A stretch of 64,000 bases of DNA. It comes from Fervidobacterium pennivorans DSM 9078. GTDB lineage: Bacteria > Thermotogota > Thermotogae > Thermotogales > Fervidobacteriaceae. Shown here in pieces: positions 1 through 64,000 of this stretch. The DNA lies in the NCBI RefSeq assembly GCF_000235405.2, contig NC_017095.1, positions 2,009,501 to 2,073,500 on the forward strand, read 5' to 3'. Under the pieces are notes generated by a model. That model saw only the letters and a program-made list of their open reading frames with translations. It made no database searches and had not been told where the DNA came from. The translations under genes were made by a program, and so were the position numbers. Numbering within the stretch: position 1 is the stretch's first letter; each line of letters starts with the position of its first letter.

Positions 1-520
1 CCCAAAAGCTCATGCAGTGGCTTACGTGAGCATGGCCTTCAGAATAGCCTACTTTAAAGTCCATTATCCACTTGCGTTCTATGCAGCGTTTTTCTCAACA
101 AAAGGAGATGAATTCGATGCAGAGCTGATACTAAAAGGCAAAGAAGCGATAAAGAAAAGGTTGATGGAACTCAACAACAGTCCAAAAAAGGATGTTAAAG
201 AGAAGAACGAAGAAAAGGTCCTTGAAGCTGCACTTGAAATGATTTTGCGTGGGTTTGGATTTAAAAAACCTGATCTGAGAAGGAGTCATCATTCAAGGTT
301 TATAATAGATGGAAAAGATCTGCTTATACCGTTCAACAAAATTCGCGGAATAGGGGACAACGTAGCAAAATCGATAGTCCAGAAAAGGGAAGTCAAAATG
401 TTTACATCCATCGAAGACCTCATGACAAGGGCAAAAGTAACCAAAGCACAAGTGGAAGTACTCAAACGATTGGGTGTATTGGACGGGCTACCAGAAACCG
501 ACCAAGCATCTTTGTTCTGA
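1..520 (+). CDS. polC: DNA polymerase III PolC, C-terminal end (5' partial)
   Basis: The frame is open from base 2, so the gene starts before the window; the last 172 residues are visible. PolC is the Gram-positive/Thermotoga-type replicative polymerase alpha subunit with a built-in proofreading exonuclease. The visible part begins with the conserved PKAHAVAYV segment, continues through the fingers-proximal region (YPLAFYAAFFS) and includes a helix-hairpin-helix-like DNA-binding stretch (IRGIGDNVAKSIV near residue 118). It ends in a short tail (ASLF) that may bind the sliding clamp; that last point is inference. No clear terminator follows. secG lies downstream with its own promoter. Confidence 0.93.
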   Translation, partial: PKAHAVAYVSMAFRIAYFKVHYPLAFYAAFFSTKGDEFDAELILKGKEAIKKRLMELNNSPKKDVKEKNEEKVLEAALEMILRGFGFKKPDLRRSHHSRFIIDGKDLLIPFNKIRGIGDNVAKSIVQKREVKMFTSIEDLMTRAKVTKAQVEVLKRLGVLDGLPETDQASLF

Positions 521-616
521 TTTATTCCGATTTATTTTTGTTTATTACATTAAATAATTCGCTTTGTTTTGGCTCCTTAGTTAACTTTGAAATGTAAAGA
601 AATTTCTTTTTTGGTA

Positions 617-646
617 TTGCAAAACTTAAAGAAGATATGCTATAAT
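617..646 (+). promoter_or_regulatory. Sigma-A type promoter for secG
   Basis: TTGCAA (617-622), an 18-bp spacer and a perfect TATAAT (641-646) lie about 60 bp before the chosen secG start. Confidence 0.6.
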
Positions 647-704
647 AAGCACTGAATTGATTAAGAGGAAATACAAACTTCGAAAGAGATTTGGAGGTGT
701 TCTG

Positions 705-938
705 ATGTTGGCAGTAGTTTTACTAGTCATCCACACGATTATTGCATTAGGTCTTATTTGGATGGTTATGCAAGAAATGACAAAGTTTGCAGAACTTGGT
801 GGAGCATTTGGAAGTGGTGCAGCCTATACGATGTTTGGCAGAAAAAAAGGATTAGATACATCAGGTAAGATAACTGTTGCGTTGGCTGTTGCGTTCTTTA
901 TTATGTGCTTTTTAACATCTTGGGTATTGTCCAGGTAA
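705..938 (+). CDS. secG: Preprotein translocase subunit SecG
   Basis: SecG is the small membrane subunit that assists SecYEG protein export. The start chosen is ATG 705, preceded by GGAGGTG at 693-699; an upstream in-frame TTG at 657 has no such site and would add a basic extension. The product has 77 residues, the usual SecG size. It has two membrane helices (about residues 2-24 and 53-75) joined by a loop containing the family's Gly/Ala/Ser-rich GGAFGSGAA and a basic GRKKG segment. tyrS follows 57 bp later and is probably cotranscribed. Confidence 0.88.
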   Translation: MLAVVLLVIHTIIALGLIWMVMQEMTKFAELGGAFGSGAAYTMFGRKKGLDTSGKITVALAVAFFIMCFLTSWVLSR

Positions 939-995
939 TTGAAAAATAAAACTTTACCAAAGAGACGAAACAATTAACTAAGAGGGGTGTATCTG

Positions 996-2210
996 TTGTC
1001 CACATTAAAACTTCCTCCCGAAGAACAACTAAAAATATTGAAAAGAAATTGCGTAGACTTGGTTTCAGAAGAAGAATTGCTTGAGAGATTGAAATCTGGA
1101 AGGCCCTTGAGAGTAAAGTTGGGAGTAGACCCTTCGAGGCCAGATTTACATCTGGGTCATGCAGTAGTTTTGAAAAAACTCAAACAATTTCAGGACTTGG
1201 GGCACCAGATTGTATTAATCATTGGTGATTTTACCGCAATGATAGGTGATCCATCAGGAAGAAACACAACGAGACCTATGCTTTCAAGAGAAGAAGTTCT
1301 ACAAAACGCAAAAACATACGCAGAACAAGCCTTCATGATTCTTGACAAAGACAAAACGGAAATTCGCTACAATAACGAGTGGCTTGGTAGAATGACATTT
1401 GCCGATGTTGTGAAGTTGGCTTCAAAATACACAGTTGCAAGAATGCTTGAAAGAGAAGATTTCGCAAAACGGTATGCTGAAGGCACACCTATCAGTATCT
1501 CTGAGTTTTTATACCCATTGGCACAAGCTTACGATTCAGTTGCTATCCAAGCGGACGTAGAACTTGGTGGAACAGACCAGCTATTTAATCTTATGGTTGG
1601 AAGAAAGATACAAGAAGAATACGGACAACAACCACAGATAGTTATGACAATGCCGATCATTGAAGGAACAGATGGAAAGCTCAAAATGAGTAAAAGCTAT
1701 GGAAACTACGTAGGTTTTACAGATGAACCGAAGGATATGTATGGTAAAATAATGTCGATACCAGATGAATTAATTGTGAAATATGCAAGATTGCTAACAG
1801 ATGCGGATGAAGATTTTCTGAGTAAGATGGAAAAAGAGATAAACGAAAAGACAGTTAACCCAAGAGACTACAAAATGTGGCTTGCAAGAGAAATAGTCAG
1901 ACAATTCCACGGTGAACACGCAGCAAAGGAAGCGGAAGAATATTTCGTTACGGTATTCCAGAAAAAAGAAATCCCCGACGAAATGCCAGAAAAAGTTGTT
2001 GAACCAGGTGAATACAACATTGTGGAACTGCTCTTTAACCTGGGAATAGGCACGAAAAGTGAGATAAAAAGATTAATTATGCAAGGCGGAGTTTATTGGG
2101 ATAACAGCCGTATTGACAACTTCAAAACAACAGTTTCAGTTGTTAGTGAACACATACTAAGAGTCGGAAAGCGTTTATTTATCAAAATTGCAGCTAATCA
2201 GAAGAGATGA
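996..2210 (+). CDS. tyrS: Tyrosyl-tRNA synthetase
   Basis: Charges tRNA-Tyr with tyrosine using ATP. The class I catalytic core shows the HIGH-like HLGH motif (about residue 51) and an exact KMSKS loop (about residue 231), and there is a C-terminal S4 RNA-binding domain (about residues 340-404). At 404 residues it matches the TyrZ-like branch. The start is set at TTG 996, which lies 7-9 bases after AGAGGGGTG; the GTG at 987 is part of that ribosome-binding site and too close to use. It probably shares a transcript with secG. No T-box-like leader is visible. Confidence 0.95.
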
Positions 2211-2266
2211 GTTTTTGTTAAGTTGTCAATGGATTAGTAATTCTTCAGTGGAAATGTAGAAAAAAT

Positions 2267-2336
2267 TTGCATCGTTAACGGACCCTGTGGTATAATATAT
2301 GTGCATATTATGTGCGTTTGTGGTACAATAAATGTG
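2267..2336 (+). promoter_or_regulatory. Duplicated promoter core upstream of omp-alpha
   Basis: TTGCAT (2267-2272) is followed after 18 bp by TATAAT (2291-2296) in the context TGTGGTATAAT. An 18-bp near copy of the core (2286-2303) recurs at 2319-2336 with two mismatches and carries TGGTACAAT. The offset is 33 bp, about three helical turns. The second copy has no clear -35. Two start sites are inferred for this presumably highly expressed gene. Confidence 0.55.
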
Positions 2337-2379
2337 AAATTAGTAGTTAAATGTAGATCACTATAAAGGGGGTAAGAGC

Positions 2380-3669
2380 ATGAAAAAAGTTTTGACGATA
2401 GCTGTTGTTCTTTTAGTCCTCAGTATATCCATGGCAGCTTTTAGAGATATTCCAAAAGGGCACTGGGCAGAATCATTTGTAACCAGATTGGAAGAAGCTG
2501 GAATTGCAACTGGCTTCCCTGACGGAACCTACCGTGGTGACGAAGCAATAACAAGGTATCAGATAGCGGTTTTCCTTGTTAGAACTCTCGATTACGTTTT
2601 CCAAACGGTTGAAAGTAATATCAATGAAAAAGTGAGCGCATTAAAGCAAGATATTGAAGAACTTCAGATTGCACTCGAAGATGCGAAAGTTGTTCTTGAT
2701 TTACATGACCAGGATATAATTAAGCTGTATGATCTGGTAAATTCGCTCCAAGACAAGTTCAACTACACAGATGAAGACGGCAATCAACAAGAGATTGATC
2801 TTGTTGCATTAAAGAACGACATTCAAGCGATAAGCGAGATTCTTAACGGATTAGCTGCTCAACTCGGTGATGTTGATTATCTATTGAGAAAGCAAATTGC
2901 TGACACAACGAAAGACCTGCAAGGAAAGATTGACGCTATAAACAAAAATATCGCGGATATAAATAACCAACTTGCAGCTTTACAGGAAGCACAAGTAATT
3001 TTTGAATCGAGGCTTAATGATCTCGATGAAACAATTGCAAATTCTTACGCTATACTATCAGATGCCATTATGGGAATTCAGGAAGAACTCAACACAAGCA
3101 ACAACGAAATGAAAGATTTATTGGAAACAAAGGCGGATAAAGAAACACTTGCGACGCTAGTTTCAAGAGTTGAGTTGCTTGAAGAATATGTAAACATGAT
3201 TTATGATGTGCTTGGGACAAAGGTTTCTGCAGAGGACTTTGAAGCAGCCATGGCAGGGTTAGACGATAGACTTTCTGAACTTGAAACTAAGGTGCTTAAT
3301 ATTCAGAGCACTATCGATACGGGATTACCAGCGATCAGGGACATGCTTTATGAGCTTTCTTCAAACTTGGCATCGCTTGAAGAAAGGGTAACAACATATA
3401 CAGATGTTAGAGTTGAAGCTGTTGAAGAAAACCTTGGCATACTGGCAGAAAGAGTTAACCTGTTAGAAAATCAAGTCGCAAGCCTTGGACAGATTGTTGA
3501 AGAAGTCAAAGCTGACAAAAGCGAAGTCGAAGATGTAAATAAGAAGTTAGAGGAACTAAAAGCTGAGAAATCCAAAGATGTAAAACGATTGGAACAGTTG
3601 GCGCAGTGGGGTATTGGGCTTGGTATTGTAGGTATAATAATAGGTTTGGTTGGTTGGTTCAAACCGTAA
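2380..3669 (+). CDS. Omp-alpha-type toga protein (SLH domain, long coiled coil, C-terminal anchor)
   Basis: In Thermotoga, Omp-alpha spans the wide periplasm and links the outer sheath (toga) to the cell body. Here the 429-residue protein has a signal peptide (residues 1-20), one S-layer-homology domain starting FRDIPKGHWA (about 21-80), about 300 residues rich in heptads and Leu/Asp/Glu/Lys typical of a rod-like coiled coil, and one hydrophobic C-terminal segment (about 405-427) that would anchor it in the outer membrane. The start ATG follows a strong AAGGGGG site. It sits directly before the beta-barrel gene, an arrangement I associate with toga biogenesis. The homology assignment is by architecture; the anchoring role is known for the family, not shown here. 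Confidence 0.85.
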   Translation: MKKVLTIAVVLLVLSISMAAFRDIPKGHWAESFVTRLEEAGIATGFPDGTYRGDEAITRYQIAVFLVRTLDYVFQTVESNINEKVSALKQDIEELQIALEDAKVVLDLHDQDIIKLYDLVNSLQDKFNYTDEDGNQQEIDLVALKNDIQAISEILNGLAAQLGDVDYLLRKQIADTTKDLQGKIDAINKNIADINNQLAALQEAQVIFESRLNDLDETIANSYAILSDAIMGIQEELNTSNNEMKDLLETKADKETLATLVSRVELLEEYVNMIYDVLGTKVSAEDFEAAMAGLDDRLSELETKVLNIQSTIDTGLPAIRDMLYELSSNLASLEERVTTYTDVRVEAVEENLGILAERVNLLENQVASLGQIVEEVKADKSEVEDVNKKLEELKAEKSKDVKRLEQLAQWGIGLGIVGIIIGLVGWFKP

Positions 3670-3732
3670 TTTTGTTAAAGCTGTCGGCATTTATGCGAGG
3701 CTAGAAAGAATATAAACATCCAAAAAGGGGGG

Positions 3733-3783
3733 ATGGTTAAGAAGTTTAACTTTAAAAGCTTGATTTTCCTTAGGTTTTGTTAA
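3733..3783 (+). other. Possible 16-codon leader ORF before the porin gene
   Basis: A short frame (MVKK...LRFC, then TAA) starts directly after a GGGGGG run and ends 43 bp before the porin start. The purine run touches the ATG, so spacing is poor for initiation. The peptide looks like the first part of a signal peptide. It could be a leader, a decayed gene start or chance; I cannot decide. Confidence 0.15.
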
Positions 3784-3826
3784 TAAAGATTTTCACACCT
3801 AAACTCACAGGAGGAGGGAGAAGGTT

Positions 3827-5164
3827 ATGAAGAAACTTTTAACGTTTTTGGTAGCACTTTTTGTAGTTGTTAGCGTCTTTGCAGCAGAAAAACCATTCAC
3901 ACTTGGTCCAAACGTAAAGTACACGGGAACAGTTAGCTTCTCACTTGGTGTAACAGAAAACGGTGTTGATATTAGCGGTGCATTGGTAAATGTTAATGCG
4001 TCTCTACCATTCGGACCAACAAGCGATACACAAGCTGGAGCAACGTTCGGTATAACATACACACCTTTTGGTGGAGTTAGCCTCACACTCTCGAGCATCA
4101 CATTCTCCACACCATACTTTGGAGCATTCTACAGCACAGGTAAACAATTTGTAAGTGATTACTTCACTGGTAGAGTCTATAATCCTGATGGAACAACCCC
4201 ATGGACGACAGCAATGGAAGATTTTGCAGATTCATTAAAACTCACGTTACCAGCAGTTGCAGGACTTGAAGTTTACTATCTTGACAAAACATCAGAAGGC
4301 ACAGCAACATGGTTTAGCGATATGGTTCTTGTGAAATACACAGTTGCTGATTGGACAATCGTTGGTGGAACATACAACACAGGAGACACAACAACACACG
4401 AATTTGGTGCAGAAGTAAGAGGTGCACTTGACCTTGGAATACTCAAACCAAACCTCACAGTATTCGGTGGTATGGTTGAAGATGCAACAGAAATGATAGC
4501 AGCTTTCGATGTCAATTTCTCTGGTTCACTCGAGCCAGTTAAAGGACTTACTCTTGCTCCAACATTCAAATTTGCTGAAAACCTCGACAAACTTGAATAC
4601 AGATCATCGAACATCGCAAATGAAAAATACTTCAGCCTTGGTGTAACATACACAACAACATTTGCACCAGTTACATTTACAGCACAAGTTACACCAAAAG
4701 TAAACTTTGCTACAGCAACACCAACAACAACACTTCCACTCGACGAACTTTCAGCACAAGTAGCAGTTGCACCAGTGACATTCTATGTCAAGACAACAAA
4801 TGCTGACCTTCTGACAGAAAACCCATTCACACTCTATGTAAAAGCATCTTACGCAGATGCAATGATTAATGCTTCAGTTGCAGCAAGCTGGGCAGATGTT
4901 ACAGAATTTGCAACATACACATACATTCACGGAACAGTAAGCATCAAGGCAACGCCAGAACTCACCCTCTACTCAGATGTTCGCAAGATTATAGCCACGG
5001 AGAACGACTTTGGATACAACGTTAGAGCAACATATAGCATCACACCAAATGTAAACTTGACAGGATTCTATGGAACATTAACAAAAGATGCATATGGTGC
5101 TTACACAGTAATCAATCCAGAACCAACATGGAATGTTAACCTTACATACACGGCAAGCTTCTAA
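3827..5164 (+). CDS. Omp-beta-type outer-membrane beta-barrel protein
   Basis: Predicted porin-like component of the toga. The 445-residue protein has a signal peptide (residues 1-19, cleavage near VFA/AEK). The mature part is made of alternating polar/hydrophobic strands rich in Thr, Val, Tyr and Phe with short turns, and it ends in Phe as many outer-membrane barrels do. The start ATG has a strong GGAGGAGGGAG site. Codon use is strikingly uniform (ACA, GCA, GTT), suggesting high expression. It follows omp-alpha by 158 bp and has its own strong terminator. The function as main toga porin is inference from architecture and neighbourhood. Confidence 0.78.
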   Translation: MKKLLTFLVALFVVVSVFAAEKPFTLGPNVKYTGTVSFSLGVTENGVDISGALVNVNASLPFGPTSDTQAGATFGITYTPFGGVSLTLSSITFSTPYFGAFYSTGKQFVSDYFTGRVYNPDGTTPWTTAMEDFADSLKLTLPAVAGLEVYYLDKTSEGTATWFSDMVLVKYTVADWTIVGGTYNTGDTTTHEFGAEVRGALDLGILKPNLTVFGGMVEDATEMIAAFDVNFSGSLEPVKGLTLAPTFKFAENLDKLEYRSSNIANEKYFSLGVTYTTTFAPVTFTAQVTPKVNFATATPTTTLPLDELSAQVAVAPVTFYVKTTNADLLTENPFTLYVKASYADAMINASVAASWADVTEFATYTYIHGTVSIKATPELTLYSDVRKIIATENDFGYNVRATYSITPNVNLTGFYGTLTKDAYGAYTVINPEPTWNVNLTYTASF

Positions 5165-5187
5165 TAACAAGTAGAATGCAATTTTCA

Positions 5188-5217
5188 AACCCCGTCCGAA
5201 AGGACGGGGTTTTATTC
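5188..5217 (+). terminator. Rho-independent terminator of the porin gene
   Basis: A perfect 10-bp GC-rich stem (AACCCCGTCC / GGACGGGGTT) with a GAAA tetraloop is followed by TTTATTCTT, 23 bp after the stop. Confidence 0.92.
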
Positions 5218-5267
5218 TTCCAATTGAGGATAGCTATTAAAAAAGAATTATAGCATTATTCAACACA

Positions 5268-5295
5268 AAAAAGCCCTTCCATATGGAAGGGCTTT
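5268..5295 (-). terminator. Rho-independent terminator of eno
   Basis: Read on the minus strand, AAAGCCCTTCC pairs with GGAAGGGCTTT around an ATAT loop and is followed by a run of T. It lies 23 bp beyond the eno stop. Confidence 0.88.
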
Positions 5296-5318
5296 ACAAC
5301 TCAAATATTAAGCAACTC

Positions 5319-6650
<1,332 letters not shown>

Positions 6651-6665
6651 TTAGAACCTACCGAC

Positions 6666-6694
6666 ATTATACCACACATTTGCATTAGTGACAA
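6666..6694 (-). promoter_or_regulatory. Promoter of eno
   Basis: On the minus strand, TTGTCA, a 17-bp spacer and TATAAT, within the TGTGGTATAAT context seen at several other genes in the window. Confidence 0.8.
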
Positions 6695-6735
6695 TTTTCA
6701 CCAACGTAACAATCGATGATACGATATTTTTGCAC

Positions 6736-8100
6736 TTAGACTATCTTCACTTCGTGTGGTTTTAAGTTTATACCCTCAAACGATTCGTTGTGCCCAGCGA
6801 TATTTGCGTAAACCCTGAACCCATTATCTCCATCCGTAACGGTGTAAGCGACAACAAACGTGTTGTGTGTTACATGTTCTACCCATGCGTTTGTGAGCCA
6901 CTCATTTTCTTTTCTGAATTTTGTCCAAGCCATTACTTCACTTAGCAGGCTACCTTCTCTATTGAGTTGTTCTTCAACAGAAACTCCTGTAAATGCTCTG
7001 TTAAATCTGACAGCCTTCCAGAACGTCTGACCTTCTCCTGAGAGTGATGCATACCATGGGAATGGTTCTATAACGTCCTCTGTGAATATGGAATCGTAGA
7101 TGCCTTTCATACCCACTTCATCACCGTAATAAATAAACGGAACGCCGGGTGCTGTCATGAGTAAGCCGAAGAAGACTTTTCTTTGTTCCTCTTGTTGAAT
7201 GAGGCTTGCGAGTCTATGCATATCGTGGTTACCTGTGAAGTTGCTTGGTAGGTAAGGCTTTTTGCTGAGCGTTCTTTGGAAACAATCGACGATTTTGTAA
7301 ACTGCTCCATGTTGCATGGATTCGCGTATGGCTTCGGTGAAATAGAAGTTGAACGAACAACCAATTGTTTGCGCATATCTGTCGACTATCTCCGGGTCGT
7401 CCCACACCTCTGTAACAGCGAATACATCTGAGCCTTTTACTTTTCTTGCTTTGTCCATAACAAGCTTCCAGTAAGCGACATTTTTGTCGTGATCGTATCT
7501 AAATCTGCCTTCCCTTATATCATAATCGTAGATGTGCTTGGCAGCATCGAATCTGAACCCATCAACGCCTTGGTTGAGCCAAAATTCAACGATTTCAAGT
7601 GATTTTTCGACGACTTCTGGATTTTCGTAATTTAAATCAGGCGAAGAGCCTCCGAAAACCCCATAATACCACTTTCCATTTCTGTTGTGCCAAAGTAATT
7701 CTTCATCCCAGTGTCTTTTTTCGCTTAAATTGAAGTGTGGTTGAGCCCAGAGAAAATAGTCTACGTATGGTTTTTCACCGTTCATCGCCGCCTTAAACCA
7801 AGGATGCCTATCTGAGACATGATTGAGTGGAAGGTCAATAACGACCTTTATTCCTTTTTCGTGGAGCGCATCAACCATCGCTTTGAAATCTGAAAGTGAA
7901 CCAAATGAAGAGTTTGTATCAAAATAATCTATAATATCGTATCCATGATAACTTGGTGATTTGAAATGTGGTGTGAGCCAAACAAGGTCAACGCCGAGCA
8001 TCTTTAGATAGTCTGCTTTCTGGGCTATACCTTTGAAATCACCGATCCCATCATCGTTTGAATCTGCAAATGACCTAACAAATATCTCGTAGCCAATCAT
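6736..8100 (-). CDS. mgtA: GH13 4-alpha-glucanotransferase, MgtA type
   Basis: Intracellular alpha-amylase-family enzyme, expected to transfer maltosyl or longer units between maltodextrins. At 454 residues with no signal peptide it is, from memory, very like Thermotoga maritima MgtA, from the opening MIGYEIFVRSF to the closing region. The GH13 catalytic residues are in place: nucleophile D185 (GFRFDAAKH), acid/base E231 (VTEVWDD) and transition-state stabiliser D293 (GNHDMHR). The start ATG follows GGAGGGAAGG. murD lies 42 bp upstream on the same strand, so the two may be cotranscribed. A maltodextrin glucosidase activity is the main alternative. Confidence 0.88.
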   Translation of the reverse strand: MIGYEIFVRSFADSNDDGIGDFKGIAQKADYLKMLGVDLVWLTPHFKSPSYHGYDIIDYFDTNSSFGSLSDFKAMVDALHEKGIKVVIDLPLNHVSDRHPWFKAAMNGEKPYVDYFLWAQPHFNLSEKRHWDEELLWHNRNGKWYYGVFGGSSPDLNYENPEVVEKSLEIVEFWLNQGVDGFRFDAAKHIYDYDIREGRFRYDHDKNVAYWKLVMDKARKVKGSDVFAVTEVWDDPEIVDRYAQTIGCSFNFYFTEAIRESMQHGAVYKIVDCFQRTLSKKPYLPSNFTGNHDMHRLASLIQQEEQRKVFFGLLMTAPGVPFIYYGDEVGMKGIYDSIFTEDVIEPFPWYASLSGEGQTFWKAVRFNRAFTGVSVEEQLNREGSLLSEVMAWTKFRKENEWLTNAWVEHVTHNTFVVAYTVTDGDNGFRVYANIAGHNESFEGINLKPHEVKIV

Positions 8101-8142
8101 CTACCTTCCCTCCAATTTAGATATTGAAAGCATGTTGGGAAA

Positions 8143-9405
8143 TTATTGTCCCATAAGCTTTTTGACTATCGCTTTGAAATGGTCTCCGCGTTCTTCGAAG
8201 TTTTTATACGCATCATAACTTGCACCAGCTGGCCCCAAGAGCACGTAATCACCTTTGCCTGCCATTTTTGATATTTCAACAACGGCTTCTTCGATATCTT
8301 TGTATCTTTTGTAATTAATCTTTCGTTCTTTCAAATACGGCTCAATCTGGTCTGCAATTGGACCGACTATAGCAACGTGTTTGCACTTTTTCTTTATTTC
8401 GTCTGCCAATTTTGTGTAATCTTCGTTTTTACCCTTTCCTGCGATTATCAAGAAAAGATTCCCATCGAAATTTTCGAGTGCTTTCAATACTGCCGCAGCG
8501 TTTGTAGCTTTTGAGTCGTTGTAATAATGCGCACCGTTTATCGTCCCGCAATACTCCATTCGATGTGGGAGCGGTACAAAGTCTTCGAGCATGCTCATTT
8601 CAAACGGAAGATTTAGGACTTTTAAAACAGTTTTCGCAGCGGCGATGTTTTCGACATTCTGTTTTGTTCGAATATGGAATGGGATATCATCGAATTTGAA
8701 ATCGGCGGTGAATGGAACACGTTTGGCTTGGACGAGCGAGAGCCTTTTGAATGTTTCCATGTCCTTGGGATTGTAGATGAAGTGGTCTTCGTTGTCTTGA
8801 AACTTTGTTATTTTAAATTTCGATTCAATATAATGTTCCATTGATGGATGCCAATCGAGATGGTTGGGGTATATGTTTGTTATAACTGCCACGTGCGGTT
8901 TGAAGTATTCTGCCCAATAGAGCTGGAAACTACTGATTTCTATAACAAGATACTCAGGTTTTTTACCTTCAATCAGAACCTGTGCTATTGGTATGCCGAT
9001 ATTTCCAGAGAGTTGAGAAGTTGCAGATTTTGAAATGAGATGGTGAATCATAGATACAGTTGTGCTCTTTCCAACGGAACCTGTGACAGCGATGATGGTT
9101 GGCTTCCATTCGAGGTTTTTCGTGAAGTAAGTGATTTCTGTGTCAACGTGTTTGCCTAGTTCCTTTGCTTTCATGAGAATGGGATGGTTGTATGGAACAC
9201 TTGGGCTGGTTAGTATAACGTCTGCTTCGAGGATTTTTTCACTGTTGGTTCCCTCTTCGTAAGGTATGCCAGATTCTTCTAAGTATTTCTTGTCCTCTTC
9301 TGAAAGCTTACCACCTTCGCTTACAAAAACTTCCTCCCCAAGTGATTTTAAATATCTTGCCGCATATTTGTTACTTAACCCAAACCCCAGGAGTGCGAAT
9401 TTCAA
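8143..9405 (-). CDS. murD: UDP-N-acetylmuramoyl-L-alanine--D-glutamate ligase
   Basis: Adds D-glutamate to UDP-MurNAc-L-Ala in cytoplasmic peptidoglycan precursor synthesis. It shows a Rossmann-like N-terminus (FALLGFGLSN), the ATP-binding GSVGKST, the Mur ligase EISSFQL and TNIYPNHLDWH, and the C-terminal-domain motif YNDSKATN. The start is set at TTG 9405 (MKFALLGFG): AAGGAG lies eight bases before it, whereas the GTG at 9414 is only two bases from that site. Length is 420 residues, slightly short for MurD but with all domains. No other mur genes adjoin it. Confidence 0.93.
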   Translation of the reverse strand: MKFALLGFGLSNKYAARYLKSLGEEVFVSEGGKLSEEDKKYLEESGIPYEEGTNSEKILEADVILTSPSVPYNHPILMKAKELGKHVDTEITYFTKNLEWKPTIIAVTGSVGKSTTVSMIHHLISKSATSQLSGNIGIPIAQVLIEGKKPEYLVIEISSFQLYWAEYFKPHVAVITNIYPNHLDWHPSMEHYIESKFKITKFQDNEDHFIYNPKDMETFKRLSLVQAKRVPFTADFKFDDIPFHIRTKQNVENIAAAKTVLKVLNLPFEMSMLEDFVPLPHRMEYCGTINGAHYYNDSKATNAAAVLKALENFDGNLFLIIAGKGKNEDYTKLADEIKKKCKHVAIVGPIADQIEPYLKERKINYKRYKDIEEAVVEISKMAGKGDYVLLGPAGASYDAYKNFEERGDHFKAIVKKLMGQ

Positions 9406-9573
9406 ACAAATCACTCTCCTTTTTAAGTCTAAATTTGACTGAATTTTCTCAAATTCTGAATATATTTTATCACAAAGTAGGTTGTGAAACCGATTTTTGT
9501 GGAAATGTTCAATGAATGTTCATATTTCTAATTTCTAAGCCTATACTCTTGTTCTGAGATTTTCGAATATTGT

Positions 9574-9603
9574 TTGACTTTGCGAATTGTTTTATGATAT
9601 ACT
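9574..9603 (+). promoter_or_regulatory. Promoter of dinB
   Basis: TTGACT (9574-9579), an 18-bp spacer and TATACT (9598-9603), about 75 bp before the dinB start. Confidence 0.55.
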
Positions 9604-9636
9604 ATACTTTAGTACACTATACAAATGTAAAGTATA
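9603..9636 (+). repeat. Inverted repeat over the dinB start-site region
   Basis: TATACTTT (9603-9610) and AAAGTATA (9629-9636) form an 8-bp inverted repeat separated by 18 bp, just downstream of the -10. A heptamer ACTATAC also recurs at 9601 and 9616. The position suits a repressor operator. No known damage-response box is recognised. Confidence 0.35.
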
Positions 9637-9680
9637 TATTATCAAACGTTATTGTTGAATAATAAGCAGGGGTGATATTT

Positions 9681-10808
9681 ATGCTTTACAAGTGCGTTGC
9701 TTTGCTGGATATGGACGCTTATTTTGCTTCCGTTGAGGAAGCGAAGAATCCTTCGTTGAGAGGGAGACCTTTTGCGGTAATTGGGAATGGTGAAAGACCT
9801 ATAGTGATAAGTGCGAATTATGTGGCAAAAAGCTTTGGAGTGAAGACTGGGATGGTTATAACACAGGCACGAGAACTGTGTCCAAAGATTATTTTTGTGA
9901 AAGCGGATTTTTCACAATACGAGTTCACAACGTTGAAGATTATTCAACTTGTTGAGAAATACTTTCCTGTCTACAAAGAGGCAAGCATAGACGAGGTGTA
10001 TATCGCTGTTGATAGTGTTGGAGATGTATCGTATGGGTTGGAAAGGCTCAAAGATTTGAAGGAAGAGATAAAGGAAAGGCTCAACCTTACTTGCACAATA
10101 GGAGTGGGGCAAAATCCGATAATTGCAAAGAGTGCGTGTGAAATAGCCAAGCCGGATGGTTTCTTTGTTGTTCGAGATTTTGAGGAATTCGCAAAGGATT
10201 TACCAATAAAGAATGTAATAGGGATAGGTAAGGAAAGTGCAAAGATTTTAGAAGAGTTAGGAATAGAAACGTTGGAGCAATTTTTGACCGATAAAAGGTT
10301 GGACAATTTAAGTGGATTTCAAAAATTAAAGACGTTGATTTTAAAAGAATACACAGAGCCTGAATTTTTCAAATTTGTCCCTCCAAAGAGCGTTGGTCAT
10401 TCGCTTTCGTTGGATAGACACGTGAGCAATTTGGATGAGTTACTCGAGGTGTATAAATATCTTACATTCGGTCTATACGCAAAGCTTTTGAGAGGGCGGA
10501 TGGGCGCAAAGAGTGTAAGTGTGTATTTAAAAGATAGATTTGGCTCTTTTTCAATCTCCCGTTCGTTTATTTTCTACACAAACGATTTTCTTCTCATCTC
10601 CAAAGTTGTTGAGAATTTGGTCGAAAAGTTGTTCAAAGGGTATCCCGTTTCGAAAGTAGGCATTTCTCTGAATAATTTGAAGTTAATCGATGGTGTTCAA
10701 AGTTCGCTATTTTGGGACGAACAACAGAAAAGGTTTAAGAAATTGGCAGAATTTGAGAACATCTTTTTTGGAGGCTATTTTGTGTTGCGTACTAAAAAGA
10801 TAGTTTAA
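9681..10808 (+). CDS. dinB: DNA polymerase IV (Y family)
   Basis: Low-fidelity translesion polymerase. The palm metals are bound by LDMD (D10, D12) and SIDE (D104, E105). A fingers/thumb HhH region (NVIGIGKESAKILEELGI) and a little-finger domain (about 235-345) follow. The start ATG 9681 is seven bases after AGGGGTG; the GTG at 9672 lies inside that site. The length of 375 residues is normal. I see no obvious C-terminal clamp-binding motif beyond weakly fitting SLFW (about residue 342). It is a lone gene with its own promoter and an inverted repeat that may be an operator. Confidence 0.93.
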   Translation: MLYKCVALLDMDAYFASVEEAKNPSLRGRPFAVIGNGERPIVISANYVAKSFGVKTGMVITQARELCPKIIFVKADFSQYEFTTLKIIQLVEKYFPVYKEASIDEVYIAVDSVGDVSYGLERLKDLKEEIKERLNLTCTIGVGQNPIIAKSACEIAKPDGFFVVRDFEEFAKDLPIKNVIGIGKESAKILEELGIETLEQFLTDKRLDNLSGFQKLKTLILKEYTEPEFFKFVPPKSVGHSLSLDRHVSNLDELLEVYKYLTFGLYAKLLRGRMGAKSVSVYLKDRFGSFSISRSFIFYTNDFLLISKVVENLVEKLFKGYPVSKVGISLNNLKLIDGVQSSLFWDEQQKRFKKLAEFENIFFGGYFVLRTKKIV

Positions 10809-10888
10809 GGTTATTTTGAGATAATTTAGACAGCTAGAAGTTTTGAGGTGTTATAATTAATAGGAGAGCAATTATAGGAGCTGAGGAT

Positions 10889-11833
10889 ATGTACGAGATA
10901 ATCGATGTAACAGAATCTGTAAAGGTGTTGAGGGCGCCTGTTAATGTGGTGTTTTACTTCAAACACAACATGGGGAAAATCGAGTGCTTGGTTATCGATA
11001 CCGGAAGTAGCAGTGAGTATGGGAAAAAGATACAGAAATACCTTGAAAGCCAAGGTGTGACTAAGTTATCTATACTTAATTCACACTTCCATGCAGACCA
11101 CATTGGAGGAAATAGTTTTTTGCAAGGGAAAACCAAGTGCAAAATTTACACAACGGATTTTGAAAGTGTTTTCATTGAACATCCCCAGCTTGAGCCTATG
11201 TATCTCTGGGGAGGACCTCTTTTTGAAGGAATAGATAACAAATTTCTAATGGCAAAACCTTCAATAGTTACAGACATTGTAGAATATGGTTGGTCTTCTG
11301 AACTCGATGTTGAAATCATACCACTCAAAGGACACTCTTTTGATATGGTTGGAATATTGATTGATGATGGTGCAAAGAGGGTGTTGTTCGTAGCCGATGC
11401 TGTCGTTTCTATGCAAACAATAGAAAAATACAAGGTTTATTTCTTATATGACGTGCGCGAACATCTGAAAACTCTGCAAGGTCTAAATAAATGGGTAGAA
11501 AACATAGATGTTATCGTACCAAGTCACGGTGAGATTTTTGACTTTAGTAAGGACAATTGGCAAAGTTCAAAAGAGGAGTTTTTAAAACTAGTGAGGGAAA
11601 ATGGGAAGGTTATAGAAGATATTTTAAACTTTATTTTGAGAATTCTCGTGGAACCGATGACGATAGATGAGATTTTGAGCGAGATTGCATCTAACTTCTC
11701 AATTCCAATTGATGCAACATCTTATGTGTTACTGCTCCAAACTCTCAAAGCCTATTGTAGTTATCTGGTTAGTGTAAACGAGGTAGGTCTTACTTTTGAA
11801 AGAGAGAAATTAGAGTATATTCGGATGCATTGA
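10889..11833 (+). CDS. MBL-fold metallo-hydrolase
   Basis: Metallo-beta-lactamase-fold hydrolase, probably cytoplasmic. The HFHADH motif (about residue 68) gives the dinuclear metal site, with further ligands in KGHSFD, a metal-bridging Asp in FVADAV and a final His in PSHGE. The 314-residue protein has an extra helical C-terminal third (about 225-314) resembling the winged-helix tail of some MBL hydrolases (LACTB2-like); this is tentative. The substrate is unknown. The start ATG follows GAGCTGAGGAT. A TATAAT at 10852-10857 may be its promoter. The VanZ-like gene follows 32 bp later. Confidence 0.8.
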   Translation: MYEIIDVTESVKVLRAPVNVVFYFKHNMGKIECLVIDTGSSSEYGKKIQKYLESQGVTKLSILNSHFHADHIGGNSFLQGKTKCKIYTTDFESVFIEHPQLEPMYLWGGPLFEGIDNKFLMAKPSIVTDIVEYGWSSELDVEIIPLKGHSFDMVGILIDDGAKRVLFVADAVVSMQTIEKYKVYFLYDVREHLKTLQGLNKWVENIDVIVPSHGEIFDFSKDNWQSSKEEFLKLVRENGKVIEDILNFILRILVEPMTIDEILSEIASNFSIPIDATSYVLLLQTLKAYCSYLVSVNEVGLTFEREKLEYIRMH

Positions 11834-11865
11834 GCTAAGAACCAAAAATCGGAGGTTTGAATGCA

Positions 11866-12420
11866 ATGGAGGGATTTTTAAAAAAACGTTCGGAAAATGT
11901 GCGTAAGGTTACCTTGGTAGTATTATTTGCTGGTGTTTTGTTCTGGGTTGCTACTATATTTTATTTCTCAACCCGACCGCCTGAAGAATCGCACCAGCAA
12001 TCGAGTTTTGCGTATAATGTTATAAAGAAAATCGATAGTATTTTGGATTTTTCCGACACGCAGCTTTTCAAAAGAGTTGAGAGAAAGTTGAAGTTGATTT
12101 GGTTTGGAACAGAATACGTGCCAGCGGAGATGTTGATTAGAAAGACGGCACATTTTGGGTTGTATTTTGTATTTGGATTTTTAGTTGCCTTAACATTTTT
12201 TTGGTGGAAGGGGGACATAATAATATCGGGGATAACAGGTTTTACAATTCCTTCAACGTATGCGATTTTTGATGAATACAACCAAATTTTCTATCGCCGG
12301 GGTTCTTCACTCAACGATGTCGTTATTGATGCTTTTGGAGCATTAGTTGGTGTTGTTGTATTTTTCTTGCTACTTGCTGTTTTCTGGGGAGTAAAAAGAT
12401 TAATTAAGGTGTTCAAATGA
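11866..12420 (+). CDS. VanZ-like family membrane protein
   Basis: A small polytopic membrane protein of the VanZ family; VanZ gives low-level teicoplanin resistance in enterococci but most members have no known role. Family motifs are visible: FYFSTRPPEES after the first helix, RKTAHFGLYFVFG, and the signature YAIFDEYNQIFYRRGSSLNDVVID. About four membrane helices are expected. The start ATG 11866 has GGAGG ten bases upstream; the TTG at 11857 is too close to it. The periplasmic loop of about 60 residues after helix 1 is longer than I expect for the family. No glycopeptide-resistance genes are nearby. Confidence 0.82.
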   Translation: MEGFLKKRSENVRKVTLVVLFAGVLFWVATIFYFSTRPPEESHQQSSFAYNVIKKIDSILDFSDTQLFKRVERKLKLIWFGTEYVPAEMLIRKTAHFGLYFVFGFLVALTFFWWKGDIIISGITGFTIPSTYAIFDEYNQIFYRRGSSLNDVVIDAFGALVGVVVFFLLLAVFWGVKRLIKVFK

Positions 12421-12497
12421 ACTTGTTCGAGGTTGTTAAAGACGGCTGAAGGTTGTTGATTGTATCTTAAATGTTGTTTTACCTGAGAGGTGAGAAG

Positions 12498-13964
12498 ATG
12501 CGTATGAAAAGCATGCTTAAGCGGATCTTTAGTAGTTTTGTAGTGGTTGCTTTGCTTTTGTTTAGTTCTCCAAGTTTCAGTCAAAAAATCCTCTACACAT
12601 ACGCTCAAAATGCTGAACCAAAGTTCATGTTAAGTGGTGGCAATATAACAGGTCTTTGCCACGACATCGTTCAAGAAATGAACAAAGAACTGAGAAGTGA
12701 AGGGATTCGGATAGAATACAAATCGAAAGAGTTGAGAAGTATCTCTGAAATTTTTAACGCACTTTCGAAAAATGAGATTCAAATATTTATTGGAGCTGCT
12801 TATAGTGAGAAACGCGAAAGTTATGCTACGTATCTCCAGCCTCCACTTTACGGATTGAGAGAGATGTTTCTTGTTAATTCAATGGATTTGATGAGATTTG
12901 CTGAGAGACAGTATGTAAAGATAGGTGTTATTGGTGACACAGTAACATCAGAAAGCTTACCTTCTATTGGTTTAAGGCAGGAAGCTATTGCGTTCAAGAG
13001 CATAAACGACGCTATCAAAGCACTTGAAGGCAATGAAATAGATACAGTGTTTTATTCCAGCCTCGCGCTTGGATATACACTTAAAAATTCAAAAGGAAAA
13101 TTCGAAACCTTGAAAGATCCTTCGGAGAAGTATTACCATTACGTTGTTCTTTCAAAGAGCGTAGACAAAGATGTTGTGGCTAAGATACAGATTGCTTTGG
13201 AGAAATTACACAAAGATGGAGTAGTGAGGGCACTTATAAAAAAATACGGTCTGAATGATTATGTCATTCCTGGGAACGTTGTTGAGATACTTGCGGTTGA
13301 TTGGGAACCATACGAATGGTACGACACGGTAAGGAAAGAATGGGTAGGTGTGGATGTTGACGTTGTTAGGGCAGTTTTAAGTAAGATGGGGTACGAGGCA
13401 AGTTTTTTGACATTTCCATGGTCAAGGTGTGTAGAATTGATGAAAATCGGAGCCTACGATGGAATTATGAGTTTGAGGATTACCCAAGAACGCTTGGCGT
13501 TCTTAAGATTTCCAGAAGAACCACTTAGCACAGGAAAGGATGTTTTGTTTAAGCTTAAAAATTCAAAAATTAACTTTTCACGTTTGGAAGATATACCAAA
13601 CAGCGTGTTATGTGGCTATAGCGAAGGTTATGCTTATGGCGACTGGTTCTGGGACGCAAAGTTCAAAAAGATAGCTGTTCCAGATGACATCACCGGCTTT
13701 AAGCTTTTAAAAAGTGGTAGGATAGAACTTTTTGTCTCTAACTCAATGGTTGGGAAAGAATTAGCAAAAGAGTTAGATGTTGATGTCGAGTGCTCACCTG
13801 TTTTTGGAGAGAAGATGATTTATTACTTGGCTTTCTCGAAAAACTATCAGGGAAGTTATCTATCAAACGTTTTCTCTCAAAGATTGAAAGAGTTTAAGCT
13901 TACAGATGAATATTTGAGAATTTTGAGGAAATATGGGATAACTTATGACGATTTTTGGAGATGA
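12498..13964 (+). CDS. Tandem family-3 solute-binding protein
   Basis: Exported protein (488 residues) with a signal peptide (residues 1-29, ending PSFS/QK) and two consecutive SBP_bac_3 domains (about 30-260 and 265-488). The second begins VEILAVDWEPYEWYD and ends with the typical LRKYGITYDDFW. Such domains bind amino acids or similar small molecules in the periplasm. No ABC permease or ATPase genes follow; instead a histidine kinase and an HD-GYP response regulator do, so a role as periplasmic sensor component is inferred. The start ATG 12498 follows GAGAGGTGAG. Confidence 0.82.
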   Translation: MRMKSMLKRIFSSFVVVALLLFSSPSFSQKILYTYAQNAEPKFMLSGGNITGLCHDIVQEMNKELRSEGIRIEYKSKELRSISEIFNALSKNEIQIFIGAAYSEKRESYATYLQPPLYGLREMFLVNSMDLMRFAERQYVKIGVIGDTVTSESLPSIGLRQEAIAFKSINDAIKALEGNEIDTVFYSSLALGYTLKNSKGKFETLKDPSEKYYHYVVLSKSVDKDVVAKIQIALEKLHKDGVVRALIKKYGLNDYVIPGNVVEILAVDWEPYEWYDTVRKEWVGVDVDVVRAVLSKMGYEASFLTFPWSRCVELMKIGAYDGIMSLRITQERLAFLRFPEEPLSTGKDVLFKLKNSKINFSRLEDIPNSVLCGYSEGYAYGDWFWDAKFKKIAVPDDITGFKLLKSGRIELFVSNSMVGKELAKELDVDVECSPVFGEKMIYYLAFSKNYQGSYLSNVFSQRLKEFKLTDEYLRILRKYGITYDDFWR

Positions 13965-13982
13965 AAGAGATTGTGATATAAT
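13955..13982 (+). promoter_or_regulatory. Possible internal promoter before the histidine kinase
   Basis: TTGGAG (13955-13960), a 16-bp spacer and TATAAT (13977-13982) overlap the end of the solute-binding gene and lie 80 bp before the kinase start. Confidence 0.4.
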
Positions 13983-14061
13983 GATATTGAGGACCAAAAT
14001 AAGATGGCGTGCGTTAATTTTTATTTGACTTAGTTTTTTGATGACCTTAGTAGGTGATAAT

Positions 14062-15417
14062 ATGAGAGACAAAAATAAAAAAGGAAAGACTGACAGGATT
14101 TATTTGGTTATTAACATCGTTATACTCGTAATTATCACCATCCTTTTTGTATGGTATGCAACCAATTACTACAGTAGTTGGAAAAAACAAATGGAAACTT
14201 TTATGAAAAACGTTGCTGTTAGCCTTTCATATCCTGCTTGGACTTATGATAAAAGAGTGATTGAGCAACTTGCCGCAGTTGTGATTGAAAAAGAGGAGAT
14301 AGTATCTGTGGTAATTTACGATGACAAGAACGACAAGCTTGCGGTCAAAGAGAAAGAGTCGAAGCTGACAACGTTTGATTTATTATTTGGAACAAAGCGA
14401 TTTGTTAGAGTGTTTAGTTTAATCTATGCAGATACCTACGTTGGGAAGGTTATTTTCACTTATACAGATAATTCAGCTAGGAAATTTTTGGTTGTCACGG
14501 GAACTGGTGCTGTGTTATTCTACATAGTATCTTTCCTTTTGGCTTCAAATGTAAAAAAGAATAAAGAGCTTGCAGCCATGGTCGATGAACTCAATGAACT
14601 GAATGCCGAACTTGAAGCAGCATTTAACGAGCTCGAAGAGACACAGAATAAAATAATCAACGCAGAGAAAATGGCTGCGTTAGGGAAACTGATGGTAAAT
14701 ATTGCACACGATATTAACACTCCTGCGGGGATTATATATTCCTCACTGACTGAACAGCAAAATAGACTTGTTAACGTAGTAAAGAAATTCGAAGCGGATG
14801 AACTCACCGAAGAGGAGTTCAAAAGCTGTGTAGACACAATATTAGAACTAACTCAAATAATGCTCCGGAACGCGAGAAGAATCATAGAACTTGTCCAAAG
14901 TTTGAAACGCACTGCCTTGAACGAGATGGTACAAACATGGTCAGAAATCAATGTAAAATCTGTTGTTAACGATGTTTTGAACGCAATGCACCCGAGGTTG
15001 AGAAAGACAAAGATAGAGGTTGTCACAGAGATAGATGATAACCTTGTAGTTTACACCATCCCAGGCGCAATAGCGCAGATATTGATGAATTTGATAGACA
15101 ACGCAATAGTCCATGCTTTTGAATACGATAATCCTGGCAAGATAATGATAAGGTGTGAGAAGATAAAAAGCCAAAGTGATAAAGAATATCTGCTCTTAAC
15201 ATTTTCGGATAACGGGAAAGGGATGGATGAGGAAACGAAAAAACGAGCTTTTGAGCCGTTTTACACAACTGATAAAGAATCTGGAACAGGCTTGGGGTTA
15301 AGTATCGTTTACAGTCTTGTTGTCGATGTACTCAGTGGCGATATAGAACTTGAAAGTGAGATTGGAAAAGGGACAACATTACGAATTAAAATACCTTTGA
15401 CAAAAAAGAACGGGTGA
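14062..15417 (+). CDS. Sensor histidine kinase (HK1)
   Basis: Membrane kinase of 451 residues. It has a TM helix (about 13-34), an extracytoplasmic region of about 105 residues, a second TM (about 142-162), a coiled linker (ELAAMVDELNELNAELEAAFNELEE), a DHp domain with phospho-acceptor H216 (NIAHDINTPAG) and an HATPase domain with N (LIDNAIVHAF), G1 (FSDNGKGMD) and G2 (GTGLGLS) boxes. The start ATG 14062 follows TAGGTGAT. It lies between a periplasmic binding protein and its likely partner response regulator. Its catalytic half is closely similar to the kinase at 42011-43855, while the sensor halves are unrelated. Confidence 0.92.
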   Translation: MRDKNKKGKTDRIYLVINIVILVIITILFVWYATNYYSSWKKQMETFMKNVAVSLSYPAWTYDKRVIEQLAAVVIEKEEIVSVVIYDDKNDKLAVKEKESKLTTFDLLFGTKRFVRVFSLIYADTYVGKVIFTYTDNSARKFLVVTGTGAVLFYIVSFLLASNVKKNKELAAMVDELNELNAELEAAFNELEETQNKIINAEKMAALGKLMVNIAHDINTPAGIIYSSLTEQQNRLVNVVKKFEADELTEEEFKSCVDTILELTQIMLRNARRIIELVQSLKRTALNEMVQTWSEINVKSVVNDVLNAMHPRLRKTKIEVVTEIDDNLVVYTIPGAIAQILMNLIDNAIVHAFEYDNPGKIMIRCEKIKSQSDKEYLLLTFSDNGKGMDEETKKRAFEPFYTTDKESGTGLGLSIVYSLVVDVLSGDIELESEIGKGTTLRIKIPLTKKNG

Positions 15418-15484
15418 TTTGGAGGTGTAATTTTACCCCTATAAACACCAGTAACTTTTTTGCTATCTGTGAGGTGAAGAAAAC

Positions 15485-16918
15485 GTGCCTAGCTTCTTGA
15501 AGAAATCGGCATCAAAGGAAAGTAACGGGGAATTTTGGAAAATTTTGGTTGTAGATGATGAACCCGATGTGCATGCTATCACATCGGTGGTTGCTAGGGA
15601 TATAGAGTTCGAGGGAAAGAAGGTAAAACTTTACAGCGCGTTTTCTTCAGAAGAAGCTAAGAAAATACTCCAAAATGTGCCAGATATAGCCTTGGCTATA
15701 ATTGACGTTGTTATGGAAAAAGATATGTCAGGACTTGAATTGGTTAGATATATCAGAGAGGAGTTGAAAAATCCATATATAAGGCTTGTCATCAGGACAG
15801 GTCAACCAGGGTTCGCACCACCAAGAGAAATTGTTCTTAAATACGATATAAATGACTACAGAGAAAAAGCAGAGCTCTCAAGTAATGGTTTGTTTACCAT
15901 GATAATCGCAAGATTGCGTGAGTATAGGGACATCGTGGAACTTGAAACCCAAAAGAGACTTTTAGAACGTAGCGCATTCTATTCCTCTGTTGTGCTCAAT
16001 TCGAATGTTCAAGATTTTGAAGATACGTTAACAGAAGCACTGGACAGCTTTTCTAAAATCCTAGGATTGACTGTGAAGATTGAGAAACTTGGCGAGATAA
16101 AAACTGACAAATTCAACGGAACTTTTCCGATTGTAAATCTGTCTTGGGATCATGACAAGAGCGTAGAATTTAGTTTGAGGAAAGAAAGAGACATAAGCGA
16201 GAAAATGAAAGTAGAATTTTCTAAACCGCTGACACTCCATCAATTGAATATCATATCTATGTTTTTGGAGCGTTACTTAGTCACTGTAAATAATTACGTG
16301 CTGTCAAAAGATTTAATAGAAACACTCTACAAAGTAATTTATATCATTTCAGAAGTTACTGAGACAAGGTCGCTTGAGACTGGCGAGCACGTAAGAAGAG
16401 TTGGAAAGCTTGCTAAGTTGCTTGCATCAAAATTTGGATATGAGGGGGAATATCTTGAGTTCTTCGAAATCGCCGCAATGCTCCACGATGTTGGAAAAAT
16501 AGGTATACCGGATGCTATTTTGAATAAACCCGCGAAGTTGTCGGATGAGGAATTTGAAATCATGAAAAGACACACGGTCATTGGTTATGAAATTCTTTCC
16601 ACTGTTGAACATCCGCTCTTCAAGTTGGCTGCAAATATCGCACTTTATCATCACGAGAATTGGGATGGAACAGGGTACCCGAAAGGATTAAAAGGGGAAG
16701 AGATACCACTTGAAGGTAGAATCGTTAGTATAGTCGACGTCTACGATGCACTACTTTCTGATAGGGTTTATAGACCTGCATGGAGTGAAGAGGATACGCT
16801 TAGATACATAAAAGAAAATTGCGGTAAGAAATTTGACCCAAGAGTGTGCGAAATCTTTTTTGAAAACTATGAAGAGGCTAGAAACTTATACGATTTCAAA
16901 AATTCAAAAACTGAGTGA
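15485..16918 (+). CDS. Response regulator with DUF3369-like middle and HD-GYP output
   Basis: A 477-residue regulator. It has a receiver domain (about 18-150) with acidic DDE and phospho-acceptor D74 (IIDVVMEKD). A middle domain (about 165-300) looks like DUF3369. The HD-GYP domain (about 300-470) has the HD pair H334-D335 (MLHDVGKIGIPD), the HHENWDGTGYP motif with GYP at 397-399, and a final IVDVYDAL. HD-GYP proteins hydrolyse cyclic di-GMP, so the likely output is lowered c-di-GMP. GTG start after GAGGTGAAG, 67 bp after HK1, the presumed cognate kinase. DUF3369 is named from memory of the usual architecture. Confidence 0.9.
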   Translation: MPSFLKKSASKESNGEFWKILVVDDEPDVHAITSVVARDIEFEGKKVKLYSAFSSEEAKKILQNVPDIALAIIDVVMEKDMSGLELVRYIREELKNPYIRLVIRTGQPGFAPPREIVLKYDINDYREKAELSSNGLFTMIIARLREYRDIVELETQKRLLERSAFYSSVVLNSNVQDFEDTLTEALDSFSKILGLTVKIEKLGEIKTDKFNGTFPIVNLSWDHDKSVEFSLRKERDISEKMKVEFSKPLTLHQLNIISMFLERYLVTVNNYVLSKDLIETLYKVIYIISEVTETRSLETGEHVRRVGKLAKLLASKFGYEGEYLEFFEIAAMLHDVGKIGIPDAILNKPAKLSDEEFEIMKRHTVIGYEILSTVEHPLFKLAANIALYHHENWDGTGYPKGLKGEEIPLEGRIVSIVDVYDALLSDRVYRPAWSEEDTLRYIKENCGKKFDPRVCEIFFENYEEARNLYDFKNSKTE

Positions 16919-16929
16919 TCAGAAAAAAA

Positions 16930-17739
16930 CTAGTGCACCGTTATTAAATCTTTCAACTTTTCGAATGTTTTTTCACCTATTCCTTTTACATTTTTTATTT
17001 CTTCAATGCTTTTAAAGGGACCATTGTTAGTGCGGTAATCGATAATCGCCTGTGCTTTTGAAGGACCAATACCGGGGAGCTTTTCAAGTTCCTCCAAGCT
17101 TGCTGTGTTAATGTTAATCTTTTCGTTGCTTAAACTTACCTGAGTTGGTTGTAATTCGTTATTCTTTTGCTCAATAGACTCGTCTTTATTTTCTTTTTCA
17201 AGAGTGGTTACATGCTGAACAGTGTTGTTTTGAACTTGAACGCCCAAGTTCTCAACTTTTATTCGTTCTTTCAATTTTTCATAAGTTTTTTGACCTATCC
17301 CGGGAACGTTCATCAGGTCTTCCGGTTTTGTAAATGGGTGCTCTTTTCTGTATTCAATTATCGCTTGTGCTTTTGCAGGTCCTATTCCCGGTAGTGTCTG
17401 GAGCTCTTCAATTGATGCGGTGTTCAACTCTATTATCGATGGCACGTAGTTACGTTGGGTTTGTGCAGTTAAGCCATTTTGGTTTTCACTTTGTTGGTCA
17501 TTTAAACTGGAAACTTGGGACTTAAGTCTGTCGTAACTGGGATGAAAAAATACACCTGAGAAAACTATCAGTGCGGAAAATATCAAAAAGAATGTGTGCT
17601 GTTCTTTTGAAAATTTCTCATAAGCACTTTTAAAGAATTCCACAAAGGATTTTAAAAACGAATTCGAGAAGCGAGAATCAGAAAAGTTGCGATTTTCCTT
17701 CGATCCAGAACCATAAGAAAAATTCCCAAGCGTAAACAT
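16930..17739 (-). CDS. Membrane-anchored protein with two ComEA-like HhH domains
   Basis: A 269-residue protein with an N-terminal cytoplasmic stretch, one TM helix (about 48-66), and two copies of a ComEA-type helix-hairpin-helix DNA-binding unit (about 103-165 and 208-268). Each unit has the form IN/LNTASxEELxxLPGIGPxKAQAIIxYR followed by a VxGIGxKTxEKLK element. ComEA binds incoming DNA outside the cytoplasmic membrane in natural transformation and normally has one such unit. A Gln/Asn/Glu-rich linker joins the two here. The start ATG follows AGGGGGA. It is last in an M42 peptidase/SPOR/ComEA-like run; no comEC adjoins. Confidence 0.85.
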
Positions 17740-17784
17740 GATTTAAATCCCCCTGAGACACACCCCGTTCGTTTTGCTTGTCTT

Positions 17785-18759
17785 TTACCCTCCTATTCTG
17801 CTTACCTTTGCCCCTGCTATGTGACCGTATTTTGATAATTCTGCCCAGTCTTGAGAATAATAAAAACTCTTCGCTTGGTTTTCGTTGGTGAAAATGCCAA
17901 GGCAGATGACATATCCTGCGTTTGTGGAAATACTGAACGCACTTATGCCCAGTGTTCTTAAATTAACCACTGATTTGAACGCTTCTTTCGAACTGGATAT
18001 TGGGTCCGTTTTTATCGTCCAGAACCCCTTGGAAGGATTTAGCTCGGGCATCACATTGGTCGGTGTTACGATAATATATTTGCTCTCACTAACGCGATCT
18101 AATATATAGTTTTGTGTTAATTTGGCAATCTTTAGAGCTGTTTCTCCATCGACGATGTATACATAAGCATCCGTCAAAATGCTTTCTGGTAAGTTCTCTG
18201 CCATTCTCGAAACTAAAAGGTTGTAATCGAATTTTGTGATATCTTTGAGAAATTTGTTTTCATCTTGTTCTGGCTTTGGTTGTTGAGTTTCCGATACAGT
18301 TAATGGAGCTTGCTGCACTGTTTTGCTTTCGGAAGTTTTTGCATCTTCAATAGAAGTCGTCTTTGTTGCTTGTGTGAGAGGTATCAAATTTTCTGTTTGC
18401 TCGCTTTTTTGAGCTGGAATCTGTAATGCTTGTTCAGATTTAGTTGTGGTAGTTGTAGTATCAGTAGCAAAAGATACCGATGGTGTGAGTTGAGAAAGTG
18501 TACTTTCTGGAGCTGGCTCAATGATTATTATAGTTTGGGTTGCCGTTTTCAGAGTTTTTTCAACGGGTGGATTAGCGTTAGCACCTAAGTCTTTTATCAC
18601 AACCTCCACTTTTGATTTTTGCATTTTTAAGTAAAACGCATACAAAGCCAGCGATATAGTGGCTAACGAAAGGACTATGATAACAACCGAGAGGACTTTC
18701 AAATCAAAATCCGTTATTTCTTTCCATTTTCTTGAGCCTATTGGGATTCTTTGCTTCAT
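17785..18759 (-). CDS. Single-pass membrane protein with SPOR-like C-terminal domain
   Basis: A 324-residue protein: short basic N-terminus, one TM helix (about 22-44), a Thr/Ser/Gln/Pro-rich low-complexity extracytoplasmic linker (about 65-175), and a folded C-terminal half. The last 80 residues read like a SPOR domain (GFWTIKTDPISS, then GYVICLGIFTNENQAKSF), which in other bacteria binds denuded peptidoglycan at septa. The SPOR call is by pattern and moderately sure. It begins six bases after the M42 peptidase stop, and the ComEA-like gene follows after 45 bp. Confidence 0.6.
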   Translation of the reverse strand: MKQRIPIGSRKWKEITDFDLKVLSVVIIVLSLATISLALYAFYLKMQKSKVEVVIKDLGANANPPVEKTLKTATQTIIIIEPAPESTLSQLTPSVSFATDTTTTTTKSEQALQIPAQKSEQTENLIPLTQATKTTSIEDAKTSESKTVQQAPLTVSETQQPKPEQDENKFLKDITKFDYNLLVSRMAENLPESILTDAYVYIVDGETALKIAKLTQNYILDRVSESKYIIVTPTNVMPELNPSKGFWTIKTDPISSSKEAFKSVVNLRTLGISAFSISTNAGYVICLGIFTNENQAKSFYYSQDWAELSKYGHIAGAKVSRIGG

Positions 18760-18765
18760 CCTGAA

Positions 18766-19773
18766 TTATAGCCCCTCTTCACAATATTTTATGGTAAGTT
18801 CTATCGTAGCTTCCACATCTGGTTCGTAGACCATTTCATTTGGAGTGTGGATATATCTTGTAGGTATCGATATTGTAGCACTTGGTATACCTGCTTTCGT
18901 TGCCTGATAACCAGCCGCATCTGTACCTCCGAATATCAACACTTCCATCTGGTGTGGTATGTTGTGTTTTTCTGCAAGTTCTTTTAGTTTGTCAACAATG
19001 TATCTATTGCTTATAGAAGCCATGTCTTTGATTTTTATGCAAGCACCTTTCCCAAGTTCCATAGGTACTCTCTTCAATCCTTTTGGCGTATCTCCAACAC
19101 CTGTAACATCAATGGCTATTGCAACGTCAGGGTCTATATCGTATCCAGCCACGTGGGCACCAATAAGTCCCACTTCTTCTTGAACGGCAAAAACACCGTA
19201 TATAGTGTTAACAGGTTCTTTGATACGTTTGAATACCTCGATGATAACTGCACATCCGATTCTATCATCCATAGATTTGCTTATTAAATATTCACCTTGT
19301 TTGTGGAAGTAGCTATCAAATGTTCCAAATGTTCCTATTGGGCAAAGTCTTTGAGCCTCTTCTTTTGATTTCACACCAACATCAACAAAGAGTTTTTCAA
19401 ACGACATCTTTTGGATGTTGTTTTGAAGTTCTTCAGGTGTTTCACCTTCGATTCCTACAATACCAATAACATCCCCAAATCTCAACCTCGATTGGTATAT
19501 CGTGTATGGAGAAACGCCTCCGACTCTGTCTATTTTGAGAAAACCTTTATCATCAATATTTGTAACAACAACGCCGATTTCATCCATATGAGCATCAAGA
19601 AGGACTTTTTTATCACTCTTTCCCTTCTTCCATACAATTAAATTACCAATCTTGTCTATTCTGTAACCATCGATGTGTCCTTCAAGTTCCTTGAGGATTA
19701 CCTGGGTTATCTCCGATTCTCTTCCACTTGGGCTCTTTGCCATCGTCAGTTTCTCAACCAATGTTTCCAACAC
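18766..19773 (-). CDS. M42-family metallo-aminopeptidase
   Basis: Cytoplasmic zinc/cobalt aminopeptidase of the M42 (TET/FrvX) family, which forms large shells that trim peptides. Metal and catalytic residues are visible in LLDAHMDEIG, SMDDRIGC, VQEEVGLIGA, AIDVTG and YIHTPNE. The start is set at GTG 19773 (335 residues), eight bases after GGGGG; GTG 19782 and TTG 19770 are in-frame alternatives. Family members are often annotated as endoglucanase, which is an old misnomer. It is first in an operon with the SPOR-like and ComEA-like proteins. Confidence 0.9.
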   Translation of the reverse strand: MLETLVEKLTMAKSPSGRESEITQVILKELEGHIDGYRIDKIGNLIVWKKGKSDKKVLLDAHMDEIGVVVTNIDDKGFLKIDRVGGVSPYTIYQSRLRFGDVIGIVGIEGETPEELQNNIQKMSFEKLFVDVGVKSKEEAQRLCPIGTFGTFDSYFHKQGEYLISKSMDDRIGCAVIIEVFKRIKEPVNTIYGVFAVQEEVGLIGAHVAGYDIDPDVAIAIDVTGVGDTPKGLKRVPMELGKGACIKIKDMASISNRYIVDKLKELAEKHNIPHQMEVLIFGGTDAAGYQATKAGIPSATISIPTRYIHTPNEMVYEPDVEATIELTIKYCEEGL

Positions 19774-19827
19774 AATGAACACCCCCGTTTTGTTTTTAGT
19801 TTTGTGCTTGTTTTTTCACTAAATTCA

Positions 19828-19855
19828 ATTATACCACAACTTATGGATGGGACAA
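19828..19855 (-). promoter_or_regulatory. Promoter of the M42 peptidase operon
   Basis: On the minus strand, TTGTCC, a 16-bp spacer and TATAAT in the TGTGGTATAAT context. Confidence 0.65.
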
Positions 19856-19917
19856 ACAATTAATTAAGGTTTAAACAACACAATCTAAACACAATCTAAA
19901 TTTTTCGAGCACTTTTG

Positions 19918-19928
19918 TGTGGTATAAT
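19918..19928 (+). promoter_or_regulatory. Extended -10 promoter for the radical SAM/rlmN operon
   Basis: TGTGGTATAAT ends 47 bp before the start of the first radical SAM gene. No good -35 is visible. Confidence 0.55.
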
Positions 19929-19975
19929 CAGAATTGCAAAAATTTTCGATTTAATCTAAGGGGAGCGCGAGAAAT

Positions 19976-20863
19976 ATGGCACTTGAATTGGAAGTGCTCA
20001 ATGAATGCACCTTGTGTCCGAGAATGTGTAAAGTAGATAGAAGAACCGATAAAGGTGTTTGCACAGTAGGTTATCTCCCAAAGCTTTCCAATATCGTCTT
20101 GCATAAAGGTGAAGAACCACCTTTGTCAGGAGAAAAAGGTGCCGCCGCCGTGTTTTTTACAGGCTGCCAGATGAAGTGCATATATTGTCAGAACATGGGT
20201 TTTTCACAAAGGGGTGTGGGGTTTGAGATTACAGTTGAGGAGTTAGCTTGCGCATTTCTAAAGGTCCAAGAAGCGGGTGCAACAACGCTTGATTTGGTCA
20301 CCCCAACCCCCCATCTACCCTGGATTATTAAGGCATTGGATATGGCTAAGGAAAGAGGCTTTTCATTACCTGTTGTTTACAACACATCAAGCTACGAGCG
20401 TGTGGAAATACTTAGAGAAATCGAAGGATATATTGATATATATCTTGCCGATATAAGGTACACGGATAACGAGTATGGAAAAAGGTATTCAAAGGTGCCA
20501 GATTACTGGGATGTTGCACAGCAAGCAATTGCTGAGATGTATCGGCAAGTTGGTCCTTTCGATGAAGCGAGGATGAAAGGGTTGATAATACGAATACTCG
20601 TTTTGCCAAACAACGTCAGTGGTCACGAAAAAGCCCTCGAGTTCGTTGCTAAACTTGACAAAAGAATACCTGTTGCCTTGATGTCTCAATACATACCACA
20701 CTTTGGTGCAAAAAATGACCCATTGATAGGCAGAAAGATAACAAAACAAGAGTATGAAAGTGCCCTTGATAAATTAATAGAACTAGACCTCGATGGTTGG
20801 ATGCAACTCGATGAAAAAGAAAGAGTTACAACAGCACCGGTTGATTGGAGATGCAGGTTATAA
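19976..20863 (+). CDS. Radical SAM protein, PflX type
   Basis: A 295-residue radical SAM enzyme like PflX, a pyruvate-formate-lyase-activase relative of unknown substrate. An N-terminal Cys set (C11, C14, C18, C29) precedes the [4Fe-4S]-binding C64-x3-C68-x2-C71 (TGCQMKCIYCQN). The EEPPLSG segment before it is typical of this group. The start ATG follows AAGGGGAGCG. A second radical SAM gene follows at 47 bp and rlmN after that. No formate-lyase gene is in the window, so the target is unknown. It differs from the AMMECR1-associated radical SAM group. Confidence 0.82.
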   Translation: MALELEVLNECTLCPRMCKVDRRTDKGVCTVGYLPKLSNIVLHKGEEPPLSGEKGAAAVFFTGCQMKCIYCQNMGFSQRGVGFEITVEELACAFLKVQEAGATTLDLVTPTPHLPWIIKALDMAKERGFSLPVVYNTSSYERVEILREIEGYIDIYLADIRYTDNEYGKRYSKVPDYWDVAQQAIAEMYRQVGPFDEARMKGLIIRILVLPNNVSGHEKALEFVAKLDKRIPVALMSQYIPHFGAKNDPLIGRKITKQEYESALDKLIELDLDGWMQLDEKERVTTAPVDWRCRL

Positions 20864-20910
20864 AATTATAAAGATTCGCAGTTCCTAAATCCAAAAAGGA
20901 GAGCCATCGT

Positions 20911-21678
20911 ATGAGTGGAAGTTCATTCACAGGGATAGACCCATCCGCGACATTATCCGTTACTGTTACTCGTGGATGTCCACTTAACTGTGCACATTGT
21001 GGCGGTCATTATTTAAAGCATATGGTTCACGTTGAAGAACTGGAAAAGTATGTAGACAGATACAAATCTTTCCTCATCAGTGGTGGAATGTTACCAAATG
21101 GTGAAATACCTTTTGGCACATACATAGGTTATTTAAAAGAGCTCAAGGAAAAGCATGGTCTGAAGTATAACTTCCACATTGGGTTTCCTATACAGCCACC
21201 CTATGAAATTGAAGAAGTTGCCGACGTGGTGAGTTTTGATTTCTACGCTGATAAGAATGTTCTTAGAGAAGTATACGGTATAGAGAGAGGACCTGAGCAG
21301 ATTCTGAACGCGGTTTTGCCATTAAAAGTGAAAAAAGTGCCACATGTGACGATAGGTGTGTTATGTGGTAAAATATCTCACGAGGAGAAAGCGATAGAAA
21401 TACTTTCGAAATATTTCGAAAGTATTGTGTTGAACGTATTTATTCCTACTCCATTAACAAAGTATGCGAATTGTCAACCACCAGAAATCGAAGAGATAGT
21501 GCAGATATTTGCGAAAGCAAGTGATTTATTTAAGAATGTTGTGCTCGGTTGTATGCAACCGAAAGGTGAATACAGAAAAGTGTTACAAGAAAAGGTGCAA
21601 AAGTACGCAGGGTTCATTGTGAAGCCGATAACGAAAAGTTACGATTTCCAAGGTTGTTGTTCATTCTATGTTATATGA
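20911..21678 (+). CDS. Radical SAM protein of unknown function
   Basis: A compact 255-residue radical SAM enzyme. The cluster motif is C23-x3-C27-x2-C30 (RGCPLNCAHC), followed by a short TIM-barrel-like domain with an SGG-like SAM-binding turn (FLISGGML). The protein ends in an adjacent Cys pair, C249-C250 (FQGCCSFYVI), unusual enough to suggest a second cluster or redox role. The start ATG follows AAAAGGAGAG. It is sandwiched between the PflX-like gene and rlmN. I cannot name the substrate, and no small precursor-peptide gene is seen next to it. Confidence 0.78.
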   Translation: MSGSSFTGIDPSATLSVTVTRGCPLNCAHCGGHYLKHMVHVEELEKYVDRYKSFLISGGMLPNGEIPFGTYIGYLKELKEKHGLKYNFHIGFPIQPPYEIEEVADVVSFDFYADKNVLREVYGIERGPEQILNAVLPLKVKKVPHVTIGVLCGKISHEEKAIEILSKYFESIVLNVFIPTPLTKYANCQPPEIEEIVQIFAKASDLFKNVVLGCMQPKGEYRKVLQEKVQKYAGFIVKPITKSYDFQGCCSFYVI

Positions 21679-21717
21679 TTTTGGAGATAAAAATACGAAG
21701 AAGTGAAGGTGACATAT

Positions 21718-22779
21718 ATGAAAAAGAACATTCTTGATTTTAGCTATGAAGAACTGGTTGAAGAATTTTCAAAGTTTGGACTTGAAAAATTCCGGGTTGA
21801 CCAGGTGTGGGATTGGATATTCAAAAAAAAGGCATTTGATTTTAACGGGATGACAAATTTATCGAAGGAACATAGGGCTCTGCTTTCGGAAAGATTCTAC
21901 ATAGGAATACCTGAGTTGTTGGATATGCAAATTTCCAAAATCGATAAAACTACCAAATTTCTCTGGCAACTGGAAGATGGCAACACTATAGAATCCGTTT
22001 TGTTGTTCCACCCTGATAGAGTAACTGCTTGCATCTCATCTCAAGTCGGTTGTCCCGTTAAATGTGCATTTTGTGCAACTGGTCAGAGCGGTTATGTCAG
22101 AAATCTTTCTGCTGGTGAAATTGTTGCTCAAGTTATTGCGATGGAAAAAGAAAGGCGTGTGAACATCGGTAATATCGTTTACATGGGTATGGGAGAACCG
22201 CTTTTAAATTACAACGAAGTGGTAAAAAGTGTGCGTATATTGAACCACAAGAAAGGTAAGAATATAAGTATGAGAAGAATTTCGATATCAACGGTAGGTA
22301 TACCGGAAAAGATAGTGCAACTTGCGAACGATTTGCCCGAGGTAAAACTGGCAATTTCGTTGCATGCACCAACGAACTACAAAAGAGACTTGATTATCCC
22401 TATGAACAGAAAGTACTCTGTCGAAGAGATAATCCATGCTGTCAAAGAATATCAAAAGATTACCAAAAATCGAGTTACATTTGAATACATTCTCATTAGG
22501 GAATTCAACGATTTTGTGGACGATGCAGAAAAGCTTGCGGAACTTCTCAGAGGTATAGGTGCTTACGTGAACCTTATTCCTGTTAATCCTGTTGAAACCG
22601 ACAGCGAAATCAAAATGGAAAGACCACATCACTGGGCTATTGAACGGTTCAAAGAAATATTAGATAAGCATAACATCGAAAACGAGATAAGAAGAGAAAA
22701 GGGAACAGATATAGACGCAGCTTGTGGGCAGCTGAGAAGAAGGCACATTACAAGCAGGAAAGCGAAACAGACTAAATAA
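21718..22779 (+). CDS. rlmN: 23S rRNA A2503 / tRNA A37 C2-methyltransferase
   Basis: Radical SAM methyltransferase that adds a methyl to C2 of adenosine 2503 in 23S rRNA and also acts on some tRNAs. It has cluster cysteines C112-x3-C116-x2-C119 (CPVKCAFC) and a conserved C-terminal C336 (DAACGQL), expected to resolve the protein-RNA crosslink. GMGEPLLNY is also typical. The start ATG 21718 follows AAGGTGA. The PASTA-protein start follows the stop by 13 bp, and rsgA comes next, matching the rlmN...rsgA order of Firmicutes. Confidence 0.96.
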   Translation: MKKNILDFSYEELVEEFSKFGLEKFRVDQVWDWIFKKKAFDFNGMTNLSKEHRALLSERFYIGIPELLDMQISKIDKTTKFLWQLEDGNTIESVLLFHPDRVTACISSQVGCPVKCAFCATGQSGYVRNLSAGEIVAQVIAMEKERRVNIGNIVYMGMGEPLLNYNEVVKSVRILNHKKGKNISMRRISISTVGIPEKIVQLANDLPEVKLAISLHAPTNYKRDLIIPMNRKYSVEEIIHAVKEYQKITKNRVTFEYILIREFNDFVDDAEKLAELLRGIGAYVNLIPVNPVETDSEIKMERPHHWAIERFKEILDKHNIENEIRREKGTDIDAACGQLRRRHITSRKAKQTK

Positions 22780-22792
22780 GGGAGTGGTGCTG

Positions 22793-23581
22793 TTGATAGA
22801 TAAGAGAATCAAAAAATCAAACGGTTCTTCAAAGAAGAAAAAACACATTGGCGTAACTATCATCTCTTTCCCAGTCTTAGTTGTAATAGTCATAATTCTG
22901 GCGATTATTTCAGGATTACTTACCTTTTATCTGGTAATGTTCCTGGAAACCAAAAAAGGGACCGTGCTACTTCCAAATTTTGTAGGGGCTGATATTCAGA
23001 TTGCAGAAAGACAGCTGAAAGATTTGGGTTTCAAGGTTGAGAAAGTTGGAGATGCAGGAAGAGTAATTAATATGGACCCACCAGGAAATACCGTTGTGAA
23101 AAAAGGGAGAAGAGTAAAGCTTTTCACAGAAAATGCAGTTCAAAAATCTCTTATTCTTCCAGATTTTAAAGGGACATGGTATGAGAGTGTTCAAAAGATA
23201 TTTGATTTGATGGGAATACACTCAACCATCAAAAAGGTCCCAGAGGCGGAATTGGGTGGCACAGTTATACAAACATCACCAACTCCTGGTAACAAAGTCG
23301 TCACGGGCGATATTGTTACATTGTTTGTAAGTAGTGGATCTGGTAAAACAGACACGAGCATTCCTGAAAACGCTCAGAATTCAGCTGAATCGAGTGATAT
23401 AAAGTTGCCATATTCTGCATCAGAAAATGCACTGGAGGTTATACCTCCATCTGTCCCTACTGAATCTCAAAACTTTGGACAGACTGCCCCGACACCTGTT
23501 TCTACACCAGAGGATATCGGGAAACGTCAGGAAAACCAAGAAAGTACAAATAATTCAAACTTCCAAGGGGGGCAGTTTTAA
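22793..23581 (+). CDS. Membrane-anchored PASTA-domain protein without kinase domain
   Basis: A 262-residue protein with a basic cytoplasmic N-terminus (KKKKH), one TM helix (about 22-48), two PASTA domains (about 55-115, starting GTVLLPNFVG, and 117-183, starting LILPDFKGTW), and a Ser/Pro/Gln-rich tail of about 75 residues. PASTA domains bind peptidoglycan fragments, classically in Ser/Thr kinases such as PrkC/PknB. No kinase domain is present. The start is set at TTG 22793, eight bases after GGAG; GTG 22784 and 22787 overlap that site. The location between rlmN and rsgA is where Firmicutes carry prkC. Confidence 0.85.
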   Translation: MIDKRIKKSNGSSKKKKHIGVTIISFPVLVVIVIILAIISGLLTFYLVMFLETKKGTVLLPNFVGADIQIAERQLKDLGFKVEKVGDAGRVINMDPPGNTVVKKGRRVKLFTENAVQKSLILPDFKGTWYESVQKIFDLMGIHSTIKKVPEAELGGTVIQTSPTPGNKVVTGDIVTLFVSSGSGKTDTSIPENAQNSAESSDIKLPYSASENALEVIPPSVPTESQNFGQTAPTPVSTPEDIGKRQENQESTNNSNFQGGQF

Positions 23582-23584
23582 AAT

Positions 23585-24472
23585 ATGAAACAGGGAAGAA
23601 GATTGGGAAGAGTTATCAAATTTTATTCTAACCTTTTGGTTGTACAAGACCTTGAAAACGGTGAAAAGCTTCTGTGCAAGCTACGTGGTAAATTCAAAAA
23701 ACAAGGTATCAGACCTATTGTTGGAGATGTTGTTGAGTTTGTAAGGGTGGTTGGTAACGAAGGTGTTGTGGAAAATATTCTCAATAGAAGCAACGAACTC
23801 AAAAAGCCGAGTGTTGCAAATGTGGACCAAGTGGTTATAGTTACGACCCTTGAAAAGCCGGAAGTTCCATACGATATACTTGATAGATTCATTGTTCTGG
23901 TGGAATATGAGAATCTACCTATTGTTATAGCTCTCAACAAAGTGGATTTGTTGTCCGAAGAACAGATACAAAAATTCGAATCGATATATGGGAAGCTTTA
24001 TCCAATAATAAAGACAAGCGTGACTCAAAGGATAGGTTTAGAGGACCTAAAAAGGTATCTTACAGGAAGAGTATCTGTCTTTGCTGGGATGTCTGGTGTT
24101 GGAAAAAGCAGTTTGTTGAACGCGTTGGAAAGTACACTTAGACTAAGAACAGGCGAGATTTCCGAAAAACTGGAACGAGGCAAGCACACAACAACTGCAG
24201 CTGAGCTACTCTCACTTTCTTTTGGTGGGTGGGTAGTTGATACTCCTGGATTTGCAAGTCTTGAGATTTCACACATAAAGCCTTTGGAACTACGCGAATT
24301 ATTTATTGAATTTGAAAATGACAAATGCTTTTTTCCAGATTGCTTGCATTTGAACGAACCAGAATGTTATGTAAAAAAGGCTGTTGAAAAGGGGAAGATA
24401 AGTTCTACAAGATATGAGAGCTATGTGAAATTCTTAAATGAGTTGCTCGAGATTGAAGAAACAAGCGTATGA
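23585..24472 (+). CDS. rsgA: Ribosome-assembly GTPase RsgA
   Basis: Late 30S-subunit maturation GTPase. The 295-residue protein has an N-terminal OB fold and a circularly permuted GTPase domain: G4 (ALNKVDL) comes before G1 (GMSGVGKSSLLN) and G3 (DTPGF). A C-terminal zinc-binding region contains CFFPDCLHLNEPEC. The start ATG follows an AGGGGGG site three bases into the intergenic gap after the PASTA gene, implying cotranscription with it. A strong bidirectional terminator follows. Confidence 0.96.
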   Translation: MKQGRRLGRVIKFYSNLLVVQDLENGEKLLCKLRGKFKKQGIRPIVGDVVEFVRVVGNEGVVENILNRSNELKKPSVANVDQVVIVTTLEKPEVPYDILDRFIVLVEYENLPIVIALNKVDLLSEEQIQKFESIYGKLYPIIKTSVTQRIGLEDLKRYLTGRVSVFAGMSGVGKSSLLNALESTLRLRTGEISEKLERGKHTTTAAELLSLSFGGWVVDTPGFASLEISHIKPLELRELFIEFENDKCFFPDCLHLNEPECYVKKAVEKGKISSTRYESYVKFLNELLEIEETSV

Positions 24473-24507
24473 GTTTAAAAACCCCAAGATTTGTTGGGTT
24501 TAAAAAT

Positions 24508-24545
24508 AAAAGCGCTCCACATGATTTTTGGAGCGCTTTTCGTTT
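24508..24545. terminator. Bidirectional terminator between rsgA and the glycosyltransferase
   Basis: A perfect AAAAGCGCTCC / GGAGCGCTTTT stem with a loop of about 11 bases is flanked by A-rich and T-rich runs, so it can serve both converging genes. A weaker imperfect hairpin lies just upstream (about 24478-24501). Confidence 0.85.
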
Positions 24546-24551
24546 TTTTAT

Positions 24552-25769
24552 CTAATCGAAGAGTTCAATGAGCTTTTTGAATATAGCATTCAGTTTCAAT
24601 TGTAATGATGTGTTGATTATTGATGGCATTGTAAAGTCGATGAAGCCTTGTTGTATTGCTGTTTGGTAGATTTTTTCCAACTTGTCAGCCATTGTATTCA
24701 TCGACCAGTATTTTTCTACATATTCAATACCTTTCTTAGAGAGTTCTTCTCTTCTTTCCAAAGCAATTTTTATTGCTTGATAAAACTCCTCTTCATCGAT
24801 ACCAGTGGTTAAGGCTCCCTCGCCATTCACAAGCACATTTGCTATGCCTTTGTAAGCTATTGCAACAACGGGTGTGCCACTTGCTAAAGCTTCGAGAACG
24901 ACCAATCCTTGAGTTTCTGTGAGAGATGCGAAGACAAACAAATCCGCAGCTTTGTAGTAATCTTTAATCTCTTTGTGGGGAATGTATCCTGTGAAGATTG
25001 TTCTACCCATAAGTCCTTCATCTTCAAAGAAACTCTCAAGAGCTTTTCTTTCCGGTCCGTCACCTACAATTAAAAACCATACGTTGCTGTTTTCATGCAT
25101 ATAACGAGCAACCACTTTTGAGAGGAACTCTAAATTTTTCTCCTTTGCTAGTCTTCCTGCGTACATAAGTAAGGTGACATCTTGTGGTATGCCATATTCT
25201 TTCCGAATATCCTTTTCTGGCGGTTGAGAAAATTCTATCGTATCGATACCCGTTGGAACAACTTCAATGGGTCGCCGGACACCGTAAGATATAAGTTCCT
25301 GTTTTATTTCCTCTGTGGGCGCTATGACGATATTGACTTTGTTGCAAAACCATTTTGAAAATTCTTCGACGGTTCTTCTATCTGGAGTAAACGGTGGCGG
25401 AACGTAATGTCTGTATTCCGTTAAAAGCGTGTGATAGGTATGAACGTGTGGCAATTTCAAATCTTTTTGGACCTTTAGTGCCCTCATACCAAGTGCCATA
25501 GGGTCGTGGCTGTGGATTATCTCTATTTTGTTTTCGAGTGCAAATTCTATAATTTTTATATGATTTGCAAAAACTACCTTGTGTTGTTTTTCAAAAAGAA
25601 AAGGTATGCCTGGAACTAAAAGAATTTTCTCTTCACCTTCCGGTTTTACAGGAGCGACTATAAAGACCTCATGTCCTCGCATCTCCAAATATTTTTTTGA
25701 TAGATAAATAGAAGTAGCAACACCATTTATTTGAGGCAAGTACGTATCCGATATCATCAATATCCTCAT
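24552..25769 (-). CDS. GT4-family glycosyltransferase
   Basis: A 405-residue GT-B retaining glycosyltransferase. Its N-terminal domain starts MRILMISDTYLPQINGVATS; the C-terminal domain has the donor-site segment YAGRLAKEKN and the EX7E motif (ETQGLVVLE). The overall pattern resembles diacylglycerol glucosyltransferases that make membrane glycolipids; that specificity is inference. The ATG overlaps the TGA of the upstream MMPL gene by one base, with GAGGAGGAT before it, so the two are translationally coupled. Sucrose-phosphate-synthase-like or polysaccharide roles are possible alternatives. Confidence 0.85.
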   Translation of the reverse strand: MRILMISDTYLPQINGVATSIYLSKKYLEMRGHEVFIVAPVKPEGEEKILLVPGIPFLFEKQHKVVFANHIKIIEFALENKIEIIHSHDPMALGMRALKVQKDLKLPHVHTYHTLLTEYRHYVPPPFTPDRRTVEEFSKWFCNKVNIVIAPTEEIKQELISYGVRRPIEVVPTGIDTIEFSQPPEKDIRKEYGIPQDVTLLMYAGRLAKEKNLEFLSKVVARYMHENSNVWFLIVGDGPERKALESFFEDEGLMGRTIFTGYIPHKEIKDYYKAADLFVFASLTETQGLVVLEALASGTPVVAIAYKGIANVLVNGEGALTTGIDEEEFYQAIKIALERREELSKKGIEYVEKYWSMNTMADKLEKIYQTAIQQGFIDFTMPSIINTSLQLKLNAIFKKLIELFD

Positions 25770-28153
25770 CAATTATCCTCCTCATTGATGGCATGGTTCG
25801 ATGCTTCAACTTTTTTTGTTTCACGATACGATTTCTCTGCTGTGTTAAGGTACCAGCAGAACGAAATAAGCAGAGCACCTATAAGACCTGCTGATGTGAC
25901 AAAGCCAAACTCTCTAAGCAACTGCCCTTGAGCAAATATAAAACTACCAAATGAAGCAACCGTTGTGAGGACACTCATAATGACAGCTTTTTCTGTTTTT
26001 ATGATACTCTCTTTTCCGTATCGAATGCTATGGTCTAATTCAACTAAACTGTCAACACCTATTCCTAAGAATATTGGTAGAACGATAAATGTAATGAAGG
26101 TTGTTTTGATACCTATAATATAAGAAATACCAAAGGCTGCAAGAGTGTTCAAAGTTGTCAAGAATATTATATTCCAAGCTTTTCTAACATTTTTAAAGTC
26201 GATGTAAAGGATTATAAATTCTATCAAAAAGACTATACCAAAAACCCAAGTTGTAGAGATTAGCAATTCCTCAATAATTCCATAAAAGAGGGTGGTGTAT
26301 CCGTAAGTTTTTATGTTTCCTATTTTTTTAATCGACTCGAAGAAAATTTTTATGTTGTTGCCCGTCCAAATTTCTATTGCGGGTGTCACAAACGCAAGCA
26401 GGTATTTTTTCCCGTGGATATCCTCGTAGAACAAACTTGGGATATCTTTCTCCATGAGTTTAAAAAGGTCTTCTGTTGACGAGATATTTTTTATCACGTC
26501 AACTGTTGAAACAAAGCTTTCGTAAAGACCATACTTTCTAAAGAGAATTTCTAAAAACGGTGTATTAGTTATCTCAAGAACTTGAACGTAGATGTTGGAT
26601 TTTTCCTCTGCTATCTTTTCAGGATTGTGGATAAACGTAAGTATTGAAAAGTCGGAAGTTATCAAACCATGTTCCTTGAGTTTCTCAAGGGAACTCTGCA
26701 ATTCTTCAGACGTTGCTGCTGCTATGACTATATCGCTGGAAGCAATGCTACCAAACTTTTTAGATATTAGTTCGCTGGTAATATTTGTTTCTGATTTCTT
26801 TGGGACCAAGCTGGAAGTTGTATATGAGAAATTTATGATTGAGTAAATTCCAACAGCTGCCAAAAGCAACGTAGTTATTATTGTCAATGTCATTAGTACA
26901 CGGCTCTTTCTTACTATATCAACCACTCTCACATAAGTTTCCCTTTGACGGCTTTTGAATTTTGGCAAGAGCATATTGTGAGCTATTGGTGCAAGTGTGT
27001 TAAAAACAAAGAAGTAAACAACAACACCGAGAGCTACGGAAAAACCCATCTGTTTAATTGCATTAGAAGGACTCAAGAGCATTCCAAGGAATGCAAGTGA
27101 TGTCGTTGCCATAGATATGAACGATGGTCTAAAATTTTCAATAAATGCATCTACTATGCTTTGATGTGAAACACCTTCAATATTGAATCGTTCCTGGATT
27201 CTTGTAACAATATACATGGCGTAATCAATGCCCATTCCCAACAGCATAGCGTTAACGAAGGTGGTTACTATATTCAATTCTCTTAAGAATAAGGTTATAA
27301 GTCCAAGTGTGATACCCATTGCCATTAAAAGTCCTGTAAAGAGGATAAGGAGCTCCCATATATTGCCAAAACCGAGGATTATTATAAGTATAATTGCGAC
27401 AAGAGATATGAAAGTAGTAAGCGTAAAGTCTTTCGATGCCTGGAGGTTTGCTTCGTATGTGGACATCACACCGCCAGTAAAATATATTTTAACGTTATTT
27501 TGGTTTTCGAATTTCCTTGATAATTTTTTCAGCTCTCGAATAGCCTCAGTAACGAATTTTACATCAGACATGGGTTTTTTCATGGAAAAATTCATGACTA
27601 AAAGTTCTTTGTCGGGTGAGAGCAAATAATATTTCTTTATACCACTTTTTTCTACTATACTCTGGATATAGCTGTGCAAATCATAAAGTGCAGAACCTAC
27701 ATTTCTCCAGAATCTGAAGTCAACGAGTGTTTTCGGTTCTACCCTCATAAGTGACTGGTAGTACCTAATGGTATCGTTGATAGTTCCCTCGCCAAAAGAA
27801 AGCATTCCATATTTAACCAACGTTTCTGGGTTGTCAAATGGCTCTGCGTGGTTTACATACGGGGTATTCTCAAAAAGTTCTTTAATCATTTTGGCAATGG
27901 TATCTGGGTTACTTGTTTTTACACCATCAATGGCAACTATTAACGTATTAGAAGTTACCTTCTCTGAAGTATATTTCACAAGGTCCTGGAATCTTGGATC
28001 GTCCTTCGGTGCTAATCCAGTTATATCTGCGTTGATTCTCAATCCTAAAATAGCGTAAAGGCCCAGTAGCGTGGAAATTATAATTAATGTCAGAGCAACC
28101 TTTTTTTGATTGCTAAGAATAGTTTCCACATACCATTTAGCAAACCTTTCCAA
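25769..28153 (-). CDS. MMPL/RND-family lipid transporter
   Basis: A 794-residue membrane protein with two repeated halves. Each has one TM helix, a large extracytoplasmic loop (about 40-225 and 430-615) and a block of five TM helices, as in MMPL and hopanoid-transporter-like RND proteins that move lipids across the envelope. The transport-site analogue is in GMGIDYAMYIVTR in half one and GIGVDSLVELDHS in half two. TTG start with GGAGGG upstream, directly after the stop of the preceding gene. Coupling to a glycosyltransferase suggests a glycolipid substrate. Confidence 0.88.
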   Translation of the reverse strand: MERFAKWYVETILSNQKKVALTLIIISTLLGLYAILGLRINADITGLAPKDDPRFQDLVKYTSEKVTSNTLIVAIDGVKTSNPDTIAKMIKELFENTPYVNHAEPFDNPETLVKYGMLSFGEGTINDTIRYYQSLMRVEPKTLVDFRFWRNVGSALYDLHSYIQSIVEKSGIKKYYLLSPDKELLVMNFSMKKPMSDVKFVTEAIRELKKLSRKFENQNNVKIYFTGGVMSTYEANLQASKDFTLTTFISLVAIILIIILGFGNIWELLILFTGLLMAMGITLGLITLFLRELNIVTTFVNAMLLGMGIDYAMYIVTRIQERFNIEGVSHQSIVDAFIENFRPSFISMATTSLAFLGMLLSPSNAIKQMGFSVALGVVVYFFVFNTLAPIAHNMLLPKFKSRQRETYVRVVDIVRKSRVLMTLTIITTLLLAAVGIYSIINFSYTTSSLVPKKSETNITSELISKKFGSIASSDIVIAAATSEELQSSLEKLKEHGLITSDFSILTFIHNPEKIAEEKSNIYVQVLEITNTPFLEILFRKYGLYESFVSTVDVIKNISSTEDLFKLMEKDIPSLFYEDIHGKKYLLAFVTPAIEIWTGNNIKIFFESIKKIGNIKTYGYTTLFYGIIEELLISTTWVFGIVFLIEFIILYIDFKNVRKAWNIIFLTTLNTLAAFGISYIIGIKTTFITFIVLPIFLGIGVDSLVELDHSIRYGKESIIKTEKAVIMSVLTTVASFGSFIFAQGQLLREFGFVTSAGLIGALLISFCWYLNTAEKSYRETKKVEASNHAINEEDN

Positions 28154-28154
28154 C

Positions 28155-28565
28155 TCAGCTCGCCCTCCATACTAAAAGTAGTAACAATGCTAATCCGTTG
28201 AATATAATTACAGGGAAACGCTTCTGAAAATGCGGTTTTATGAAATTACCAAGCGTATAACATACCACATAACCGTATTGGAAAGAAAATCCATACCATC
28301 CGAGTCTAAACGCAAAAATCGGAGTTAATGAGTATACGATAAGCCTTTGAACTTCCTGGAAAACTTCTTCTACATCTAAGAACAAACTTGAGAAAAAGAC
28401 AAGGGTTGGAAGGTAAAGCATGAAAAAGTTAAAGACCTCAGGGTCTAAAAGAAATACTCCCAAGTTCAAGTATTTGGCAGACCATGGATAAAGAACGATT
28501 AAGAATAAAAGTGCTATAAGTGATTTTATCATTTCGTTAGTTGCTGTTGATTTTACTTTTGCCAT
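28155..28565 (-). CDS. Small polytopic membrane protein, unknown
   Basis: A 136-residue hydrophobic protein with about four TM helices (about 15-30, 42-62, 76-92 and 115-133). I do not recognise the family. The start is set at ATG 28565 (MAKVKSTATNEM) because GGGGAGA lies before it; a longer frame from 28634 overlaps the upstream gene by 26 bp and lacks a good site. It ends one base before the MMPL TTG start, so it is coupled to the transporter and may be an accessory subunit. Confidence 0.65.
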   Translation of the reverse strand: MAKVKSTATNEMIKSLIALLFLIVLYPWSAKYLNLGVFLLDPEVFNFFMLYLPTLVFFSSLFLDVEEVFQEVQRLIVYSLTPIFAFRLGWYGFSFQYGYVVCYTLGNFIKPHFQKRFPVIIFNGLALLLLLVWRAS

Positions 28566-28608
28566 TAACTGGATCTCCCCTTGTTTTCCTGCATCTATAA
28601 ATTTTGTT

Positions 28609-29160
28609 TTAGTGAGCTGGAATTTGTGTTGCACCCACGAACTCTACATTGTATTTTTCCGCGATTAATCTTGCTATCTCTTCGTCGGATTTGCCCAGTC
28701 GAAAAGATGCATTTGTTCCGTTGAGCGCTTTCCACAGAGCGTCACCAAAGGTTTTGTCTGGAAGATAGGGCTCTCTACTTAAGTATATTCTTGGATACCA
28801 TAAAAGGTCAATATGCTTGATTTTATACTTTATCCATTCTAATCCATATCCCCACCAGTAGTGCCAAACCTTCTTTGTTACATATTTAGCAGCGCGTCTG
28901 TCTTGAATCGAAAATATCATTTGCTCAAGAGTTTTTGAGTCGTCATATACTTTTATTTTTCTTTTGTATTCGAGAAAAAACAGTTGCTGATTTATCTCGT
29001 TCGTTTTTCTTAAAATGAGATACTTATAAGGATTTCTCAAAAAAAGAGACGGAGAAGGTAAAACCTCCTCCATCGTTACGGGTTTTCTTTCCGGAATCAA
29101 AATACCTAAAGTGACAACTGAGAAAAGAAAAAAGACAAATGCATAAAATTCTAATCTCAT
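28609..29160 (-). CDS. Membrane-anchored or secreted protein, unknown
   Basis: A 183-residue protein with a signal-anchor-like N-terminus (residues 4-22) and no other TM helix. The rest is basic and aromatic, with a Trp/Tyr-rich stretch (VWHYWWGYGLEWIKYKIK, about 99-116). I recognise no family. It heads the run leading to the small membrane protein, MMPL transporter and glycosyltransferase, and lies 82 bp downstream of ctpA. An envelope accessory role is inference from position only. Confidence 0.6.
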   Translation of the reverse strand: MRLEFYAFVFFLFSVVTLGILIPERKPVTMEEVLPSPSLFLRNPYKYLILRKTNEINQQLFFLEYKRKIKVYDDSKTLEQMIFSIQDRRAAKYVTKKVWHYWWGYGLEWIKYKIKHIDLLWYPRIYLSREPYLPDKTFGDALWKALNGTNASFRLGKSDEEIARLIAEKYNVEFVGATQIPAH

Positions 29161-29241
29161 CTCTCAAACTTCGCTTTCTTTTTGTTATACAACCCTTGAC
29201 TTGTCGAAACGATAAGGCGCTTTAACAAACTCGAAAGTTCA

Positions 29242-30465
29242 CTACTTGAGTTGTTTTACAAGGTAATCGAGGGCAACTTTTACAACGGGATCATTCTGGT
29301 CAACTTCTATCTCGGTTAACGTGTATGCTTTAGCATCAATCTTTCCTGGAGTACTTGTTGTTCCTTGTGTTTCCTCTACTTTGATATTTGGTTCAATTCC
29401 GACTTTGTGTATATCTTTTCCAGATGGTGTTAAGTAATGTGCGATTGTCAAAAAGACAGTTCCACCGTTGCTAAGTGGGAATCCTCTTTGCACGGACCCT
29501 TTTCCAAATGTCTTCTGACCTATGAGTGCAGCTCTTCCGTTTTCTTTGAGCGCAGCGGCAACGATTTCCGAAGCGGATGCAGAACCATTGTTTATGAGAA
29601 CTACCATAGGAACCTTTGGATAATTATTGCCTTGACTAATATAGCGCTCGGTGATTTTTCCGTCTCTATCTTTTACAGAGACGATAACCTTACCTGCGTC
29701 TAAGAATTGATTTGCCACGTGAATTGCAACATCAAGCAACCCGCCAGGATTATTGCGCAAATCAAGAATCAATGCGTCTATCTTCTTGTCATAGAGTTTT
29801 CTGAGAGCTTTTTGTAATTCGTTTGGGACAGGTTCGTTGAATTTAGTTAAAAGAACATAACCTATCTTTTTGTTTCCATATTCTGTTATCCCTGACTTGA
29901 CTGGAACTATCTGGATGATTTCTCGAACTATAGTAACCTCAATAATCTCACTTCCGCGTTTTATTGTCAGTTTTACGGAAGTTCCAGGTTTTCCTCTCAT
30001 TTTGTTAACCGCTTCCATGTACTCCATTTCGCTCACTGGTTGGTCGTCGATACCGATAATAAGGTCTCCTGCTTGCAGTCCTGCACGCCATGCGGGTGTT
30101 CCATACATTGGACTTACAACTTTAACGGCTCTGTTCTCACTGTCGTAGGTTACTTCGATACCAAGCCCGCCGTATTGACCTTCCATTTCTATTTGTTGTT
30201 CAGTCATCTGTGATGGTGGGTAATAGTAACTGAAATCATCTCCAAGACCTTTGATCATACCATCTATAGCGGAGTCTATGAGTTTGTTGAAATTAACGTT
30301 TTTGATGTCGTAGTAGTTGTAATTGATTCTATAGAGTGTTTCGTAAAGTGGCGAAATGTAATTCAGCAGCTCCTTATCAGAGGCACCAGATAGAATCATA
30401 CTTGATACAACAACTACAATAGCTAAAAAGACGTATGAAAGAACTCCCTTAAAAATCTTTCTCAT
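29242..30465 (-). CDS. ctpA: C-terminal processing protease, S41 family
   Basis: Periplasmic serine protease of 407 residues. It has an N-terminal signal/anchor (about 7-27), a PDZ domain (about 90-180, GGLGIEV and AGLQAGDLIIGIDDQPV) and an S41 catalytic domain (about 190-350) with DLRNNPGGLLDVA, the catalytic-Ser region NNGSASASEIVAAAL and the catalytic Lys in GQKTFGKGSVQ. Such enzymes trim C-termini of envelope proteins and murein hydrolases. The start ATG follows GGAAGGTGTG. It lies 31 bp after trmI on the same strand. Confidence 0.95.
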   Translation of the reverse strand: MRKIFKGVLSYVFLAIVVVVSSMILSGASDKELLNYISPLYETLYRINYNYYDIKNVNFNKLIDSAIDGMIKGLGDDFSYYYPPSQMTEQQIEMEGQYGGLGIEVTYDSENRAVKVVSPMYGTPAWRAGLQAGDLIIGIDDQPVSEMEYMEAVNKMRGKPGTSVKLTIKRGSEIIEVTIVREIIQIVPVKSGITEYGNKKIGYVLLTKFNEPVPNELQKALRKLYDKKIDALILDLRNNPGGLLDVAIHVANQFLDAGKVIVSVKDRDGKITERYISQGNNYPKVPMVVLINNGSASASEIVAAALKENGRAALIGQKTFGKGSVQRGFPLSNGGTVFLTIAHYLTPSGKDIHKVGIEPNIKVEETQGTTSTPGKIDAKAYTLTEIEVDQNDPVVKVALDYLVKQLK

Positions 30466-30496
30466 ACTTCACACCTTCCTTCCAAATTGCAGAATT

Positions 30497-31366
30497 TTAA
30501 ATGTTTACATTCTCGTTTTTATTTTCACTTTGGATTATTGCCTCTGTTTCTTTCATTTGCTCTTCTCTTGACTCTTCTTTGATTTTGACAAAAGAATTCA
30601 CCTTTCTTGCGAAAATCATATAAGTTGTGTGTGCAACCATTCTGTCAACAGGTCTCAGTCTATTTGGGTAAGGTTTAAACTGTCTCATCAAAGTTTCCCA
30701 AACTTCGACATCTATGAAAGGCAATTCGTACATTTTCTCAAGCACCATAGAGACCTGATTAACCGTTGGGCAGATTACACCTATCCGTCCCCCTCCAGCT
30801 AACGCTTCCCAACAAACTTGTATGTAATTCTCAGGGTCTGGCACATCCAAAAGCAGTGCATCTACGTTTGTTTCGTCAAAGCCGAAAGCAATATCACGCA
30901 ATTTTAACTCGACCCTATCTATAAGTCCCCATTCCGTGAGGTTTTGAGTTGCGAGTTTGTAGAAATCTTCCCTTCTTTCGTAAGCATAGACTTTTCCTTC
31001 GCTTCCCACAAGCCTTGCCATTGCTGCACACATAGCACCACTACCAACACCGGTATCGATAACTCTGCTACCCGGTTTAATGTCCAGTTTCATTACAATG
31101 TAGCTCGAATCCTTGGGATAAATAATTTGTGTTTTTCTTTTCATCGAGAATATGTCATCGATGTAAGTGGGTTGTAAGAGGTAATAGGATTTGTTTGTTT
31201 TTCCTATAGTAATTACGTCCCCGTAGTTTTTTCCAATAATTGTATCGAATTCAACAACACCGAGGTGGGTTCCTTTCTTTTTTCCCGCCTCAACTCTAAC
31301 AAGGAACTTAGTTCCATCTTCGCCATATAGCAAGACTCTGTCTCCATCCTTTATCAACTTGTTCAC
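30497..31366 (-). CDS. trmI: tRNA (adenine-N1)-methyltransferase, TrmI type
   Basis: Makes m1A at position 58 of the tRNA T-loop. The 289-residue protein has the small N-terminal domain and a Rossmann methyltransferase domain with the SAM-binding DTGVGSGAMC (about 107) and the acidic EVKLR/DVPDPE region that TrmI enzymes share. A charged tail rich in Glu/Lys/Asn extends past the usual end (about 265-289). GTG start at 31366; an in-frame TTG nine bases on is also possible. It is followed by ctpA. Confidence 0.92.
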   Translation of the reverse strand: MNKLIKDGDRVLLYGEDGTKFLVRVEAGKKKGTHLGVVEFDTIIGKNYGDVITIGKTNKSYYLLQPTYIDDIFSMKRKTQIIYPKDSSYIVMKLDIKPGSRVIDTGVGSGAMCAAMARLVGSEGKVYAYERREDFYKLATQNLTEWGLIDRVELKLRDIAFGFDETNVDALLLDVPDPENYIQVCWEALAGGGRIGVICPTVNQVSMVLEKMYELPFIDVEVWETLMRQFKPYPNRLRPVDRMVAHTTYMIFARKVNSFVKIKEESREEQMKETEAIIQSENKNENVNI

Positions 31367-31391
31367 ACCTGCCTTCTCTTTTCAGTCACTG

Positions 31392-32690
31392 TTATTTATT
31401 TTTAATTTTAGCATGGGAGGTCAAAAGTTCAATAACTACTAATCCAGCGATTAATAGACCAAGAATGTAACTTGATGATTGTATGCCAATGACATCTATA
31501 AGACTCCCTGCTAAGATAACAGATATGTATACTCCAAGAAGATTTACTGGGCGGGATTCAAATCTATTCGTTTCATTATTCGAATTGTATTCTGATAGAA
31601 ATCTCACTATTCCCGGAAGGGTAAAACCAAGACGCTTTTGTATTTGGTGACAAATGAGGAAACCAACTAAGAAAACAGAGGTAAATAACCAACCTGTTGT
31701 TGGAAGTATGAAAGTTGTTGCATAAATAAAGAGTGCAAATGCAGTACTCACAGGACCTAATAGGTCGAGCTTTTTAGAATAATTTTTGAAAAAGGTGACT
31801 AAAACAGTGTTTAAAACGTAGCCTAGAACAAAGAAATATAAAGTTTTGGCAGAATCAAACTCGGTAGGTATACCTTTGCGAATGTTTAGCAAATACCATG
31901 CATGCAAAGGTAACAGGAATTCAATTTGGTAAAGAAGCACTTTCGCAAGTCCGTATTTTAAGATTTGCTGACTACTTGTGTTAAGCACCTTCCAAGAAAT
32001 CTTCTTTGCCTGGAATTTATCGTATATTTCCGCTTTTTCACTAACACTAAGCTCTACTTTGTATTTCTTATCCTCAACTATTAAAAATGCCACAGCAAAT
32101 ACGGAAAAAAAGAACAAAAGACTGGCATGTGAGACTATTTCCCTATTCGAATCTGTTGTCAAAAGTCTGACGGAGTAACCGTATGACCAAACCGCACCTA
32201 TAATACTCCAAAGCGTGGGTTGAAGATTTAGTAGCATTCGGTTGAAATAATTCTTTTTGTCCTCTAACATGCCAAGCAAAGAAAGTGCGTAGATAAATAA
32301 TGAAAAGTTGAAGGTTATCACAACAAAAACGAGACTAAATAAATTTTTGTCAACTGTTAGCAAGTTATAAATTGTGGAAAGCAAAAAGGCAGACATTGTT
32401 CCAAACACAAGTATGTATGGTGTTCTTCGACCTATAGCTGTTCTGGTCATTTCAAAAAGAAACAGTATTTTCTCTTTGAAGAAAGCTATTAATATCAGCT
32501 CCGAATAAAAGCTTCCAAGCAAAATCGACTTGGGAATAGAAGACTTCAGCAAGAAGTTGAGCATTATGTAAATGTATGTTGGTATGAAAAAACCAATCCC
32601 AAAAAAGCCAAACGATAGGACGACTATGTCTTTAATATCTTCTGTTCTCAATTTTCTTAGGTTATACCTTTCACTACCTTTTGTTGCCAT
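31392..32690 (-). CDS. Polytopic membrane protein, possibly MFS-like
   Basis: A 432-residue protein with about 11-12 TM helices. The segment RTAIGRRTPYILVFG between helices 2 and 3 resembles the loop-2/3 motif of the major facilitator superfamily (sugar/GPH-like branch), but the rest does not let me name a substrate. The start ATG 32690 follows GGAGGTG at ten bases. A 7-bp inverted repeat sits just upstream of the ribosome-binding site. It lies between AMMECR1 and trmI on the same strand. Confidence 0.6.
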   Translation of the reverse strand: MATKGSERYNLRKLRTEDIKDIVVLSFGFFGIGFFIPTYIYIMLNFLLKSSIPKSILLGSFYSELILIAFFKEKILFLFEMTRTAIGRRTPYILVFGTMSAFLLSTIYNLLTVDKNLFSLVFVVITFNFSLFIYALSLLGMLEDKKNYFNRMLLNLQPTLWSIIGAVWSYGYSVRLLTTDSNREIVSHASLLFFFSVFAVAFLIVEDKKYKVELSVSEKAEIYDKFQAKKISWKVLNTSSQQILKYGLAKVLLYQIEFLLPLHAWYLLNIRKGIPTEFDSAKTLYFFVLGYVLNTVLVTFFKNYSKKLDLLGPVSTAFALFIYATTFILPTTGWLFTSVFLVGFLICHQIQKRLGFTLPGIVRFLSEYNSNNETNRFESRPVNLLGVYISVILAGSLIDVIGIQSSSYILGLLIAGLVVIELLTSHAKIKNK

Positions 32691-32705
32691 CAATTACTCA
32701 CCTCC

Positions 32706-32726
32706 GTGCCGTTTAGTTCACGGCAC
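32706..32726 (-). repeat. Hairpin in the leader of the membrane-protein gene
   Basis: GTGCCGT and ACGGCAC pair perfectly around a 7-base loop, immediately before the GGAGGTG of the downstream gene. There is no T run, so it is more likely an mRNA structure or operator than a terminator. Confidence 0.4.
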
Positions 32727-32760
32727 TGCAGTGTAACTCCATTTTGGGCTTCTGAAAACA

Positions 32761-33279
32761 TCATTTGTATCTTTCGACTGTGAATTTGTATATTTCAAAA
32801 TCATCGTCAAATATCCCTGCTTTGAGTTTAGCTATGCGTATTTGTTCTTCAACCGTATCTACACCTTCTATATCTGGCAAAAGTAATCCTCTTCTCCATC
32901 CTTTTTGAACGATTATTCCATACTTTTTTGGGTCAAGTTCAGCGATACTTCTCACCGGTTCATATGGGCTAAGAACGTCAACGTTAACGATGATGTTATC
33001 AAGCTCGTAAGGTTGGACTGGTGGAAACCTGGGGTCACGAGTTGAAGCTGCTATTGCGTTGTCACGAATCTCGTATGCAAGATTTTCACGAACGGGCATA
33101 AATGTTCCAATGCATCCTCTTAACGAGCCATCTGTATTGTGTAAGGTTACAAAACATCCAGCCCTTCTTTCAAAAAGCTCTTTGGGTAAACCTTCGTGTG
33201 GTTCTATAATCCTTCTGTGCTTGACGTAATTTTCTATCACTTCTATAGCCCATTTTACGTAAGGGTGCTCGCCTATCAT
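32761..33279 (-). CDS. AMMECR1-domain protein
   Basis: A 172-residue stand-alone AMMECR1 protein, a widely conserved family of unknown biochemical role. The family core is clear: [29 protein letters not shown] and VDVLSPYEP. The start ATG 33279 follows AAGGGGGGACC. It overlaps nothing but begins 45 bp after the coiled-coil gene. In many genomes AMMECR1 is paired with MEMO and a radical SAM enzyme; neither adjoins here. Confidence 0.9.
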
Positions 33280-33323
33280 ATTGGTCCCCCCCTTGCCACA
33301 GTAATCTTGCCTTTTGATGTTAA

Positions 33324-34001
33324 TCATGGCTTTTGCCTTTTCATAAGGTCGATTATCAACTGAACTTCTCCAACCCCCATCTTCATTTTCTTGGCAATTT
33401 CAATCGGTTCCAAACCACTCAGATACATGTCGAATATTAATACTTCTTTCTTGTTTTTTGCAACGTCTTCGTTATATTCGTTCTTTTCATAGCTTGCTGC
33501 ATATTCGTCAACTGTTTCTTTCATTGTTTCAAGGACACGTGTTGAGGTGGTTGATTTGTTTTTGAGAACATATCCTTGTATTAATGCCTTTTCGTCAGCG
33601 GAAAGCTTTGTATCGATGTCGGAGACATTTTCAGTGGTCTCATTTTTGCTATTACCTTTAAAGCTTTCGTTTTTGAGTTCTGGGTTAGATGCTGTTTCAC
33701 TTGAGATTTCTGTTTTTTGCAATAGGTTTTGCAACTGGACTGCTAAGGCAGCCAATGACACATACTGCTCGTTTAAGTCTTTAATCAAAGCTTTAGCTTC
33801 TTCCATTTTCCTATCAAGTTGTTCAAGTTTTGAGTCAACGAAGATTCTCACCTTTCCGATAAGTTCTACGAGTTTTTCTTCTTCCTCGTCTATTGCAGTT
33901 TTTTCTGTTCTTTTCTTGAAGCTTTCCAATATATAGGTAGCCCATGCAAACACTAGGGAACTTATCGATGCTAAAACTACAAACCAGTGGAAGGCTGACA
34001 T
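33324..34001 (-). CDS. Membrane-anchored coiled-coil protein, DUF6115/SwrB-like
   Basis: A 225-residue protein with one N-terminal TM helix (about 4-23), a coiled coil (about 38-97), an acidic Ser/Asn/Glu-rich linker and a C-terminal helix-turn-helix-like end ([24 protein letters not shown], about 195-219). The order TM, coiled coil and HTH-like tail resembles DUF6115/SwrB proteins of Firmicutes, some linked to flagellar regulation; this is recognition from memory and only moderately sure. It starts three bases after the stop of the previous gene, whose end contains its GGAGG site. Confidence 0.6.
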
Positions 34002-34003
34002 TT

Positions 34004-34606
34004 TTATTCACCCTCCTTTTGGTGGTCCTGGAGGGATAATCTTTTATATACGATTCTCGGGAAGGTCTTTATATCTTCTCCACTCCAAATAATCAAGGTT
34101 CCAAGATTTTTTGTTGGCGTAGGTTCCACGCTTTCAATTCGAACATCTTCCGGCAAATGTACTTTAAACGTGGAGTTTGCAACAGAGTTCATGCGAATCT
34201 GTCCCATGTCAAAGATGTAGGTATCGTTTTTTGGTTGCACAATGCCTTTTAGAACGACTGTTTCGGTAATCTCTAAGATACTCGCATTGTTCTTTATGTT
34301 TGACTTAAAATCCAGTACTTCGATTTTCTTACCTATGTCTTTTGAGATTTCGCTGAAGTATTTTTTGAACGTTTCAAGAGATGTTTGTTCATATGTTGTT
34401 AGATACTCTTCTTTCTTTTTCTCACTCTTGAACTTTAAACCACTTAAGGTTGTTATCGTAGCAACATCAGTGTAGCCAACCAAAACATCAGAGTTGTAGT
34501 ATTCAACGGTGAAGTTAGGACCTCTGAACATCAGAGTTATAACATCGGTAATAAGGAAGAAAAGAACTATGAACACAAGTAAATAAATCATTGTTTTATT
34601 TCCCAT
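34004..34606 (-). CDS. Single-pass envelope protein, probably DUF4897
   Basis: A 200-residue protein with an N-terminal TM helix (about 7-26) and an extracytoplasmic beta-rich domain (about 30-185). I think it is the Thermotogales-restricted DUF4897 family, but this is memory only. The start is set at ATG 34606, eight bases after AAGGA; a longer in-frame start at 34648 is less supported. It overlaps the 3' end region of the TrkH gene boundary (stop at 34632) by a gap of only 25 bp, so it belongs to the potassium operon. The role is unknown. Confidence 0.65.
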   Translation of the reverse strand: MGNKTMIYLLVFIVLFFLITDVITLMFRGPNFTVEYYNSDVLVGYTDVATITTLSGLKFKSEKKKEEYLTTYEQTSLETFKKYFSEISKDIGKKIEVLDFKSNIKNNASILEITETVVLKGIVQPKNDTYIFDMGQIRMNSVANSTFKVHLPEDVRIESVEPTPTKNLGTLIIWSGEDIKTFPRIVYKRLSLQDHQKEGE

Positions 34607-34631
34607 GTCACACATCCTTTCACCAATCGTT

Positions 34632-36143
34632 TCATTTAATCGAAACACCTGAGTTTATCCTTTTTGATAGACGTGTTTCATCAATTTTTTTGTTTAAATC
34701 GTTTATCACTTTCGTTATAGCATATATCACTATCAAAAATTCGAACCTTCCTGTGAACATTCCTATTATCAATGTCCACATGGCTGTTAATGGCATATTT
34801 GGAGATGTGACACCACAGCTAAGTCCAACACCATCCATAGCAGAAGCGAATTCAAACATCGAATTCAAAGCACCGTATCCGTGTAACATGAGTATAAATG
34901 AACCAATGACAAATGTTATCAGATAAAGTGATACGACAAGCAAAGCTTCCCGAATATTGTCATCGCCAAAGATAATTTGTTGTTCGCCTTTGAATATTAT
35001 CTTTTTCCTCACCGTGCCTCTTGGCATAAGGAACCCTTTTACGCTATCGTGCAGAGTGTTCAGTATGACCCAAATACGGAACTGTTTGATACCACTCGAT
35101 GTTGAGTCCATCATACCGCCAGATAGCATAAGTACTATTAGAATAAACATAAACGGCGAGAAAGCTATCCATTTCTCTTCATTTAACGGCAAAGTTTGGA
35201 AACCGGTTCCACTTACAGCCGAGACCGTTTGGAAAAGTATATACCTTAAAGCCTTTCCAAAGTTTTCGTAATACTTTCCTATAGCGTAAACAGATAAGAC
35301 AATTGCTGAACCAAATGAAGAACTTATCAATAACCAAGGTTCGCCATTCTTTAAAACAGCCTTAATATTTCCTTTCCAGAACGCATAATGTATTCCAAAT
35401 CCTGTTGCCCCGATAATCATGAGAACTATTGTGACGATTTCTATCGCTAGGTTATTGAACTCTCCTATACTACCGTTGCGAGTGGAAAACCCGCCAGTTG
35501 CTAATGCGGTCATCGTATGATTAAGTGCTTCAAACCAATTCATCCCGGATAGTCTCAAAGCGATTGTCCCAGCAATTGTGTAAGCAAAGTAAATTTCAAG
35601 TATCAGCTGAGCGGACCTTCTTATGTTCGGTACAAGATTGTCGGACCTACCTTCTGATTTATAAAGTCCTAAAGCCCTTGGACCCAAGACCATGCCCAGC
35701 ATCAAGACAGCGAAACCTGCACTGCCTACGTATTGTGTAAATGACCTCCAAAATAAAAGAAGTTTAGACAATTTGGTTACGTCTGTGAACATCGTTAATC
35801 CTGTGCCAGTTAGTCCACTCACTGATTCAAAAACAGCTTGAGAAAACGAAAGATTTCCTAACAAAATATGTGGAATGGCGGAAAGTAGCGATATCATAAC
35901 CCACGTGAAGATCGTAAGTACAGCTCCTTCTCTATATCCTATGGTTTCTATTTCTTCAACTCTCACTGCGAAACCAGTGAAGTATATGATAAAAGAAAGC
36001 ACAGCAGTAATTAAAAAAGGATAAGCGTTTTTGATTTCTTCTGGATAAAAGATGCAAAATACCGTAGGAACTAAAGCCATAAACGCATATTGAAACATAA
36101 CAAGCGTAAACGCTTTATATATTCTTAGATAGCTTTTCAGCAT
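34632..36143 (-). CDS. trkH: TrkH-family potassium uptake channel subunit
   Basis: Pore subunit of a Trk/Ktr potassium system, 503 residues. Four M1-P-M2 repeats are readable from their filter loops: GLTGTGLT, ALATGGFST, AVSGTGFQ and AMDGVGLSCGV. An additional N-terminal pair of helices places it with TrkH rather than KtrB. Two cytoplasmic RCK subunits are encoded upstream in the same operon. The ATG start region is preceded by GGAGGTTGTTATAA. The gap to the upstream RCK gene is 86 bp. Confidence 0.93.
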   Translation of the reverse strand: MLKSYLRIYKAFTLVMFQYAFMALVPTVFCIFYPEEIKNAYPFLITAVLSFIIYFTGFAVRVEEIETIGYREGAVLTIFTWVMISLLSAIPHILLGNLSFSQAVFESVSGLTGTGLTMFTDVTKLSKLLLFWRSFTQYVGSAGFAVLMLGMVLGPRALGLYKSEGRSDNLVPNIRRSAQLILEIYFAYTIAGTIALRLSGMNWFEALNHTMTALATGGFSTRNGSIGEFNNLAIEIVTIVLMIIGATGFGIHYAFWKGNIKAVLKNGEPWLLISSSFGSAIVLSVYAIGKYYENFGKALRYILFQTVSAVSGTGFQTLPLNEEKWIAFSPFMFILIVLMLSGGMMDSTSSGIKQFRIWVILNTLHDSVKGFLMPRGTVRKKIIFKGEQQIIFGDDNIREALLVVSLYLITFVIGSFILMLHGYGALNSMFEFASAMDGVGLSCGVTSPNMPLTAMWTLIIGMFTGRFEFLIVIYAITKVINDLNKKIDETRLSKRINSGVSIK

Positions 36144-36229
36144 TTATAACAACCTCCAGAAAATTCGGTTGCTTCTACATATGTATTCCATTACCGATTA
36201 CTGCAAAATTGAAGAGCGAAACAAGCTGT

Positions 36230-36889
36230 TTACGAGCTAAAAAATGATAGAACCTCCATACGCTTTTCTTCTCGGCACACAAGGACAATCTCGTCACCAG
36301 GTTCGAGTGTAGTTTCACCACGAGGTATCAAGAAATTATCGCCTCTTTTTATCCCTACTATGACCACATCTTCTGGCACGCTAAGTTCCTTAATCTTTTT
36401 ATGGACGATATTTGAATCCCATGTTAGAGTGATTTCCAATATAGCTACACCTTTAGAAAATGTTTTCTCTTCAAGGTCACGTGTTATCTGGCTTCCGAAA
36501 AGCAATGGTTCCAAATTTCTCATAATCAAATCTGTTACACCAAGCGTTCTGATACCAAAGCGTTCAAATAAGTCGAGATTTTCAGAGTTGTTTAATAAAG
36601 TAACTACGTTCTTTACTCCGTAATATTCTTGAACCAAACGAGCGATAAAGAAATTTTTTCTGTCTCTTTCCATAAGTAGGACAACAATATCGTTTGGCTC
36701 AATCCCAAGCTGGTCGAGGACTTTTTTTGATGTGCCGTCCCCGTTGACAATTGTAGCATTAAGTGTCTTTGAGTATTCTTCACATAAATCTTGGTCTTTG
36801 TTAACAAAATAAACGTCGTAACCTTGTGCTATTAATCTTTTAGCAAGAAAGTAAGGGACTCGTTCACCACCAATAATTATTATCTTCAC
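36230..36889 (-). CDS. Trk/Ktr RCK subunit with TrkA_C domain
   Basis: A 219-residue cytoplasmic gating subunit: an RCK (TrkA_N) domain (about 1-130) and a TrkA_C domain (about 140-219, ending EPGDEIVLVCREE). The nucleotide-binding glycine motif is altered: where RCK domains usually have GxGxxG, this has GGERVPY. It may therefore bind nucleotide differently or serve as the non-binding partner of the second RCK protein encoded just upstream, which keeps the motif. The two genes overlap by four bases (ATGA). Confidence 0.88.
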   Translation of the reverse strand: MKIIIIGGERVPYFLAKRLIAQGYDVYFVNKDQDLCEEYSKTLNATIVNGDGTSKKVLDQLGIEPNDIVVLLMERDRKNFFIARLVQEYYGVKNVVTLLNNSENLDLFERFGIRTLGVTDLIMRNLEPLLFGSQITRDLEEKTFSKGVAILEITLTWDSNIVHKKIKELSVPEDVVIVGIKRGDNFLIPRGETTLEPGDEIVLVCREEKRMEVLSFFSS

Positions 36890-37353
36890 TGTTTTTCACC
36901 AACCTTTGGTTCAACGTGTTCAAGGATATTGTGTTCAAAGGTATCTACCGTTAAATCGATTGGTGAGATTACATCAATACCACTCTTTATGAAAAGTGGC
37001 ACATTTTCTCTGTCATTTACAAGGGAGATAACCCTTGGAATTCCAAATATCTTTGCTCCAACCAACGATACAAAGTAATTAGTTGAATCGTCCTCTGTTG
37101 TTGTCACTAGTAAGTCCGCCTTTATAGCTTTTGCCCTTTCCATTGTTTCACGTTCGGTAGCATCACCTATAACTATAAAACCACCGTAATCTTCGGGCAG
37201 TAGGTCTAACGTGTTGGGATTTTTATCGACCACAGTGACGTTAAACCCTATTCTTGAGAGCCTGGTTGCAACTTCAAGACCGACTTTGCCACAACCGACT
37301 ACGACAACATAAAACCTAAGCCCAACAGGTATATTTATGTTAATCGGACTCAA
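36886..37353 (-). CDS. Trk/Ktr RCK subunit, TrkA_N only
   Basis: A 155-residue RCK domain with a canonical Rossmann glycine motif (VVVGCGKVGLEVA) and the acidic residue at the end of strand 2 (VVDKN) that binds the adenine ribose. It lacks a TrkA_C domain. The likely start is TTG 37353, eight bases after AAAGGG; ATG 37359 is two bases from it and GTG 37362 overlaps it. Either way it overlaps the end of the response-regulator gene. The two-protein RCK pair likely forms the gating ring under TrkH. Confidence 0.86.
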   Translation of the reverse strand: MSPININIPVGLRFYVVVVGCGKVGLEVATRLSRIGFNVTVVDKNPNTLDLLPEDYGGFIVIGDATERETMERAKAIKADLLVTTTEDDSTNYFVSLVGAKIFGIPRVISLVNDRENVPLFIKSGIDVISPIDLTVDTFEHNILEHVEPKVGEKQ

Positions 37354-37972
37354 GTTCATCACCCTTTCGGTATCCCTTCATGTTTATATCTAATGCTTTT
37401 GCTGCGTTCCTATGACGCTCAGCCAGTTCAGAATTTCCACGCTTTTCGAGAATTTCTGCCATTAGATAGTGTGGTATCGGTGAAGATGGCATGAGAGAAA
37501 ACATTGTTCTGACAATTTGTTCTGCTTTGTCCAAATCACCTGGAAAATTAGAATGTATTAATCCTTCAGCTTCTCTTAAGTATCTTTCAAATGACTCTTT
37601 CTTGTAGTCAAGCAAATCTTTGATTTTTCTCCGCAATTCATCCTGAGTGAAAGGCTTAGCTAAATAATCTACAGGCGCATATTTGCAAACTTCTGCAATG
37701 TTTTCGGGTGTTGCAAAAGCCGAAATAATCAAAACAGGTGTAAATATTCCTCTTAATCTTAATCTTTTTATGAATTCAATCCCATCAAGGTTCTCGTCAT
37801 TCTCAAACTTGATGTCGGTTGTAATCAGATCGAACTTGTATCTATCACAAAGTTTCAGAGCGGTTTCAACGTTTTCTGCTTCGACTGGATTGCACTCGTA
37901 GGCAGTGGAAATCATTCGAACCAACAAGTTCCTAACGTGCTTTTCATCATCAACTACCAGGACATCTATCAT
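37340..37972 (-). CDS. Response regulator with C-terminal TPR-like region, first gene of the Trk operon
   Basis: A 210-residue protein with a CheY-like receiver domain (about 1-122; acidic DD at 8-9, phospho-acceptor D53 in LITTDIKF, Lys in DYLAKPF) and a helical C-terminal part (about 130-200) that reads like two TPR helices pairs (AEQIVRTMF...AEILEKRGNSELAERH). No DNA-binding domain is visible. Its 3' end overlaps the RCK gene, so it is coupled to potassium transport genes. No histidine kinase adjoins; the partner is unknown. Confidence 0.88.
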   Translation of the reverse strand: MIDVLVVDDEKHVRNLLVRMISTAYECNPVEAENVETALKLCDRYKFDLITTDIKFENDENLDGIEFIKRLRLRGIFTPVLIISAFATPENIAEVCKYAPVDYLAKPFTQDELRRKIKDLLDYKKESFERYLREAEGLIHSNFPGDLDKAEQIVRTMFSLMPSSPIPHYLMAEILEKRGNSELAERHRNAAKALDINMKGYRKGDELESD

Positions 37973-37985
37973 CTTACTCGCCCCC

Positions 37986-38026
37986 TTCTTTGGAAATTAT
38001 ACCACTTCTTTGGAAATTGTACCACA
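37986..38026 (-). promoter_or_regulatory. Tandem 20-bp duplicated promoter core of the Trk operon
   Basis: Two direct 20-bp copies (37986-38005 and 38006-38025, one mismatch) each carry a minus-strand -10: TGGTATAAT (TATAAT 37996-38001) and TGTGGTACAAT (TACAAT 38016-38021). They lie just before the response-regulator start at 37972. The downstream copy would give a leader of under 20 bases. -35 elements are weak. Confidence 0.55.
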
Positions 38027-38100
38027 CCTTCGTTTTTTATGCACTCCCCGTGGTAGAATAAGGAAAGCTTTGGGATAGCAATTCATTGGAGGTGGAAGGT

Positions 38101-40650
38101 ATGAAAGGGAAAGCTTTTGCAAATTTCTTGAAATCTGTAGTAGGTTTGCTACTTTTTGGATTTATGTTCAGTTACGTTTTAGATGCTGTAGGCTTCTCTG
38201 ATGTGTTAACTCAGTACAAGGGTGGATGGGCTGATAAGGTTTTGTACATGATAATGATTGACCGTTTTAACGATGGAGAACCTTCCAACAATAACCAGGG
38301 AAAAGGTGAATACAACCCTCGTGACGGAGCGAAATACAGCGGAGGAGATTTGAAGGGTATCATCGATAAAATCGACTATATAAAAGGTCTTGGTGTCGAT
38401 GGAATTTGGATAACACCACCTGTGGCTAATCAGTGGTGGGATCCATGGGTAAATTACGGTGGATACCATGGCTACTGGGCAAGAGATTTTAAAAAGGTTG
38501 ACGAGCACTTTGGAACACTTGAAGATTACAAAGCGCTTGCAGATGCACTACACAAGAATGGAATGAAGTTAATCCAGGACATTGTTGTTAACCATGTTGG
38601 AAACTACTTTAGATTCAGAAACGGGAAATTCGAACTGAACACTGGAAGTATACCAACGTCAGCACCAACTCAATACCCGTTCAGTTTGAACAATTACAAC
38701 GACCCTGAACAGAGGCAGAGAGCTATATACCACTGGACACCTGATATCAACAACTACTCAGACCCTGAGCAAAAACTCAACTACCAAATGAGTGGTTTAG
38801 ATGACCTTAACACTGAAAACCCAGAAGTTGTTGAAGCATTAAAGGATTCTTATGCATACTGGATAAAAGAAGTTGGGGTTGATGGCTTTCGTGTGGATAC
38901 AGCAATGTACGTTCCCAAATCCTTTTTCGACGAGTTTTTCAAAGGCAACGGAGAGATGTTCTCCTTGAAAGAAGACTTTATAGCCTTTGGGGAAACATGG
39001 CTTTCTTCAAAACCATACGAGAATGTATCTGACTTTGAGATAGCTTCCTACTTTGACCACGGTTTTAATTCTATGCTTGATTTCACCTTGATGGAAGAAA
39101 TTAGACGCGTAATAAAAGGTGGTCAACCAACCGATTTTCTTGCTTACAGACTCAAGGTGCGAAACGAGACACTAAAAAAAGGTCTACTTGTGACATTTAT
39201 TGATAACCACGATATGGAAAGGTTTGGAAAAGGTGCAACACCGAATATCACCATGCAAGCTCTTGGATTGTTGTTGACACTACCTGGAATGCCAGTTATA
39301 TATTATGGTACAGAGCAGTACTTTGAAGAAACGCGTGCGAGTATGTTCAAAGGTGGATGGGGGTCGTTCGGTCAAGATCACTTCAACACCGAGAGTGATA
39401 TGTACAAGTTTATCAAGAACGGTATCGAATTCAGAAAATCACACCCGGCAACAAGATACGGAGAAGTTAACGTGCTTTTGTCGGAAAAAAGAGGTGCAGG
39501 TTTGTTAGTTTATACATTGAAATCTAAAGAGGAGGAACTGTTCGTTGTTTTAAATACGGCGAACGATGCAAGGATAGCAAATTTCAAAACGGATTATGAG
39601 CCTGGAACAACCTTGGAACCTATTTACAATTTCAGCGGAGGCGTAGGTACTCCTCTTGTTGTAAAAGATGGAGGCTACGTGTCTTTGCGAATTCCAGCAC
39701 GAACACTGACAGTTTTCGGTATATTAACCGAGAAATCGGAACTCTACAAAACTAACACAACTATCAGTTTGAACCTTTCAGACGGTGAAAAGATAACCGC
39801 ACTGAAAGAAATAACCGGGACGACGAATGCAAAAGCGGTTTATGTTTACATAGACAGAAAAGTTGAGAACGAAATTAAGATAGAACCAACAGATGGGAAA
39901 TTCGCATTTACAATAGATCCATTCAAACTCGACCCAGGTGAGCATGTACTACTTGTCAGGGCAGTTGGAAAAAACGTTAAAGATACAGTTTACACTGATG
40001 AAATAAGATTCATAGTTGAACTAGAAAAGAAATTGTTAGCTGAAACGAAAGACCCTCTCGATGATGACATAGGGTTTACAGGAACTTACGTTTACCCAAC
40101 CGATGCAACATTTAAGCGGCAGATGGATATTGTTGAAGCGAAAGTTGAAAGCATTGGTAGTACGTTGGTAATTTCTATCAAACCAAGGGACTTAACAAAA
40201 ACCTGGGGACCACCAAACGGCTTTGACCACGTTACATATCAAATATTCATCGATGACCCAACAAAGAAAGGCACGGGGGTTTTGCCTTTACAGAACTATG
40301 AGTTCGATAATTGGGACTGGGATTGGGAAGTTTTTGCAACTGGTTGGTCGAGTGCGATTTACACTTCACAAGAAGCATCAAAAGATAGATTTGGGACGCA
40401 GATAGGTTCTCCCGAAGTTTTTGTTGAAGATGGTTGGGTAAAGATAATCATAAAAGGTGACTGGCTTGGCAATCCTTCATCTTTCGAAGGATGGACAATA
40501 TACGTGACTAGTTGGGACTACGATGGTATTGAAAACAAATTCAGACCACTCCAGCAAGAACCAAAAGCCTACATCATGGGTGGAGGGAATCCAACGGATC
40601 CACTAATAATGGATGACCTCTGGTTGGAAATTAAATCAAATCAAGATTGA
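38101..40650 (+). CDS. Secreted GH13 alpha-amylase with C-terminal glucodextranase-like module
   Basis: An 849-residue exported glycosidase. It has a signal peptide or anchor (about 1-33), a GH13 catalytic barrel (about 45-480) with nucleophile D266 (GFRVDTAMY), acid/base E298 (AFGETW) and D371 (DNHDMERF), a C-terminal beta domain, an Ig-like linker domain (about 560-640), and a C-terminal module (about 645-845) like glucodextranase C-domains (starting KDPLDDDIGFTGTYVYPT) that may bind sugar or the cell surface. The start ATG 38101 has GGAGGTG six bases upstream. It would degrade starch or pullulan outside the cell; the exact product is unknown. Confidence 0.88.
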   Translation: MKGKAFANFLKSVVGLLLFGFMFSYVLDAVGFSDVLTQYKGGWADKVLYMIMIDRFNDGEPSNNNQGKGEYNPRDGAKYSGGDLKGIIDKIDYIKGLGVDGIWITPPVANQWWDPWVNYGGYHGYWARDFKKVDEHFGTLEDYKALADALHKNGMKLIQDIVVNHVGNYFRFRNGKFELNTGSIPTSAPTQYPFSLNNYNDPEQRQRAIYHWTPDINNYSDPEQKLNYQMSGLDDLNTENPEVVEALKDSYAYWIKEVGVDGFRVDTAMYVPKSFFDEFFKGNGEMFSLKEDFIAFGETWLSSKPYENVSDFEIASYFDHGFNSMLDFTLMEEIRRVIKGGQPTDFLAYRLKVRNETLKKGLLVTFIDNHDMERFGKGATPNITMQALGLLLTLPGMPVIYYGTEQYFEETRASMFKGGWGSFGQDHFNTESDMYKFIKNGIEFRKSHPATRYGEVNVLLSEKRGAGLLVYTLKSKEEELFVVLNTANDARIANFKTDYEPGTTLEPIYNFSGGVGTPLVVKDGGYVSLRIPARTLTVFGILTEKSELYKTNTTISLNLSDGEKITALKEITGTTNAKAVYVYIDRKVENEIKIEPTDGKFAFTIDPFKLDPGEHVLLVRAVGKNVKDTVYTDEIRFIVELEKKLLAETKDPLDDDIGFTGTYVYPTDATFKRQMDIVEAKVESIGSTLVISIKPRDLTKTWGPPNGFDHVTYQIFIDDPTKKGTGVLPLQNYEFDNWDWDWEVFATGWSSAIYTSQEASKDRFGTQIGSPEVFVEDGWVKIIIKGDWLGNPSSFEGWTIYVTSWDYDGIENKFRPLQQEPKAYIMGGGNPTDPLIMDDLWLEIKSNQD

Positions 40651-40663
40651 TTTGTAAGTAAAC

Positions 40664-40690
40664 AAAGCCCGCCATCGGCGGGCTTTTTAG
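40664..40690 (+). terminator. Terminator of the amylase gene
   Basis: AAAGCCCGCC / GGCGGGCTTT stem with a 3-base ATC loop and a T run, 13 bp after the stop. It may also stop converging minus-strand transcription. Confidence 0.88.
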
Positions 40691-40695
40691 ATTTT

Positions 40696-42042
40696 TTAGT
40701 TAGTGTTTTTCTTGAAAACCTTTGGAATCGTTGTCAAACTGAAAGAATATCCCTCTTTTACAATCCTGACCTCAATAAAAATTGCTACGTTCTTTTTTAT
40801 GTTGCTTTCTTTAAGTATGAATTCAACCATTTTGTCCCCGTTTTCACTAAATTGTATTTGCAAATCTGTACTTTCCCATCGTGCCTTTCTGAAATCCAGC
40901 GTATCTGAAAGAGCAATCCATCCCTTTGCGTATTCTAACTCTTCAGATGTTCTAAGGATTATGCCGTTTTCGGTCTCTTTCCACGATATCTCTGGAAGTT
41001 TGTTTATTACAGACAGTGCAAAAAATGCTCTGAGAGTGTTGAAAAATTCAACCTGATTACTTACATTGTGTGCCTCATTTGGCATAACGTATGCATACCT
41101 TGGGATAGGTAAGTCGTAGAAATATAGCTGAGAAGAATCAACAACCCAATACGGGTCGTTCGTGCCTATAACGACAAGTTTTGGTATGGTGAGTTTATCT
41201 TTGTAATAGAAGGGGTCAATTGCCCTGACAATTTCTGGAACTTCGGTTTGGGAAGATTCAGCTATCATTCTCGTGAGGCCATACCTTGTGTAGTCTTTTA
41301 TCTGTTCACTGAATGTTCCATAATGTTCGAGCTGTTTTCGCATTTGTGCGGGCATGTTTAGATTATCGTACACGATTGGAACTATCGCAAGAACTCTTTT
41401 TTCGATAGCACCTGTCAAATATGTTGTCCAACCTCTTTTGGATGCGCCAGTTACTAAAAACTTTTGAAGTTCGATTTGTAATTCTTTTTTGAGAAAGTCC
41501 TGAGCACAGTTCATCGTTGCAACGACAGCCTTTACCATGGGAAAGAGCAAGGGCCAATCTTCCTCGCCTGTTTCGAGGTATTTTGCTAAAGTGTAAGCAA
41601 TCAGGGCATCTTCTTTGAGACCAAATAATGGTTGGTTTGGTACATCCCATAGTATCACAAACGGAGCGCCGATACTTTCAATAACGAGAGCGTATTGGCT
41701 CAGGCTTGCCATGGGATCTTTTGGTGCCGAACCAGATACCATAAGGATTCCATGGTTTTTGTAAGCTAGATTTCGTGGGATGTATATACCCACTTTGTGG
41801 TTCCATTCGATGCCTCTTCAGGTTTGACTCTTCACGTTCAAAACATAGAGCTTCCCTCTGAGAAGTGAAGTTGAGGAAGAAATTAGAGTATAAGCAGATG
41901 TATCTGAACTTTCCAGGTACTTTTCCAGAGAAACGGCAAAAGAATCATTGGGAGAAAGCAAGAAGAGAAAAGTGAGAATAACTAGTATCATGAGCCTATT
42001 TGCTGGACTTTTATTTTCCTGAGTTTTTGTCACTTTGCTCAT
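40696..42042 (-). pseudogene. PhoPQ-activated pathogenicity-related (PqaA) type hydrolase, interrupted by an in-frame TGA
   Basis: One reading frame runs from ATG 42042 to 40696, but codon 75 (41820-41818) is TGA. Before it are a TM/signal peptide (about 16-34) and the family opening LEKYLESSDTSAY...NVKSQT. After it, the same frame resumes RGIEWNHKVGIYIPRN and runs intact for about 370 codons. The family consensus here is SQTW-R, so the TGA most simply replaces a TGG Trp codon. Alpha/beta-hydrolase features survive: nucleophile in GASKRG, Asp in GTNDPYW, His in NEAHNV. The start overlaps the kinase gene end by 32 bp. It could be a recent nonsense mutation, a sequencing error or a readthrough gene. 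Confidence 0.82.
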
Positions 42043-43855
42043 CGTGTTCATCCCCCTTCTTTTCAGGTATCGTGATGATTATCTTGGTGCCTGTTGCCGG
42101 CGAGCTCTCTAAATCTATTTCACCTCCAAGCTTTTCAACAACCAATGTGTAAACTATGCTCAACCCAAGTCCTGAGCCAACACCTGGTTTCGTTGTAAAG
42201 AAAGGTTCGAATGCATGCTTTTTTGTTTTTTCGTCCATACCTTTTCCATTGTCTGTAAATGTTATCTTTATCACTTCTTTCCCTTCGTCAGTGACTATTT
42301 TTTCTGCTTTTATAAGTATCGTACCTTCTTCATTTTCATCGAATGCATGCATCAATACGTTGTCTATGAGATTAATCAAAATTTGTGCAAGTGCACCCGG
42401 AATGCTGTAGACGACCAAGTCGTTTGGTATTTCCGTATATATTTTTACATTTGACTTTCTAAGTTTCGGATACATAGCCCTTAGGACATCTTCTACTAAC
42501 ACTTTCAGATTCACAGAAGAATAGTTTTCGACCATCTCGCTTATAGCAACGCGTTTGAGACTCTGGACGAGGTCGATTATTCTTCTGATATTTCTGGTCA
42601 TTATTTCCGTTAACTGGTATAAGACATCAACCTTGTCTAAGAATTCACTTTCGGTTAGTTCCTCTGAGAAGAATTTATTCTTCAAATCATTTAATGTGTG
42701 TTCAACTTCTGTTAGTGACGAGTAAATCACCCCGGCTGGTGTGTTAACATCGTGTGCTATATTTACCATCATCTTACCCAATGCCGCCATCTTTTCTGAG
42801 TTTATTATTTTACTTTGTGCTTCCTTCAATTCATTAAAAGCGGCTTCAAGTTCGTTGTTCATTTCATTGAGTTCGTCTACCATTTTCTTCAATCTTTCAT
42901 TTTTTTCAACGTTTATGGCAAAAAGAATAATCACGACTGAAAACAAGATTGCCAAAGATGTACTGAGCGTTATTATCGCGTGGGAAAAACCTCTCAACCT
43001 GACGACATTGTTAGCTTCTTCAACTATCTCGGAATATGGAATGACTGCAACTACCGTAAGATTATATTTCGCAACTTTGCGAAATGTTGCGAATTTTTTA
43101 ACTTGAAAAGTATAAATTCCTTCTCCTTTTTCATATTTCATTATCATTTCAGCAAAAGATTTTGTCCAGCGATTATTCGCTAAATCGAAGTTCCCAACAT
43201 ATTCTTCCATAGGATGTGCTACCGTTAATGTGCCGTAGAGTAACCCAGCGTAACCGGATTTTCCAAATTTTGTCTGCACTATCAATTTTTGGAGATCGTC
43301 TGCAGGATAAAGTCCTATCAAAATCGCTTTCGTTTTTCCATCTGGACCTTTGATTCCTACCAGAACGGCGATGTTTTTCTTTCCTTTGTATTCGTATAGC
43401 ATGTATATATCATGCTCCTTTTCACCTGAAAAAATCATTTCAGTTACCTTAGTTGGTATAGACATCTTCACTAATCCGCCTTCGGAGACGACACGATTAT
43501 CTTTCAACATAATAAATATTTCCAGATAACCTTCCAAACGCAAAGCGTTGTTAGCGTTTGCAACTTCCCTTTGCAGCAGCCGAATTGGTAATTCATCCAT
43601 AGCGCCCTTGATGTAAATCGAAAAGTCATTATCTGCAGTGTATTTTACAAGGGGTCTCACTATTTGTTCTAAATATTTCTCAATATCTGATGTTATTTTT
43701 TCGACAACAGTCGTTTGGATTCGAGATATCAGATGGATTGCCACAGAATTAGCTAGCAGATGAGCTATAAGTATTACAATTCCCAAGGAAAGAATACTTG
43801 AAATCACAATAGCTATTATTAGACATGTTTTTTTAGATTTTAAAATCTTTAACAA
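42011..43855 (-). CDS. Sensor histidine kinase with dCache-like sensor (HK2)
   Basis: A 614-residue membrane kinase with a TM helix (about 11-36), a large extracytoplasmic domain of about 260 residues that looks like a double Cache sensor, a second TM (about 297-322), then coiled linker, DHp with H368 (NIAHDVNTPAG) and HATPase (LIDNVLMHAF, FTDNGKGMD, GSGLGLS). The start is set at TTG 43855, seven bases after GGAGG; an in-frame ATG at 43897 has no such site. The catalytic half is closely similar to HK1 at 14062-15417. No response regulator adjoins; the downstream gene is the interrupted hydrolase. Confidence 0.9.
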   Translation of the reverse strand: MLKILKSKKTCLIIAIVISSILSLGIVILIAHLLANSVAIHLISRIQTTVVEKITSDIEKYLEQIVRPLVKYTADNDFSIYIKGAMDELPIRLLQREVANANNALRLEGYLEIFIMLKDNRVVSEGGLVKMSIPTKVTEMIFSGEKEHDIYMLYEYKGKKNIAVLVGIKGPDGKTKAILIGLYPADDLQKLIVQTKFGKSGYAGLLYGTLTVAHPMEEYVGNFDLANNRWTKSFAEMIMKYEKGEGIYTFQVKKFATFRKVAKYNLTVVAVIPYSEIVEEANNVVRLRGFSHAIITLSTSLAILFSVVIILFAINVEKNERLKKMVDELNEMNNELEAAFNELKEAQSKIINSEKMAALGKMMVNIAHDVNTPAGVIYSSLTEVEHTLNDLKNKFFSEELTESEFLDKVDVLYQLTEIMTRNIRRIIDLVQSLKRVAISEMVENYSSVNLKVLVEDVLRAMYPKLRKSNVKIYTEIPNDLVVYSIPGALAQILINLIDNVLMHAFDENEEGTILIKAEKIVTDEGKEVIKITFTDNGKGMDEKTKKHAFEPFFTTKPGVGSGLGLSIVYTLVVEKLGGEIDLESSPATGTKIIITIPEKKGDEHDEQSDKNSGK

Positions 43856-43902
43856 TCTATCGCCTCCATGCATTTTTAGTTTTTGCAACTTTTCCATAGG
43901 GT

Positions 43903-43942
43903 TTGACTATTTCTACCAATATTATATACCATGTGATATAAT
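43903..43942 (+). promoter_or_regulatory. Divergent promoter region between HK2 and the alcohol dehydrogenase
   Basis: TGTGATATAAT ends at 43942, 65 bp before the dehydrogenase start, and a TTGACT lies upstream at 43903-43908 with too long a spacer. A minus-strand TATAAT at 43921-43926 lies about 66 bp before the HK2 start. The -10 elements are the only convincing parts. Confidence 0.35.
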
Positions 43943-44006
43943 ATCAAAAGAAAACAAAGTAATCAAACTGTCTGTTAACAAATTTGTGATTAGGAGGTGA
44001 ACAGAT

Positions 44007-45164
44007 ATGGAAAACTTTGTTTTTCACAACCCAACGAAATTAGTCTTTGGAAAAGGAACCGTTGAAAAGATAGGTGAATATCTGAAAAAAGATGGGATAA
44101 GAAAAGTTTTGATGCTTTACGGTGGAGGTTCGATTAAGAAAAATGGTGTATACGAAAAGGTTGTTAGGTCGCTCCATGATAATGGTATAGAAAAAGTAGA
44201 GGTTTCTGGTGTTAGACCTAATCCTGTTCTTTCAAAGGTTCACGAAGCTATACAAGTTGCACGTGAGAATAACGTTGAGGCGATTCTTGCAGTAGGTGGA
44301 GGAAGCGTTGTCGACAGTGCAAAAGCAATAGCAGCTGGTTTCTATTACGATGGCGATATTTGGGACGCGTTTATAGGTAAGTACAATGTAAAGAAGGCAC
44401 TTCCTTTGTATGTTATCCTTACGATGTCAGCTACAGGTACTGAAATGAACGGAAATGCGGTTGTGACAAACGAAAAAACTCAAGAGAAGTTTTACTTTAG
44501 CTCAAAACACGTCTATCCGGTCCTTTCGATTGTTGATCCGACTACACAATACAGCTTGCCAGCGAATCAAGTTGTGTATGGTGCGATAGATGCGATAAGT
44601 CATGTTATGGAGTATTACTTTGATGTTGCTGGTAGTGATTTAATTGATAGAATAGATGAAGGTATAATTAAAACACTGATGGAAACCACAGAGGTAATAC
44701 TCAAAGAACCTGAAAACTACGAAGCTAGGGCAAACTTCTGCTTAGCTACAACGTTAGCACTCAATGGTTTGACAGGTTTGGGCACAACAGGTGGAGATTG
44801 GTCTTCTCACGAGCTTGAGCATGCTATAAGTGCGTTCAATCCTGATATCGCCCATGGCGCAGGTCTTGCAATTGTATTTCCTGCTTGGATGAGTTACGTT
44901 AAAGAACAGATATCTGAAAAACTTATCAAGTTTGGTAAGAATGTATTTGGTATGAGTGGCGAATTCTCACCAGATGATGTTATCAATCAACTTAAGAGTT
45001 GGTATAAGAAAATTGGTGCTCCTGTAACATTGAAAGAGGTTGGTATCAACAAGGAAGATATAGAAAAAATTACTCAACTTGCCAACAAACACGCGCCATT
45101 TGGAACAGTTAAGGAACTGAAGATGGAAGATATCAGAAAGATATACGAAATAGCCTATGAATAA
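44007..45164 (+). CDS. Iron-containing alcohol dehydrogenase (butanol-dehydrogenase-like)
   Basis: Group III, iron-dependent NAD(P)H alcohol dehydrogenase of 385 residues. It shows the cofactor-binding GGGSVVDSAK (about 97), the catalytic-domain ligands Asp/His in YGAIDAISHVMEYY, His in HELEHAISAF and His in DIAHGAGLA. It is most like BdhA-type enzymes that reduce aldehydes to alcohols during fermentation; substrate and NADPH preference are inference. The start ATG follows TAGGAGGTGA. transketolase follows 42 bp later and is probably cotranscribed. Confidence 0.92.
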   Translation: MENFVFHNPTKLVFGKGTVEKIGEYLKKDGIRKVLMLYGGGSIKKNGVYEKVVRSLHDNGIEKVEVSGVRPNPVLSKVHEAIQVARENNVEAILAVGGGSVVDSAKAIAAGFYYDGDIWDAFIGKYNVKKALPLYVILTMSATGTEMNGNAVVTNEKTQEKFYFSSKHVYPVLSIVDPTTQYSLPANQVVYGAIDAISHVMEYYFDVAGSDLIDRIDEGIIKTLMETTEVILKEPENYEARANFCLATTLALNGLTGLGTTGGDWSSHELEHAISAFNPDIAHGAGLAIVFPAWMSYVKEQISEKLIKFGKNVFGMSGEFSPDDVINQLKSWYKKIGAPVTLKEVGINKEDIEKITQLANKHAPFGTVKELKMEDIRKIYEIAYE

Positions 45165-45206
45165 TCAAAGACATACTAAAAAATGCAAAGATGGGAGGTA
45201 TTAGGA

Positions 45207-47072
45207 GTGCGAAAAACACTTGAGGAACTAAAAAGACTGAGCGTTCAGTGTCGTGGCGATATTCTGAAGATGACCTACGTAGCGAACTCCGGGCATCCCG
45301 GTGGGTCGATGTCTTCTATCGATATGCTATTAGCTCTTTATTCATTCGCCAATGTTTATCCACAAGACCCTTGGAATGAAGATAGGGATAGAATAGTCAT
45401 AAGCCACGGCCACATTTCACCAGCTGTTTATTCAACTTTAGCAGCTTTTGGATTTGTCGACAGAGACGAAGTGATAGCGGGTTTCAGACATCCAGCATCT
45501 ATATTTGAAGGACATATCACTCGTGGAATTCCTGGTGTGGAGTGGACCACGGGAAACCTTGGACAAGGCTTGTCGGCTGGTGTTGGTTTTGCTCTTGCTG
45601 CAAAGTATAAAAATAAGAATTACCATGTTTACGTAGTTATGAGCGATGGAGAAAGTGCTAAAGGGCAAGTTCAAGAGGCAAGAAGGACTGCAAGAAAGTA
45701 TAAACTCGATAATTTAACGGTATTAGTTGATTACAATGACATTCAAATTAGCGGACATGCACATGAGATTATGTACGTCGATATAAAGGCAGAGTTTGAA
45801 GCAGCTGGTTGGAAGACAGTAGAGATAGATGGTCATGATTTTGAACAAATACTTGCAGCACTGAAAATTGCAAGGGATGATGGTCATCCAACGGCGATAA
45901 TTGCTCATACCGTAATCGGTAAAGGTGTAGATTTCATGGAGGATAAACCTGATTACCACGGGAAGCCTTTAAACAAAGAAGAATTGGAGAAAGCGTTAGC
46001 TCAACTTGGTATTGAGAACGATGTTGAGAAATATTTAGAGATGCGCAAAAAATTACCAGTTGAGACTCACAAAAAAATAAAACTTTACTACGATGTGCGT
46101 TTGGATGCTGGCAAAGCCAGGGTATACGATAAAGCAACGGACAACAGGAGTGCACTTGGTAGGGCTATCGCAGACCTTGCTGTGATTAATGACAATGTGG
46201 TTGCCGTAGATTGTGACTTGAAGGGTTCTGTGAAATTGGATTTTTTGGACAAGGAAAGACCTGACAGAATAGTCGAAATAGGGGTGCAAGAGCATAACGC
46301 AGCTGCTTTGGCTGGTGCGATGTCTGCAGATGGCATTGTTACATTCTTTGCTGATTTTGGTGTTTTTGGGATTGATGAGACGTTCAACCAACACAGATTG
46401 AACGCAATCAACAACACAAACCTTAAGGTCGTTGTGACACACTGTGGAATCGATGTAGGAGAAGATGGTAAAACACACCACGCACTTAACTACATCGGTG
46501 CACCACTTGCATGGTATGGCTTCAAAGTGATAGTCCCAGCTGACCCGAATCAAACAGATAGGGTAGTTAGATACATAGCCAAAGAATATGGAAACTTCGT
46601 TGTCGCAGTTGGAAGAAGTAAAGTCGAACCAATAAGAAAAGAAGACGGAAGTCTGTTCTTTGATGAAAATTACGAGTTCAAATATGGAAAAATGGATATC
46701 CTGAGGGATGGAACAGATGGTGTGATATACGCTATAGGTTCCGCTGTCCCACATGCACTTAAAGCCCATGAAATTTTGAAAAGCAAAGGTCTCAATTTTG
46801 CGGTTATCAACGTGAGTTGTCCATATGATTTGGATGAAGAAGTGCTCAGAAAATACTCGAATTTTGTTGTCACGGTTGAAGACCACAACGTGCTGAACGG
46901 GTTAGGTAGTCTCATAGCCCAAAAACTTTTCGAAATGCGCATACTACCGGGTAGGTTCATCAAACTCGGCTTAGATGATTTCCCTGTTTCTGGTGATGCA
47001 AAACTGCTCTTTAAAATCTACGGACTAAGCGGAGAAAGGATTGCCGAAACCATCGTTTCAAAATTTCAATGA
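45207..47072 (+). CDS. tkt: Transketolase
   Basis: Thiamine-diphosphate enzyme that moves two-carbon units in the non-oxidative pentose phosphate pathway. At 621 residues it joins the N-terminal PP domain (GHPGGSMSSIDMLLALY, and TPP motif SDGESAKGQVQEA) with the Pyr domain (EIGVQEHNAAALAGA) and a C-terminal domain (from about 490). The length is shorter than the 660 typical of E. coli type, but no domain is missing. The start is set at GTG 45207, eight bases after GGAGG; the ATG at 45183 precedes that site. Confidence 0.94.
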   Translation: MRKTLEELKRLSVQCRGDILKMTYVANSGHPGGSMSSIDMLLALYSFANVYPQDPWNEDRDRIVISHGHISPAVYSTLAAFGFVDRDEVIAGFRHPASIFEGHITRGIPGVEWTTGNLGQGLSAGVGFALAAKYKNKNYHVYVVMSDGESAKGQVQEARRTARKYKLDNLTVLVDYNDIQISGHAHEIMYVDIKAEFEAAGWKTVEIDGHDFEQILAALKIARDDGHPTAIIAHTVIGKGVDFMEDKPDYHGKPLNKEELEKALAQLGIENDVEKYLEMRKKLPVETHKKIKLYYDVRLDAGKARVYDKATDNRSALGRAIADLAVINDNVVAVDCDLKGSVKLDFLDKERPDRIVEIGVQEHNAAALAGAMSADGIVTFFADFGVFGIDETFNQHRLNAINNTNLKVVVTHCGIDVGEDGKTHHALNYIGAPLAWYGFKVIVPADPNQTDRVVRYIAKEYGNFVVAVGRSKVEPIRKEDGSLFFDENYEFKYGKMDILRDGTDGVIYAIGSAVPHALKAHEILKSKGLNFAVINVSCPYDLDEEVLRKYSNFVVTVEDHNVLNGLGSLIAQKLFEMRILPGRFIKLGLDDFPVSGDAKLLFKIYGLSGERIAETIVSKFQ

Positions 47073-47098
47073 GCTGTGTTGTAAGATTGTAAAAGAAA

Positions 47099-47130
47099 GT
47101 GCGGGAGGGATACTCCCGCATTTATTTTTA
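47099..47130 (+). terminator. Terminator of the adh-tkt unit
   Basis: TGCGGGAG / CTCCCGCA stem with a 5-base loop, followed by TTTATTTTTAATTTTT, 27 bp after the tkt stop. Confidence 0.88.
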
Positions 47131-47146
47131 ATTTTTGGTGAAATAC

Positions 47147-47175
47147 TTGGAATTTTTGGAAATTTAATGTATAAT
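47147..47175 (+). promoter_or_regulatory. Promoter of the yicC-remA-gmk-rpoZ operon
   Basis: TTGGAA (47147-47152), a 17-bp spacer and TATAAT (47170-47175), 30 bp before the yicC start. Confidence 0.65.
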
Positions 47176-47204
47176 ATTATCAGCAAAGCGTAGGAGTGGT
47201 TTAA

Positions 47205-48080
47205 ATGCCTAGGAGTATGACAGGATATGCAAAGGTTCAAAGAATAATTGAAGATTACAAAATTACGTGCGAAGTGAAGACGTTGAATTCAAAGGGACTT
47301 ACAATCGACGTCTCAATGAATTACTTTCTTAACTCGAAAGAGCTTGATGCCATAACAAAGATAAAAGAATACATTTCCAGAGGGAAAGTTAGTGCAAGGA
47401 TTTGGGTGAAATTCATCAAACCAATCCAAGTTTCTGTTGACTACTCTCTGCTCAAAACATATTACGACGCGCTTTCCGACATCAGAGAGAATTTGAACAT
47501 TCCAATGCCTGTTAGCTTAGAACATTTACTTACATTCAGAGATGCATTTCAATTTGAGATAAGTAACGAAGAGATTGAAAATGCTTGGCAACATGCGAAA
47601 GCAGTTTTGGAGGAAGCACTGATTGAGGTAGTCAAGGAGAGGAAAATCGAAGGTGAAAAACTAACAAAAGATTTGGTAGAGATGGTAGAAAAGATGCAGT
47701 CAATTGTGGAGAGAATAAACGAAAAAGCGGTGGAGATTCCAAAAGTAGTTGCGCAAAGGATTAAAACAAACACACGTGAGTTGCTACCTGATGATATAGA
47801 GCTTAATAGAGAACTTTTTGAAAGTGCGGTTGCACTTATCGCCGATAGAGCAGACATACGCGAAGAGCTTGTCAGGTTGGATAGCCATCTCAAAAGAACG
47901 CGCGAGTTGCTCTCGAAAGATGAACCCATAGGTGACATGCTGAATTTCATATCACAAGAAATCCTAAGGGAGTTCAATACGATATTATCAAAGAGCAGAT
48001 TCACCGATATTACCAACCTCGCACTTGAAGGAAAATATTTGGTTTCCCAATTCAAGGAGCAGATAATGAATATCGAGTAA
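47205..48080 (+). CDS. yicC: YicC-family endoribonuclease
   Basis: A 291-residue YicC protein, a family recently shown to act as endoribonuclease in other bacteria. It opens with the conserved MTGYAK and has the family's ELNxKGL-like segment (VKTLNSKGLTIDV), a central coiled region and the C-terminal DUF1732 block (DIREELVRLDSHL...GDMLNFISQEILREFNTILSKS). The start ATG follows TAGGAGTG. It is first of four genes in the order yicC-remA-gmk-rpoZ, as in many Firmicutes. Confidence 0.93.
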   Translation: MPRSMTGYAKVQRIIEDYKITCEVKTLNSKGLTIDVSMNYFLNSKELDAITKIKEYISRGKVSARIWVKFIKPIQVSVDYSLLKTYYDALSDIRENLNIPMPVSLEHLLTFRDAFQFEISNEEIENAWQHAKAVLEEALIEVVKERKIEGEKLTKDLVEMVEKMQSIVERINEKAVEIPKVVAQRIKTNTRELLPDDIELNRELFESAVALIADRADIREELVRLDSHLKRTRELLSKDEPIGDMLNFISQEILREFNTILSKSRFTDITNLALEGKYLVSQFKEQIMNIE

Positions 48081-48133
48081 CGATGCAACCGTGATTTTGA
48101 AAACATGTTCTATCAATCTGGGAGGTGTAGATT

Positions 48134-48415
48134 ATGTTTGGATTAATCAACATCGGTTTTGGTAATGTCATTGCTGGTGACAGGGTTATCGCTATAGTCA
48201 ACCCTGAGAGCGCTCCACTTAAAAGATTGAAAGAAGATGCAAAGAACGAAGGAAAACTCATAGACGCAACATATGGAAGGAAGACAAGGTCCATTCTCAT
48301 CACGGACTCAAACCACATCATACTCAGTGCTATCCAACCTGAAACAATTGCGCAAAGATTTATCGAATCCATGGTTGAAATCGAAAAACAACTCGAAAAG
48401 ATAAGAAAGGGCTAA
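48134..48415 (+). CDS. remA: RemA/DUF370-family regulator
   Basis: A 93-residue protein of the RemA family, a DNA-binding regulator of biofilm matrix and osmoprotection genes in Bacillus. The family pattern is clear: [24 protein letters not shown]-like [10 protein letters not shown], and the [24 protein letters not shown] core. The start ATG follows GGGAGGTG. It lies eight bases before gmk. The function in this organism is not known. Confidence 0.92.
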
Positions 48416-48422
48416 GATTGGG

Positions 48423-49076
48423 ATGGATGGTAAGGACTTTGATGTGCAAAACGAAGTCCATGCGGAAGGAATACTGTTTGTTATAAGTGGTCCGAGCGGT
48501 GTTGGTAAAACAAGTATTATTAGATCCGTTCTTGAGAGAGTTGAGCGAGTTGTCTTCTCCGTCTCGTGCACAACTCGAAAACAAAGACCTGGAGAGATAC
48601 ACGGAGTGGACTATTTCTTTGTGTCGCACGAAGAATTTGAAAGAATGATAAAAGAAAACAAATTTATCGAATGGGCAAAGGTTCATGACAACTACTATGG
48701 AACACCTGCGGAGATGGTCTACGATAACATAAGAAAGGGTTTGGATGTGATACTTGACATAGATGTTCAAGGTGCTTTAACTGTTAAGAAGAATTTTTCG
48801 GGTGCCAAGTTTATTTTTATTGCACCACCAAGTTACGAAGTTCTTAGAGAGAGGCTTAAAAAAAGGGGAACGGAAACAGAAGAGAAAATACAAAAAAGGT
48901 TAGAAACTGCCAAGAGGGAGCTTAAGTTCATACCAGAATTTGAATACTTAATAATCAATGAAGACTTAGAAGAATCGATAAGAAACTTGATGTCCATAAT
49001 CTACGCAGAAAGATTAAAGTTTGAAAGGATTAAAAATACTTCCAAAGTGAAGCGGTTGATGGAGGAGGTGCAATAA
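48423..49076 (+). CDS. gmk: Guanylate kinase
   Basis: Phosphorylates GMP to GDP. The 217-residue protein has the P-loop GPSGVGKTS (about 25-33), the GMP-binding SCTTRKQRPGE and GVDYFFVS region, and the DIDVQGAL Walker-B-like strand. An N-terminal stretch of about 17 residues precedes the usual start; no better-supported internal start is seen, so ATG 48423 is kept. The gene is directly followed by rpoZ with no gap. Confidence 0.95.
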   Translation: MDGKDFDVQNEVHAEGILFVISGPSGVGKTSIIRSVLERVERVVFSVSCTTRKQRPGEIHGVDYFFVSHEEFERMIKENKFIEWAKVHDNYYGTPAEMVYDNIRKGLDVILDIDVQGALTVKKNFSGAKFIFIAPPSYEVLRERLKKRGTETEEKIQKRLETAKRELKFIPEFEYLIINEDLEESIRNLMSIIYAERLKFERIKNTSKVKRLMEEVQ

Positions 49077-49307
49077 GTGAGCCGACTTGTTATACAATAC
49101 GACAAGCTTTTGGAAAAGATACCATACAAGTACGCAATACCGATAGTTGTTGCAAAAAGGGCAGAAGCGATAAACGATTTTGCCAAACCGTTTGTCACAA
49201 CACCTGACAACTACTCTGTTAGCATCGCTTTCAAAGAACTCCAAGAAGGATACATTAGAATCAAAAACGAAGACGTCTTGAAAATACTTCTGCCTGATGT
49301 AAAATAA
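49077..49307 (+). CDS. rpoZ: RNA polymerase omega subunit
   Basis: A 76-residue omega subunit, which helps fold and assemble the beta-prime subunit. The core includes [15 protein letters not shown], matching the omega pattern RYxLvxvaakRAr. GTG start directly abutting the gmk TAA, with GGAGGAGGTG inside the gmk end as its ribosome-binding site. It is the last gene of the operon before a strong terminator. Confidence 0.9.
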
Positions 49308-49318
49308 GGGATAAGTGT

Positions 49319-49355
49319 GCGCAGAGGAACCGGTTGGTTCCTCTGCGTGTTTTTA
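49319..49355 (+). terminator. Terminator after rpoZ
   Basis: A perfect 11-bp stem GCAGAGGAACC / GGTTCCTCTGC with a GGTT loop, followed by GTGTTTTTAAT. Confidence 0.92.
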
Positions 49356-49361
49356 ATAGTG

Positions 49362-49390
49362 TTGGCAATGATAAAGAATAGAAATAAAGT
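49362..49390 (+). promoter_or_regulatory. Probable promoter of the pur operon
   Basis: TTGGCA (49362-49367), a 17-bp spacer and TAAAGT (49385-49390), 30 bp before purF. No riboswitch-sized leader exists between the terminator and purF. Confidence 0.45.
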
Positions 49391-49420
49391 AAAACTTAGA
49401 TTCACGTGGGGGGAAAAAAG

Positions 49421-50728
49421 ATGTGTGGTATAGCTGGTGTATGGAACGTTGACGAGGCGTATAACGTTATTCATGATGTTTTACTTACGCTCCAGCACAG
49501 AGGTCAGCAATCCGCTGGTGTAGTTGTGAATGGCTTCAAATCAGTAAAAGGTGAAGGGTTGGTTGAAAATGTTTTAACTTCGGAACGTTACATTCCTGGC
49601 ACTAAGGGAATTGGGCATGTGCGTTATTCCACCTATGGCTCACTCGACGAAATCCAGCCGATAACAGCCCACACTCTCAAAGGAAGAATTTCTGTTGCAC
49701 ATAATGGAAATATAGTTGATGCAGATGAAAAAAGAAGGTTCATAATGGAAAGTGGAGGTATATTTGCAACCACACTTGATACAGAGATTATCATCCATTA
49801 TTTTTCAATCGCTCCCTACGCAAATCCACGCGAATCACTTCAGTGGGCCCTTTCCAGGATAAAGGCGGCATATTCGATAGTGGTTTTGCACGATACATTC
49901 CTTGCAGCTGCAAGAGATTCCTTCGGCATCCGTCCGCTCTTTTACGGCAAGTTTCAGGAAGGCTATATTGTAGCGTCTGAAGATGTGGCATTGAGGGTTT
50001 TAGGTTGTGAAGAAATAACGGAAATTGAACCTGGAACTGTTGTGTTTTTTACCGATAACAAACCTCCTGAAATTGTCAGATTTGCTAAACGCGATGATAG
50101 ATTTTGTTCATTCGAGTTTGTCTACTTTGCTCGCCCTGATAGTAATTTCTATGGTGTGAATGTGCATGAGGTTAGAAAAGCGTTAGGAAGAAAACTATAC
50201 GAAGAACACAAACTTCAAGCGGATATTGTTGTTCCTGTTTTGGACAGCGGGTTTTCCGGTGCGCTTGGTTACAGTCAAGCATCTGGGATACCAATAGAAT
50301 ATGGATTGATAAGGAACCATTACATTGGACGGAGTTTTATCATGCCGAAGAATAGGCAGGACATCGTTCGAAGAAAATTGGCGGCTTTAAATGCTGTGCT
50401 CGAAGGTAAGGAAGTTTTGTTAATCGACGACTCAATTGTTCGTGGAACGACGATGAAGCTGATAGTTGAAATGGTGAAGGAAGCTGGTGTCAAAAAAGTT
50501 TATGTCGGCATACATTCACCACCTGTAGTTGGACCTTGTAACTATGGAATAGATACATCAAGAAGAAGTGAACTGATAGCCTCTCAAAATGACCTTGAAA
50601 AACTCCAGGAGTATGTTGGAGCCGATAAGTTGGTTTACTTGTCTGTTGAAGGGTATCGAGAAGTCTTTGAAAGCTGTGGGGTGCGTGGAATATGCATGGG
50701 GTGTTTCGATCTGAACTATCCAGTATGA
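49421..50728 (+). CDS. purF: Amidophosphoribosyltransferase
   Basis: First committed step of purine synthesis: PRPP plus glutamine to phosphoribosylamine. The start ATG 49421 gives MCGIAGVW, placing the nucleophilic Cys at position 2, so no propeptide is present. The class II glutaminase domain runs to about 230 (RGQQSAGVV, HNGNIVDA), and the PRTase domain has the PRPP loop VLLIDDSIVRGTT (about 335). C-terminal Cys pairs (SCGVRGICMGC) could hold a 4Fe-4S cluster as in B. subtilis PurF, which I cannot confirm. Length 435 residues. purN overlaps its stop by four bases. Confidence 0.96.
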   Translation: MCGIAGVWNVDEAYNVIHDVLLTLQHRGQQSAGVVVNGFKSVKGEGLVENVLTSERYIPGTKGIGHVRYSTYGSLDEIQPITAHTLKGRISVAHNGNIVDADEKRRFIMESGGIFATTLDTEIIIHYFSIAPYANPRESLQWALSRIKAAYSIVVLHDTFLAAARDSFGIRPLFYGKFQEGYIVASEDVALRVLGCEEITEIEPGTVVFFTDNKPPEIVRFAKRDDRFCSFEFVYFARPDSNFYGVNVHEVRKALGRKLYEEHKLQADIVVPVLDSGFSGALGYSQASGIPIEYGLIRNHYIGRSFIMPKNRQDIVRRKLAALNAVLEGKEVLLIDDSIVRGTTMKLIVEMVKEAGVKKVYVGIHSPPVVGPCNYGIDTSRRSELIASQNDLEKLQEYVGADKLVYLSVEGYREVFESCGVRGICMGCFDLNYPV

Positions 50729-51330
50729 ACAACATTGAACAGTCTAACAAACCAAGCATAGTTGTTCTTGCTTCTGGCAATGGAAGCAATTTCCAAGTGC
50801 TGGCAGAAAAATCGCTTTCGGGAGAACTCATTGCTAATGTGAGGGCACTTATCGTCGACAGAGCATGTGGAGCAATTGAGAGGGCAAAGAAATTAGGTAT
50901 AGAAGTAATAATTCTTTCAAAACCTTGGTATGAGGATTTTGAAAAAGTTATCAATGACTTAAAGCCAGACTTGGTAGTTTTGGCTGGGTTTATGAGAATT
51001 ATCCCCGAACATATAGTGGCTAAGTATTTTCCTAGGATTGTGAATATCCATCCATCTTTGCTTCCAGCCTTTCCGGGAAAGGATGCGATAAAACAAGCGT
51101 ATGACTATGGGGTCAAGGTAACGGGAATTACTATACATTTCGTCGATGCCGGTGTTGATACCGGTCCGATAATCTTTCAAAAAGCTATAGAGATTGAGGA
51201 GAGTTGGGATTTAGAAACGCTGGAGTCAAAGATTCATGAGCTCGAGCATGAGAACTATTGGAGGGTAATCAACAATCTACTTCAAAAACCACACAAGATA
51301 GAAGGAAGAAAAGTTAAGTGGGGGGTGTAA
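50725..51330 (+). CDS. purN: Phosphoribosylglycinamide formyltransferase
   Basis: Transfers formyl from 10-formyl-THF to GAR. The 201-residue protein shows the PurN start VVLASGNGSNFQ, the catalytic NIHPSLLPAFPG and the Asp of HFVDAGVDTGPII. The ATG at 50725 overlaps the purF TGA (ATGA), implying translational coupling; an in-frame ATG at 50692 inside purF is an alternative. The AICAR transformylase gene begins five bases after its stop. Confidence 0.94.
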   Translation: MNNIEQSNKPSIVVLASGNGSNFQVLAEKSLSGELIANVRALIVDRACGAIERAKKLGIEVIILSKPWYEDFEKVINDLKPDLVVLAGFMRIIPEHIVAKYFPRIVNIHPSLLPAFPGKDAIKQAYDYGVKVTGITIHFVDAGVDTGPIIFQKAIEIEESWDLETLESKIHELEHENYWRVINNLLQKPHKIEGRKVKWGV

Positions 51331-51334
51331 GTTT

Positions 51335-52258
51335 ATGGAATTTTTGCAGGTGGAAAACGTTAAGAAACTTGAGCTTGAAAGGTGCGATATCGAATTGAGG
51401 TATGGTGAAAACGCACATGAGAGGGCTTTTATCTTCGGAAAGCCTCAGTTTGAATTGTTGCATGAAGGAAAACAACTTTCATACAACAACATATTGGATG
51501 CAGAGGCAGCATGGGTCCTTGCCAAAAACTTGCAAACAATCGGCGGTGGCGTAGCGGTTATAAAACACCAAACACCTTGTGGGGCGTCGTATCTGAGAAC
51601 TGGTAGCGATGAAGAAAAAATACATACCATCACAAGGGCAATTCAAGCGGATAGTGAATCGAGCTACGGGGGTATACTTGCAACAAGCTTTCCATTTACT
51701 CTGGATATGGCTAAAGCTATAAACACCTACCTTGAAGTTATCGTTGCACCGGAATTTGAACCACAAGCGGTGGAATACTTATCGAAAAAGAAAGTCAGGC
51801 TTATAAAGCCTAAGGAATACACACCGTATGCTGGAAAAGTTGCGTTTGGTAGTTTGGTTTTATCTGAAAGAAAATTCGAAGGTGAACCGGAATTACTTTT
51901 TGGTGAGCCGTGTGATGTTAAAGATATAAAATTTGCACTTATTGTTGTGGAAGCGGTGAAATCTAACGCGATAGTGATTGTGAAAGATGGTGTTACTGTT
52001 GGTATCGGCGGAGGGCAGCCATCGAGAAAAAGGTCAGCGTGGATAGCCACAACTCTGGCAAAGGATAATGCAAAAGGTGCGATAGCAGCATCTGATGCAT
52101 TTTTCCCATTCACAGATGGTTTGGAAATACTTATCGATGCAGGTGTTAAATGTGTCGTTGCCCCGCTCGGTTCTATACGGGACGAGGAAGTGCTGAATTT
52201 TGCACGGGAGAAGGACATAACGTTCTACAAATCCCCAATAAGACTCTTCAGACACTGA
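51335..52258 (+). CDS. AICAR transformylase-only PurH homologue
   Basis: Formylates AICAR to FAICAR in the penultimate step of IMP synthesis. The 307-residue protein corresponds to only the C-terminal domain of bifunctional PurH: it starts at LRYGENAHERAF, keeps the catalytic KH pair (AVIKHQTPCGAS) and folate-site segments (DSESSYGGILA, GGGQPSRKRSA, DAFFPFTDGLEIL), and ends in the usual RLFRH. The N-terminal MGS-like IMP cyclohydrolase domain (about 150-200 residues) is absent, and neither purN nor other neighbours supply it. The start has GGGGGGTGTAAG before ATG 51335. The frame upstream is occupied by purN, so it is not a truncated call. Confidence 0.9.
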   Translation: MEFLQVENVKKLELERCDIELRYGENAHERAFIFGKPQFELLHEGKQLSYNNILDAEAAWVLAKNLQTIGGGVAVIKHQTPCGASYLRTGSDEEKIHTITRAIQADSESSYGGILATSFPFTLDMAKAINTYLEVIVAPEFEPQAVEYLSKKKVRLIKPKEYTPYAGKVAFGSLVLSERKFEGEPELLFGEPCDVKDIKFALIVVEAVKSNAIVIVKDGVTVGIGGGQPSRKRSAWIATTLAKDNAKGAIAASDAFFPFTDGLEILIDAGVKCVVAPLGSIRDEEVLNFAREKDITFYKSPIRLFRH

Positions 52259-52297
52259 AAGCATGGTTGAAGAACGTATTTTTGGGAGTGAAGATAC

Positions 52298-53539
52298 ATG
52301 AGTGGAGTTAGAAAGGTTAAAAGAGTGTTGGTCCTTGGAAGCGGTGGAAGGGAACATGCTATTGGATGGGCGTTCAAAAACGCTGGTTGTGAAGTTTCCT
52401 TTTACCCAGGTAACGCTGGAACAAAATTGGAGGGTAAAAATTTAAATATTAGCGAAGCAGAGCTTCTCAGTGGCAACATCTTAGGTGAGTTTGATTTGGT
52501 AATTCCGGGTTCAGAGGATTTCTTGGTTAAAGGTATCGCAGATGGAAGAATAAATGTCTTTGGGCCAGATTCGGCTGGTGCTAGACTCGAAGGTTCAAAG
52601 TGTTTTGCAAAACTCTTTATGGAAAAATACAATATACCTACTGCAAGATTCCAAATTGCGCGAAATAAAGTCCAGTTGGTTGATGCACTCAAATCATTCA
52701 CACCTCCTTATGTTATTAAAGCAGATGGGCTTGCGCAAGGTAAAGGTGTAATAATAGAAGATAACTTTTCAAATGCAGTTGAAAATGGTAGCAAACTTAT
52801 GGATGGAACTCTAATTCCAGGGGTTAGTGGTCCCGTGGTTGTGGATGAATTCTTAAAGGGTTGGGAATTATCTGCCATTGCCATCGTAAGTGGTCGCAAA
52901 TTTGCACTGCTACCGTTCACCCGTGATTACAAACGTGTCTTTACAGGCAACAAGGGACCAAACACCGGTGGGATGGGAGCCTATGGGCCTGTTGAAATAA
53001 ATCAGAAACTGGTCGAGAAAATTCGAACCATATTTGATAAAACATTGTTTGGATTGGAAAAAGAAGGAATTTACTACAAAGGTTTTCTTTACATAGGTCT
53101 TATGATTGTAGATGAAGAGCCATACGTTTTGGAATACAACGTCCGACTTGGAGACCCAGAAACGGAAGTAATAGTTGCTATGGAACCTGAAAAATTTGTG
53201 GGAAATGTTCTGAAGGCTTTTAATAATGAAGACTTTGAGGAATACAAATCGTCAAAATTCGCGGTTGATGTGGTCGTCGCTTCGGAAGGGTACCCGGAAA
53301 GTCCCAGAAAAGGACAAAAGATTGTGATTGAGAATATAGAAAATAGTGAGAAAGAGGGAAACATACTCTTTTACGCCGGCGTCAAAGAGCAAAATGGTGA
53401 ATTGGTTGTTTCCGGAGGAAGGGTTCTACATTCTGTTGGAATTGATAACGAATTGGGAAAGGCGAGGGAAAAAGCATACAAAAACATACAAAATATACAC
53501 TTCGAAGGTATGTTTTACAGAGATGATATTGCTCTGTAG
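52298..53539 (+). CDS. purD: Phosphoribosylamine--glycine ligase
   Basis: ATP-grasp enzyme joining phosphoribosylamine and glycine to form GAR. The 413-residue protein has the N-terminal LVLGSGGREHAIGWA, the ATP-binding KADGLAQGKGVI, and the conserved TGGMGAYGP and EYNVRLGDPETE. The start ATG follows TTGGGAGTGAAG. It sits between the AICAR transformylase and purM genes with short gaps, within the purine operon. Confidence 0.97.
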   Translation: MSGVRKVKRVLVLGSGGREHAIGWAFKNAGCEVSFYPGNAGTKLEGKNLNISEAELLSGNILGEFDLVIPGSEDFLVKGIADGRINVFGPDSAGARLEGSKCFAKLFMEKYNIPTARFQIARNKVQLVDALKSFTPPYVIKADGLAQGKGVIIEDNFSNAVENGSKLMDGTLIPGVSGPVVVDEFLKGWELSAIAIVSGRKFALLPFTRDYKRVFTGNKGPNTGGMGAYGPVEINQKLVEKIRTIFDKTLFGLEKEGIYYKGFLYIGLMIVDEEPYVLEYNVRLGDPETEVIVAMEPEKFVGNVLKAFNNEDFEEYKSSKFAVDVVVASEGYPESPRKGQKIVIENIENSEKEGNILFYAGVKEQNGELVVSGGRVLHSVGIDNELGKAREKAYKNIQNIHFEGMFYRDDIAL

Positions 53540-53573
53540 TTTGTTATTCTGGGTAAACATGCGGGGTGAGAAT

Positions 53574-54515
53574 ATGAATGATGGTGGTATGAAATACACA
53601 TACTCAGGCTCGGGTGTAGATGTTCTTAGAAATGATGAATTTACCGATTATATCAAAAGTGTTGTCAAAATTCCAGAATGGGTGGTTAAAGAACCTACAG
53701 GATACGCCACAATTTTGAATTTCACAAATCCTCCGATAGTATTGACAGCAGACGGTGTGGGCTCAAAGTTATTGTTACATATTGAACACGGCAGATGGGA
53801 GGACGCAGCCCAAGATTTGATAGCGATGAACTACAACGATATAGTGTGTGTGGGTGGACTTCCAAAGGCATTTGTTGACTATTTAGGTGTGAACCATATA
53901 GACAAAGACCACTACGAATTTGTTAAAGCACTCGCTAAAAAGCTTTCAGAGTATGACATGGCACTTGTTGCTGGTGAAACGGCAGAAATTCCGTCCATTT
54001 ACAGCGATAGAGATTGGGATGTTGCAGGTTTTTGTGTAGGTACACTCCAAAGAAGGATACCTGTTGAGACGATAAATTATGAAGACTTAATAATAGGATT
54101 ACCTGCCAGTGGGTTTCATTCCAACGGATGGTCACTGATAAGAAAAATCTTAAAAGAAGAAAAGATAAGTATCAAAGAGTTGGACTTCGACCTTTTGAAG
54201 GGTACTAAGATATACAGCGAAGTTACAAAAGTCTTTGAACTTGTTAAAGGTATTGCCCATGTTACGGGGGGCGGTATTTTAAGAGCATTAAGGAGGGTAT
54301 TGAAAGACAAAGGATGGGAAATCACCATAAGACTACCAGACTACATGCGATGGGTGTTGAAATACGTCGAAATCGAAGAAGGTATGCGAACATTCAACAT
54401 GGGTTATGGGATGATTTTGATTGTCTCGAGGGAAATTTTAGACAAGGTTTTAGAAATCACGGGTGGTGAGGTTATAGGCGTGGTTAGTAAAAATACAAAA
54501 ATTGTGGTACAATAG
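53574..54515 (+). CDS. purM: Phosphoribosylformylglycinamidine cyclo-ligase
   Basis: Closes the imidazole ring to make AIR. The 313-residue protein shows YSGSGVDV, ADGVGSKLLL, AMNYNDIVCVGG, LVAGETAEIPSIY and the C-terminal AHVTGGGILRALRR. The start is ATG 53574 after GCGGGGTGAG; an open frame runs back into purD but is out of register with that gene and unsupported. It is slightly shorter than the E. coli enzyme. It closes the purine run; purL, purQ, purS, purE and purB are not in the window. Confidence 0.95.
   Translation: MNDGGMKYTYSGSGVDVLRNDEFTDYIKSVVKIPEWVVKEPTGYATILNFTNPPIVLTADGVGSKLLLHIEHGRWEDAAQDLIAMNYNDIVCVGGLPKAFVDYLGVNHIDKDHYEFVKALAKKLSEYDMALVAGETAEIPSIYSDRDWDVAGFCVGTLQRRIPVETINYEDLIIGLPASGFHSNGWSLIRKILKEEKISIKELDFDLLKGTKIYSEVTKVFELVKGIAHVTGGGILRALRRVLKDKGWEITIRLPDYMRWVLKYVEIEEGMRTFNMGYGMILIVSREILDKVLEITGGEVIGVVSKNTKIVVQ
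54503..54513 (+). promoter_or_regulatory. Extended -10 overlapping the purM stop, possible lemA promoter
   Basis: TGTGGTACAAT spans the last codons of purM, 40 bp before the lemA start. No good -35 is visible. Confidence 0.4.
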
Positions 54516-54552
54516 TTGCGAATTCAGAATCAAAAAATTGGAGGTGGAGAAA

Positions 54553-55122
54553 TTGAAGTTAAAACCATGGGTTATAACACTCATTGTGATACTTGTCATA
54601 GCTTTGATATCTATTTTTTGGGCGATAGGCACTTACAACAAAATAGTTGCTTTGGAACAAAAAGTTCAAGAGAGCTACAGCCAAATTCAAAACCAACTCC
54701 AGCGAAGGGCGGATTTGATACCAAACCTCGTTGAGACTGTAAAAGGTTACGCTGCACACGAAAAAGAAATCTTTGAAGCGATTGCCGATGCACGGTCTAA
54801 GTTAATAGGTGCACAGACTCCTGAAGAACAAGCAACCGCCGATGCACAGTTAAACAGCGCGTTATCAAGATTGCTTGCCATTGTTGAGAATTATCCAACG
54901 CTCAAAGCTGATGCGAATTTCAGACAGCTGATGGACGAACTGGCAGGAACAGAGAACAGAATAGCTGTAGCAAGAAAGGATTACAACGAAGCCGTTAGGG
55001 AATACAATGCGTTTATAAAAAGATTTCCCAATATGTTGATTGCAAATGCGTTTGGTTTCAGAGAGAAACAGTACTTTGAAGCAAAACCAGGAGCCGAAGA
55101 AACACCAAGTGTGAAGTTTTGA
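54553..55122 (+). CDS. LemA-family membrane protein
   Basis: A 189-residue LemA protein with one N-terminal TM helix (about 5-26) and a long helical domain. The family motifs are clear: YNKIVALEQKVQESYSQIQ, QRRADLIPNLVETVKGYA, LSRLLAIVENYPTLKA, and GTENRIAVARKDYNEAVREYN...FPNMLIA. The role is unclear even in studied species; many occur next to TPM-domain proteins, none here. The start is TTG 54553 after GGAGGTGG. A terminator follows. Confidence 0.92.
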   Translation: MKLKPWVITLIVILVIALISIFWAIGTYNKIVALEQKVQESYSQIQNQLQRRADLIPNLVETVKGYAAHEKEIFEAIADARSKLIGAQTPEEQATADAQLNSALSRLLAIVENYPTLKADANFRQLMDELAGTENRIAVARKDYNEAVREYNAFIKRFPNMLIANAFGFREKQYFEAKPGAEETPSVKF

Positions 55123-55167
55123 ATATTCAGACTCTGAATTGCCTGGACTATTGCGAATAAAAGCTTG

Positions 55168-55205
55168 GGAGCCCGGTATACTCTGCCGGGCTTTCTGTAT
55201 TGTTT
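55168..55205 (+). terminator. Terminator after lemA
   Basis: AGCCCGG / CCGGGCT stem with a 9-base loop followed by TTCTGTATTG and a T7 run. Confidence 0.82.
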
Positions 55206-55300
55206 TTTTGGTCTTTAAGCTTCTTATTAAGTGATAGCTTGGATGTTGTATAATAATCTTGTAGTATTCTTTGTAGGTGGATTAAAGGGGGCTCAGGAGT

Positions 55301-56656
55301 ATGAAGATAGATTTACTTTTTGCAGAAATTGGCTCAACAACTACTGTTTTAACGGCTTTTCATTTTGGTTTTAAACCGAAAGTAATAGCCCAGGCGGAAC
55401 ACTGGACCACAGTTAACGAAGGTGATGTGACAATAGGTATAGAACGCGCTCTTAGAAAGATTAAGGAACAACTTGGTGAAGACATCAGTTGGGAGAGGTT
55501 TGCAGCAACAAGCAGTGCTGCAGGCGGTTTGAAGATGACTGTTCACGGGCTTGTTTACGATATGACTGTTCGCGCGGCAAAGGAGGCAGCCCTCGGTGCG
55601 GGAGCGGTTATCAAATATGTGACGGCTGGGAAAATGGATGAGTTCCATTTGAAAAAGGTAGAGTCCATACAACCTAAATTGATTCTTTTGGCTGGTGGAG
55701 TTGACTACGGAGAAAGTGAAACGGTTATCCACAATGCGAAGATGTTAGCTAAATTGCCACTTGATGTGCCTATTGTTTACGCAGGAAATGTTGCGGCAGC
55801 TGAACAAGTGGAATTCATACTTACAAATGCAGGTAAAAAGGTCTACGTTACTGAGAACGTTTACCCAAGGATTGATTATCTCAACGTAGAACCAACAAGA
55901 AATGTTATAAAGGAAGTGTTTGCCGAACATATTGTAAAAGCACCCGGAATGGATAAGATAAAAGATATGGTGAACTACGAAATTATCCCTACACCTGCTG
56001 CAGTTATGATAACAACAGAGCTTGCCTACGAACATTTTGGTGATTGTTTGACAATAGATATCGGTGGTGCAACAACAGATGTAGATTCTGTTACCGACGG
56101 CTCTCCCGAAATACAGGAAATGCTCATTTCTCCTGAACCTTTTGCAAAGAGGACCGTTGAGGGCGATTTGGGACTATACGTAAACGCACACAACGTTATC
56201 GAGATGATTGGCGAGGAGAATTTAAGAAAGCAATTCGAAAATTACGATGAGCTTGTCAAAAGAATAAGTCCGTATCCGGCAACTGAGCGTGACGAGTATT
56301 TCATAAGCAAGCTGGCAATGTTCTGTGCACAACAAGGGTTGAGAAGACATGCGGGAAGTAAAAAACACCTTTACACTCCAACAGGTAGAAAGACGATAGC
56401 TGAAGGAAAAGATTTGACCGCTGTTCGTGTAATCTTTGGCACAGGTGGTTTTCTATCAAGGTCTAAGCATGCAAAGGAAGTCTTGGAAAGTTTAAAACAT
56501 CTTTCAAAACTGCACCCAATGGAGTTGTTACCCTCGGAAGAGATAAGTTTGTACAGAGATAAACACTACATATTTGCTGCAATAGGACTTATTGCGAGTA
56601 AAATAGATAAAGATATAGCAAAGCAACTTCTTGAGATGGATGTTGAACTATATTAA
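55301..56656 (+). CDS. GlmL/MutL-family protein (adenosylcobalamin mutase-associated)
   Basis: A 451-residue protein of the ASKHA ATPase fold like GlmL/MutL, found with B12-dependent glutamate mutase or related aminomutases and thought to reactivate or chaperone them. Nucleotide-binding motifs are visible: AEIGSTTTVLTAF (phosphate 1), TIDIGGATTDVDSV (phosphate 2) and FGTGGFLS (adenosine). The start ATG follows AAGGGGGC and a TATAAT at 55259. No mutase subunit is present in the window; a Nudix-type gene follows 18 bp later. Confidence 0.87.
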   Translation: MKIDLLFAEIGSTTTVLTAFHFGFKPKVIAQAEHWTTVNEGDVTIGIERALRKIKEQLGEDISWERFAATSSAAGGLKMTVHGLVYDMTVRAAKEAALGAGAVIKYVTAGKMDEFHLKKVESIQPKLILLAGGVDYGESETVIHNAKMLAKLPLDVPIVYAGNVAAAEQVEFILTNAGKKVYVTENVYPRIDYLNVEPTRNVIKEVFAEHIVKAPGMDKIKDMVNYEIIPTPAAVMITTELAYEHFGDCLTIDIGGATTDVDSVTDGSPEIQEMLISPEPFAKRTVEGDLGLYVNAHNVIEMIGEENLRKQFENYDELVKRISPYPATERDEYFISKLAMFCAQQGLRRHAGSKKHLYTPTGRKTIAEGKDLTAVRVIFGTGGFLSRSKHAKEVLESLKHLSKLHPMELLPSEEISLYRDKHYIFAAIGLIASKIDKDIAKQLLEMDVELY

Positions 56657-56673
56657 GAGGAGGAGAGAAAATC

Positions 56674-57276
56674 ATGAGCGCTGTCGAGAACAACGCAATG
56701 AAAGAAAAAGTACTAGTTATAAAGACCGAAGAAGTGGAGAGGTTGTGCAAAGGTAGAACAGGAGTTGTTGAGGTTCCTCAGGAAGAATTTTTTAGTGTGC
56801 TAAAAAATGGATTTTTTGTTGAGCGGGAAATAGCAGAATACGACGAAACGATAAGGCAAGTGATTCCATACATCGTTCTAAAAGAAGGAGACGAATATAT
56901 ATTCTTTAGGCGAACTGCAAATCAAACTGAGAAAAGGCTCCACAATTTAATTACACTTGGAGTTGGTGGACATTTGAATATAGAAGATTCACAGGACCCA
57001 ATTGAATGTTTCGAAAAGGGTTTAAGAAGAGAATTATCAGAAGAAGTTGATGTTGAAGTGAAATCACTGAACTATGTAGGTTTAATAAACGAGACTGAGA
57101 ATCCTGTGAGTCGTGTTCACGTTGGTGTGCTCTATATTGCAGACGTTAAATACAATGGGATAGTTGAGAAGGAGAATTTCGTAGAAATCAGGTCGAAAAG
57201 ATTGGAAGATTATATTGAGGAGATGGAAGGATGGGCGAAGGTGGTAGCATTATACTTAGAACATTCGCAAAGTTAA
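56674..57276 (+). CDS. Nudix-domain hydrolase
   Basis: A 200-residue protein. Residues 60-195 form a Nudix fold with the box GGHLNIED...FEKGLRRELSEEV (GX5EX7REUXEE-like), so it probably hydrolyses a nucleoside-diphosphate-linked substrate. The N-terminal 60 residues are of unknown type. The start ATG follows AGAGGAGGAGAG. Its last 46 bases overlap the start of ispE in another frame. Confidence 0.82.
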   Translation: MSAVENNAMKEKVLVIKTEEVERLCKGRTGVVEVPQEEFFSVLKNGFFVEREIAEYDETIRQVIPYIVLKEGDEYIFFRRTANQTEKRLHNLITLGVGGHLNIEDSQDPIECFEKGLRRELSEEVDVEVKSLNYVGLINETENPVSRVHVGVLYIADVKYNGIVEKENFVEIRSKRLEDYIEEMEGWAKVVALYLEHSQS

Positions 57277-58040
57277 ACCTTTGCCTGGATGTTTTGAGAA
57301 AAAGGGAAGATGGTTATCATGAAATAGATTCGTTGTTTCAAACGATTTCGCTTTTTGATAGGATGACTGTCAAAATAACACGTGGAGATGGGGGTTTAAA
57401 ATTAGAATCAAACGTTGAAATTGAAAATAACATAATCGAAAGAATTTGGAGATTGGTTAATATCACCGACTACGATGCACATGTCTTGCTTGAAAAGAAT
57501 ATACCCATTGGTGCAGGACTTGGTGGTGGTAGCAGCAACGCTGCAGGATTTTTAGTAGCTTTAAAAACTTTCAGACTTATAAGCGAAATAGATGCGTTTG
57601 AATTGGCAAAATCTGTAGGTAGTGATGTGCCTTTCTTTTTGTACGGTGGTACTGCAATTGTTTCAGGCAGGGGGGAAATAATCGAAAAGGTCGAACCACT
57701 TGAAGGTTTCAACGTGGATGTGTATTTTCCTGGTTTTTCGATATCAACAAAAGAGGCATATGGGAAGCTGAGAGCGGAATGGTTTGGAAAAGCACCAATG
57801 AAAGCAACTGAACTATACGAAGCTTATCGCTCCAAAGATTTGGAAAAGATAAAATCAGGGACCTACAACATCTTCGAGAAAGTTATCCCTGAAGGATTGT
57901 TAGATAGGATAGAAGTGTTAAGAAGTGAGAACCCCGCAGCACTCACTGGTTCAGGTAGTGCCTACTTTGTTCTAACACCACAAGGCAAGTACCACTTCAC
58001 TAAGAAAGGAGTGGTGATTGATGCCTTTGAGGAAGATTAG
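57231..58040 (+). CDS. ispE: 4-diphosphocytidyl-2-C-methyl-D-erythritol kinase
   Basis: GHMP kinase of the MEP isoprenoid pathway. The 269-residue protein has AKLNLCLDVLRKREDGYHEI, the ATP loop PIGAGLGGGSSNAAG and the C-terminal LTGSGSAYFV. The start ATG 57231 lies eight bases after GAGGAG inside the Nudix gene. Its 3' end overlaps the Lon-like gene by 20 bp. The compact overlaps suggest a Nudix-ispE-Lon transcript. Confidence 0.94.
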   Translation: MGEGGSIILRTFAKLNLCLDVLRKREDGYHEIDSLFQTISLFDRMTVKITRGDGGLKLESNVEIENNIIERIWRLVNITDYDAHVLLEKNIPIGAGLGGGSSNAAGFLVALKTFRLISEIDAFELAKSVGSDVPFFLYGGTAIVSGRGEIIEKVEPLEGFNVDVYFPGFSISTKEAYGKLRAEWFGKAPMKATELYEAYRSKDLEKIKSGTYNIFEKVIPEGLLDRIEVLRSENPAALTGSGSAYFVLTPQGKYHFTKKGVVIDAFEED

Positions 58041-60402
58041 ATGGGAAGAATTGATCGTAGATAAACGTATCGTTCCGCAGTTAGAATCTACTGAAGAAGT
58101 TAAGAAAACTCAATCCTTCATTGGACGTGAAAGAGCTGTAAAGGCTTTGCGTTTTGGACTGGATATGGACAAAGATGGATACAATGTCTTTGTCGTCGGA
58201 CTACCTGGCACCGGTAGGAAGACGTTTGTCAAACATTTTGTTACTGAATATGCCCAGAGAAAACCCGTGCCGTCGGATGTTGCTTATGTAATGGATTTTG
58301 ATGACCCACAAAAAGCAAACACACTCTTTTTGCCTGCAGGAAAAGGTGTTGAGTTCAAAAAAGATATGGAAAAACTTGTGGAAAACTTAACGGAAAAGAT
58401 TTCAAAGGTCTTTGAAGGAGAGGACTACAAAGCACGAAGAAGAGAGATAGATGAAGAATTCGAAAGTGAACAGGAACGTATAACGAAAGATTTGGTTGAA
58501 AAAGCACAGGCATTGGGCTTTTCGATTAAGTTCACACAAACCGGTGTGAATTACTATCCCGTTATGAATGGTAAGGTCTTAAAAGAGGAAGATTTTTCGG
58601 CTCTGAGCGAAGATGAGAAAAGAAAAATAGAGGAAAATGAAAAGAAAGTTCAATTATTAATTGAAGCCGCCGTGGAAAATGTACGTAAACTTGAGAGTTT
58701 ATACAAAGAACGTGTGAGAGATTTAAATCGGTATGCATTGTTGTTCGCTACGGAAGAGTTTTTCTCCGTAGTTGAAGAAAAGTACCCGTTTAGTGATGTG
58801 AGGGAGTTTATACAGAAAATTAAAGAGGACATAATAGAAAAAGTTAGTTCAACAAAAAAGCTTGTAGACCTTGAATATTATTTTAGAAGGGCTTACAACG
58901 TAAATCTCGTTGTCGATAACTCGGATTTGAATTGTGCTCCAGTAGTTTTCGAAGACACACCGACGTATCATAACTTGTTCGGAAAAATCGAATATATTGA
59001 GCGTGAAGGGATGCTTTACACGGACTTCAATATGATTCGCCCTGGTTCTTTGCACAAGGCAAACGGAGGTTTTTTGATTGTTGATGCAAGGGAACTACTC
59101 GTGCATCCGTTTGTATGGGACAGGCTTAAGAAAATCCTTTTTTCAAAACAACTCGAGGTTGAGAACATCGATACAGCATATGGTTATTCGACGATAGCAA
59201 CTTTAAGAACGGAACCTATACCACTGAAAGTTAAAGTGATACTCATAGGAACACCTGAGATATATGAGCTATTACATGAATACGACCCAGATTTTGAAAA
59301 GCTATTCAAGGTCAAGGTGGAAATGGACTGGGAACTTGATGCTACCGTTGAAAACATCTCGGATTTGGTTGCTTTCATTACAGATTACACTCGAGAAGGA
59401 GAGCTTTTACCTGTTAGAAGAGGTGCGATAGAAAAAGTAATCTGGTATTCGGCGAGACTATCTGGCGATAGAACAAAACTTTCAATGAGACTTGGTGCAT
59501 TGATTGACCTTTTGGAAGAGGCAAACTTTTTTGCCACGAAGAGGAATTCCAGGTATATTGAATACGAAGATGTTGCACGTGCTTTAAAAGAACGAGAGGA
59601 GCGTTTGAAGCTTGTTGTGGAAAAATACGATGAGATGTTTCGAAAAGAGGAACTCATGATAGACGTATCTGGTAAAGTTGTAGGACAGGTGAACGGATTA
59701 ACTGTTATGAACTTCGGTGATTTTGAATTCGGTTTGCCAGTGAGAATAACAGCGAAGACGTATCTTGGTAGTTCCGGCATTTTGGATATCCAGAGAGAGG
59801 CGGATTTGAGCGGTCAGATACATAGCAAGGCTGTGATGATTTTAACAGGGTATCTAGGTAGTAAATATGCTAAGAAAGTGCCATTCTCGATAGGTGTTTC
59901 AATTTCCTTTGAACAGGTTTACGGATATGTTGAAGGTGACAGTGCATCACTTGCCGAAGTGTTGGCGATTATCTCTGCGATTTCCAAAATACCACTAAAG
60001 CAAAACATAGCGGTTACAGGATCGATAAACCAACACGGGCACGTTCAACCAGTCGGTGGGGTTACCGAGAAAGTGGAAGGTTTTTACCGTATTTGTAAAA
60101 TAAAGGGGCTCACAGGTAATCAGGGAGTTATCATACCAAAAGCGAACGTAAGGAACTTAGTTTTGTCTGATGAGGTCCTCGATGCGATAAGAAGCGGGTT
60201 GTTTCACATTTGGACCGTTGATGATGTGGACGAAGCAATTGAGTTGATGACCGATATGAAAGCAGGAATTATGAACAAAAACTACGAATATCCACGCGGC
60301 ACGGTGAATTATTACGTTGTCCAAGCACTTAAACGTTCTCACGACATAGCTGAGGGAAAAGGTAAAGAGAAAAAGGCGAAGAAAAAACGAGAAAGAATGT
60401 AA
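58021..60402 (+). CDS. Lon-like ATP-dependent protease (AAA_32/LonC-type)
   Basis: A 793-residue protein: AAA+ module with Walker A (GLPGTGRKT, about 60-68), a long helical insertion (about 105-270), the second AAA part (IRPGSLHKANGGFLIVDARELL), and a C-terminal Lon protease domain with the Ser/Lys dyad S641 (EGDSASLAEV) and K684 (GGVTEKVEG), 43 residues apart as in Lon. It lacks the LonA N-terminal domain, and no TM helices are seen, so it is neither LonA nor archaeal LonB. The C-terminus is Lys/Arg-rich. Start ATG 58021 after AAGGAGTGG. Confidence 0.9.
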   Translation: MPLRKIRWEELIVDKRIVPQLESTEEVKKTQSFIGRERAVKALRFGLDMDKDGYNVFVVGLPGTGRKTFVKHFVTEYAQRKPVPSDVAYVMDFDDPQKANTLFLPAGKGVEFKKDMEKLVENLTEKISKVFEGEDYKARRREIDEEFESEQERITKDLVEKAQALGFSIKFTQTGVNYYPVMNGKVLKEEDFSALSEDEKRKIEENEKKVQLLIEAAVENVRKLESLYKERVRDLNRYALLFATEEFFSVVEEKYPFSDVREFIQKIKEDIIEKVSSTKKLVDLEYYFRRAYNVNLVVDNSDLNCAPVVFEDTPTYHNLFGKIEYIEREGMLYTDFNMIRPGSLHKANGGFLIVDARELLVHPFVWDRLKKILFSKQLEVENIDTAYGYSTIATLRTEPIPLKVKVILIGTPEIYELLHEYDPDFEKLFKVKVEMDWELDATVENISDLVAFITDYTREGELLPVRRGAIEKVIWYSARLSGDRTKLSMRLGALIDLLEEANFFATKRNSRYIEYEDVARALKEREERLKLVVEKYDEMFRKEELMIDVSGKVVGQVNGLTVMNFGDFEFGLPVRITAKTYLGSSGILDIQREADLSGQIHSKAVMILTGYLGSKYAKKVPFSIGVSISFEQVYGYVEGDSASLAEVLAIISAISKIPLKQNIAVTGSINQHGHVQPVGGVTEKVEGFYRICKIKGLTGNQGVIIPKANVRNLVLSDEVLDAIRSGLFHIWTVDDVDEAIELMTDMKAGIMNKNYEYPRGTVNYYVVQALKRSHDIAEGKGKEKKAKKKRERM

Positions 60403-60436
60403 TATATTTTGAAAAGACTGATAATATGGGACTAAG

Positions 60437-60464
60437 TAGACTATTCTAAAACTTGTGGTATAAT
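60437..60464 (+). promoter_or_regulatory. Promoter of pfkA
   Basis: TAGACT (60437-60442), a 16-bp spacer and TATAAT (60459-60464) in the TGTGGTATAAT context, 55 bp before the start codon. Confidence 0.65.
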
Positions 60465-60518
60465 TTTCCTTGTCTTGAAGTAAAATGTAAAATCCTTTTT
60501 TAGGAGGAGGCGGTCGAA

Positions 60519-61478
60519 TTGAAAAGAATCGCAGTGATGACAAGTGGAGGAGACTCTCCAGGAATGAATGCCGCTATCAGAGCTGTTGTAAGATATGGTA
60601 TCAAGTCCGGTTTGGAGGTTTATGGGATTAGACGTGGATACGCTGGTCTTCTTGATGAGGATATCGAACCGATGACGTTTGCATCCGTTGGTGGCATTAT
60701 GGAAAAGGGTGGAACGATTTTGAGATCGAGTAGGTGCCCCGAGTTTGTTAGGAAAGAGACTAGGGCAGAAGCGGCAAAAATTCTAAAAAAACATGGTATT
60801 GAAGGTTTGGTTGTCATTGGCGGTGAGGGTAGTTTACATGGTGCGATGTTCTTAGAGGAAGAACAGAAGATACCTGTTGTTGGAATACCTGGAACAATAG
60901 ATAACGATATCGCTATGACTGATATGAGTATAGGTGTAGATACCTGTCTCAACACGGTTGTTGATGCGATACAAAAACTAAAAGACACTGCCAGTTCACA
61001 TGAAAGGGCTTTTATAGTCGAAGTTATGGGTAGGTCTTCGGGGTATATTGCAACGGTAAGTGGATTAGTAACCGGAGCAGAAGCGATAATTATCCCGGAG
61101 GTTCCAGTGAATTACGAAGAATTGGCGAATAAATTACTGGAAGAAAGGGAAAGAGGAAAGATTAATTGTATCGTTGTTGTTGCCGAAGGTGCGGCGAGTG
61201 CATACACTGTTGCAAGGCATTTAGAATACAGGATAGGATACGAAACAAGAATCACTATACTTGGTCATATCCAGCGTGGAGGTTCCCCAACGGCATTCGA
61301 TAGGCTCCTTGCTTCGAGGATGGGAGTGGCAGCTGTTGAGGCTTTGATGCGTGGAGAAAGTAGTGTCATGACTGCACTCCAGGGTGGAAAGATAACAACG
61401 GTCAAACTTGATGAGGTGTTGAAAGAAAAGAAAAGACTCGATATGGAATTAGTAAAGCTTGCCGGGATACTTTCATAA
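60519..61478 (+). CDS. pfkA: ATP-dependent 6-phosphofructokinase
   Basis: Commits fructose-6-phosphate to glycolysis. The 319-residue protein shows [19 protein letters not shown], the phosphoryl-donor loop [11 protein letters not shown], the catalytic GTIDNDIA and the active-site [12 protein letters not shown]. The donor loop has Gly (not Asp) after GGE, which fits ATP rather than pyrophosphate. TTG start after AGGAGGAGGCGG. An amidohydrolase gene follows 24 bp later. Confidence 0.96.
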
Positions 61479-61502
61479 AAATGACAGACAGAAGGTGTAA
61501 CT

Positions 61503-62816
61503 TTGATAGTCAAGAATGGTTATGTCTGGAACGGGACGATTTTTGAGAAGAAAAACCTTTACATCGAAAATGGTAGGTTTGTGCCTCATTCAGATACCGG
61601 ACCTGTGGTGGATGCCACAGGTCTATTTGTAATGCCTGGATGGGTAGATTCACACGCGCACGTCATAGGAACTGGAATGAAAATTTTGACACACGACCTG
61701 ACGAGAGAAAATCTTTTCGACATCCTTACAAAAACAAGAGAGTCTTCAGAAAGTTTTGTCATTGCACGTGGTTGGGAAAATCTTCCAGAAAAACAACTAC
61801 TCGATAAGGCGACTGAACTGAAGATTCCGGTTTTGTTAGTGCGAAAATGTGGACATGTTGCCTGGATAAATAATTATTTGAAAGAGAAAATAGGAAAGAA
61901 CAGAGATGAGGATAATTTACTCTTTGAAAAAGAGATAGAAAAGGTTTGGAATTTCTTTGGAGATGAGTTTTTCTCAAAGGCATTTGAAAAAGGACAGGAA
62001 GAATTTCTGAAACACGGTGTTACCCAAGTGCACTCAGATGACTTTCATGGTGTTAGTTTTGAGACGCTAAAAAAGCTCTTAAAAAACAGCAAAATTAGAA
62101 TCTTTGAAAAGCTCTACACCTATGAGCCGTGGAATTACGAGTTCGGAGAATTCGGCATTTCGAAAATTGGTGGTATAAAGCTGTTTGCCGATGGTTCGCT
62201 TGGTGGAAGGACTGCATGGATGTTTTATCCATACAAAGACACAGGCAGTTTTGGTATGAATACGTTGCCGGACAATTTTGATGAGATAGTGGAATTTGCA
62301 GAGAAAAGAAATATACAATTAAATATACACGTGATTGGTGACAGGGCACTTACGGAAGTTTTAAACAGACTTGAGAAAAATAAAGCGAAGTCAAGACACA
62401 GGTTGATTCATTTGCAATTTATTTTGAAAAAAGATTTTCCAAAGTTGAGAAGTTTTTATCTCTCAGTCCAACCACACTTTTACTTTGAAGATATCCCGCT
62501 ATTGGATAACGTTTCTTTTGAACTTGCCTATCCATTTATCCAAATGCACAAATCAGGATATATAATGGCATTTTCTACAGACTCTCCTGTTTCACCGGCT
62601 GATCCAAAGTATGTGCTTGAATATGCGTTTAAGATGGGGTTTACAAGGGAAGAAGGGATTTATTACTATACCGAAGCAGGTTCTAAGATTGCTGGATACA
62701 AATGTGGAAGAATAGATATAGGGTACTGCGGGGACTTTGCTTTATATGACGGTAACGCTTTTGAAGAAGACCCTGTTGCCGTGTTTGTAAATGGTGAGGA
62801 GGTAATAAGAAGATGA
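61503..62816 (+). CDS. Amidohydrolase (YtcJ-like, Amidohydro_3)
   Basis: A 437-residue metal-dependent hydrolase. It has an N-terminal beta domain, the metal-binding VDSHAHVIG (about 49-57), a putative bridging Lys ([14 protein letters not shown]), His in [10 protein letters not shown] and HLQF, and the final Asp in [11 protein letters not shown]. This pattern is typical of the YtcJ/exoenzyme-regulatory branch; the substrate is unknown. TTG start after GAAGGTGTAAC. Its TGA overlaps the mnmG ATG (ATGA), so the two are coupled. Confidence 0.86.
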
Positions 62817-64000
62817 AAATAGACTATGGCAAATATTTTGAAAGACCAGAAGATGATTACTCTTTCGATGTCATTGTAATTGGTGGTGGGCATGCCGGAA
62901 TTGAGGCAGCTCTTGCTTGTGCAAGGCTTGGACTAAAAACAATGCTAATAACAGGAAACCCTGACAATGTAGGCTGGGCTTCATGTAATCCAGCCATTGG
63001 TGGTTCAGCCAAAGGCATTGTAGTCCGAGAGATAGACGCACTTGGCGGAGAGATGGCAAAAACTACTGATGAAACCATGATAAATGTGAGGATGCTCAAC
63101 ACAAGTAAAGGTCCAGCGGTTCAAGCGTTGAGGGCACAAATAGATAAATACGCTTATTCTCGAACGATGAAAAGAAAATTGGAAAATCAAGAAAACCTGC
63201 TTTTACGTTATGGGATTGTAAAAGAACTTCTCGTTGAGAAGGGAAAGGTTGCAGGTGTTGTCGATTCGTTTGGAATAGACTATCGTGCGAAAGCAGTCAT
63301 AGTAACCACAGGGACGTTCCTTAGAGGGAGGATATTCATCGGTAGAGAAACTATGGAAGCGGGTAGAATGGGTGATTTTTCTGCACATGGGTTAACAGAA
63401 TCGCTTATAAACTTTGGTTTTAAGGTTGGGAGGTTTAAGACAGGAACGCCTGCGCGTGTACTGAAAAGAAGTATCGACTTTTCAAAAATGGTAAGACAAG
63501 ATACAGATGATGTCCCTTGGGCATTTTCCCATTTCAACGAACCTAAGGTTCTTTCCAAAGACTATCCATGTTGGTTAACTCATACCCTTCCTGAGACGCA
63601 CAAAATCATACGTGATTACCTGATATTCTCACCACTCTATGGTGAAGTAAAACTCATCCAAGCAAAAGGGCCAAGGTATTGTCCATCAATAGAAGACAAA
63701 GTGGTGAAATTCGAACGTGAAAGCCATCAAGTTTTTGTTGAACCAGAAGGGAAAGACACAGAAGAGTACTATTTAAATGGTTTGTCCACAAGCTTACCTT
63801 ACGCTGCTCAAATTAAGATGCTTAGAACAATCCCGGGACTTGAAAATGTCGTCATTGTTAGACCTGCTTACGCAGTTGAATATGACTACATCGACCCAAC
63901 ACAGCTTTATCCCACATTAGAATCAAAAATTGTTGAAAATCTTTATTTCGCTGGTCAAATTAACGGAACCAGTGGATACGAAGAGGCGGCTGGTCAGGGG
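62813..64000 (+). CDS. mnmG: tRNA uridine-5-carboxymethylaminomethyl modification enzyme MnmG (3' partial)
   Basis: FAD-dependent partner of MnmE that modifies wobble uridine 34 of certain tRNAs. The first 396 residues are in the window, open to the last base. The dinucleotide-binding [21 protein letters not shown] (about 21), [23 protein letters not shown], and TGTFLRG segments identify it. The ATG at 62813 overlaps the amidohydrolase TGA by four bases and has GAGGAGG upstream. The visible end is the conserved GYEEAAGQG. Confidence 0.96.

Follow-up and report, generated by a model that had tools for sequence, protein, structure and literature searches.

The window, a stretch of 64,000 nucleotides from the Fervidobacterium pennivorans DSM 9078 genome, contains a potassium uptake operon on the minus strand that is transcribed in the order REC-TPR, RCK-A, RCK-B, TrkH. 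These genes and those that follow them are:

37340–37972, minus strand: REC-TPR, a response regulator of 210 aa (PF00072, E 1.7e-21)
36886–37362, minus strand: RCK-A, 158 aa, homologue of TM1088A; TrkA_N without TrkA_C, with GxGxxG present as VGCGKVG
36230–36889, minus strand: RCK-B, 219 aa, homologue of TM1088B; TrkA_N and TrkA_C, with IGGERVP replacing GxGxxG
34632–36143, minus strand: TrkH, the K+-translocating subunit, 503 aa (PF02386, E 1.1e-45)
34004–34648, minus strand: DUF4897 protein with a single N-terminal membrane span, judged by eye
33324–34001, minus strand: DUF6115 protein with a single N-terminal membrane span, judged by eye
Further downstream, to ~29242, minus strand: AMMECR1, a membrane ORF of 433 aa, a tRNA methyltransferase and, by eye, a CtpA-like protease

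By the called starts, REC-TPR overlaps RCK-A by 23 nt, RCK-A overlaps RCK-B by 4 nt and TrkH overlaps the DUF4897 gene by 17 nt, with an 86-nt gap between RCK-B and TrkH. The minus-strand run extends past the DUF6115 gene to ~29242, and a terminator-like stem of 12 pairs is found at 29074–29048. The upstream neighbour of REC-TPR is a divergent amylase-like gene. No Rfam element reaches the gathering score within 29000–44500, and a promoter scan found 23 candidates versus 24.2 expected. Gene calls and Pfam confirm the order given by the first-pass annotation, namely a receiver-TPR protein, an RCK protein without TrkA_C, an RCK protein with TrkA_C and an altered motif, and TrkH. That annotation also made two envelope proteins members of the operon, within an interval of 34004–37972. 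The DUF4897 gene does lie inside this interval and the DUF6115 gene lies outside it; both are neighbours at the genus level only, fall outside the conserved unit, and were ruled out as parts of the system. Among 29 loci where the gene downstream could be read, DUF4897 directly follows TrkH only in the window and in L035.

The transporter itself is of a known kind. The window TrkH is the sole TrkH-type match in its genome at E 1e-10; it scores 264 bits against TIGR00933, under the cut-off of 331, which leaves Pfam (PF02386) as the basis of the family call. Both window RCK proteins have T. maritima TM1088A/TM1088B as their best PDB matches. The T. maritima Trk, encoded by TM1088A, TM1088B and TM1089, has a solved ring structure and the same division of labour, with an RCK-A that lacks TrkA_C and carries the nucleotide-binding motif, an RCK-B that has TrkA_C and an altered motif, and a TrkH (PMC4380455, in the portion available). 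By homology, the window Trk would be of this two-subunit TrkA type, with a 4+4 octameric ring gating TrkH. The split TrkA noted in the first pass is thus real and is not new. One difference concerns the gene in front of RCK-A: in the Thermotoga-like genomes inspected a rhomboid-like gene (by eye) takes this place and there is no REC-TPR, and the main text of the T. maritima paper, as far as it was accessible, never uses the term 'response regulator' (PMC4380455).

REC-TPR consists of a receiver (residues 1–120) and a long helix (110–139) that leads into a TPR pair ending at ~194. Its phosphosite set is complete, with the acidic pair D8 and D9, D53, S84 and K106. Structural alignment with VIA-align recovers the receiver fold at Z of about 20 and rmsd 1.4–1.7 across 117–123 residues; these alignments span the receiver only, which is why a structure of the TPR half was predicted and searched by itself. 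TPR proteins head the matches of that half (best E 0.033), 41 of the 70 family members have a Pfam TPR_14 match, and a profile built from the C-terminal half (alignment A3, with 47 of the 69 Thermotogota sequences and six further ones) hits consensus TPR chains at E 1.7e-62. Pfam, profile and structure all give a TPR fold for the output half, which has a conserved face around H168 and H187. With the threshold at E 0.5, PF00072, TPR_19 and a weak AgrB hit are all that the window protein matches, with no PTS EIIA domain, and no Pfam DNA-binding domain was matched in it or in the other operon proteins scanned, in agreement with the original description of a regulator without DNA-binding output. 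Its best NCBIfam name is RssB, at 56.9 bits against a cut-off of 329. It is neither NtrX (50.3 bits versus a cut-off of 600, and 210 aa with a TPR output) nor KdpE (40.4 bits versus 325, with the OmpR-type DNA-binding output absent).

Comparisons across Thermotogota provide evidence that the regulator belongs with the transporter. In 63 of the 69 genomes that encode it, across eight families, REC-TPR sits immediately 5' of RCK-A, an order far beyond chance. As the leading gene of the operon, it overlaps RCK-A or abuts it. No two families share the upstream neighbour of REC-TPR, and the downstream neighbour of TrkH is common only to family f9 and one f10 genome; the four-gene core is therefore stable amid turnover of its context. 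The first-pass annotation had named loss of linkage in most relatives as grounds for rejection, and these counts show the reverse. The gene is absent upstream of RCK-A in 17 genomes inspected (six Thermotoga-like genomes of g13, G089, nine of f10, and G008), and REC-TPR is thus dispensable for Trk in some lineages. Five f3 genomes carry a REC-TPR unlinked from trk, which indicates that it can persist away from the transporter; the receiver of those copies is degenerate, and in the two loci read REC-TPR overlaps a 254–255-aa protein of no known family. Of the 69 Thermotogota copies without a kinase, 50 have intact phosphosites and 19 have an altered phosphosite residue; one family has Asp53Glu in 11 of 11 copies. 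A scan of named genomes with the window regulator gave 18 loci, of which three are full-length, two in Fervidobacterium and one in a Thermotogota bacterium. The remaining 15 match only in part, mostly over the receiver, and add no wider reach. Before counting, G010 and G017, which are other regulators of 452 aa, were dropped from the 59 matches, and L005 and L039 (other regulators) and the duplicates L001 and L035–L037 from the 70-row set. Profile A1, built from the 70 rows, includes one kinase-bearing sequence (the second copy of G005) and is not purely kinase-less.

Outside the phylum, the regulator recurs together with a histidine kinase. The Thermotogota REC-TPR profile was searched against 287 genomes from other phyla, and all six full-length relatives among the matches listed lie inside trk operons with a histidine kinase; the search went by similarity to REC-TPR alone. 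A seventh full-length relative, found later, is in the same operon type, so that 7/7 in four other phyla (among matches listed) are beside trk. The operon order there is histidine kinase-(REC)-REC-TPR-RCK-A-RCK-B-TrkH, and the same cassette is present as a second copy in two Thermotogota. Pfam confirmed a HAMP-PAS-HisKA-HATPase architecture in all six kinases scanned. Phosphosites are intact in 9/9 REC-TPR proteins of kinase-bearing copies and in 7/8 of their lone receivers, and seven of nine kinase-bearing copies have a lone receiver with an intact site. Eight kinase-bearing copies were tested in the REC-TPR tree and separate there as a clean split (support 0.93), while in the RCK-A and RCK-B trees the kinase-bearing set forms no clean group (Jaccard 0.56 and 0.50); the second copy of G031, the contig of which stops before RCK-A, is left out of these trees. 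The receiver with its TPR output, the linkage to trk across eight Thermotogota families and four further phyla, and the kinase that heads the operon in those phyla give good grounds for the first-pass suggestion of a two-component signal linked to Trk. Separately, a search of 24 genomes from the phylum of G305, run without a positive control, returned no REC-TPR match.

The window operon has neither the cognate kinase nor the lone receiver 5' of REC-TPR. No orthologue of the module kinase was found in the window genome; G031 and G005 alone have full-length matches, and G038 has one at 29%. A kinase of 628 aa with a Cache sensor (42011–43897) is encoded on the strand of REC-TPR, about 4 kb upstream of it, and is a possible local partner. 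It was rejected as a conserved partner, with a near-identical copy only in G069 among 102 other Thermotogota.

The best reading of this arrangement is a two-component system with the Trk transporter as its output. We propose, at a probability of about 0.58, that the operon combines a Trk transporter with a dedicated signalling adaptor, REC-TPR, which acts on the gating ring by phospho-dependent contact. A histidine kinase would phosphorylate D53, the change would be relayed via the long alpha5 helix to the TPR pair, which would in turn bind the Trk complex, most likely at the RCK-A/RCK-B gating ring. This contact would probably be phospho-dependent and would raise or lower K+ flux, a post-translational gating of the kind suggested in the first pass, with control running in this model from regulator to channel. 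In the other phyla and the second copies in two Thermotogota, the operon itself encodes the sensor kinase and, in most cases, a lone receiver that may be a phosphate sink or competitor. Most Thermotogota have the operon form without a kinase, where REC-TPR would presumably be served by a kinase encoded elsewhere, and several genera are without the regulator. A broader formulation, which we hold only tentatively, is that HK-REC-REC-TPR-RCK-A-RCK-B-TrkH constitutes a distinct K+ transport class in which the kinase gates the transporter directly, with phospho-REC-TPR docked on the RCK ring and ion flux rather than transcription as output. The Thermotogota would then represent stages of decay: loss of the kinase with the regulator retained, a receiver locked by Asp53Glu in one family, and complete loss of the regulator in Thermotoga-like and other genera.

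Other explanations fit parts of these data. Transporters act as sensors in some sensing systems, and signal flow might be reversed, with the TPR half reading nucleotide or K+ occupancy of the Trk ring or TrkH and setting the phosphorylation of REC-TPR (and of the kinase and lone receiver where present), for output to other cell targets. Linkage and kinase co-occurrence fit this equally well, and the intact lone receiver of seven of the nine kinase-bearing copies could pass the signal onward; however, downstream neighbours differ and no effector gene recurs among them, and we consider this unlikely. TPR proteins often serve in assembly, and a first gene that overlaps or abuts RCK-A could be expected of a factor that acts on Trk production and not on gating, either by assembling or stabilizing RCK chains or by affecting operon expression, with phosphorylation as the switch. 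This appears rather unlikely, as TM1088A and TM1088B alone form the ring in E. coli (PMC4380455, portion available) and Thermotoga-like genomes have no REC-TPR, which shows that a ring can do without it at least in some cases; for an expression role, REC-TPR has no nucleic-acid-binding domain.

It seems improbable that the two are merely co-expressed, both being needed under one stress while the partner of REC-TPR is elsewhere. The five f3 genomes with REC-TPR apart from trk, and its overlap with the 254–255-aa protein there, would agree with such an account. However, their receivers are the degenerate ones, adjacency is kept over eight families despite complete flank turnover, and it recurs in every full-length match from other phyla among those listed.

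Several known systems resemble the proposed one in part. RssB-type stand-alone adaptor regulators combine a receiver with a non-DNA-binding output and act by protein contact; REC-TPR is similar in its receiver and non-DNA-binding output, whereas this output is a two-repeat TPR and the inferred partner is Trk, not RpoS. EIIANtr, reported by Lee et al. in 2007 to regulate TrkA, is to our knowledge not encoded in the transporter's operon. As is proposed for REC-TPR, PTSNtr has a phosphorylation-switched signalling protein that acts on a K+ transport protein by contact, but this is a PTS protein rather than an Asp-phosphorylated response regulator. NtrX-type regulators are transcription factors, with an AAA+ and DNA-binding output where the window regulator has TPR. 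Unphosphorylated PtsN acts on YcgO (PMC11808508, in part). NtrYX/PlrSR of proteobacteria is similar in placing a two-component pair directly 5' of trkA-trkH; its genes are in part followed by trkAH, the plrR/trkA overlap is 4 bp, and trkA is present in only 27% of 198 plrS neighbourhoods (PMC13001219, sections available). KdpDE is also dedicated to K+ uptake, but its output is transcriptional, with KdpE binding the kdpFABC promoter (PMC9239096, in part). The first-pass description of such control of Trk as unusual was therefore too strong: NtrYX-trkAH linkage (PMC13001219, in part) and, by its title, EIIANtr-TrkA (Lee et al. 2007) are precedents. A literature search, mostly without subscription journals, returned no paper that describes a REC-TPR regulator alongside Trk.

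The T. maritima ring has been solved, but its lineage has no regulator at this locus, so structural work on that ring could not have revealed REC-TPR. The output of two-component systems is for the most part transcriptional, and Trk is generally regarded as controlled by nucleotides bound to its ring. Here, a sensory system may control the K+ transporter itself rather than its genes. A kinase, a non-DNA-binding adaptor and Trk in one operon would give a fast route from membrane to channel for osmotic or K+ control, and the conserved operon would make a compact test system. The natural variants across lineages, including Asp53Glu, kinase loss and regulator loss, allow tests of the role of the phosphoryl group.

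The first-pass annotation had described a Trk operon headed by a response regulator that lacks a DNA-binding domain and may gate potassium uptake. The claimed gene order is real, and four minus-strand genes are confirmed:

37972-34632, minus strand: tightly packed genes for a receiver-TPR response regulator (REC-TPR), a TrkA_N-only subunit (RCK-A), a subunit with TrkA_N and TrkA_C (RCK-B), and TrkH

REC-TPR, the 210 aa protein heading this run, retains all five receiver phosphosite residues in the alignment (D8, D9, D53, S84, and K106), and a Pfam search found no DNA-binding domain in it. In an AlphaFold2 model built with 70 relatives (pLDDT 87.5), the last receiver helix extends (residues 110–139) into three more helices, giving two hairpins. 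Two TPRs make up the C-terminal half: TPR_14 matches 41/70 family members in Pfam, a profile of this half hits consensus TPR chains (E 1.7e-62), and TPR proteins are the top structural matches of its separate model (pLDDT 86.2), at weak E values (best 0.033). Further downstream in the same gene run is a membrane-protein-like 433 aa ORF (31392-32693, minus strand) with no Pfam match at E 0.01; its placement is kept in loci L035 and L036.

This Asp-phosphorylatable adaptor regulator is the constant first neighbour of two-subunit Trk. A BLAST search for REC-TPR (E 1e-15) in 103 Thermotogota genomes returned matches in 59, of which two (G010 and G017) were set aside as 452 aa regulators of another kind. 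In 51 of the remaining 57 genomes (families f1, 19; f2, 10; f4, 1; f5, 1; f7, 3; f9, 15; f11, 2), REC-TPR is the immediate 5’ neighbour of RCK-A, with both genes on one strand; the matched parts overlap by up to 20 nt or are separated by up to 97 nt. A profile search of fetched loci added 12 genomes, 12/12 linked (G018, G038–G046, G053, and G054). In total, 69/103 genomes carry REC-TPR and 63/69 have it directly 5’ of RCK-A. As to linkage, this strengthens the reading proposed in the first-pass annotation. Five of the other copies are unlinked, all in f3 (G087, G088, and G097–G099), and one sits at a contig end (G034); no regulator was found upstream of RCK-A in 17 Thermotogota genomes inspected there. 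Two unlinked copies (L058, 6662-8064; L024, 1495-2900) overlap the start of a 254–255 aa protein, and the L024 copy of this protein has no Pfam match.

In several lineages, a sensor kinase lies within the same operon. Of the 390 genomes searched with the REC-TPR profile, 287 belong to phyla other than Thermotogota; the matches listed form two groups: full-length regulators to E 1.5e-47, then, from 2.1e-37, mostly larger proteins aligned at the receiver end. Among the matches listed, six full-length regulators are from outside Thermotogota (G120, G126, G139, G216, G273, and G284), and 6/6 lie in an operon of a histidine kinase (~620 aa), a lone receiver (missing from G216), REC-TPR, two RCK proteins, and TrkH, with small overlaps between most genes; the G120 contig begins within the kinase gene. 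G391, from the same phylum as G216, has the same gene order and a degenerate lone receiver. These seven genomes represent four phyla, because three phylum searches gave disjoint sets and G139 and G284 fell in none; 5/8 genomes of those searches have a full-length copy. The first RCK protein of G139 and G284 is full length (220 aa). Right after the G120 operon (L169, 3918-5975) come a second TrkH-like protein (456 aa) and a single RCK protein, a pair resembling Ktr systems.

Within Thermotogota, full-length matches to the module kinase occur only in G005, which has the usual operon and in addition a contig of 7.2 kb that encodes kinase, receiver, REC-TPR, RCK-A, RCK-B, and TrkH, and in G031, where kinase, receiver, and REC-TPR are followed by the contig end. 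G038 has a 29% match ~60 kb from its trk genes. Pfam identifies HAMP, PAS, HisKA, and HATPase domains in the kinases of G005, G031, G126, G273, G284, and G216. In the REC-TPR tree, a clean split (support 0.93) sets apart the eight kinase-bearing copies tested, and the best TrkH split is the same set plus G008 (Jaccard 0.89); the RCK-A and RCK-B trees give 0.56 and 0.50 for the kinase-bearing set. An old module may have lost its kinase in the Thermotogota main line, or there may have been a later reunion; the trees favour neither.

Phosphosites are intact in 9/9 REC-TPR proteins and 7/8 lone receivers of kinase-bearing copies. They are intact in 50/69 kinase-less Thermotogota regulators (the 70th alignment row is the kinase-bearing G005 copy), and the difference from 9/9 is in the expected direction, with small numbers and non-independent copies within families. 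The 19 altered copies comprise 11/11 in f10, 5/5 unlinked in f3, 2/17 in f9, and 1/2 in f11. All 11 f10 regulators (L059, L062, L090–L097, and L103) carry Asp53Glu, a substitution often used to mimic the phosphorylated state, and stand beside f10 genera with no regulator upstream of RCK-A. In this alignment, the unlinked f3 copies have Ala/Ser at the second acid and Gly at the Ser/Thr position.

Other kinases are present in the window. A Cache-type histidine kinase without an adjacent response regulator (42011-43897, minus strand) lies ~4 kb upstream of REC-TPR on the same strand, and among the other 102 Thermotogota genomes only G069 has a near-identical copy. It looks chimeric, because its N-terminal half resembles one kinase of the same genome (39%) and its C-terminal half another (59%). 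A second kinase is followed by a receiver protein with an HD-GYP-like C-terminal half, by eye (14038-16918, plus strand); several genomes of the genus have a similar kinase ~22 kb from trk, and in G099 and G097 one lies ~4 kb from the unlinked REC-TPR.

The split TrkA itself is already known. The closest PDB matches of RCK-A and RCK-B are TM1088A (E 4.8e-25) and TM1088B (E 2e-49), and the motif is intact in RCK-A and altered in RCK-B throughout the Thermotogota loci listed. According to PMC4380455, TM1088A and TM1088B assemble into a 4+4 ring, TM1088A is stabilised by AMP, and stabilisation of TM1088B was not seen; the words “response regulator” are absent from the main text of that paper. In a close relative (G068; L129, 3377-5457), RCK-A is interrupted by a 529 aa ORF, transposase-like by eye, and REC-TPR, RCK-B, and TrkH seem intact.

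NtrYX/PlrSR-trkAH also has a linked two-component pair, but its regulator is a transcription factor. EIIANtr-TrkA and PtsN-YcgO show that, in principle, a phosphorelay protein can act on a protein of potassium transport, and Lee et al. 2007 reportedly described control of TrkA by EIIANtr. The trkA gene occurs in only 27% of 198 plrS neighbourhoods (PMC13001219), YcgO is controlled by unphosphorylated PtsN (PMC11808508), and KdpDE output is transcription (PMC9239096). No response regulator with a TPR output tied to Trk was found in print in the part of the literature searched.

Mere co-expression of REC-TPR with Trk is the rival weakened most. When the first genes upstream of REC-TPR and downstream of TrkH were clustered for 31 loci, no upstream cluster was common to two Thermotogota families, and a downstream neighbour (hisS-like by eye) was common only to f9 and one f10 genome; of the 29 loci whose downstream gene could be read, only the window and L035 have DUF4897 directly after TrkH. 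The four-gene core is thus kept while its context changes, which speaks against co-expression. The operons outside the phylum do so too, because they were recovered through similarity of the regulator rather than through its position. In the most probable reading, phosphorylation of REC-TPR would change its TPR pair, which would dock on the RCK ring or TrkH and thereby set flux, raising or lowering it. The other two rivals are that signal flow is reversed or that REC-TPR serves in the assembly or amount of Trk.
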